Shown here: piece after piece, positions 1-64,000 of the stretch
Numbering within the stretch: position 1 is the first letter of the stretch
Layout: each line of letters starts with the position of its first letter
From: Heliocidaris erythrogramma
Lineage: Eukaryota; Echinodermata; Echinoidea; Camarodonta; Echinometridae
Assembly: GCA_025617745.1 (NCBI GenBank)
Contig: CM046853.1
Span: forward strand, 36,650,625-36,714,624
Length of the DNA: 64,000 nucleotides
Direction: 5' to 3'
Translations under genes and position numbers: made by a program
Notes under the pieces: generated by a model
What the model saw: only the letters and a program-made list of their open reading frames with translations
Told to the model about the DNA's origin: nothing
Database searches by the model: none

Positions 1-2248
1 ATATTTGGATGATTCAAAAGTCATTTACCTATTCTTATACACACTGTAATTATCAAGATCCTACCCCACATGATAGGTGAGATGAGTTTTCTCCTTCTTA
101 ATAGTAAAGTATTCACTCGAGTCTGGATATATCACAACTACACCTGAACAGAGAGAGAGCAGAGGGCTAGTCTTGATAGCAACAGATTCAAGTCAACATA
201 GTTTTATTGGAAGTGGAAAAACTCATTCAGCCTAGAATCTGGGCTAACAACACAAAGTGAATGTCTGCATTCTTTCTGAATTGTGGGCATATTTTAATTC
301 TATTTACATGAGTACATCTGGAGACAAGACTTTCCATTTATCATTCATTTACATATAAAAAGTTGGGGTTTTTGTATGAATGTCTTATATTATATGAACA
401 TCTGGAGACAAGACTACAAGCACAAATACTTTCAGTGACTTTAGAACAGGGAATCAATTTCCTGTATGACAAATATTGCTGCATGAGTCATGGTAGTCTC
501 CAAAAAAGCCCTATCCTACCAACTCATTCAGAGTGTGCGAAGCATGCATGTGTTTACCTGCATATTTTGTTGAGAGTAGCTAACAAGTCAGAGAGTACTG
601 TTCTTAAAAGTTGCTTACATGTACATCTCATTCCTTTTAAGTTTCTATTCACATTCATCTGAATGTTTCAAGCAATATGATACAGCACTTTGTACAGTTA
701 TTATCCGATACAATACTTTGTAGTTTGTATAGTTATCACCTGATACTCAAACATTACATAGAAAACAAAATATCCCTCTGCATTAAAAACATTTAATAAA
801 ATGTTTTAAAACATATATGTTAAAACACTACACTGTAAAATTACAAGCCTTCGTCAATGGTCATACCAAGAGATTTTTCGTGTTTGGATCAAATAAATTG
901 ATAAAACACCCATGTAATACTGGACACACTGAACGGGATCACACTATTTCTTCTTCTGACCCCTCCCCCTCCTTTTTTTTTGAAAGGCCAAATTAAATTT
1001 TCCTTTTCACTTCATGCCATCACTAGTGTCAACAATTTTTTTTCCTCAATTTCTTCACTCTCCTCCTCTTTTTCTTGGGATATCCTTTTTTAATATTTCC
1101 TTATATAACTGTGTTATGTTTTATTTTCATTGAAAAAGAATGAATATACCTGACAATTAAGATCAGTTTTGCAGCTCAGCGCTTCACTCTGCTTCATCAC
1201 CAATATCTTGCCAAATCTTGCTCAAAACTTTAAAAATTAACACAAGGTAAGATCATGAATTCTACTTCCACATGAATATTCAAAAATTTGTGCTTAATTT
1301 TTCAAATTCTTTTAAATGGTTAAGGGTATGAAGATTTTATAAAATGAAAAACAGTTTTGCTTCTACAGTCATTTAAACCTAAATCGTCAGTTAGACATGA
1401 TTTAGACTCAGTTCTTATTTAGCAGCTCCATTGCAATTGTGTTTTCTGTGAGAACAAATCTCAGTGCTTGATTGTGATTATCCTTCCCCCTCCTCTTAAC
1501 AAATTACTTCTCATACCTTCAAAGAAGTAAGAAAAAATTAGGATGACAAACTTACAAAACATCAGGATTTTTTTACAACTTTCATCAGTTGCGCAATTTA
1601 ACACCAATGCCGATTGGCAAAACCTCAGCGTTAACTCTCTGTAAGTATTATTGGAGTCTTCTTCTCGGTCTAGATCTCCTTGTAATCTTCATACTTCATC
1701 ATAGGGCTACGCAGCCTATCATGAAGATCTGTATGTTAAATATCAATTGTGTATTACAGGCACACAAATCACTGGGTTTACTCCCTACTCGTTACGAGAA
1801 GTGTAGACTTCTAGCATATTAACGTGCATTGGGTGAATTGGGCCTCCAGTTACTGTTCTGTCCGAGGAACAGTGTTTTCTCCTAAACACAAGCCTGCATC
1901 GGGAACAGAGGTGAAGAGTACGCTTAGTTACACACAATATGTAAAGCGCTTTGATATTAGTTTACTTTTGAAAAGCGCTATATAAATAGACGTTATTATT
2001 ATTATTATTAACATGGCAACAATCATTTTCGTCACACTCGAACCCACGTGTGTGTGTGACTTACCTAAAGATTTAAGGCTTTTTAGGTTTTAATAGTAAA
2101 GTCATACTGAAAATGAAATTATTGCAGAGTCGTGAGCCTGCTCAACGCGACAATCTGATCGTGCCACACAGCCAAACAATTAACAAATAACATCGTTAAT
2201 TTTAACAAACATGAAAAATTATAATCTAACGTTAGGTAGTATGGCAGC
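1..2248. other. gene-free flank, left end
   Basis: No convincing coding exon was seen on either strand. The sequence is AT-rich with short scattered reading frames that lack homology I recognise. It contains the tail of a SINE at about 1941-2010. It could in part be distant 3' UTR or downstream flank of TMEM245, which is transcribed toward this end, but nothing here proves transcription. Confidence 0.5.
1941..2010 (+). repeat. SINE 3' tail with TTA microsatellite
   Basis: GTAAAGCGCTTTGA is followed by AAAAGCGCTATATAAATAG and then (TTA)n. The same arrangement (GCGC element, TATA-like run, TTATT repeat) ends other SINE copies in the window, at 15262-15342 and in reverse at 15720-15800. The 5' limit was not resolved. 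Confidence 0.55.
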
Positions 2249-2849
2249 GTGTCCAAACTTCGCGGATATCCATACTTCGCGTATCAGTACTAAATACGCG
2301 ATAAAAAGTACATTATACGCGCTACTGTATGTGTGACTGCAGAAAATCGTTCTACAATACGGAAAGAACCCAAAAGAGGCAAAATGCGACGAAAAAATTA
2401 AGTAAATGTATAATTTAGTCAATATATTGATGAGAATCTTGTCAATTTTAGTAAAATCAAGCTTAAAATTATAATTTGTATTTTAAATTCCCCTAAATTA
2501 TCAAATTCTTACCCCCAAATTAGCGTCGGCTCTACGCTGTCGGGTTCCGTAGACGAGTGTATAATTCTGACGTCTTACTTATTATCGGAATTAATCTGCA
2601 CAAATAGGGCCAAAAGAGGGCACCAAGCATAATCCGCGAAGTATGGACTCGTCTGTGTGAGCGAAAGCTGATGGTAAGCGATTGGATTTGGCCTTAAAAT
2701 GAGAGTTTATAAGATAAAATTTTCAAACATTTTTGTATGACATTATTTTACGGTATATTCTGCTTCATTTGATATTACATTTTAATGTATATCTATCAAA
2801 TTGTGTTGTAACGTCATAAAAGGTGAAAATGTCCGCGAAGTTTGGACAC
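2249..2849. mobile_element. non-autonomous DNA transposon with 18-bp inverted ends
   Basis: The 18-base motif GTGTCCAAACTTCGCGGA at 2249-2266 is repeated as its exact reverse complement at 2832-2849. Inside each end is a second matching pair, ATCCATACTTCGCG near 2268 and CGCGAAGTATGGACT near 2636. No long reading frame lies between, so it reads as a deletion derivative (MITE-like). Similar bases continue about 12 bp outward on both sides, so the true ends may lie slightly outside. Confidence 0.7.
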
Positions 2850-3994
2850 CCCATCATATAGTAGCCTACAAGTTAGTAATTTCAGATCTACTAATTACTG
2901 CTAGGCTACTCCTTCAGTGTCCTTCAATTCATTGATCTTATTGTAGCATTATTGTGGTTGAGGAAACAGAGGAAAACATTTACTCTGCACAGAAGCGCTT
3001 CATTGTATTACACGCACTGCCATTACCATATTAACTTTAGTTTCCTCATTCCCCGTCCATAGTCATAGACTCTGCATTTTTATATTTGCGATGTATTAAT
3101 GTAACAATAACGAACGAGTGGTTTCCTCAACCACATTACTAATTATAGTTATACCGTTACTTGTTTGATGGATTATGCCGTATTCACTGTTCAATCATAT
3201 GATTCGGACAAGATTCGCCCATTCATTTGAATTTGAGTTGCTCATTCATATTGCATGACATGAGAACATGCACTGGGTGACCAGGTGACTGGCCATTGGC
3301 ACTGCACTGCCATTGAAAACTGAACTCAATAATCAATGCACACGCCACAAACCGGTCATCACGGCCACGGCAGTAAAGTCCGAAAATATTCGAGGAATCT
3401 CGCACTTCTACTACTTAAAATATACAGTACTCACCACTTTATTTCAATGCTCTCAATGGTCCTTATAATCAAACGACTGGAGTAAATGTATTCTAATATA
3501 TCATTCATTCACATAGAAGCTTGTATTCACGATCTTCTGTTCCACATTTCCACATGTACGGCACTCAACCGGCTTTTGTACGGACATTTACAATCAGCTT
3601 GCAAATTCCATCATTTATATCCTGGACGCATGCGCCGTGCATAATTAACAGTAGTTCTCGAACGATCTTCCTTTTCCATGTAGCATTCTATTTAGACTAG
3701 ACCACAGAGTTCTGTGGACTAGACACATGCACAGCATACGAGGAAACAAAAGGGACTGTCCCAAATGCAACGTCCACATCACAGCCTGTTGCTGAGCACT
3801 TGATTCTGCATAAGTGGCGGGAAGGGAAGGGGCTTGTGCACCCCCCATTACCCGGGGGGGGGGGGAGTACAGAATAGATAAGAAAGAAAAAGAAGGGGAC
3901 GTAAGAGGGAAAAGAGGAAAGGGGAAAGTAAAAACTAAAATATGATACGGAACATAAGGTAACCCCTTTAATGACCTTGCTCTGAAAGAAAGAG

Positions 3995-4500
3995 GAAAAA
4001 TCAGAGTAGCAGATTGGTGAAAGTTTGAACGAAATCCAACAAGCAATAAGAAAGTTATGAATTTTTGAAAGTTGTCATCACTATACATATGAGAATTTCA
4101 AATTGGCGGAATAGGTAATGTCATTGTGATGTAGTTGCAGACAACTCCCTGTTCACTCCAACACACAAAATTACTAAAATGTCAATTTTTTCAAAATATA
4201 TTACTCAGTAGGATCTTTTTCTTTCATGAGGACCTATAACAATATGCTATCTCCAATATATTTTGAGTACTGCATCCCCCCAGGGTAAAGGCGCTTCGGA
4301 GAAAACCGCTAATTAATGATATTTTTGTGTACGACAAACGGGAGAGTTGGTGTCCACAAGTATGTCACAATCGACTCACCAAATTGCCAATTTGAGATTC
4401 GTATAGATGTAGTAATCTTATTTTTTTCAAACATCCATAACTTTCTTATTCCTTGTCCAATTTCTTTCAAAATTTCACCATCTTGTTTTTCTTATTTTTC
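3995..4500. repeat. dispersed repeat with inverted internal halves
   Basis: The left part carries AAGAAAGTTATGAATTTTTG (about 4049-4068). The right part (about 4428-4470) carries the inverted counterpart CATAACTTTCTTATTC, with AAATTGGC/GCCAATTT also paired between the halves. A related sequence with the same phrases lies at 46381-46762, so this is a family and not a chance hairpin. Limits are approximate. Confidence 0.45.
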
Positions 4501-7500
4501 TGCTTTTACACAAATCATCTTATTACCAAGGTTGGATTGTCCTTTAAAAATTTGCATTTCATGTCTAATATGGTGCTGCCCCCATGATGACAGTGCCCCC
4601 TCAGTGTCTGCAACCCCACCGCTTACACCTGCACCAAATTCTGCATGTATGATCCATATTTAAGAATACATCAAACAGAGTGACTTAATCGTTATCAAAA
4701 CTTGAACTACTGTTTTGAAATAAAATAGGACGTTCATTATTTAAAAAAAAAAATGAGAAAAGGAAATACTATTTGAAAGCCAAATTTTGTCAATAATGGG
4801 AAAATGTTCTTGTTACATCATGTCATAACAAGTGGATTTTCTTCTCATTATCACAGGTCTCGACTATAAAAATTTTAAAAAGATATTTTCTTCTACTTTT
4901 TCCTCCTCAAACTTCCAGTTTATTTCCATGATCTTTTTGCTTCCATTTGGAAAATGAAAGTTTTCCCTTCAGTGACAATCATGGTAACAATTGCTCAAAA
5001 CAAACCATATTGAACAAGAAAATTTTCTATTCAAATTTTATATTTTCTAAATGACATAAGTTGCCTTGTTCCCTTTTCCCAAAAATATTTATACACCATA
5101 TAGCAACAACACAAACATGCAAGTATGTTGCAACAACAGCCTAAATTGACCAAAAAAAAGACCCAAAATGAACACAATTATTCATAGACCTGCTTTTTTT
5201 TAATGTTAGATTTATTCAACAATCCAAAATCTATACATAAATAGCTAGTACATATACATGTACTAAAAAACCTTGCAAAAAGTTGTGAGAAATGTATAAG
5301 TTAGTATAATAGAGACATGCTTTGCAAGTACACCAATCTACCACACAAAGAATTTTTTTAAAATTCTTTTACAAATGATAAGAAAGGGAAGATGATGATG
5401 ATGGAGATGCTTACAAAGATATATGTAAAGGACAATATTAGCAGGCACCCCATTATGAGATAAGCTAGTGTGTAAGATATACACTGTAGGCCTATGCATA
5501 TATCTGTCATTCTTCAGAACATCTATTTTAACAAGCCAAGAAGATAAAGATTGACTGTTTACAAAAAAAAAATTGTAAATAACTTTTTTCATATGTCACC
5601 TAGTGATATTGCCCATGTATATAATGGTTGCACTTTGTGAACTCGTGAACATATCAAAAAAAAAATTAAGTATTGCAGTACCTTTACATGCTTGGGGCTA
5701 TTGTATCTAATGATAAAAACAGAATATAAATGGGAAGTTAAAATTCCTTACAAGTTCTATTGCTTTACCACTGCTATCAGAGTTGTTCAATGTCTAATTA
5801 AAAAATTATAAATTTTGTTTTTCAAGCTGATAAAGTGTATTCGTTGAGTTCATAGAATCAATTACGAAAAGGCAGGAATACGTTATATTTAAATAACCAT
5901 CATTCTATGAGGGACACTATTTTAGTTTTAAGGAAGATTTTCAAAACTCAATGCACCGGTACATTTGGTAAAAATACATAAATTCATAATTAAAAATAAA
6001 CAATCCATGCAACAATCCCATCAAAAAGCAAACAAAATTGCTAGTTTCATAGCATAGTAGCTTGAATATGTACAGTTTAAACCCTTAAAAAATCTGCTAA
6101 TATTTCCTATACTAAATTTACATATGAAAAATTTCTTTGATCACGATCAGAATCAAAAGGACGAGCCTGAATATTAGAGATTGATAACATTCAAAATACT
6201 TTATCTCATATGTTAATACTGAAAAGAGGAGGCACATGTATTTTCTGCACAGGATAAAAAAAAAGATAAAATATTTATCTTATGCACCTGTAAACAAAGA
6301 AACAAATGCAGAAAACATCTCACCAAAATCCATTAAATATTCTTTAAATCAGGACACATCACAAAACAAGAATGAATCCAATCATAAAAAGTAAGAATTC
6401 ATGGTGATGTTGATGATGTAAATGCAAGAAGTTTTAAATTTTACACTTTCAGATGTGATATATTACTGATATCACATAATTCTATCCAATAGGTCATCAT
6501 GTCTAAAATAAAACTTCAAAGTTACAGATGTGTAATATTATATTTTATTTTATTTTATTTTTTCAGGTGGATGGGCAATTCACTTTGGACCATCAGAGGG
6601 ACACAAAGCCCAGAAAAATGACATAAACAGAGAAGGCATGACTTGGGGAGAGCACATGTCCAGAAATTCTTGGACAAGCAAAAAATGAATGAAAAGTAAG
6701 GGGGGAGGTGCTGTAACTAATGAACTTGAAAATTTCAGTACATGATTTTAGTATAATTAACATAATATCCTAGAATTAGAAAAAAATCAATTTGAATAGT
6801 TCCTTTAAACATTCCATAGATTTTAGAGTATAGAGTCAATCTGTACAAATTATTTCATAAGAATTCTTACATGCAATTGAATAGGTAGTTCTAAACTATT
6901 GTTATTACGATTCAGGTTTACCTGATCTTATGTACTCATGCACATAAACATGAAGGATAAATATCTATAAAGTATTACATTAGGCCTACTACATGCTAAA
7001 GGCTGTCTAATTCATTTATACCGACCATTTAGAATCAAATGTTGCTTTTATTTGATGAACATACCGAAAGAAGAAGAAGGAAAAAAAAATGAGCTAAAAG
7101 GAAAATACTTATTCTAATATATTTGCAAAATAAAATTTACTTTGAAGATGGAATACTAGTACAAGAGAAGCTAGTACCATATGAGCTATGTACAATATTC
7201 TGCTGGCCTGGTCAATAAAAAATCAGAAATATACAGGCACATACTTTTTCAGTGGGGGAAAATATAACATATGGGATATAAGTCCTTATAAAAAAGGTCA
7301 TGTATCCCAGATACTATGACATTGCACATTGTTTGATGGTATACTACAATGAAGATTAAAGCGTATCAACTGATTTATTTTTATATATTTAATTTTCTAT
7401 TAAATACAGAGATACAACTTTGAAAGTAGGAATACCAGCACACATGCATTTTTGTTCATACATGTATGCATTTTTTTTTAAACATAGAAATCACTCCTGA

Positions 7501-8195
7501 AAAGAGAAAGTAAAATCCAGGAACTTTTTTATTGTTGTCACCACAACATACTGAAAAGGATATTGAAGATATCATATGCTAGACATATCAAAGTGATGGG
7601 AATAAAAAAGAGGAGGAAAATGTGATAAACCAAAATGGCAAGTCAAAGTACAGTGACACAATAAAGTCAACTTTCAGTAGACTTTTATACATATACCCTG
7701 TATAACAATTAAGGTATTAGTACTCTTAATGAATCCATATACAAGTATAAGTCAAAGCATAAATTACATGGCAGTACTTAACATTAGAAATATTTGATTT
7801 GATTGACTCAAAGGAAAGTAATAGCTGCATAATGACAAGTTTAGTTTTTACACATACTGTACAGTAGGGAAGCAATGATTTTCTGGTTTCATAAATCCCC
7901 CTTTGCTCCTTCTGTGTACATTCGTATTGGAACATTTTTTCTCTCAAAAAGACAGTAAAATGTGAAAAGGGCTCTGAATGAACTCTCTACTTTCATTAGA
8001 ATAAAGGTTATGCCGATTGTTAACTCAAATTTGTAACAAAAAGTTACTCCCTAACAAATTAATGCTTCCAGAGCAAAATGAAATAAGAATGCATATCAAA
8101 TCTGTATCTTACAAAACACAGACTGCAAAGTACACGTACATGTACATTTTCATGTAAAACACTTTTTATATTGCTGCAGCAATTTCTTGAGGCAA

Positions 8196-8201
8196 TTTAT
8201 T
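8196..8201 (-). promoter_or_regulatory. candidate TMEM245 poly(A) signal
   Basis: AATAAA on the minus strand, about 394 bases beyond the stop codon proposed at 8595-8597. It is the first well-placed canonical hexamer I noted, but such hexamers are common in AT-rich DNA and no transcript evidence is available. Confidence 0.25.
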
Positions 8202-8594
8202 GTGTTGCATGTACATAGCACATCTTACTGGTCATGTAAAATATCCAATAGACTTCACGCAATTTCATGTTTGTTTTTTTTCATATAAACCTGATTTTCA
8301 TTTTTTACATTAGATCCTATCACGTTCTACAGTAATGGCAACATCTATAATTCTAGTTTCTTTAAGTAAAAAAATGACAGTAAAATGATGTTGGTAAGAC
8401 ACACACACACACACTATTGGGAATTAAACATGTACATGTAGCATGCAAAACAGCAATCAACATCCATATGAAATTACAACGAAAGAAGCTGTCCAATCTA
8501 AGAAGAAAACTACTTTGCACATTATGAGAAAAATAAACCCCTGAAGTATAAGAAATCAAAGTGAAGCTTGAGCAGATTTTTTTTTTCCAGGCAA

Positions 8595-24925
<16,331 letters not shown>

Positions 24926-25131
24926 TTTCCTTCGACAAGTAATTTTGTTTTGATCATCAGAATCTCCAGCTAGCTAGTCTTTGTTCTAGACTTGTCATCA
25001 ACACAGCTTGCATAAAGCTCGTGGGCCTTGCTTAGCCTGGGAGATGGGAGGGGAAAGTACCATCTTTCAATCCTCAAGTCTGTTTTTGGAATAGTGTAGA
25101 CTACTAAGACAAGTATTATACTTGTATTATA

Positions 25132-25212
25132 CAGCCATCAATCTGAAAATCAAAATTATTATGCCAGATATAATATCTGGCATAATAATTTTGATTTTCA
25201 GATTGATGGCTG
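25132..25212. repeat. perfect 81-bp palindrome upstream of TMEM245
   Basis: The 40-bp arms are exact reverse complements with a single central base at 25172. The left arm starts CAGCCATCAATCTGAAAATC and the right arm ends with its reverse complement. It lies about 207 bp upstream of the TMEM245 start codon, probably at or near the promoter. Confidence 0.92.
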
Positions 25213-27474
25213 TCTAGATTAACGTTATTGGAGATAAATTGGAAGGTATGTGTTGCCATATATACTCTCACTCTCAGGGAAGGGGGAGGGGGCAGGAGGC
25301 AGGGGATGTAATCTCTGACTATACTACAACCAATATAAATAAACCATTATCAAATTCATCAATCTTTAGCATGATACAACTTAAATCACACGCAATCAAA
25401 CAGTTGAACGTCACAGCAATATCTGAACCACCAATCATTCGAGCGGCAATTAATCCAACATCCAGCAATCAACGAAAATACCAAGCAATCATTCAAAACT
25501 TGAACATTCCAAAAATCACAGAAACAGCAACAAAAAATGTTTTAAAAAATCATTCAAAACAATCTGTTGCACAATCCAGAAATCACGGTAACAGTCAAAC
25601 AATTATTCAAACTTGTGACCGATCTAGGATTTTGGAGGGAGCATATTTCTGAAAAGTATTTGAAAAGCAAAAAAAAAAGTTGTGAAAATGAAACATTTTC
25701 TGGTCCCTTTTGGATCAAAAATTTGAAAAGGAGACAGGCACATTTTTTTGGTTGTGTACTTAAGAGGTATGCCAACTGGGGGTTGGGGTCGCCTGTGCTC
25801 CCACCCCCCCCCCCCCTTAAATTGATTCCAACCAAACTTAATCTACTGAAAAATAAGCAGAAAGTGAAGCAGTCAAGTGATTATAAAATGTATCACTGTA
25901 TTATATTAAATCCAACAAATCATAGTCAATCGGATAAACATTGAATTAAATTGATCAGACTGATTTACATACTGCGTACATCATTCAAATGAAATTTGAG
26001 ACACTCCAGCCAAATTTTACTTTAATACACTACAAATTTATTGAAATCTTAATGCTATCATACAAATCAATGGTTGATACGTCAGTATAATTGGAATATA
26101 TATTGAATACATTGGCAAGAAAAACATCACACAGGAAAATCATAAATCATACATAATCAAACCTGTTAATCAAACTATAATTATATACAGATAATTAAAA
26201 ACACTGTTTTAAACAGCAATGATTGATCACTAATAAAAAGCTCACAATTTGTAAATGAATTTCATATTAAGAATACAATACCATTTCATTTTATAGATTT
26301 AACTGCAGTGATGATGATAGTCTATTAAGCATTTTTTTTCAATGCACGATATGTGTAATGAATCTGTTTGTAACTACTGTTACTGAAGTAGATTTTTCTT
26401 TTAACTTGCCCAGAAATATATCTTTTCTCAATATAACTCTTTTATACATATAGCATTTTTTGTGCTTCTTCTCCTTCTTCATATATTAAGCACACATCAA
26501 ATAAGATAGCTGTTGCTTATGTACTATCTATGTAAAGATGAACATTTCCATAAAGTATTTTCTCAAAGTAATAAAATGACTATTTCATTGTATACATGAG
26601 CATACAGAACAATAAGCCAGTTCGGGGTTAGCGCATGGTACAAATGACCCCAAATACCCACAGATATTTTAGACATGGAGGGTCCCTTTATCAGTGCTGC
26701 CAACCTAAAATCGTATTCCTTACCTTTTACGGTTGATAAGGGGGTATGGCATTGTGTATCACAGGCAAAAATTTAGAACAGTTCTTGTAACCCAGAGCCA
26801 TAAATAGTTAATGTCAGTGGATAACAAAAGGTTGTTCAAGGAGACAGGTGCGATGCATTATGATAATGTTGTGTTCCAAATTAATTCCAGACATCCATAG
26901 ATGTTGGTACCCCCTTTCAAGTGTAATAAGAGCGAAACTGGGTGAGGAAGTCGTACTAGTTGGCATGTCTGCTTTATGTGCACTTCAGAAAAATAACTCT
27001 GGGAGTGATAGAGGTGCCTCATGAATAGCTTTTGTTTTCCCCTTTAAAAAGAATACTTCCACCTGGATATCATGGAATGCACCATTAGTGCATAATTGAA
27101 TAATGATTACATGACATTCATGAGCACATATCGAATATTAGTGTCAGTGGGTTTTAGAATTTAGTACAGATGACCTTTATCTGCTCATGCTCAGATTGCA
27201 TCTCTGAAGTGGCTTATTGATAAAAGTTTGAGAAAACTTAATTTTTTTCTCCATAAATGCAGAGCAATCCTCAGAAAAACAATCATGGGACCACAAAAAT
27301 ACACTTTAATGTGAAACAGAAGCATATTACTTGGGCAATGTGTTCTCTAAACTAAATCCACTTACAAGAATAGTCAGGACCTTATAAGCTCTGGATTGAA
27401 GGATATCAATTAATGCCCTTTTGGCTCTCTGCAGACAATATCTATCCATACAGTTTAGTTTCAGAAACTAATAA

Positions 27475-27845
27475 AGAGAAGGTTGAATTCTGGGAAAGGT
27501 GAAAAATATTTTGTGAGCTTTCTCATTCCTTAATATGTCAGTTTAAAAAAAAAATATTAGTAGAAATGTCCACTGGAAAGGATTACTTTTCAAATGCCCT
27601 CATATTCGAAATATGAGGAGAAACAGCTGGAGTATTAGGGCCGAACGTTCATGCCACATGCATGTGTCTGCAGTCCTATATATACCCACTTGTGTGTGCA
27701 GTGCATGTGCTTTTCATGAACACTGGGTCAATTTCTTATCATTTTGATGATTCCAAAACTAATTTTTATGTAGACATGATCAACCTTCCCAATCGCTTTC
27801 AGTTTCTGTCAAAATGTAATCGCATGACCAGAACACAACTTTATA
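27475..27845. mobile_element. MITE family A, copy 2
   Basis: The left end GGTTGAATTCTGG (27481-27493) and right end CCAGAACACAACTTTA form inverted termini, with interior shared with copies 1 and 3 (GTGAGCTTTCTCATTCCTT, GAAACAGCTGGAGTATT, CTTCCCAATCGCTTTCAG). More diverged than the other two. Confidence 0.7.
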
Positions 27846-28649
27846 GTTTCCAACATGAATACCATGTTGTATACATACTATAGATTCAGTATCTAATATC
27901 ACATTTATAAATTTCATGTATTCTATACCTGATGCAGGAAGACTTGACAAAAGTGAGGTAAATCTATTATAGAATAATCTGGAGGAATATACAGAAGGAC
28001 TTCTAGGAAAATGAGAAAAATAAACAAAGACACACAACAATTAAACAGAAAAAGGAAAATGATATGTCACTACATCAACACAACAAAAAATATGGGCAGT
28101 TTTGATTTGCAAGCAGTCTGTAATTGCTAACAAGGTCTTCAATGACGGCTGAATTTCTGGTACTTGAAACTGACTGGACAAGTCCCCAACTCTAAAAAAA
28201 TCTGCCTATAAACTGGAATTTAGATTTTACAGTTATATATTTTTCTAGAATTATATTGATAAAATATAAGGTCATAATCATTTTTTCTTTTCCATTGTTC
28301 ACATAGCCGATGATATACATGTACGTAACATATTTGAGATTAAAGAATATTCAAAATCTCTACAGATTATTTTTTATTTATTCAAGCTTTTCGTTTAAAA
28401 TAATCTCCATTGTTAAAAATCAATGACAAATGTAAACAATATCAGATACAAGAACTTGTTAAATCTTCATAATTTTTTCCAAAGAAAGTAAAAGGCTCTT
28501 CATGAAAGATATTACATGTAGTCCCATCTCCAACAAGTTACATTAACAATGCTTAAAACTGATTAAATCTATGATATGAGGACACAACTTAAAAATCTAA
28601 GGAAAAGGAAGATTATAAAGAGAAAGAAAAAGATCCAGCATTCAGTGGA

Positions 28650-28735
28650 AGCCCATGTTGGTTCAGACTGTCGACTTCACAGGCGGGCACCAGATCCTGA
28701 TTTCTTGGGTTCAAACCTAATATGGAACCAAAAAA
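28650..28735 (+). repeat. tRNA-like SINE fragment
   Basis: Has a degenerate A-box (TGGTTCAGACTGTCGA) and a fair B-box (GGGTTCAAACC) in the right order and distance. No cloverleaf could be drawn, so it is called a SINE or tRNA relic. Confidence 0.35.
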
Positions 28736-28843
28736 ATTAGGAAGTGATGAATCAACATACATGTATGTTTACAGGTCATTACATACTGTATTCCTTGACG
28801 GACAGCCCACATGACCATCAGAGCACACTCAGAAAAGTTATCA

Positions 28844-28994
28844 GGGCCCTGTTTCATAAAACTTTTAATCAATAACAAGTACATGTAGCAATAATTGTTA
28901 TAAGCTACTGAAATCCTTGGATCTGATTGGCTGAGAGCGAATTTGTCATAGAAATGAGGCAGTTGTTATTGATAAGTTTTATGAAACGGGGCCC
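28844..28994. mobile_element. MITE family B (GGGCCC-GTTTCATAAAA), copy 1
   Basis: Starts GGGCCCTGTTTCATAAAACT and ends with the inverted AGTTTTATGAAACGGGGCCC. The interior GTTATAAGCTACTGAAATCC and TCTGATTGGCT phrase is shared with copy 2 at 32530-32677. Confidence 0.85.
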
Positions 28995-30252
28995 AGAAGG
29001 CCCTCAAGATCAACATGTAGATGCCATGGGCTGTCGGTCTCGTGGGCTGTTAGTTTGCTCAGCCATTGATCTTGTAAACCCCAAGATAATTTTTCAAGAG
29101 GCCTGCCAGACCAACATCGTCTGTCTCATGGGCTGTGGCCACATATATTTACTCTAATCATTTTACATACAATTATGGGAAACATAATTTACTATTTGAT
29201 GGGGGGGGGGAATGAATTTAACTACATCTGATTCTGATATGTGAATGAAATAGTGAATGAATGATCATAAGGAGCAGGAGGGGGTGTTGGAATGACCAAA
29301 AGGTAAAGGTACACACAGAAGGGGGCGATTACAATTTTGGAAAGCTAAGCATGATCTGATAGTTACCATGTTGCCATGCAGTAATGGTATTGAGGGAATT
29401 GTTTGATAATTTTTTTAGCAGAACAGCAAGTATATATAAGTAAAATCCAATAATATGACATTTACAATGAAACTTTGCATCCTAACATTACAGCACTGCA
29501 TATGAAAATATCAGCCTTACCTGTAATATGTCATCATATGACTCCGAAGTGCATATTGCAACTATTGACTGGCAGTTTTATTTGCAGTTCAGTTCTCTTT
29601 GAATCAGTTATCCAATTTTCAGTGATTGTTTTCTATCACAGTAAGTCTATAAACAAAAGTACCCAGGGCTCTGTTGTACAATACCGTATCTTTTAATTCA
29701 TCTTTCTCAAATATGAATACAAATTTCTATATTCATAGAATCATTCATCAATGAGCAGTATAAAATATACGAAATCATATAATCCAAACAAACCGTTTTG
29801 TAATGGTTACTTGGCGAAAATTGTCACACCCAAGTCAAAGCATAATCGTGGTAGATAATAAACTGAATCTAAATCACAAAATGCATTCAGGGACAAGACT
29901 ACTTAACATCAGCATGATTTATCTTCCATAATATTGCCAGCTTTAATCATGAACAAAAATTTCAGTTATTTGGCACTGAGGGTATGGTTAAAGATTAGAT
30001 AAAGAAATCTAGGAGTCAATTGCTTGGGAAAGGCAAACTTACAATGACAATCGCCATTGGTTTTTAGAGTTGACAGAGTTTTTAAGGAGCATTCTAGCCG
30101 ACACTAATAATATTCCACCATATTGTATCTATATATGTTTTTCTACCAAACCACCACATTACTAAAAAGACTTTGCTTTGTAAATAGAAATTCACATCAA
30201 AGTGAGTTCATAATGGGACAATTCAACAGGTTTAAGAAATATTGCTATATAA

Positions 30253-30466
30253 TTAACCCTTACAGTGCCACCAAGTTTACATACATGTAAATGTATCATA
30301 AACACAATTTTGTACAAGTTTCCAATCATAGTGATTTAAAAAAGTATTGTTCTTGACACAATTGTACCATAATATTTACTTTCATGGTTGATGAACCAAT
30401 TTGCATTTCTTTGTCTATAGATATTAGATATATCAAATAAGCTTTCCGAGGCACTAAAAGGGTTAA
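30253..30466. mobile_element. MITE with TTAACCCTT ends, 214 bp
   Basis: TTAACCCTTACAGTGCC at the left, GGCACTAAAAGGGTTAA at the right: inverted ends with two mismatches. Interior AT-rich, non-coding. Confidence 0.75.
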
Positions 30467-30780
30467 AGATATTTATCAAATGTCAAAATGCTACCTTATG
30501 CAAATAACAATGATTTTAAAGAGAAAGTGAAAACAAAGGAATGTAACAAACATTAAACATTTAAGCTGAAACAAAATTTGATAAACTAATTTCCAATCGT
30601 TTCTCTCTATTCACCTAAAATTTTGTACTACATAAGCTTCAGATAAAATAATTAATGATTCATGTACTAAACTCTTGTAAGCATTCAATGTGAATGATGA
30701 AGGGTAAATGATAATGCTTGGCAAAGCCCACAATTTAGAGGTTCTCTGAGTTGCAACTTCTTATATTTGATGATATTTAA

Positions 30781-31125
30781 GAGAAGGTTGAGTTCTGGGA
30801 AAGGTAAAAATAATTTGTGAGCTTTCTCATTCTTTTTTATGTCAGTTTGAAAGGTTATTACAGAAGAAATGTCCCCTGAAAAGGATTGCTCTTCAAATGC
30901 ACTCATATTCAAAATATGGTAAGAAACAGCTGAAATGTTCGGGCCGAACATTTGTGTGTAGTCCCATTGACTATCAGCAGGATGAAGTCAATTTCTTATC
31001 ATTTGGGTGATTCAAAGATCTTAGAGCATACACCAATTATTATGTACTATATTAATCAACCTTTCCCAATTGCTTTGAGACAATTTCTTTCACAATTCAA
31101 CCTCATGACCAGAACTCAACTTTAC
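30781..31125. mobile_element. MITE family A, copy 3
   Basis: GGTTGAGTTCTGG (30785-30797) and CCAGAACTCAACTTTA (31109-31124) are the inverted ends. The interior is the most similar to copy 1. Confidence 0.75.
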
Positions 31126-31185
31126 AGGTGTATACACACACAGTGGCAGTAATAATGGAAATAATGATAGCTATATTCATATTGC

Positions 31186-31420
31186 TCACATATCAATTTC
31201 AGGAGATGCTTAAGGCATGTGTAAAGTACTATTATTACTCTGACTTTAGCCCATTGAAGCCAAGAAATAACTCCCTACCAGGTATCCATTTAATACACCT
31301 GGGTGGAGAGTGGCTAAAATAGATGTCTTGCCAAAGGACATTACTGCCACAATAGGACAAACCGCGAACCATGTGAGCCACAGTCCAGTGACGTATCCAC
31401 TAGACCACAACAGTAAGGTG
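31186..31420 (-). mobile_element. tRNA-derived SINE, diverged copy
   Basis: Shares with the 15720-16025 element the phrases TCTTGCCAAAGGACATTA, CCTACCAGGTATCCA and, at its head, CCACTAGACCACAACAGT, in the same order and orientation. The B-box is degenerate. Confidence 0.65.
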
Positions 31421-32529
31421 TAAAACAACTAGATACTGTTTCTATGGGAAAATTTGGAATAATAAACATTAAAATGTTTTTAATAAGTAGTCGGTTCCTT
31501 TTGGAGGTTGAGTCGTCTACTCTTTTGTATGCAAAAAGTGAATTGTAACAATCATCATTTTTTCATAAGACAGGTTTGACTGTACATGTATGTTCCACAT
31601 AAATGAAGGAAACCTTTTAAGCCCACATTTGAATACAGACATCAGGAAAAAATGCTAATATGATTCCAAGATTTAGATGAATCTTATGTGACATCATTAC
31701 AGACATGTCACCATCAATGTAGAAATTATAAATCAAAATCTTACGTAACACGATCAGAAATAAATACCATGCAAAGATCTCACAAATATTTCATAATGAG
31801 AATTCTACATGAATTTACAGAATACCTTCAATATGAGATTAATGTTGGTCATCTACATGACATTTATTCCACTGTGATAGCAAGTCACAAATAATACTTC
31901 GATACAAAAATAGATGCATCAGTCGATTCCTAAAAAAGCAATTTATTTTCAGAATTACACAGGATGATTTTCAAGAAGGTGAATATACTAAAAGCATGCA
32001 GGCCTGGGACGCATTAAGTAAGTTCGGTATCATGGGGGATTAAAAATACAAACTTCATGAATATAATGTGCTTACAATGTATTTAGGCAACTGCACACCT
32101 TATGACCGGACTATGACTAGATTTCAAATAAAAATCCAATGGGATTAAATTTGTACATTTAAATCTTTTGATTTTCCATACTTAAGGTGCAAAATGATTT
32201 TAAATTATAAACATCAAAATTGTGTGTTATTTCAAGGCCTTTCATATGGAAGTAAGGCCATACAGGCTACAAGTCTTGGTGATGACACAGCGACTTGCAC
32301 ACGATTGGGCCTTTTCCATTACTCAAAAGCTAACATTAACCCCTGGTTTCGAGAATACTCCTAGTGATATTCAGAACCTCAATCTGGAATAACGTTCATA
32401 ATTAAAGGTTCAAAACTAATCCTTGTGCGATTTCTTTCAAAACCAATCTCAGTCAGGTTGTAAGATGTGTGGTAGGCTTCATGAGAAGCACAAGGACTCA
32501 AAGCCTGTACAAAACACACAGACCTACCT

Positions 32530-32677
32530 GGGCCCCCATTTCATAAAATTGTTATCAATAACAAGTTACAATAACTGTTATAAGCTACTGAAATCCTTGA
32601 ATCTGATTGGCTAAAAGCAAATTTGTCATAGAAATGGGGCACTTGTTATTGATAACAAGTTCTATGAAACAGGGCCC
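32530..32677. mobile_element. MITE family B, copy 2
   Basis: GGGCCCCCATTTCATAAAAT at the left and CTATGAAACAGGGCCC at the right. The interior AATAACTGTTATAAGCTACT and GATTGGCTAAAAGC match copy 1. TTGTTATTGATAAC-type inverted phrases lie inside both ends. Confidence 0.85.
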
Positions 32678-33085
32678 TGGTGCTTTCTGCTTCTCAGATA
32701 ATGGCACACTGCATAGATAAGTGTTATTTCATGCTTGGAGGTATGGTACACTGCACACAGGCATATTCACTATGAATGTCGCTCATGAACACTATGATTT
32801 TCCCAGAAATTACTTTTTCTAATTTGTGTACATAAAAGGTAGTAAACAAAAAAAATTATTTGATCTACGGGTATGCTCTTTCATCAAGATATCTTAATAG
32901 AAATATTTCACCTGCAACATAATTTCATCATTTCAATTTTTTTTTCTTTCTACCGTACAGAAAAAATGGCAGATTGTCACATTAAGGGCAAGAGAAAAAA
33001 AAAATGTGGAACCTCAAACTTCCTTCTGGGAGGTTATTACCGTACATTGTAGAAAATGTGTTGTTCTTACTCCTTTACCACAATT

Positions 33086-33484
33086 AAATATATGTGGCAC
33101 ATATTTAGGATTCCAGACTGAAAGAAAACTATTACGCTAAATGCCATGTTGAGAGAGAAGTATTAAGATAGCATTAATATTTTCTTCAAACATGTAACAC
33201 CATATTTATCATCAAAATTCCATTACTGTACAATGGAACAATGAAATCACCCTCTCCCTATTTCAATTTGTTTTAAAGCCATAAAGCACATAAATATATG
33301 TGGCACATATTTAGGATTCCAGACTGAAAGAAAACTAAGATATAATGCTAAATGCCATGTTGAGAGTGAAGTATTAAGATGGCGTTAAAATTTTCTTCAA
33401 ACAAGATATTTATCATCAAAATTCCATTGCTGTACAATCGAACAATGAAATCACCCTCTCCCTATTTCAATTTGTTTTAAAGCC
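33086..33484. repeat. tandem duplication, two ~200-bp units
   Basis: The segment from AAATATATGTGGCACATATT (about 33086) to TTTGTTTTAAAGCCA (about 33283) is repeated at about 33292-33484 with small substitutions and deletions. Landmarks common to both are GATTCCAGACTGAAAG, GCCATGTTGAGAG and CACCCTCTCCCTATTTC. A local, fairly recent duplication. Confidence 0.85.
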
Positions 33485-33602
33485 AGAATTTAAAATAAAG
33501 AAATACATGGCTATAATATCTACATGTTTCCTGACGATGTCCAAACTTGCTGCAAATTATTTTTTAATTCAAAAGTATGAATGCATAATGTACATAAAAC
33601 CA

Positions 33603-33772
33603 GGGGGGTGTTTCATAAAGCTGTTTGTAAAGTTACGAATGACTTTACGAACGACTGGAATATGTTCTTGGGTGCTATACTAACCAGATTCTCAATCAAT
33701 TAGCACAAGAACTGATCACCAGTCGTGCGTAAAGTCGTGCGTAACTTGCGACAGCTTTATGAAACACCCCCC
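33603..33772. mobile_element. MITE with GGGGGGTGTTTCATAAAG ends, 170 bp
   Basis: GGGGGGTGTTTCATAAAGCT at the left and AGCTTTATGAAACACCCCCC at the right are perfect inverted ends. Inside, TACGAATGACTTTACGAACG faces GTGCGTAAAGTCGTGCGTAA. It resembles family B in its TTTCATAAA core. Confidence 0.85.
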
Positions 33773-33906
33773 AGAAACTCTTTTCCACAAGAAACTGTCA
33801 CAAATCTTTCATGATGGCGGTTTCTGCAAAACATTTTCTTGCAAAACTCGCCAAAGTTTGTTGCATGCAAAAGTTTCTGGTTTTAAAGTAGCTCTAAATG
33901 TTTTCT

Positions 33907-33912
33907 TTTATT
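33907..33912 (-). promoter_or_regulatory. candidate GPD1 poly(A) signal
   Basis: AATAAA on the minus strand about 205 bases beyond the GPD1 stop codon, a usual distance. It is supported by position only. Confidence 0.35.
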
Positions 33913-34116
33913 CTTCAAGGGATATGAAATATGAGCAGAAATGTCTTTACTCGAGATATGAGTGCAAAAAATGTCTTGTCTGGGTACAAATGGACAGGAC
34001 ATGGTTTTTATGAAGTCTTTTTGCATGAAGGGTGTGATTTTTAAATTGAAGAATGGAAGCTGGTGTTTGGGGTACATCATGAGGTGGATGATAATAATGT
34101 GAAGTGATGGTCCTTA

Positions 34117-34213
34117 TTACATATGCTCTGGATGGTCATGAAGGGATTCTATCAGCTTCGTTGGAGGAAGTCCCTCATAACAAATGTTGTAGATGGCAGT
34201 AAACAGAGGGTAT
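34117..34213 (-). CDS. GPD1: GPD1 last coding exon
   Basis: Acceptor tactttgcag. Reads [19 protein letters not shown] and ends in LHDHPEHM then TAA at 34117-34119, matching the vertebrate FPLFMAVYKVCYEG...NHPEHM end. Enters in phase 2. Confidence 0.97.
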
Positions 34214-37200
34214 CTGCAAAGTACAAATAAAAGAAAAAGATGTTATACTTTGCATGAATGTTTGACTTAACTTTTCATCATCGTGGGTGTGCAGCGTTCA
34301 AAGAAAAATTATCTAAGGTTTCAAGCCAGACTTAGCAAGATGATCATATAAAGAGATATTGCTAATGGAAGAAGGACAAGTGAACAGAAATGTAAGCTTA
34401 TGGCAAGTTATTTATATGCAAAAATGACTTCATTATTATGACTTAATACAAAGCTAAGAACACCAATGTATTCTTCAACCTTTGAAAATTCATGTTGAAA
34501 ATAAGTCCAAAAACTGATGGGGAATGAAAATGGCAGAGAACTCCTTTGAAATAACTTGCCTAGTTATCATGAAATATATGATTTTAGGGTTATTCGTACT
34601 ACAATACAAATACAATTCTTATCATTCTTCTTGAAAATAAAAAAAATCTTTTTTTAATCAATGAATGCTGACCATTTTCTTAAAACATTCCTTCCATTAT
34701 TTTTTTTATACATTCAAAGGCAAATTGTAAACAATTAAACATCTTTAGTGACAATATCCAAATGGATCCCCAAATTACGTTGTAAACTAAGATCATTTTC
34801 ATTTGGTTCTTAATAATATGCCCATTCTACCATTCAACTTAACATGTACATACATGCACAATATTCTACTCTCCTTTAATGCCCTATTCCAGTATATCAT
34901 CCTTTCTAATCAAGAATGTTATCAACCCGACCCATCTCATAGCTTTTCTTCCCACTAGAATCAATGCTATACTTACTGGTCAAGGAGATTCTTTGCCTTG
35001 AGCATCTGATGAACTTCATTTGCTGTCTGAGGTCCCTGAAGTTTCTGACCTTTCAACATCTCCTCCTCTAGCTCCTCAATTGTCTACGGGTAAAACAAAG
35101 AAATTTGAATCACATGATAATTTCAATACTGGACATTTTGAACAATAATTTGAAACATAGTTTTTGTATGAAAATAAAGATGACATTCAAAGGCATTTGC
35201 ATTCTCATACATACACTTTATAAGAAATAAATTTTTTACTACATGAAGATGAAATTCATATTTTCACATGAGGACATATATAAACACTGTAAATTCTATC
35301 AAAAGTATGAAAGAGGATTGCGGAAAATTGCAATAAATGGGCACACTAAATCCCCTAAGCGCCTCTAATGATACACTGTCTAGTACAGCATTTCCTGCAA
35401 TACAGGTCTCTGCTCTATCAATAGGCTGGCCAGGTCAAGGATATACTGACTCAAATGGTCTCATTATTCATTAACTAGATCACCATGGTAAGCTGTAGTG
35501 GTTGTTTTAGTGAATGTAGAATTTTTTGGCCTAATTGTTAGTTGAATAAAGTGTGCATGTCTGATGAAAAAAAACCCTCCTAAAGAATAAATCTACGAAC
35601 ACTACATTCATCAATAAATTTCATTTCTTGGATATACTTGTCCAGGCCAAACTTCAAAGATATCAATGCTTGTTTTTAACACAGGATATAAACACAACAA
35701 AAATAGTAACTCCCCCTTAATCAAAATTGCGTAACTTTTTAAGATTTTGAGCAGAATAACTTGGCAGGAGTGTTCCTACACTTATTAACTTTTCTGTGAA
35801 AATGAGATTGATCCATTGAGTCATGCATGAGTGAGCAAACAGTAAAGGCAAAATTGTCACTTTTCAAAAGTTACAAGGGCCATTTCGGGTATTCTGTGAA
35901 ACAAGGTTTTTTAGCGCATTCGTTTTTTTGATGCATATTTATGTGTTGTTATTGTTTATTATCCATCGCTTAACCCCCTCACACCTATTCCGACACTTTT
36001 CTCATTATTATGGTTGGGTGAGCACAATTTAAATAAAGATATTTTTACCAAAATTTATCATCACATGTGTGAACATAAGAGGTCAACTTGTCATGGTTGA
36101 TGGTTGAATGAGCACAGTTTAAAAATCTTGCAAGAAATGCTAAAATGTACTGTTAATACACCATTAAAAAAATGACCCTTGTGACTTTTGAAAAGTGACA
36201 TTTTTGCCTTTAATGTTTTCCCACTCATGCATGACTCGATGGATCAATCTCATTTTTATAGGGAAGTTAGTCAATAAGCGTAAGAATACTCTTGCCAAGT
36301 TATTTTTCTCATAACCCTTTCGTTTAAGAAGTTATGTCAGTTTGATTAAGGGGGGAGTTACTTTTTTTGTTGTGTTTATGAACATTTTTAATTTGTATCA
36401 TCACCTTGAATTATGCATAAATCTGATATTAGAAAAAGACATATTGAATCCTTATAAAACAGAAATGGAATTCTTGTTTATCTTTATTTTCTGGATGAAT
36501 TTTCATAAAGGCTTAGTAAAAAATATGTCATTGTATTAAATTATAAATTCATTTTATATAAACATCTCATTATCTGCTGGGTTTTAATTGTCATTTTGTG
36601 GTTTAAACCAATTTTAAATGATTATTCTTTTTGTCATAGAATCAACTATAGTTAACTATTTTGATAGACTGATCATTTATTCATACCTTTCCTGTCGTGA
36701 CAAAAGCTTCAGCCACCCTCCTATTCCTGCCTCCATAGCATGTTGTGATGAGGTCAGCAACACCACAGCTCTCCAGGAACGTTGCCTTGTCAACATTCTT
36801 GTAGAACGTCTCTGCAAAGGATACCATCTCCATCAGCCCCAGACGGATGATAGCAGCCTTGGTGTTATCACCTAACTTCAGACCATCTATGATGCCTGCA
36901 CCAACTGCTACAATGTTCTGCAGCATAAAATGTGATAACAATATAAAAGCTTGCCATTTTGTTTCTTTTCCAAACAAATAAAGTGTAGGCAAATTTAAAC
37001 AGATATAATTCCTTTAAAGTATACTAGAAAATAACGAAAAACGTACATGAATTATGGGAACTTTACACATTTAAAATCATTTTGATTACTATGATGATGA
37101 ATAACTCAGAAGGTAGTTATGATTCTGTTAACATTGACAATATACCCTTTTCAGTGTATATACTTTTCAGCGATTTTTAAAGTTTTGATGGTCAAACAAT

Positions 37201-40200
37201 GCATTAAAAGATTGATAAATTATTTAGAAAAATTACCTTAGCAAGTTTCTCTCAAAAGGTAGTCCCATTGTAACTTGAGATTACATTGTAATTTGAGATT
37301 ACATTGTAATTTGAGATTACATATGACTTTTCATGATGAAAGAAATATTTACCTTTAATGCTCCACATAGTTCCACTGTGTTTTCATCTTCTACTACAAC
37401 AACTCTGAAGTATTGTACTTCAAACAGTTTCTTGAGGAGGATTCCCTTCTCCTTGTCCCTGCAACCTGTAAAATATCAAAACAAAACATACATGACTATA
37501 ATCTTGAAATGACACTACACTAGAGAGCCAGAGGACTAGTATCATGTGAATAGGAAGATACATGAAAAGCACTACAGAGGGACTAAAGGAGCAGCCATTT
37601 CACATAATATCTTACTTGGAGTTTAAAACGGACCACAAGTATGCTAGCCCGAGTTTACTTTAATACCATATCTTACTATTACCAGTACTGTTTTAATTTT
37701 TGTTTACATGTATACTTATACAGTGAAACCTGTCTACAAAGACCACTCAAGGGAGACAAGAAAAGCGGTCTTTATGAGCAGGTGGTCTTTATGTACAGGT
37801 TCCTTTAATACACATTTCAATGAGAAACACTTTTCAATTCAAGGGAAACAAAAATTGTCTTTATAGACAGAGAGAAGAAGGCAGGGTACCCCCCACCCTT
37901 CAAGCAGTGGATAATAAACCAGCATTGTTTAAAAAAAAACAAGCCTGTCTTACCAATTGTTGTCTCACAGAACTTCTCAGCAGCTACCTCTGGTGCCAGA
38001 TTAGCTCCCATGAGTACATGACAAGGTATCCCTCCCAGGTAGGATGAGATCATCTCTGAGATTAACTCTAATCCTTTATCCTTGATGTGTACACCCTGGA
38101 TGTAGATTGGAAACGATAAATAGAAATATCACTGTTTAATTTCAATATCATATGGTCAAACCTGATGTACAATGTAGACCACTCAGAGTGAGGCCAAACC
38201 AGTGATCTTTGGTAGGCAGGTAATCTCCACAGGTTTCAATGAAAGACAATGCTAAGGGAATCTAATGATCGGTCTAATGGTCTGGTAGAGCACTGGTCAT
38301 GTAATCCAGGGTCCCGGGTTCGAATCCCGGTCGGGGCATTGTAATTTTCTCACATTTACTTTCTTTATGATACAAGGATAAGAGAAATATTTCATTTTAT
38401 GACCATTAATGTCATATATTTCTGTATTTCAAGAAACTTTATTTCCTACAGTACATGTATTAGTTCAATGTTGAAAATGGGTACTGTCATTCGGAACTAC
38501 ATGTACAATTACGTGCATATCAAGGGAGACTCAAACGTGCATTGTAATGTACATGCACATGTACATTACCAGTAATGTTAATGTACATGTACATGTAAAT
38601 TAATGAAAATGCATGTTTTCATTACAGACATGTCAAGTGTGATAAGAATGCTTCCTCATATCCTCTAAAACGAAGCCTAAATTATCTAGACAGATCTGCA
38701 GGAAGGAAAGGGCAATGATTGATTAGCTGCTCCTAATAGTGTTAAAGTATCTACTGTTCATAATAGATCAGTCTATGGACAAACAGCATATTGATAATTC
38801 ATCTTCATTGTGTGAAATTAAGCTTCAAGATACCATCTCTGCTAATAGAATGATAAGAACAGTACTACAAATCCCACACAACAACACCAAAGCAGCCAAA
38901 AACTCATTCGCATATGCTGGACTGGCCGTCTGGAAAACTCTAAAACAACATATATGATACAGAAGACACTTTCAAAAAGAAACTCAAATTCAAAACCCAA
39001 CTTTTTCCATCATAATTGATCTAGTTCACATCATCAGCCATAGAGCTGGTTATTTGGTTTTAAGTTCTATTACCTAATACCTTTTTGGCTCTTGGCAGAC
39101 AAAAATGCCTATACATGTACATTTAGATGCCATTTTTAAAGAATATTCAAATATCACTTCATTCTTTGTGTATCCATTAATACTCTAATTTCTACTACTA
39201 TTTGCTGTGTTGCTGTGTTGCTGTGTTGCTGTTATTACAATTAAGGACATTATTTTTCTATTGTAATAGCACTCTGATCAGTGATCTGTAAAAGTGCTTA
39301 ATAGGAATTTTTATTATAATTATTACCATTGTTATTATTAATGCTCTATTACACCCTTTATCACTAAATTTACATTTCTGTTTGACTTCAACTATCTATT
39401 CACTCTTGCATTTTACTCTGAGTGAAAGACAAAAAGCTTTGAGTACATGTTTTTGATATTCTCCAAAATTTTGTTTGGGTTATCTTCTTTTGTCTGAATT
39501 AAAAAGAAATGTATTACATTGATTATTTTGAGTATTATTACATCCAACCTAAATGAAAAGCAAACCTTTCAAATTTATGTCTTTATAGAAATGTGGTCAA
39601 AAGTAATGAATAATAATGTAGGCCTAAAAAATCTATGGAAAATTGCAAATAAGATAAATTTCAGTTTGATTTAAATTTAGCTTTTGAAAAAATAATTGAC
39701 AGAAATGCTTCGGGACAGATTAGTTGTAAACATGCAAGCTCTGTATAGGAATTTTTGCGATATAGGATACTTTCCTCGCTTCATAACAAACTTTGGACTC
39801 ACACTGTGCGTTTCTTTTCAATGTCCACATGTTTATACTCCACATCAGCTTTATCAAATTCTACTCATGAATTTAATTTACAAAATCTACAGCGTTGGCA
39901 TGTTTTACCAATTTGCGTATCCAGTTGAATACAAAAGGCAAAAAGAAAGAAAGAAAGAAAAGACCCCCCCCCCCCAACAAAACAAGCAAAAAATGGACCA
40001 CATGTATTAACAAAAGATGCAAATATGATTACAAGAGTCAAATAAAGAACATGGTATACAGATATTAAACAACTTGTATACAAGTCTGAAGTCCATTTCA
40101 ACTTCTGTGGCAAGTCTTGTATGGCATAAATTTAGTTTCCAACATGTCCATGTACCTTTCATGTGCATTCTTGTTTCTACTCATTACTTTTTTTTGCCTA

Positions 40201-43200
40201 GAATATGTATTCGTTTCTACTTTTTTGCCTAGAACGTGCGCTTCCCAACAATTACCGTTTTTTAAGAACGCAATAAAACTGAATTCCTTGATTTCCTTCA
40301 GTTTCTTTAAGTGACAACAGCTATATAATATCAATTCTGGGGGTTTCACAAATTTGTAATATTTTTCTTTAAATATTTAAAATCAAAAGACTTTATGAAT
40401 CTAGCATACATTTGTAAGATGAAGCACATGTAAGTATAATTTACTTTAGTCCTCACAAACAATACACATGTTAACCCTGTATTTTAGTACTTTTTCATGG
40501 TGATTTTTCACCACAAAGTCCACTGTAACCCAAACAGAACAATACTTGTTCAAACTGAAACATATGTGATTCCCATGCAAATACATGTAGCAGACAGCAG
40601 TTAGGTTAAACAAGAGTTCATACGGTTACCTTAAAAATTACATAAATTAATTGATACGATGTGAATGTTAAGGTCCTGTTTACATAGTGTGCATGTAAAC
40701 ACTGCAAACTGAAATCTTGAAAACGCACTCCAGGAGAAAATCATTCCTACACAAGAAATGTTTACCTCCATGTTGATATTTCTTTCTGGTTTATCACAGG
40801 GCATTAGACCCTGAAAATAATATATCACATGAATATTATCTCAGTTCTCATGAAATAACAAATTTTAGTATTAAAACAAAGATTTCAACCCCTTTTGGCC
40901 TTTATTGTCAACCCCCAAGCACACATTATCATTGAGTTAACTCATTCCCAACCATTGGGTTTTTGCCAGAATATACTTTTATGCTCTTTGCAAAATTGTA
41001 GTCAGTCACACATTAATCCATATATGTTACAGGACACAATGAATAAATATTTGAACAAAAATGATATACAAAACAAAATATAATACTTTGCTGTCTACTG
41101 GAGAAAAATGTTTTCTTTGTGAAAAAGGTGAAGAAAATATGAATTTAAGGAATTAATCACAACTCCATCTAAGTCAAATGTGTTAAATTAGCAGCATTGA
41201 TTCATTGATTCATTAGACATTTGAAAGTAATGGTGATTCTTTTATTAACATATTGCTCAAAGTAACTTAAGTCACATAAGAATGCATGATCTGAAAATAA
41301 TAAAAATCGCAAATAAATCATGTAATTACTTTATCTCGGCCCTGTATTACAAAAAGTTGTGATTGATAGCAAATTTAATTTGAGACAGACTGGAGGATTT
41401 TTTATCGATTCTGATCAATCGCAACTCTTTATAAGACAACGGCCCGTTGGTTATTAAAGTCACCTAGAAGTCAATATTCATAGAACAGGTGAGAAACAAT
41501 AAGACATGAAGTATGAGCAGAACAAAAATTAATGCAGTCAAACTAAATTGAAAGAAAGAAAGAAAAATAGGAACTTGCTTACCTTAATAAGTGAGATGGC
41601 GATGGTATCTGGGTCTATTTTTCCCTTCAATGACTCGCAGACCTTGGGGACAAACTGGTGAGGTAGAACAAAGATAAGTAACCTCGCTCCCTTTGCTGCA
41701 TCAACTACATCAGGAACAGCAACCTAGGAATACATGAGAGAATAGATCAGTCTTGAAGTCTTAACTCTGTCATTAATCATAAAAGTGAGTATCTGTGATA
41801 TCTTATTTACATGTAACTATGACTGGCATAAAAAGACTTTAATTCCTTCCATGCCATGGGCAGTAAATCCTGCCCAAGCAAAATGTATGTTCTACTTATT
41901 AGGACTAAAATAAACTCCTGTTTTTTGCCTGAGACAGAAATAGGCACATGTGAAGATTGTTCTGAGGGAACATACATGTATGTGTATCTTACAAATTTCA
42001 GTGAAACAGAAAGCGTCAAATTTTATGCCTAAAAGCTAATTTTAGGATTTTTGTTGGTTGAAAATGACTGGCACAGAAGAGGTTAAAGATGAATAGTTGA
42101 ACTCTAGGTGATATCTCCTATTACATAATATACATTACTGTATCTTGTTACCTTATCATATATCAATTATATTCATGTACACACAGAGTATGTTGTGACA
42201 TGCATGCGCTCCTTATCTTCCGATACTATTACTTTGCACGAGAGAAAAAAACACCAACTTCTCAAACTTCTAGATCAAAGGTAAACAGGGACTTGCATTG
42301 TAAAAAACAACTAATCCATAAAATGGCACCACATGAAGCTATTCAACAGATTCTATTCCAACAGTGTACAGACTTGACCTTCACCCCAACAAAAATAAAT
42401 TCAGTTTGAATACATAGGTATTTATTCTGATTTTTCTTTTAACATTTCTAAAAATCAAAATATTACTTTTGAAATCTAAGCTAACAATCTGCAGCACTAG
42501 CTGGCAAATAAACAAACCCTTTACTCCAAACTACCCAAAGCATCATGATGCATTCGTACGTTGACACTGATGGATATAGCAAGCTGTTATGATTAATCAT
42601 GTGTATCTAATAGACACGGACAACAAATGTTTCACCATTTGTGCCCTACAGATGTACTGGTAGATTCACCTGGGAAACAAGTGGAGCAATGTATAAATAG
42701 GACAGTGTATGCATGCAGGCATGCATACAATGCTATTAACCCTTTCAAGACAATTGACCACATTTTGACGTTTTGCTCAATAACTTTCGATCAGAGCTCT
42801 AAAATATATGACAAATGCATGAGTAGAAAGAGCAAAAAATTCTGCACATACTTGTTACATGACCATACTGGGTTTGATGCCAGGAATTTAAAACAAAGAG
42901 CTTTAAAATCCTTAGATTGGCCACACAATGAGAGGTTCAAAATCATTGTTTTTTATCAAAATTGGCAATTTTTTAAAACCATGTATATTGTTTTCAAACA
43001 CTTTAGACCTTATTAGAACCATGTAGCACTAACAGAAAAATATTGTTGCCAATTTGAAGAACAAAATGATCAATTTAGCCCTCAAATAGTTCCTGTCCTG
43101 AAAGGGTTAAAGTGGACTTACATATATCTCTCAATTGTGTGGCAACTACTGATAATCTCAAACACTAGAGGAAAGCAAACTCACAACTTTTCATTTGTGC

Positions 43201-44007
43201 ATTACATAACATATTTCACACATTAAATAAAAAGAACAAAAAATGACTATTGATTGTCACATGATAATCAATATGACAATACATTGTCCACGGGTATATA
43301 TTTCCACATAGAACTATGTCAGATCAGGACGCTTGTGAAGGTGCTCAATAATTAGAAGTACAGTGTATACATATAACTTTCTAGATAATGTAACTTTCCA
43401 GGAAAGAAGATAAATATCTAAATCACTGAATATTGTAAGCTATGCAGTATACATGTAGGTATATTGTCTGAAATTATTTGCAATGACCATGATACATGTA
43501 GATTTTTTTAAAAAGAAATATCATTCTCAGTAAATTACATAACTTTAAAAGAACCAAATAAAGATTGGTGAGAGGTTCATGGTTATAATTGATATTATAA
43601 CGGCAATCAGTCAATTTATTTGGCTAACATCACCAACAAATATCCACAGATTTTAATCATAAAATTTAGTTAACTTCTCTCTATTTTATTTTTCTTTTCT
43701 TTTCTTGTGCTTGATTATTCCTGTACTGTTTAACTTCCTGAGCTTTTTAGAAGCTTTCCAGAGAGCGTTACATGAAATTCATGTGTACTGAGCAGGGGCT
43801 GACATGTGGACTTTGATCATTCAACCTACCACATTATCAGGTAGAGTGTGTCCAGGGAGGTACTTCTCATTGACGTGGGTTTCATTGATGATCTCCGTCA
43901 AATTCTTCCCATTCACCTTCTCCTCAAACACCCACATGGAAACCTCATCTTCAAACTCGGGATGCTTCTTGGCATTCACACCAACAATCCTGGAGATGGC
44001 CGAGCCC
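34117..44007 (-). CDS. GPD1: cytosolic glycerol-3-phosphate dehydrogenase, NAD-dependent (first exon missing)
   Basis: The enzyme reduces dihydroxyacetone phosphate to sn-glycerol 3-phosphate with NADH, feeding glycerolipid synthesis and the cytosolic arm of the glycerol-phosphate shuttle. Seven core exons and one 45-nt exon were found. The Rossmann half continues from [11 protein letters not shown], through the PHQF and SLIK motifs (Lys120 in human GPD1), to [11 protein letters not shown]. The C-terminal half holds [10 protein letters not shown] (Lys204 and Asn205), [20 protein letters not shown] with the substrate-binding Arg-Asn, and the end NHPEHM-like HDHPEHM. Residues from visible core exons total 335; with about 14 from the first exon (M...GSGNW) this gives 349, the human length. 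With the 45-nt exon it would be 364. The first exon was not found within the window. GPD1 and GPD1L are not distinguished; most invertebrates have one such gene. Confidence 0.95.
34214..34976 (-). other. GPD1 last intron
   Basis: AT-rich; nothing recognisable. Confidence 0.6.
34977..35083 (-). CDS. GPD1: GPD1 penultimate exon
   Basis: Acceptor ttacccgtag, donor gtaagta. Encodes [20 protein letters not shown] then [15 protein letters not shown], matching SIEQLEKELLNGQKLQGPET. Leaves in phase 2. Confidence 0.97.
35084..36686 (-). other. GPD1 intron with fold-back MITE
   Basis: Holds the 686-bp inverted-repeat element at 35691-36376. The rest is AT-rich without recognisable features. Confidence 0.65.
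35689..36378. mobile_element. 686-bp element with ~200-bp inverted arms and TA duplication
   Basis: 35691-36376 begins AACACAACAA and ends TTGTTGTGTT, with TA on each outer side (35689-35690, 36377-36378). Matching arms run about 35691-35895 and 36165-36376: GTAACTCCCCCTTAATCAAA faces TTTGATTAAGGGGGGAGTTA, and GAGATTGATCCATTGAGTCATGC has its counterpart. The ~270-bp centre repeats a GTTG(GGT)GAGCACA(A/G)TTTAAA phrase. The TA duplication suggests the Tc1/mariner superfamily; no transposase. Confidence 0.85.
36687..36917 (-). CDS. GPD1: GPD1 exon with substrate-binding motif
   Basis: Acceptor tatgctgcag, donor gtatgaa. Encodes [36 protein letters not shown] and [20 protein letters not shown]. 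It contains the conserved Asn205 equivalent, the Thr-Thr-Cys-Tyr segment and the GGRNR phosphate-binding arginine. 231 nt, phase 0. Confidence 0.98.
37268..37321. repeat. three 18-bp tandem copies
   Basis: ATTGTAA(C/T)TTGAGATTAC three times in the intron between GPD1 exons. Confidence 0.85.
37353..37465 (-). CDS. GPD1: GPD1 exon
   Basis: Acceptor tattttacag, donor gtaaata. Reads (G)[19 protein letters not shown] then [18 protein letters not shown], matching CKDPAQGQLLKELMQTPNFR and VDTVEICGALK. Ends on the catalytic Lys204 codon. Confidence 0.97.
37721..37803. mobile_element. inverted-repeat MITE relic, right of exon
   Basis: ACAGTGAAACCTGTCTACAA with AAAGACCAC at the left; GTGGTCTTTATGTACAGGTT at the right. 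A related piece lies at 38155-38244 (ACAATGTAGACCACTC...CACAGGTTTCAATG). The two flank the GPD1 exon at 37954-38095. Confidence 0.5.
37954..38095 (-). CDS. GPD1: GPD1 exon
   Basis: Acceptor ctacatccag, donor gtaagac. Encodes [20 protein letters not shown] then [20 protein letters not shown] and KFCETTIG, matching GVDEGPNGLKLISEVIGERL and VLMGANIASEVADEKFCETT. Enters in phase 0, leaves in phase 1. Confidence 0.97.
38155..38244. mobile_element. inverted-repeat MITE relic, left of exon
   Basis: ACCTGATGTACAATGTAGAC at the left and GTAATCTCCACAGGTTTCAA at the right are imperfectly paired and resemble the element at 37721-37803. Confidence 0.4.
38267..38338 (+). pseudogene. tRNA-Thr(UGU)-like pseudogene or SINE head
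   Basis: A perfect T-arm (CCCGGGTTCGAATCCCGG), an anticodon arm CTGGTCATGTAATCCAG resembling tRNA-Thr with UGU, and TGGTAGAGC as partial A-box. The 3' end TCGGGGCA has no complementary 5' acceptor strand, position 33 is A instead of U, and the anticodon stem has a T-T mismatch, so a working tRNA is unlikely. It lies in a GPD1 intron on the opposite strand. Confidence 0.6.
38739..39030 (+). pseudogene. LINE reverse-transcriptase C-terminal remnant
   Basis: The frame ends in [19 protein letters not shown]. After a frameshift it continues as [17 protein letters not shown]. This is the pattern that closes many non-LTR retrotransposon ORF2 proteins (F-x-x-AG-x-x-W-N-x-LP-x-x-I ... F-K-x-x-L-K-T-x-L-F). 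The upstream part is short and without catalytic motifs, so it is a 5'-truncated decayed copy. The clade is not assigned. Confidence 0.6.
40766..40810 (-). CDS. GPD1: GPD1 45-nt in-frame exon, probably alternative
   Basis: Acceptor ttattttcag, donor gtaaaca, open in phase 0, encoding [15 protein letters not shown]. It falls between the exon ending in SLIK and the exon starting GVHIKDKG. Both it and the following exon begin with Gly, so either junction gives SLIK-G as in all GPD1 enzymes. Including it adds 15 residues directly after the catalytic lysine; excluding it restores the usual length. It could also be a chance pair of splice sites. Confidence 0.6.
41334..41455. mobile_element. decayed MITE, family B-like
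   Basis: CGGCCCTGTATTACAAAAAG at the left and CTTTATAAGACAACGGCCCG at the right are imperfect inverted ends. GTTGTGATTGATAGCAAATT faces GATCAATCGCAACTC. It resembles the GGGCCC family by structure. Confidence 0.5.
41583..41723 (-). CDS. GPD1: GPD1 exon ending at the catalytic lysine
   Basis: Acceptor tattcctag, donor gtaagca. Encodes [35 protein letters not shown] and AISLIK; the last residue corresponds to Lys120 of human GPD1. 141 nt, phase 0 both sides. Confidence 0.98.
41724..43829 (-). other. GPD1 second intron (2.1 kb)
   Basis: Contains the TTAACCC MITE; the remainder is AT-rich with no recognised feature. Confidence 0.6.
42736..43110. mobile_element. MITE with TTAACCCTTTCA ends, 375 bp
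   Basis: TTAACCCTTTCAAGACA at the left and TGTCCTGAAAGGGTTAA at the right are inverted ends. Interior phrases such as TAGAAAGAGCAA, GCATGA and GAGAGGTTCAAA recur at 56690-56930, a second, decayed copy. An open frame of 129 codons overlaps it, but nothing suggests it is coding. Confidence 0.75.
43830..44007 (-). CDS. GPD1: GPD1 exon 2, NAD-binding region
   Basis: Acceptor ttttcctag, donor gtaggtt. Its first base completes a Trp codon. It then encodes [38 protein letters not shown] and [12 protein letters not shown], matching GSAIAKIVGGN and MWVFEEDIGGKKLTEIIN and KYLPGHKLPPNV. The missing exon should supply M...GSGN. Confidence 0.98.
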
Positions 44008-44070
44008 CTAGGAAAAGATTAGAAAAAGGATTCAAATTGGAAACATGACTAAGAAATTATTAGGGGAGGA

Positions 44071-44325
44071 ACCCACAGAGACCTCACCTTCAAACTAAGG
44101 ACGCTTCTTAAGCCTCCTTCATAAATGTGTACATGTATTGATGTGCACAGCTACGTTTCTCATCCCCATTTGCAATTCATTTAGTACAAACACACACAAA
44201 CACACACAAACACACACCAAAAAAACCCCAAACAAACACTGAGGTAACCGCAGCATACAACTGTATGTGAACGAGCCTTTATGATTCACACCCATGATCC
44301 TGGCAATGGCTGAGCCCTTGGAACA
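44071..44325 (-). pseudogene. decayed partial duplicate of GPD1 exon 2
   Basis: Two blocks resemble exon 2 in the same order and strand. 44282-44320 reads GSAIARIMGVN after an AG (gttccaag), and 44071-44115 resembles the [15 protein letters not shown] segment but with a stop codon (TAG in place of GAG). About 165 bp of other sequence, including ACACACAAACACACAC, separates them. It is non-functional as it stands. Confidence 0.75.
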
Positions 44326-47317
44326 AGACCATCAAAGAGAGAGTGTGTATTTTAGACATGAAACATGACCTGCAGGGAGATATTCAGAACATCAATCTTT
44401 GTCAACATAAACAAGTGACTATATATCTCCTTCTTCTTAATAGTTTGCAGATACAAACCCTTGTCAGATCTATACAACCATGTAGAAAACTACTATTTGT
44501 ATCTATTCTAGGCCCACTGCTGTTACTTCTGTAAAACTGGTTAAGACTTGACTCAAGGCAATGTAATGAATGTATTTGTCAATCAAAGTGTCAATTTAGA
44601 GTCTGCATGCAGACTACCTTCCTCACAGAGTCCATTCCTAGCATATACTTTCTATACTAAATATCAAATATCATATACATGTAAGATGAAAAAACCACCC
44701 AAGTTCGAACCAGTGGGGTCCTACTCAGATTTCCCTGTGATCCCCAGGCACAGCTATTTCCAGGGCAACTATACAAAACAATAATCCTATTTGCCCAGTA
44801 GTCTACAGTTCAAACTACAGAGATGCAACTCCCTGGTCAAACCAATTACATGTGAAAATTTGATTGCTAGTCATATAATCATAAATACAATTTTGCCACT
44901 CACAGACCTACAGTACATGTAGAAGGAAAGTAGATTGTATTATAAGGGGGGAAATGGGACGTAGGGAATGTGGGAGCTATAATATAAGGGTGAGAACTGA
45001 GGGAGGTAGAGGGCAAATACATGGAGTAGGATATATTGAAAACTATGCATCTAGAAATATGTCTGTTATAACTATTGTGAAATATGCATTTATGTCATAG
45101 AATAATGTATTCTTTTATCTAGACACCTTCATAAAGGAGATATTCTCTAATTTCTGTTCTCAGTGAAACATTTCATCATGCTAGTAAAAGTACCCGAAAG
45201 CACTTTTGTTGAGTGATTGTACTCAAATTCATCATATAAATTTAGAGAGATACTTTGTCAGAGCATTGTGACAGAATGGAACAGGTATGCTATTTCAAAT
45301 CACATTCAACATATGCTCAAGTCCAAGGTTAAGTACTAAATTCCTAATAATTCAAAGGATGTATCATAATTATGACCTGTAACCCAGCAGCAACCTATAC
45401 TGCAGTAAATGACTTCACTTTTCCACTCTTCTTACCAATCATCATTGAGTGTAAGTTATATAGGGGAGGGATTCCAATTGAAACTTGTCACATTTTTCAA
45501 TCGTGAACTGAAATACAAATGAACTCTCTCCATCTCAAAGTATTCGTGCTTGAAATACACGTAGTAACAAAAAGTTACTTTAGTTTACAATATTTAACCA
45601 CTGAACTCCACAAAAGCACAATAAAAGAAAAGTAAATAAATATCCTTGGATTTGGAAGTTTAAGGCACATGTAATGTACATGTACATTAAGACTTTTATT
45701 TTGTTTGTCCATCAATTCAAGCTCCACATCATATGAACAAAAATTTAAGAGTGCTCACATACAATATGTACAAAGCGATTCATTAGGCACATGTACAGCA
45801 CAGTAAGCGATTCCGTTGTTCAGTCTTCAGATACATTTAGTAGAGAGTAGCTTTTTTAATCATGATAAACTGAACTACATACAGAACTACATATGGGATG
45901 AATCTATGAACTTCTTTTTGAGATTCCTAATAACCACAAAATACATATTACTGGTACCATTACATTCACCGCAAAGCAGGGTATTTAAAGGCTTAAGCTA
46001 ATCTTGCATTCTGATATTAAACTTGACTACAATTTAAAAAACAATAGGCACATTCTGAATTGTTTTTCTTGCAGCAGATGGGTTATTTGAACTGGCAAAA
46101 TATAAATGACCTAACCCAAAATTGCTTAAAATTATGTTTCCTAAATCCCACAAGGCATGAGATCGCATGTTGCAATGTACATGTATGCATGTAGATGTAA
46201 GACCAGACTAACACATGAAGCATAATTTCCATAAAATTCTTTGCCCGTCACTTGGCTAAATTTCTGGCAAAAGTATTCGGCAGATCTCATTTACTTCAGT
46301 TTTTCAATTGTTAGCCAATACCAAAGCTACATTTTACCAAATAAGGAAAAGTCAACACTGATTACAAGTTTGTTTTAAAAGAAACAGAAAAAATAAAGAA
46401 ATAGATCAATGAAAGTTTGAGCAAAATTTGATGAGGAATAAGAAAGTTATGAATTTTTGAAGTTGTAATCAATCTAACACAAATTGGCAACACCGTGACA
46501 TATCTTGCAAGCTCCTCTCCCATTTGCTCAGTAGAGCAAATCTCATAAATTTTCATTTTCTTAGATTTTGATGAAGAAATAGATGTGTTTCATACATGTA
46601 CATGTTTCTTGTAAGGTGGAACCCATATATTAAGGTGCATGTATGATTGAATATTTTCTGTAATAGAGAAAATGGAAAGTAATAAGTTTTGTGATACATG
46701 GCAAATGGGAGGAGAGCTCACAAGATACGTCATGGAGTTGCCAATTTGTTAGATTGAAGCCCTGAACCATGATGTACCACTTCTACATGTACATGTACTT
46801 CCAAATATTACTGAAGAAACGTGACTATCTATTTGTTCAGGTCAAAAGACCATCTACGTGTACATGTACATGTTGACTTACATGTACAGTCAAGCTCTCC
46901 TAAGTCAATCATGACGGGACTGAGTGAAATGTGTCGACTTGTGCGAAGTCGAAGTAAATCCGACATACATGTACGCGTGTATACATAGCACAGGGACACG
47001 GGCGGTACGGAATGTGGCTAGCGGCACGGCGGTTTGATCGATTGGGGAGTTCTCATCACATAATGCACCATGATATTATATTGTGTTGACATACATGTAC
47101 TGTACCTTTCATGTACCCAGAATATTACTTCACACTCCAGTTACAAGTTGGACAATAAAGAATAAAACCAGACACATCCAGTGATTAATTCCAATGTATT
47201 AAATCCTCCCTTACATCCATTTATATGCACATGGCCGTGAAGGCAATAAAACTGCATGCAGGTACGGTGTCCGTCCGGCCAGCCGTGCAAGCATGAACAT
47301 TTTGTTCTGGCTTTACA
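44326..47317. other. upstream of GPD1 exon 2, no gene found
   Basis: Expected to be part of GPD1 intron 1. No exon encoding the N-terminal GSGNW sequence was found. It contains a dispersed hairpin repeat at 46381-46762 and several ACATGTACATGT motifs. Confidence 0.5.
46381..46762. mobile_element. dispersed hairpin repeat, related to 3995-4500
   Basis: AAATTGGCAACACCGTGACA and CTCCTCTCCCATTTGC near 46485-46525 face GCAAATGGGAGGAGAG and GAGTTGCCAATTTGTTAGAT near 46700-46758. The left flank holds AAGAAAGTTATGAATTTTTG as in the 4-kb copy. Confidence 0.6.
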
Positions 47318-49099
47318 TGGGACAGAAAATACCAACTATTTTTGCATGCATATATCGTAGTGGTCAATATGACCACTACAATATATGCATGCAAAAATAG
47401 TTGGTATTTTCTGTCGCATGTACTAAAGGTATGGGGGGAAAATAAGATAAATATTTTAAATACTTGCTTTCAAATTCAGCCCTTAAAAATCTCACTCCTA
47501 CCTCAAATGGCCGTTAGGAAGAAATTTTGATATTTCCAGCAAAATCCAAAGTCAAAAATATGTCCAAACCCGGAGAAATCCCCGCCAATTTGTTTCGCGA
47601 TCGTGTGTTGTTTACATACCGCCGATGTCTTTTTTTTTTTTTTTGGTCCACGAAGAAACTCGGGATCACAAGCGCACATCGATCTCTATGATCGCGCGCA
47701 CAGAAAATCAGGACTTTTCCGTGTACGTCATAGGGACCGATGTTGGAGCCAGCGGCGACCAGGAAATGTACACAAGGACTCCGATAGCTCGTTTCGCGAG
47801 AATCGACAGTAAATTAGGATTTCATTTTTGGAATTATCTCTTCCACTTATACATCTACACATGTACAAGCTTATCTGAAGATAACCTTGTACTCCAGACT
47901 AGCTTTTACGGGTGAATAGGCTTCAATAGCTTTTGTGTGTATCAGCAGGCCCTTTTCCAGGCTAGATCATTCATACAGGAGAGGAAAATTATTTAAAATT
48001 TCACTTTCAAGTCTGAATCCCTACATTTGTGGCAAAGTAAGAGTGGAAGAGTCCCTGAATCAGGTAATCTAGCAAATTTAAGAAAATTAAATCTTGTTTA
48101 GAGCAATTTTGTAGTCTGCTTTTGACTGCTGCAACAGTGAATGTTGGACACTGTCCCACATAGGCAAGGGCCTATGAGTGATCTCTTCCAACATCGGTGA
48201 GTTGAATTTATTGTATTTCTTGGATATGTTGGTGTCGGTTTTTGTAAATTAAATGCCGATTTTGAGTGAATGCTGGTGACTTTTGTGCAGTGGTGTTTTA
48301 AAAAGTTGAGGTGTATGACTGCCTAGATTCTACACACGAAGTATAGGAATGTAGCCATGAGCATGATGAGAGCCAAGTGGACTAAACGACCACACCACAA
48401 AAGGCACAATGACCCACTCATAGCTACATTCCTATACATCGTGTGCAGAATCTAGGCAGTCATACACCTCAACTTTTTAAAACACCACTGCACAAAAGTC
48501 ACCAACATTCACTCAAAATCGGCATTTAATTTACAAAAACCGACCCCAACATATCCAAGAAATACAATAAATTCAACTCACTGATGTTGGAAAAAATTCA
48601 AAAAATGTAATCTGTAATTTACTGTCGATTCTAGCGAAACGAGCTATCGGAGTCATTGTGTACATTTCCTGGTCGCCGTCGTTGCTGACATCCCCCAAAA
48701 TAATTTTGTCCCTATCGCGTACACGGAAAAGTCCTGATTTTCTGTGTGCGCAATCGTAGAGATCAATGTGCGCTTGCGATCCAGAGTTTCTTCGTGGACA
48801 AAAATTTTATTGGCCGATTTAAGTCTAAGACATCGGCGGTATGTAAACAACACGCGATCGCGAAACAAATCGGCAGGGATTTCTTCGGTTTTGGACATGA
48901 TTTTGAGTTTGGATTTTGCTGGAAATATCAAAAGTTCTTCCTAACGGCCATTTGAGGTAGGAGTGAGATTTTTGAGGAGTGAGATTTTTAAGTATTTAAA
49001 ATATTTATCTTATTCCCCCCCCCATACCTTTAGTACATGCGACAGAAAATACCAACTATTTTTGCATGCATATTTCGTAGTGGTCAATATGACCACTAT
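47318..49099. mobile_element. 1.7-kb fold-back element made of two inverted units
   Basis: The left arm (about 47357-48350) and right arm (about 48415-49099) are inverted copies of one ~650-bp unit, with a ~60-bp centre. Both ends carry TAGTGGTCAATATGACCACTA, itself a palindrome (47358-47378 and 49079-49099). An extra half-terminus at 47318-47356 makes the left end a ~100-bp perfect hairpin. The left arm is interrupted by a ~335-bp insertion at about 47850-48180. Each arm carries the same reading frame (MSK-x-x-EIPA-x-LFRDRVLFTY). Single units recur at 50762-51393 and 57848-58470. Confidence 0.8.
47843..48191. mobile_element. nested insertion with ~10-bp duplication
   Basis: Within the left arm the sequence ATCTCTTCCA occurs at both ends of a ~335-bp segment absent from the right arm and from the two single-unit copies. 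That is the signature of an insertion with target duplication. No poly(A) tail, long terminal repeats or clear inverted ends were seen, so the type is unassigned. Confidence 0.6.
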
Positions 49100-49186
49100 T
49101 CGTGGTGTGCAATGACCAAGTATTTGAACTTTGAATTAATACTAATAAGGCAGTGTATACAGCCACACGCGTGTGTGTTTACCATC

Positions 49187-49206
49187 CAGCCACACGCGTG
49201 TGGCTG
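49187..49206. repeat. CAGCCACACGCGTGTGGCTG palindrome cluster
   Basis: A perfect 20-bp palindrome at this position. Related pieces occur at 49160-49175 and 49231-49243 in direct and inverted order, forming a subterminal repeat array of the TTAA element. Confidence 0.8.
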
Positions 49207-49368
49207 TATCCGAACCACGTATGGCTGGATACAGCCACACGCCGGCATTAACACGTACCTTTTTATCACCACGTATTAAGCCTGAGTCGAATCGATTGGT
49301 TTGACTACCATAGCCACCATGAAAAAATAGAAACTCTGTAACGTACAGCATATATACTAGCAGAGAAC

Positions 49369-49782
49369 GTGAAGGCGACTTCAAACTGTTGGCTAACTTT
49401 CGCTAATTCGCTCGCGGAGGACGTCGCGCTTTACCTGTGCTTTCTCTATGGAAAAATCGTTTTGTCGTTACGAACTGAAGTTTACGATAATATTCTTGCA
49501 CTCTCTCTGCATTGTCAATTTGACAATTGTATAATTGAACATGATAAATACAGGCATGAGTACGAGTGTTCCTACTTAATTCGCAATAACTATATCACAC
49601 TCTCATCAAATTGGCAATTACTTCTTGGAAATGATCTGAAGCTGAATGAAGTCATGAGCGACGAAAAGTTTATTTCGTTTTTATTTTTGCATCGAACAAA
49701 CGTGTTCCATTCAGCTCTCCAAAGACAAAGTAAGATTATTAATTCTTTGAATTTGAATCATTGTCGGATGTGTCGACAATGA
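49369..49782 (+). other. 137-codon open frame inside the TTAA element, unknown
   Basis: The longest open frame in this element, starting MKATSNCWLTFANSLAEDVA and ending with a Cys-His segment NLNHCRMCRQ. Base composition is richer in CG dinucleotides than nearby DNA. No transposase catalytic motif was recognised. It may be a fragment of the element's former protein or a captured exon. Confidence 0.3.
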
Positions 49783-50110
49783 GCATCGCTTCGTGCGACA
49801 CTAGAGTGATATTTTGGCTAGCCATACGGACTAGAAACTTAAGATTTTGGCTAGTCCGTCATGATTTTTACTAGCCATTGGCTAGCGGGCTATCGTTAAT
49901 GTCGAGCAGCGAGAGCCCCATACATATGCCCGCGATGCCAGCGGACCGGTCACCGGGGCATGGTGCATGCACTGCGTGCAACTGTGTGCAACTCTGTTTT
50001 CACCGCCCATCATTTATCGATGCACCGGTATTCGACCGAATCAAAGCCGTCGAATCCCGGATTATGAAATATTCGATATGACTCAGGCTTACCACGTATT
50101 GTAAGTATAT

Positions 50111-50671
50111 CACCGTCATCACAATCAAAATAACCTCATTTTTTCATTTAATTCTTACATTCTACGCCACTTGAATGATTTCAATTTCATTCTCACCGTC
50201 TTCTCTCCCGGATTTTCTAGTCTTGTTACGAAGGTTCGTCTGTTTAACAGCAAATTTTCACACTTTTTCTACTTATGTCATGTCCATTCTGACTTGCTTT
50301 TGCGACGGGTCTGTCAGTCTGCGTAAATAATGTGCATGTATTATGTACCGTACTGTGTATACGGTGCAGGCATAAATGGCCACAAGTCATGCACGCACAC
50401 ATCAGGCATGTACGTACCGGTACATAATACATGCACATTATTTACGCAGACTGACAGAGCCGTCGCGAAAGCAAGCGCTAGCCGGAATGGGTATGACATA
50501 AGTAGAAAAAGTGAAAATTTGCTGTTAAACAGACGAACCTTTGTAACAAGACTAGAAAATCCAGGAGAGAAGACGGTGAGAATGAAATTGCAACGATTCA
50601 AGGAAATTAAAGTGGCGTAGAATGCAAGAATTAAATGATAAAATGAGGTTATTTTGATTGTGATGACAGTG
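50111..50671. repeat. 560-bp inverted repeat, ~240-bp arms
   Basis: CACCGTCATCACAATCAAAA at the left pairs with TTTTGATTGTGATGACAGTG at the right. Pairing continues through GACGAACCTT(T/C)GTAAC... and CAGACTGACAGA to a centre of about 75 bp near 50355-50410. The arms differ by scattered substitutions, so it is not an assembly mirror. The right arm abuts the right end of the TTAA element. Confidence 0.85.
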
Positions 50672-50761
50672 TGTATACACTGCCTACTAATATTAAACGT
50701 CTAATAAACGTGTAATAAATCATGTAAATAGTGGTCTCGTTATCTTGACCTCGACAAGGCT

Positions 50762-51393
50762 TTAGAGCACTCATAGCTACATTCCTATACTTCGTGTGTA
50801 TAATTTAGGCAGTCATACACCTCATCTTTTTAAAACACCACTGCACAAAAGTCACAAACATTCACTCAAAATCGGCATTTAATTTACAAAAACCGACCAC
50901 TAAATATCCAAGAAATACAATAAATTCAACTCACCGATGTTGGAAAAGATATTTCCAAAAATCAAATCCGTAATTTACTGTTGATTCTCGCGAAACGAGC
51001 TATCGGAGTCATTGTGTACATTTCCTGGTCGCCGCGGGCGCTGACATCTCCCCAAAAGAGTTTTGTCCTTAAAAATTCGGTCCCTATGTGGCATACACGG
51101 AAAGTCCCGATTTTCTGTGTGCGCGATCGTAAAGATCGATGTGCGCTTGCGACCCCGAGTTTCTTCGTGGACAAAAATTTTATTGGCCGATTTTAGTCTA
51201 AGACATCGGCAGTATGTAAACAACACGCGATCGCGAAACAAATCGGCGGGGATTTCTCCGGTTTTGGACAAGATTTTGACTTTGGATTTTGCTGAAAATA
51301 TCAAAAGTTCTTCCTAACGGCCATTTCAGGTAGGAGTGAGATTTTTAAGTGCTGAATTTGAAAGCAAGTATTTAAAATATTTATCTTATTTCG
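50762..51393. mobile_element. single unit of the fold-back family, copy at 50.8 kb
   Basis: Begins ACTCATAGCTACATTCCTAT and ends TTTAAAATATTTATCTTATT, as do the right arm of 47318-49099 and the copy at 57848-58470. On the minus strand it carries the frame EIPADLFRDRVLFTYCRCLR and further HEETRGRKRTSI. A GTGAGT donor-like site lies downstream at 50929-50934. The ATG present in the fold-back copies is TTG here. Confidence 0.75.
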
Positions 51394-51424
51394 GAGCAAC
51401 TATAGAATACCCTACCACGATGAC

Positions 51425-52480
51425 TTTAGGTTCGTAGGTCAACCTACGGACCTACGTTGAGACCTACGTTGTCAGGATATAAGTAATCATAGCCTACGGA
51501 CCTACGGACCTACGTTGTCAGGATATATAATATCATAGTCTACGGACCTACGGACCTACGTTGGCAGGGTGGCAGTAATATTATAACCTACGGACCTACG
51601 TTGTCAGGATATAAGTAATATGAAAGCCTACGGACCTACGGACCTACGTTGCCAGGGTGGCAGTAATCTTAGCCTACGGACCTACGTTGTCAGGTGTAAG
51701 TAATAAGGAAGCCTACGAACCTACGTTGTCAGGATATAACTAATATGAAAGCCTACGGACCTACGGACCTACGTTGCCAGGGTGTCAGTAATCATAGCCT
51801 ACGGACCTACGGACCTACGTTGTCAGGTGTAAGTAATAAGGAAGCCTACGGACCTACGTTGTCAGGATATAACTAATATGAAAGCCTACGGACCTACGGA
51901 CCTACGTTGTCAGGATATAAGTAATCATAGCCTACGGACCTACGTTGCCAGGGTGGCAGTAATATCATAACCTACGGACCTACGGACCTACGTTGTCAGG
52001 TTATAAGTAATCATAGCCTACGGACCTACGTTGCCAGGGTGTCAGCAATCATAGCCTACGGACCTACGTTGTCAGGATATAAGTAATATCAAAGCCTACG
52101 AACCTACGCACCTACGTTGTCAGGGTGGCAGTAATATTATAACCTACGGACCTACGGACCTACGTTGTCAGGATATAAGTAATATCAAAGCCTACGAACC
52201 TACGCACCTACGTTGTCAGGGTGGCAGTAATATTATAACCTACGGACCTACGGACCTACGTTGTCAGGATATAAGTAATATGAAAGCCTACGCACCTACG
52301 TTGCCAGGGTGTCAGTAATCATAGCCTACGGACCTACGTTGTCAGGATATAAGTAATATCAAAGCCTACGAACCTACGCACCTACGTTGTCAGGGTGTAA
52401 GTAATATGAAAGCCTACGGACCTACATTGCCAGGATGTCAGTAATCATAGCCTACGGACCTACGTTGGCAGGGTGTAATT
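51425..52480. repeat. minisatellite, 24 units built on CCTACGGA
   Basis: I counted 24 units ending CCTACGTTG(T/C/G)CAGG. Each begins with one or two CCTACGGA octamers and ends with a variable spacer (ATATAAGTAAT, GTGGCAGTAAT, GTGTAAGTAAT) followed by ATNATAG or ATGAAAG. Units run roughly 35-55 bp. Higher-order alternation of long and short units is visible. No coding potential evident. It starts about 30 bp after the single-unit copy at 50762-51393. Confidence 0.92.
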
Positions 52481-52624
52481 ATTATTATTATAAGTAATAT
52501 AACCTATGCGTTGTTGTAATCTTTTAAAGATATCTTCATTTTTTAATAGCAAACAAGCATTTCATAAAATTTTATTCTTACTAGATATTTTTTTTTGGTA
52601 CTATTATGTTATACAATAACCATA

Positions 52625-53285
52625 TAGGCCTATATATTGGGTTTTGAACGAGACAATGCCGTTTTATTGTTTTGATTTTTTTCTTTTGTAATTTTAGAAC
52701 AAGTTTTTCTTTTGTAATTTTAGAACGAGATATCATATACCGGTACCCATGTTATCGATATGTGCCATAAAAATGCTTGTTGGAAGATACATACCGTTTT
52801 AAGATAACTTTTATTTAGCATGAGTTAATAGAATATTGAACGATTATTATTTGTTTTAAGTACATTACTATTATGATGTATAATAACATTCTATAAATTG
52901 GGTTTAGAACGAGACAATGTCGTTTTATTATCTTGATTTATATATTTTTTCTTTCGTATTTTTAGAACGGCATGAGTTAATAGAATTTCGAACAATTATT
53001 ATTTGTTTTAAGTACATTAGTATTATGATTCTATAAATTGGGTTTAGAACGAGACAATGTCGTTTTATTACCTTGATTTATATTTTTTTTCTTTCGTATT
53101 TTTAGAACGAGACATCATATACCGGTACCAATGTTATCAATATGGGCCATAAAAATGCCTTGTTGTAACGTTTTAAAGATATCTTTTATTTAGTATGATT
53201 TATGTATATTGAACAATTATTGTAGAGGGCACCTTCCATGCACATCTGTGTCTACATGTACGTACGGCCTTGAATATCATCTCCC
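52625..53285. repeat. dispersed repeat J, copy 1 (internally duplicated)
   Basis: The phrase GAACGAGACAATG(T/C)CGTTTTATT occurs at about 52647, 52907 and 53048. The family end GATTTATGTA...GAACAATTATTGTAGAGGGC and CACCTTCCATGCACATCTGT follows. Copies 2 and 3 are at 55706-56030 and 57165-57420. Confidence 0.75.
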
Positions 53286-55705
53286 GAAAGTGCGGAAACG
53301 TCGAAAAGGGTTTAGGAATTATAAAGACAGTGAACGGAATCTTTCAAGAATATATGTGGATAGGTTTCTGAATGAATGCGGATTTTAATACCTATTTTGC
53401 ATTCCGCATCTTGTTCGCGGCCTATTCTTCATTTTGAATAGATCTTAATACTCAGTACGCTGAGTTATTGTTTTATTATCATTTTTATCTGTTGCCTAGC
53501 AATTCGCAATTTGAGATCGGGATATCCTTTATTTTCTGTAAATTTTTACTTGTTGCGACCGTTTGAAGTCTTTGCTTGGAGTTTGGTTTACCGTATATAA
53601 CATTTCTAAAATAGTGAGATGTGCGCCAAGTTTGACAAATCATAATTGCCAGTAGTTTATCATTTTTATAGAGTTTCTCTATTTTCTAGGATGAACACTT
53701 TAGGCCAACCAGTTAAAATTTGAAGTTTATCTAAATCGGCAAAATTATATATTATACTTGAATTCTTTTTAATAAATCATGATATTTTTTTGTGTGTGGT
53801 GATATATTACATTGAGGTATTTACTTTTTAAAGGAATAAACATGTACAAGAAGGAAAATGCAAAAATTGTTTTAATGCAGTCATAAATTATTGAAGAACG
53901 TAAACTTTGATCACAACAGTGCTTCATGTGTATTCGTTACGATCGTCGTACATTTTTTCTCTGTTATCATATATAGGGGCCTATACATTGTATCTCACTC
54001 AAGCCCGTTACTAGAATTTTATGAGAGGGGGGGGGGGGGGGTGTCCAGACTGTCCTCCATACGTCATAATGCAGAGGGTTCGTTACTCCTACGGTTCCTA
54101 ATTCCGAAAGTTTAATAGAGCCCTACATAACTTTTCGGAATTACTTAAACCCTGTTTCTTTTTACTACTTTATGACCTTTCCTTTTTTTTTGAGAAGTTC
54201 CGGACATCTTACAGAAAGCGACGAGGGTTCTGTTATCATTATTCGAATATGCGAAGCCCCTTTTTCAGGCGCGTGACTAGGGAGTGGTAGTGGGGGCGGC
54301 CTCCCCACGAAACGTCAACTAAAAAAAAAGAAATTAAAAAAAAAGGAGAACGCAAAAAAGGGCGGAAGTGAAAGAAAAAACCTATATGAAAGGGCGCTAC
54401 TAGCCGTTATCTTTCTCTAAAAATTTGTAACATACAGTGCAGTATTGCATCAAAATAATTGAAAAGCAGTTCGGGCGTCGAACCCCACTTTCCGCCTTAA
54501 AAAGGGTTCTTCGAGCAGTCATCTTTTGCGCTTCGCACGTACGGGAGGAGAGGGGGCTCACCCCTGCACCCACCCCTTTTACATACCCCCGCCATGAAAT
54601 TAAATCCTGGCTAAGCGGCATTTGAATAACCAAAGAAACTAAGCTGTAATAATGTACATGACTTTGTATCTGATAGGCTTATTATTTGTATTTTTTAGAT
54701 TTGTTTCGTGCTTGCACAAAACTTGCTATATAAACATTTCCAAATCAAACCCGGCACCCCCCTCTCGACAGTGGTTTTGAAAATCAAGATTTTGTATGCA
54801 TGTTCATCAGTCTCGTAATGTACATTATCACATTCAGAGGTGACGAGAAACAAAATGCATAAATTACTTGTACTTGCGTTCTTTTCGCTCCGCAAAGCGA
54901 CCGCCCTTTGATGGTGAAACCGACATTTTGCGCGCTATTGTAAACATGTCAATCATTCTGGTCGTGTGAATGGTATGTGACCTCTTTTCGTCAGCATGCC
55001 TTTTTCCTTCCACATCTACCGCGCACGAATATAATGTAATCTGTCTAACACATGATTATCGATTTTTCTCTCTCTCCTAAATCACGCGCTTGTATGATAA
55101 TCTCGGCTGAGTTCACGTTCTCTCTGCTAAAGAAAAACAGTCTCTGTTTCCGCTATATTGATTGCATTTTTTTTAAAGTCATAACTGCCTCTTGTAAAAT
55201 TAACGCCCTGACAATTTTTTCTCTCCTAAATCACGTACATGTATAGGGCCTATCATAATATCGAAAGCTGAATTTCATTTCTGTATACTCTTTCCTTTTT
55301 ACTTGATTAAAAGCGATGGGAACAAAAAAGGTTAATGGGAATATTATTTTACCCTGCTCTAATTATTTAAAAATGTGTATCTACGGCTTCCTAAAATCTA
55401 AATTTCTTTTCTTTTCCCCATGTCTGCAGGTTATGGAAGTATATAATCCGCCCCTTTCAAAGAACAAGAATTAATGAAGCACCTCCTCAGGCCCCTGCAC
55501 GATACGATTATTGATTTTTTTTTCTCTCTCTCTCTCCCTATGTTACGGGGGTGGCAGGGGGGCCCACCCGCCAACCCTCCCGCGCAAAAGCTCTGACGTT
55601 TAATAGCAAATTCGAGATAAAGATAACGGTAGGCGGAAAGTACGCCCGGACTGATTTTCAACTGACTTGTGTTTAGACGCAATGCTGCACTGCATGTAAC
55701 AGGGT
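53286..55705. other. gene-free region
   Basis: AT-rich with a poly-G run (54027-54040), A-rich tracts near 54318-54345 and short open frames. No recognised gene or family member. Confidence 0.5.
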
Positions 55706-56030
55706 GACCATTTTAAGATAACTTTCATTTAGCATGAGAACGATTATGATTTGTTTTAAGTACATTAAGTTATAATAACATTCTGTAAATTGGGTTTAGA
55801 ACGAGACAATGTCGTTTTATTATCTTGATTTATATATTTTTTTTCGTATTTTTAGAACGAGACATTATATACCGGTACACATGTTATCAATATGGGCCAT
55901 AAAAATGCCTCGTTGTCACGTTTTAAAGTTATGCTTTATTTAGCATGATTTATGTAGAATATTGAACAATTATTGTAGAGGGCACCTTCCATGCACATCT
56001 GTGTGTACGGCCGTGAATATCATGAGATAA
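55706..56030. repeat. dispersed repeat J, copy 2
   Basis: GGGTTTAGAACGAGACAATG, TATACCGGTACACATGTTATC and GAGGGCACCTTCCATGCACA in the family order. Confidence 0.8.
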
Positions 56031-56296
56031 TGAGGATGAGTATGACCGTGACTAAGAAGGATGGGAGGGGTGGGATGAAATACGGGTCCACGTCCCCTGT
56101 GGATCGGGAATGAATAACATTTCATTCCCTAACAAAAGGGCCATAATTTATAATGGGTCCAGTCATGGAGAGTGCAATGGAATTATGGGGGGAGGGGGGT
56201 TCTGGGGTTGAGACAAACGTCCGAATTGGTGCATAAAATACAAATGAACAATGTCATCAATTAGGGGGAGGGTGTGCGGTCCTATCATACACCCCG

Positions 56297-56297
<1 letters not shown>

Positions 56298-56327
<30 letters not shown>

Positions 56328-56337
56328 ATCTCTCTAT

Positions 56338-56369
<32 letters not shown>

Positions 56370-56381
56370 CTCTCTCTCTCT
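56298..56381. repeat. (CT)n / (CTAT)n microsatellite
   Basis: Long CTCTCT run interrupted by TTTATCTCTCTATC and CTATCTATCTAT. Confidence 0.95.
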
Positions 56382-56689
56382 TTCTTTTGCTTTTCTGTTC
56401 CTTTTCTGTTTTTCCCGACTAGAGAGCTCTAATTATATATTAACAAAATATATTTATTTTCGTATTTTTTAAATAAATAAAGTGATATAAAAAAATATCT
56501 TTGAAAAACATACTTCATGATGTTATCCCATATGCCTATAACATAACTAGTTTAGTATATATGATCATTATGTAATCTTTACAAGTACTTGTAGTTTTAT
56601 TAAACTTAAAACATCGTTAATTTTTTGTTGTTGTTATGTATTTTATGTTTGCATGGAAGAAAAAGAATAAAATATTATATTTCATATGT

Positions 56690-57010
56690 TTAACCTTTTC
56701 AGTACAGAGTCTACATTTGATCGTTTGGCTCGATAACTTTCCATACAAAACCCTAAAAAATATACCAGAAGCATGAATAGAAAGAGCAAGAATGTCTGCA
56801 CACATCGTGTCCATTTTTGCTGCATGACCATATTGCATTTAATGCCAGAATTCTAAAAAGGAGAATAAGCTTAATAATCCTTAAAATGGCAACACTTTGA
56901 GAGGTTCAAAGTCGCTGTGTTTTATATTCTGGCTATATTTCAGACTATTTAACAAGTAAAATTGTGTTTTATATTGTGGCTATATTTCAGACTATTTAAC
57001 AAGTAAAATC
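56690..57010. mobile_element. decayed TTAACCC-type MITE plus 48-bp tandem duplication
   Basis: TTTAACCTTTTCAGTACAG, AGCATGAATAGAAAGAGCAA and CTTTGAGAGGTTCAAAGTC parallel the 42736-43110 element. At the right, GTGTTTTATATT(C/G)TGGC through TTTAACAAGTAAAAT is present twice in tandem (about 56918-57009). Confidence 0.6.
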
Positions 57011-57164
57011 GACTGAATATTTCAGGTTGTAGTCGATCCACAAGTGTTTAAAGAAGAAAATTTCTACTTTGATTTAAAAGGTAGAAAGTTGGTATCAAGA
57101 TTCAAAAAGGAAAAATTATTTATATAGATATGACAATTTAAAAAAAATACTATAATGTTATAAT

Positions 57165-57420
57165 TATATAAATTGTGTTTAGAACGAGACAATGTCGTTG
57201 TATTATCTTGATTTATATATATTTCTTTTGTATTTTTAGAACGAGACATCATAAACCGGTACCCATGTTATCAATATGGGCCATAAAAATGCCTTGTTGT
57301 AACGTTTTAAAGTTATGCTTTATTTAGCATGATTTATGTAGAATATTGAACAATTATTGTAGAGGGCACCTTCCATGCACATCTGTGTGTACGGCCGTGA
57401 ATATCATGAGATAATGAAGA
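57165..57420. repeat. dispersed repeat J, copy 3
   Basis: GTGTTTAGAACGAGACAATG, ACCGGTACCCATGTTATC, GGGCCATAAAAATGCCTTGT and GAGGGCACCTTCCATGCACA in the family order; same orientation as copies 1 and 2. Confidence 0.8.
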
Positions 57421-57847
57421 CGATTTAATAGTATGACCGTGACTGTGAAGGTCCATATTTTATTATTATAAAACATATATGGCCATGACGTTTTTTCTTT
57501 TTATTTTTGAGTTTTACCACCACCTTACATTCGCGAGAAGGAGTCAGAAATACTGAATTTGAATTACATGTATAACGTCATTGGCAACAATAGTCAAATT
57601 TGACTGATTGCCGATACCATACAACGAAAGAAGAAGAAGAAGAGAACTACTACGGAACGGAAAGGGACAATTCGGTGGTGAATTTTCCAATTTTCAAGAT
57701 ATTCATTTATTGCTTTTGTTTAGAATAACATATAAACAATTGTTTAAATTATAATTCATATAAATGACCTGAAAATAGAGTATAATTTATAATCTTATTC
57801 TATTTCAAAAGGGTCAAAGTTTAGAAAGTTCACAACGTAGGTAACAC

Positions 57848-58470
57848 CACTCATAGCTACATTCCTATACTTCGTGTGTATAATGTAGGCAGTCATACAC
57901 CTCAACTTTTTAAAACACCACTGCACAAAAGTCACAAACATTCACTCAAAATCGGCATTTAATTTACAAAAACCGACCACTAAATATCCAAGAAATACAA
58001 TAAATTCAACTCACCGATGTTGGAAAAGATATTTCCAAAAATCAAATCCGTAATTTACTGTTGATTCTCGCGAAACGAGCTATCGGAGTCATTGTGTACA
58101 TTTCCTGGTCGCCGCGGGCGCCGACATCTCCCCAAAAAAGTTTTGTCCTCAAAAATTCGGTCCCTATGGCGTACACGGAAAAGTTCCGATTTTCTGTGTG
58201 CGCGATCGTAAAGATCGATGTGCGCTTGCGATCCCGAGTTTCTTCGTGGACAAAAATTGTATTGGCCGATTTTAGTCTAAGACATCGGCAGTTTGTAAAC
58301 AACACGCGATCGCGAAACAAATCGGCGGGGATTTCTCCGGTTTTGGACAAGATTTTGACTTTGGATTTTGCTGAAAATATAAAAAGTTCTTCCTAACGGC
58401 CATTTGAGGTAGGAGTGAGATTTTTAAGGGCTGAATTTGAAAGCAAGGTATTTAAAATATTTATCTTATT
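57848..58470. mobile_element. single unit of the fold-back family, copy at 57.8 kb
   Basis: Very similar to the 50.8-kb copy over its whole length, ACTCATAGCTACATTCCTAT to TTTAAAATATTTATCTTATT. Minus-strand frame (58042-58350) contains EIPADLFRDRVLFTNCRCLR and EMYTMTPIARFARINSK, open for about 100 codons. The GTGAGT site is at 58009-58014. Confidence 0.75.
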
Positions 58471-58533
58471 TTCCCCGGGGTCCGGACAACCCGACCACCG
58501 GACAGCCCGACCCAAGACAACTCGACCCAATAG

Positions 58534-58566
58534 CCTGGACAACTCGACCGGGTCGAGTTGTCCAGG
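58534..58566. repeat. perfect 33-bp palindrome in GACAACTCGACC repeats
   Basis: CCTGGACAACTCGACC and GGTCGAGTTGTCCAGG face each other around one G. Neighbouring DNA (58480-58595) reuses GACAACTCGACC and GACA(A/G)CCCGACC, forming a small GC-rich repeat cluster at the end of the unit copy. Confidence 0.9.
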
Positions 58567-58595
58567 GTGGGCTGCGTCTTCGGACAACTCGACCT

Positions 58596-60272
58596 ACTTT
58601 TTTTCTTCTAACAAATTTCATGAACAGAGTTTCACAGCATGGCTACAAAAGACATTTTCTGCATCAAGTATGTTGATATGATACATTCATGACATGAAAC
58701 AAGGAATTTTAAGCTTTTCAGTTCTATAAAACATGATTTTCCTTGCAGTGAGAATAACGATGTTCCCATATTTACGTGTATGATGTATATCCGCGCACCG
58801 ATATCGAAGCAACCGACTCTAGCATACCGAGTAACTTTATTGGACTCTAAATTGGAGTTCATTTTACCGTCTCTTGAAACGTTTCAGTGGTAAGAATGCT
58901 CTATTTTGTATCTTTACATTTCAGTATTAACTTTTCTCTACTTCATTGAAATTATGGCTTGCCGCAAGTCTGAAACTTAACACAAACTTTCGAGATTAAT
59001 AAGTTAGGGCCGCTCTTATCGCCAACCAACACAGTGCAGTGCTTTCTCCCGCCAGCGAGCTGGGCTGTGCGGCTGCCTGCGGCTGCCTGTATAAGTATCA
59101 GTGTATGGCCATGATGGGGGCTGTATCCCTGTTTTGTATAAACAGATAAACTGACCTTGCATATTGAAAACTCCTGATTACAAACATTATGATATTTAAG
59201 GAAGTAAATAAGTTAATTTGGGAGTAATACCGACCACTTCATAAAATGCTGCGTATCTTGGCCGTTTATCGCAAAGTGATCATATTTTATTTATTGTCCA
59301 ACAATGCATTTAACTAAAACTAAGTAAAAAGTAAAAGTTTAATTTGTTACCCATGGTCAGGATTTTCATCATGCGCGCTTAGTGAACACTTTACTGCGCA
59401 TTATTGAGCCATACAGGCTTTCCACCGGATTGAGTGATTACTGCAATGCGCTGGATTTTACGAAAGGGTCAAATCCTTTTGGATTAAATCAAAACTTTGA
59501 AAATTTGGTTTCTTTACGATATTTATTGACGAAGATCAAGCGCATTTTGTAAAAGTATGCAAAGATGCTTTTGGCCAAGTTAGGGCGCGTAGATTGGATC
59601 AAAACTACGCGATTCCCATAGGCAAGTCAATTAATTTTACAGTTTTTCAAGAAAAGCAAAATACTTCAAAATTTCTAATGTCTATGGTGGAAAAGTGCCT
59701 TAAAATTACATGTTTGAAATTGTATTTTATCTGTAAAAAATATAAACATCTGGGTTAGAGATATCTAGGGATCAAACATGTAGTTGTAATAATTTTCAAA
59801 ATTAATTTAATTTTATCTAAATTTTTGAATTGTTTTCATTGACAAGTTAAAAGGTTGGTATAAAGACACAGTTTTTCCTTGTGACCCTTGTAAGGGTTTC
59901 GTGTTTTGACGGTCACTCCGAAATCGGCTGGCCGGGATTCGCGACACTGGAAGGGCAGATACCTGAACCCCTATAGCCTACTCGGTCGCTTCGCTCACCC
60001 AGAAAAGGTCCGAAGGTCGACTTTTTCAAAATCTGTACCCCCCCCCCCCCCCCTCCCTCCCCGAAAAAATCCTAGTTATGGGAATGAACATTGTATCATC
60101 AAACATTGGCAGAAAAAATACAATTATTAAAATTTTCACAATATAATTTAGACCGTTTTGATGTCTTTTTCAATAGGGCTGAAGAGAAAAGTGATGAAGA
60201 GAAAGGGGAAAAAACATAAAACATTGTACGATAGTTCCGGAATGCACATATTTTTCATTCATATATTTTATT
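58596..60272. other. gene-free region
   Basis: No recognised gene. A poly-C run occupies 60037-60052. Confidence 0.5.
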
Positions 60273-61559
60273 AGGTGGTCTGTCGTAGTCGACAGACCAC
60301 CTCTTAAATTTCGTCAGAATTTTCTTTATTATTATTATTTATTTATTTATTTTTATTTTTCCACCACTTTCTTGTTACCATGATTCCTCAATATCGGCTT
60401 AGTCAATTTTTATCAAAATCTCTACAGTCATGAGGACATTTCAGATCAACCTTGGGTAACTATTTCAAGGTCATCAGGTCATCGTGACGTCATCCAGGCG
60501 CCATTTTGTGAAATCACATTATCAATCATATCTTCATAACGAGTCATCAAAAATAAACCATATTTGACACACATGAACTTCAGGTCAAGGGTCAACATAA
60601 AATGTCATCAAAATCCGCGCGCACATCATGACGCGCACGTACGCGCGCGTCAAAATTTAAAATTGCTCAAAATCACTTTTTAATCAAATTAGAGTATGGT
60701 TCATGACATTTTAAGCATTTTAAAATTTTCTGTCCGTGCGCGTCCGCGCGCGCGTTATGCGCGCACACAGCGCATAGAGAACGTAAAAACGCCGTTTTTT
60801 CGCATGTTTCATCTTCCTGATAATATTCTTGACAATTTCCAACTATTTACAGTCATTATCGACCTTCCATAATGTCGTACGCGCGCGTCAAACTTTCAAA
60901 TTTGTGCGCACGTCAAAGGGCATTCTAATGCAAAAAGTGGTAAAAACATGCCCATCTAGAATTCGCCATAGCTCCTCAGAAGGGGCGGAAACCCCCCAAT
61001 TTCTTTACATATTCTGAAAACCTGTGAGTTGTAGATATGAATTCATGTAGAATTTTTTCCGATCTCATGTTCTAACGTCATCATATTTGCATATGAACTC
61101 AAAAAAATGATTTTGAAAAAAATGACGTCATCATTTTTGTATTCATTTGCTAATATTTCAGTAATAGGTAGTCGATTTTCTTCCAAATTTTGATATGTTA
61201 TAGCTGAGACAATTCTCTACCAGATCAGTCACCACCATTTTTCATTTTGATGACGTCATCACACTGAAATTTTCAATTAAAGACAACATGTCAGAATTTT
61301 CCCTATTTGCGTGTTATGTCTATGGAAGATGATTTTTTTTCGAATCATGAATCTACATGACATCGTTCTCTGAGCAGTATCTCAGTTATTTTTGGTCTAT
61401 TTTCTTCCAGATTTTAATATGTTGTAGCTGAGACTATAAGCTTTCATTAGTAAGCCCTCCAATTTTTGATCAGATGTCGGGATCATGCCCAATTTTTCAG
61501 TACAAAATGTGATTTGAGAATCCCGTTTTCGTTTACGTGTTATCTCTATGGGAAATATT

Positions 61560-61640
61560 CTGGTCTATCGGTAAAGCACATGACTACCATGGTCAAGGTA
61601 CCTGGTTCGATCCCCGGGGCCGATTTTTTTTTTTTTTTTT
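61560..61640 (+). pseudogene. tRNA-like sequence followed by T-run
   Basis: GGTCTATCGGTAAAGCAC (A-box-like), anticodon-arm-like ATGACTACCATGGTCA and B-box GGTTCGATCCCCGG, then GGGGCCGA and 18 or more T. The spacing is right for a tRNA but stems are imperfect and U33 is missing. It is probably a SINE or tRNA pseudogene captured by the enclosing element; the T-run would be a Pol III terminator. Confidence 0.5.
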
Positions 61641-61839
61641 TTGCTTCTTTTTGCCTGTCATTTTACCATCCTCTTCGACTATTGTAACATAAAAAATCAC
61701 AAATCATGTAATAAACTGCCTTATTTTCCATATTATGTCTATTAGAAAGTAGTGTGCAGTAGTTTGTCTACAACCCTATGGAAATTGTGATTTCCTGTCC
61801 TGTATTAGAGCTATGGGGTTAATCTCCCAAGTATCCTGT

Positions 61840-61960
61840 ATCATCATCATTATTATCATCACCATCATGATCATCATCGCTACTATTATATCATCGCCAT
61901 CATCATTATGTCATTATAATCATCATAATCACCGTTATCATCACCATAATCATTTTACAA
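61840..61960. repeat. (ATC)n microsatellite, imperfect
   Basis: ATCATCATTATTATCATCAC-type run with CATCATGATCATCATCGC variants. Confidence 0.85.
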
Positions 61961-62112
61961 TGACCGATACACATTTTGCTACATTCCTGTCCTCAGGAAG
62001 CATCTCCATTCATGGCATTCTTGACATCCTGTCTTCTGTTTAGTATTTCCCCATTAATATGATCATCCTGATTACAATCATGATCGTGCCAATTTAAGGA
62101 CAGACCACCTAA

Positions 62113-63335
62113 TTCGTCTTCGTGACGAATTCAAGTCTAGTTTTATTTTATTTTTATTATTTATATATTTTTTTTTTTTTTTTTTGGGGGGGGGGGGGGG
62201 TGATTGGCACTGAATGGATTGTCAACCGGATCTTGTTTCATAATCTCAGCACCCCCGGTGAAAGAATCTTTCCCAGGCCCATGGCTATTTTCGTTTCGAA
62301 ACAAAGTGTGTAACTTTAGGTCCCCATGATATGGTTAAATGACACCAGCATCAACAAATAACTTCCTTTATGTATCACTATTGATATAAACTACGAGTTT
62401 TGCAATTTAAAATTCTGAATAATATGATCCCCACTAAATCTTAGCTATTCCGTATTCACAAAGTAACTTAAACTAGATACAAATTGTTTGTGTATTTGCA
62501 ATTTTATTACTTCTATGATATGGATAATAACCACTTTACCCCCGGTTTCCTTTCTATACCTTTCAGCTGTATAAGCTTGAAGCAAATTTAAGGATAACAT
62601 CGGATGTCCTCCAAGTGGAAGATGGTGAGCGGGATCTGCCATCTGCCATCAACTGGATAACCAGATAAGGTGCTTTGGCTTTAGTGGTAGTATTGCCACA
62701 TCAAATTTGTGGCTGCTTTATGTGGAGGTGTACTGGTTTGTTCAAGAGCGCAACAGGTATGGATTGCTCTACCATTCCTCGCCCATGGATCTCCTTTCCA
62801 TAACATCTTCAGGAAAATTTTGAGCACTTTAAAACTTCACCCAGTACCTTCGAGGAGGAGTAGTCTGTACCCTACAATGTTTTCAAAGACATGTGATACA
62901 TACGCTGTGAATCGTTATGAACTGCTCATATATTGGTGGTCAAGCTGATGTCAATCATGGCAGTGTATTCAGACATTTAGCCTACATGTCAGGGATCAGA
63001 ATGCTTACTAAGCTTGTTGCAGGCAAGCGTATGGATACTGAACGTCACAGGCAACATTGATATTGGAGTATAGACGAACAAGACTCATATTTTAGTTGTC
63101 TGGTACTGCCTTGCCATGGTAACAGCATATTATAGCAATAGATCAGAGAAAAATCTTGCGGAGAGAGCGAAGTACTTTTTAAATTGTCGCACAATGCTCA
63201 TGAGACATTGGTCGTAGAGAGATGACGTAAGAGGTTCTTTTTCCAAATGTGTCAGGTACTACGTTTCCATGGTAATGGCTATATAGGCAATATGTGCTCT
63301 TATTACAGCTGTTGATCACTGTAAGTATTAGGCCA
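62113..63335. other. gene-free region
   Basis: T-run followed by G-run at 62168-62200; short open frames only; no recognised gene. Confidence 0.5.
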
Positions 63336-63730
63336 GGAGCCTGTCCCAAAATTTTCACCCCATTTTACCCATGAAATTTGACATGTTAAAGTTACTTAGT
63401 GCATCCATGCGACTTTAAACAAAAGGTTGGCAGCTTAAATGTACCTGCCGAGTTGGGTAGATTACTAGATTTCACCCCATGCACCAAACTTTGTCACTTG
63501 GAAGCTATATGATTATGCATTACCAAAACAAGAAAGGGGGGAGGGTGTGTACATGTAGTTGATTTTACCCATTTATCTATTTCATGTAGCCAACAGATCA
63601 AATTGGGGGCCAAACTCAGCAGGTACATTTAAGCTGCCAACCTTTTGTGTAAGTCGCATGGATGCACTAAGTAACTTGAACATGTCAAATTTCATGGGTA
63701 AAATGGGGTGACTATTTTGGGACAGGCTCC
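63336..63730. mobile_element. 395-bp inverted-repeat element, ~130-bp arms
   Basis: GGAGCCTGTCCCAAA at the left faces TTTGGGACAGGCTCC at the right. The arms continue through CATGAAATTTGACATGTT / AACATGTCAAATTTCATG, GTGCATCCATGCGACTT / AAGTCGCATGGATGCAC and AAAAGGTTGGCAGCTTAAAT / ATTTAAGCTGCCAACCTTTT. The centre is about 135 bp. A MITE-like fold-back; the superfamily is unassigned. Confidence 0.85.
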
Positions 63731-64000
63731 CAATTTTATTATGAGAAGCGGTCCTTATGAATAGTGAACCTTACTTTGAATAATGGCCCATTCCCAGATT
63801 ATGATTAGCAAACCATGCAAAACATGAACGATTTCATCAAAATCTGATGTAAAATAAGAGTGGTGACCTCTCAGAGTTCCACTTAATTTCACAAAACAAT
63901 TGTCTCTGCACAGCATGTGTGACATGCAAATGAATTAGCCAATGTTGTCGCACAGAGATACACTTTTCTCTTGTATTTCATGGCAAATATGAAATACAGG
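63731..64000. other. gene-free right end
   Basis: Nothing recognisable in the last 270 bp. Confidence 0.6.

Follow-up and report, generated by a model that had tools for sequence, protein, structure and literature searches.

The GPD1 locus and the candidate segment

The minus strand of the window, the whole 64,000-nt stretch of Heliocidaris erythrogramma DNA analysed here, carries a GPD1 gene with exons 2–8 inside it: exon 2 at 43830..44007, exon 3 (VAVPDVV...SLIK) at 41583..41723, exon 4 (GVHIKDKG...CETTI plus G) at 37954..38095, exon 5 at 37353..37465, exon 6 at 36687..36917, exon 7 at 34977..35083 and the coding part of exon 8, with the stop, at 34115..34213. The coding part of exon 1 (53 nt, minus strand) lies outside the window, at 74117-74065 on the window's scale, and is separated from exon 2 by an intron of ∼30 kb. 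It consists of MSNESAPRKVCIVGSGN plus TG, which, followed by gtgagt, is present in one of six upstream 9.9-kb stretches. Its ATG is the start by assumption, because the nine codons that precede it contain no stop in the printed frame. With this start the joined model encodes 353 amino acids, and 368 if the segment described below is included, each with a single terminal stop; the sequence-only reading had a 14-residue first exon and lengths of 349 and 364 residues, which have to be replaced by these values.

The gene is a plain orthologue of the NAD-dependent cytosolic GPD1/GPD1L enzymes (PF01210). Its exons 3–6 score 280 bits against human GPD1 and 263 bits against human GPD1L, and the alignment with human GPD1 (6e8y) covers residues 74-282 and has a single gap on either side. 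Joined exons 2–4 match the GPD N-terminal Pfam domain at 134.3 bits (cut-off 23.1), and in a profile search of the genome exons 2, 3 and 4 each exceed this cut-off individually. Compared with the 349-residue human chain, the 353-residue enzyme looks complete without any additional exon.

Intron 3 (38096..41582, minus strand, 3,487 nt) holds the candidate cassette exon, a 45-nt segment at 40766..40810 on the minus strand that encodes 15 mostly polar residues, two of them prolines. On that strand it is preceded by tatattattttcag upstream of 40810 and followed by gtaaac downstream of 40766. Sequence, coordinates and strand are as first described: an open segment in phase 0 on both sides, between the exons ending in SLIK and starting with GVHIKDKG, with the AG and GT flanks and the frame-preserving length expected of a cassette exon. 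Likewise, both the segment and exon 4 begin with Gly, as had been stated, and a hydrophobic residue follows in each. The same intron contains, at about 38265-38340, a tRNA-like stretch with a GGTTCGAATCCC box B and, by eye, a possible TGT anticodon loop; ARAGORN calls no tRNA there, so it is perhaps a tRNA pseudogene or the head of a SINE.

Splice sites and codon content

Splice sites were scored with a generic metazoan matrix. The candidate acceptor scores 6.4, against 6.9–11.7 for the seven other GPD1 acceptors in the window, and the candidate donor, whose positions +5 and +6 are A and C, scores 7.2, against 7.0–11.2 for the six other donors. Among the GPD1 sites in the window the acceptor thus ranks last of eight and the donor last but one of seven, which does not sustain the initial description of both sites as good. 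Counting the candidate's own sites, nine acceptors and two donors of intron 3 reach these scores.

The codon content of the segment is neutral. With GPD1 as the training set its log-odds for coding over intron is –0.13 (density ratio 1.44); 909 of 11,010 open intron windows equal or exceed this value, and 52 of 322 exon windows fall as low. After five more exons were added to the training set the log-odds became –1.67 (density ratio 0.66); 2,304 of the 11,010 open intron windows are then as high and 53 of 491 exon windows as low. The only TGCATG within 500 nt of the segment, 187 nt downstream, is unremarkable as a splicing-factor signal at a strand density of 0.73 per kb.

Chance expectation for such a segment

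We counted as equal to the candidate any segment of 21–300 nt whose length is a multiple of three, which has no stop in phase 0 and whose acceptor and donor both equal or exceed the candidate's in score. As the null we used 3,487-nt introns (n = 400) generated by a third-order Markov model of the GPD1 introns and of 44400-63900. When both site thresholds were applied, 6.8% of these introns (P = 0.068; mean 0.072) contained at least one equal candidate; by the summed site score alone the proportion was 26.8%. Neighbouring DNA (six stretches, both strands, possible real exons included) contained five equal candidates in 118,812 nt, two of them no longer than 60 nt, which corresponds to 0.147 per intron-3 length and to 0.37 over the ∼8.9 kb of GPD1 introns 2–7; more would be expected once the 30-kb intron 1 is counted too. 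The plus strand of the window (64 kb) yielded three, or 0.16 per 3,460 nt, and 13 when only the summed score was required (0.70 per 3,460 nt). Across the Markov introns, the neighbouring DNA and the plus strand, an intron of this size thus has 0.07–0.16 candidates that are equal or better.

Lengths of 30–60 nt are rarer, with one match on each strand (0.05 per 3,460 nt), the minus-strand one being the candidate itself. The minus strand as a whole has 14 phase-0 rows: three overlap GPD1 exons, ten overlap putative exons of a TMEM245-like gene, and the remaining one is the candidate. No equal candidate was found in the other five introns between GPD1 exons 2 and 8. The segment is therefore mildly unusual for a single intron and unremarkable when many introns are screened.

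Active-site context and search for related copies

The lysine of SLIK, the last residue of exon 3 and residue 124 of the 353-residue model, had been equated with human Lys120, and it does align with residue 120 of 6e8y. Within the aligned human residues 74-282, K120, K204, D260 and R269 are all identical, and their active-site roles are treated in the available passages of PMC12874384. According to these passages K120 of the human enzyme is a first-shell residue, touching DHAP at its C-2 oxygen and its C-1 hydroxyl, with D260 holding the lysine, and the K120A substitution raises the barrier by 5.3 kcal/mol (see also passages of PMC11148179). If the exon is real, it was correct to say that it inserts directly after the active-site lysine and that Lys-Gly-hydrophobic is kept either way. 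Among 1,416 non-exon AG sites of the GPD1 region, 55 are followed by Gly and only 22 by Gly and then V, I, L, M or F. This retention, although spotted only in hindsight, is the strongest individual argument that the exon is real.

The insert lowers the match to the GPD N-terminal Pfam domain from 134.3 to 125.7 bits. In a PDB search with the insert, the alignments of the nine GPD relatives begin no earlier than query residue 24 and thus reach no more than the final two residues of the insert; a tenth match, to a fluorescent protein (E 0.95), is noise. No insert after K120 is present in the residue-level alignments with human GPD1 entries and GPD1L (four for exons 3–6 and five from the search with the insert). 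Fifteen residues straight after K120 would probably disturb the contact with DHAP.

A protein search of the genome itself returned eight matches, all at the GPD1 locus, the eighth (E 0.10) being the candidate segment, and all three matches of the Pfam search of the genome lie within the same gene. With matches confined to this gene, the genome searches, which score only their top candidates (9 of 9 in one, 12 of 12 in the other) and could miss a diverged copy, revealed no paralogue or processed copy that might report the splice form. The 145 nt around the segment, searched with very common words skipped, match the 1.06-Gb genome once, at the segment's own position.

Decoy exon or cassette exon

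We regard a decoy (pseudo-) exon as the probable reading of the segment, ahead of a real cassette exon. On this view a long AT-rich intron would by chance contain an open in-frame stretch whose acceptor and donor are both mediocre; GPD1 would normally join exon 3 to exon 4, giving an intact 353-residue enzyme, and the segment would presumably not be included at any meaningful level. This is favoured because equal candidates occur at 0.07–0.16 per intron, the sites are weak, the codons do not favour coding and GPD relatives barely align to the insert, and also because the 353-residue enzyme looks complete without the segment. Against it we count the Markov P of 0.068, the five other introns that are empty, the rate of only 0.05 for lengths of 30–60 nt, the position of 13 of the 14 minus-strand phase-0 rows on exons or putative exons, and the kept Lys-Gly-hydrophobic. 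Intronic pseudoexons as a class share with the candidate the exon-like segment, the passable sites, the long intron and an occurrence near the background rate; the candidate differs in also retaining the enzyme's Lys-Gly motif.

A real, weakly defined cassette exon is possible, if on balance doubtful. Its inclusion would give a 368-residue form with a long loop bordering the DHAP site, which, equally tentatively, would sit between Lys120 and the following Gly. Asp260 has to hold Lys120 against DHAP; a strong loss of activity would therefore be probable in the long form, and inclusion could then serve as a dimmer, at the level of splicing, on the sole GPD1 found. The segment is in phase, stop-free and 45 nt long, its donor is inside the GPD1 range and its acceptor slightly below it, and the stricter null gives intron 3 a P of 0.068. 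The K-G-hydrophobic sequence is retained, the segment is not a repeat, no second GPD1 was found in the genome, and the Pfam domain is still matched at 125.7 bits. The barrier increase of 5.3 kcal/mol in K120A (passages of PMC12874384) counts in its favour as well. On the other side are the weak splice sites, the neutral codon content and the recurrence of comparable candidates in flanking DNA. Taken together, splice-site and codon evidence is compatible with a weak cassette exon and also with a chance pseudoexon, the latter appearing more likely. It should be noted that the ranking of these readings and of the one discussed below is a judgement drawn from the rates, together with an assumed low prior that any single intron holds a frame-preserving cassette.

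Frame-preserving alternative exons of metabolic enzymes supported by transcripts include those of PKM and of Drosophila Gpdh, with its C-terminal isoforms. The candidate, if real, would likewise produce enzyme forms from one gene by splicing; in the known cases the alternative exons are located elsewhere in the protein. Were the segment spliced in, a central metabolic enzyme would have a cassette exon directly at one of its catalytic residues, and no paralogue of its gene was found. That the only GPD1 found makes two enzymes, with a splicing factor rather than a paralogue or transcription setting glycerol-phosphate flux through a 15-residue active-site plug, seems unlikely to us. If the segment is not spliced, the result is that in-phase open segments of 21–300 nt with passable sites arise here about once per 20–50 kb of strand. 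The titles and abstract openings listed in the literature searches name no GPD1 insert after Lys120, nor do the available passages of PMC11187211, PMC11677483, PMC11148179 and PMC12874384 mention one. Passages of PMC11677483 place a bee GPDH among genes that are alternatively spliced in the cold, with the exon unspecified there.

Resemblance to exon 4 and other origins

The segment could also derive from the beginning of exon 4, as a relic or as an incipient duplicate, which we consider very unlikely. In register, four of the 15 residues are identical, a resemblance equalled by 2.9% of free shuffles and by 1,128 of 53,290 open 15-mers of the window, and 19 of the 45 nucleotides are identical, equalled by 2,236 of 127,910 window 45-mers. 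An AG|G acceptor favours Gly as the first residue, and once this Gly is fixed the resemblance is equalled in 13.9% of shuffles and, among the 2,237 open window 15-mers that start with G, in 234. The flanks are without local similarity (score 25, equalled in 49 of 200 shuffles), and the resemblance is weak. Exon duplication has nevertheless occurred in GPD1, because a decayed duplicate of exon 2 lies in the same gene, at 44328-44078 on the minus strand, just upstream of the real exon 2. It comprises two blocks, 44328-44284 (78% to 44018-43974) and 44109-44078 (84% to 43970-43939), split by ∼170 nt that include a TG-rich repeat; inspection by eye shows a TAG stop in the second block and an acceptor AG that is out of register. 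An origin of the segment from a transposon we reject, because the 145 nt around it, searched with very common words skipped, matched the genome only at their own position.

Other features of the window

Rfam listed eight matches over 33000-46000, none above its gathering score. At 33601-33774 on the plus strand a match to MIR6217 (43.2 bits, E 9.3e–07) is well under the gathering score of 110 and probably reflects chance similarity of low-complexity sequence. Downstream of GPD1, 33085-33488 is a tandem duplication of ∼205 nt with blocks 86–100% identical, and intron 6 of the gene contains a large inverted repeat (35688-36379; arms of 100, 46 and 42 nt at 83–89%) that is foldback/MITE-like.

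The stretch 24667-10904 on the minus strand has the likely exons of a multi-pass membrane protein, which we take to be TMEM245-like. When five of its peptides were compared with Pfam, the only relevant match was of one peptide to AI-2E_transport (E 0.01), below the cut-off. A minisatellite of 22 copies of ∼48-nt units occupies 51443-52425.
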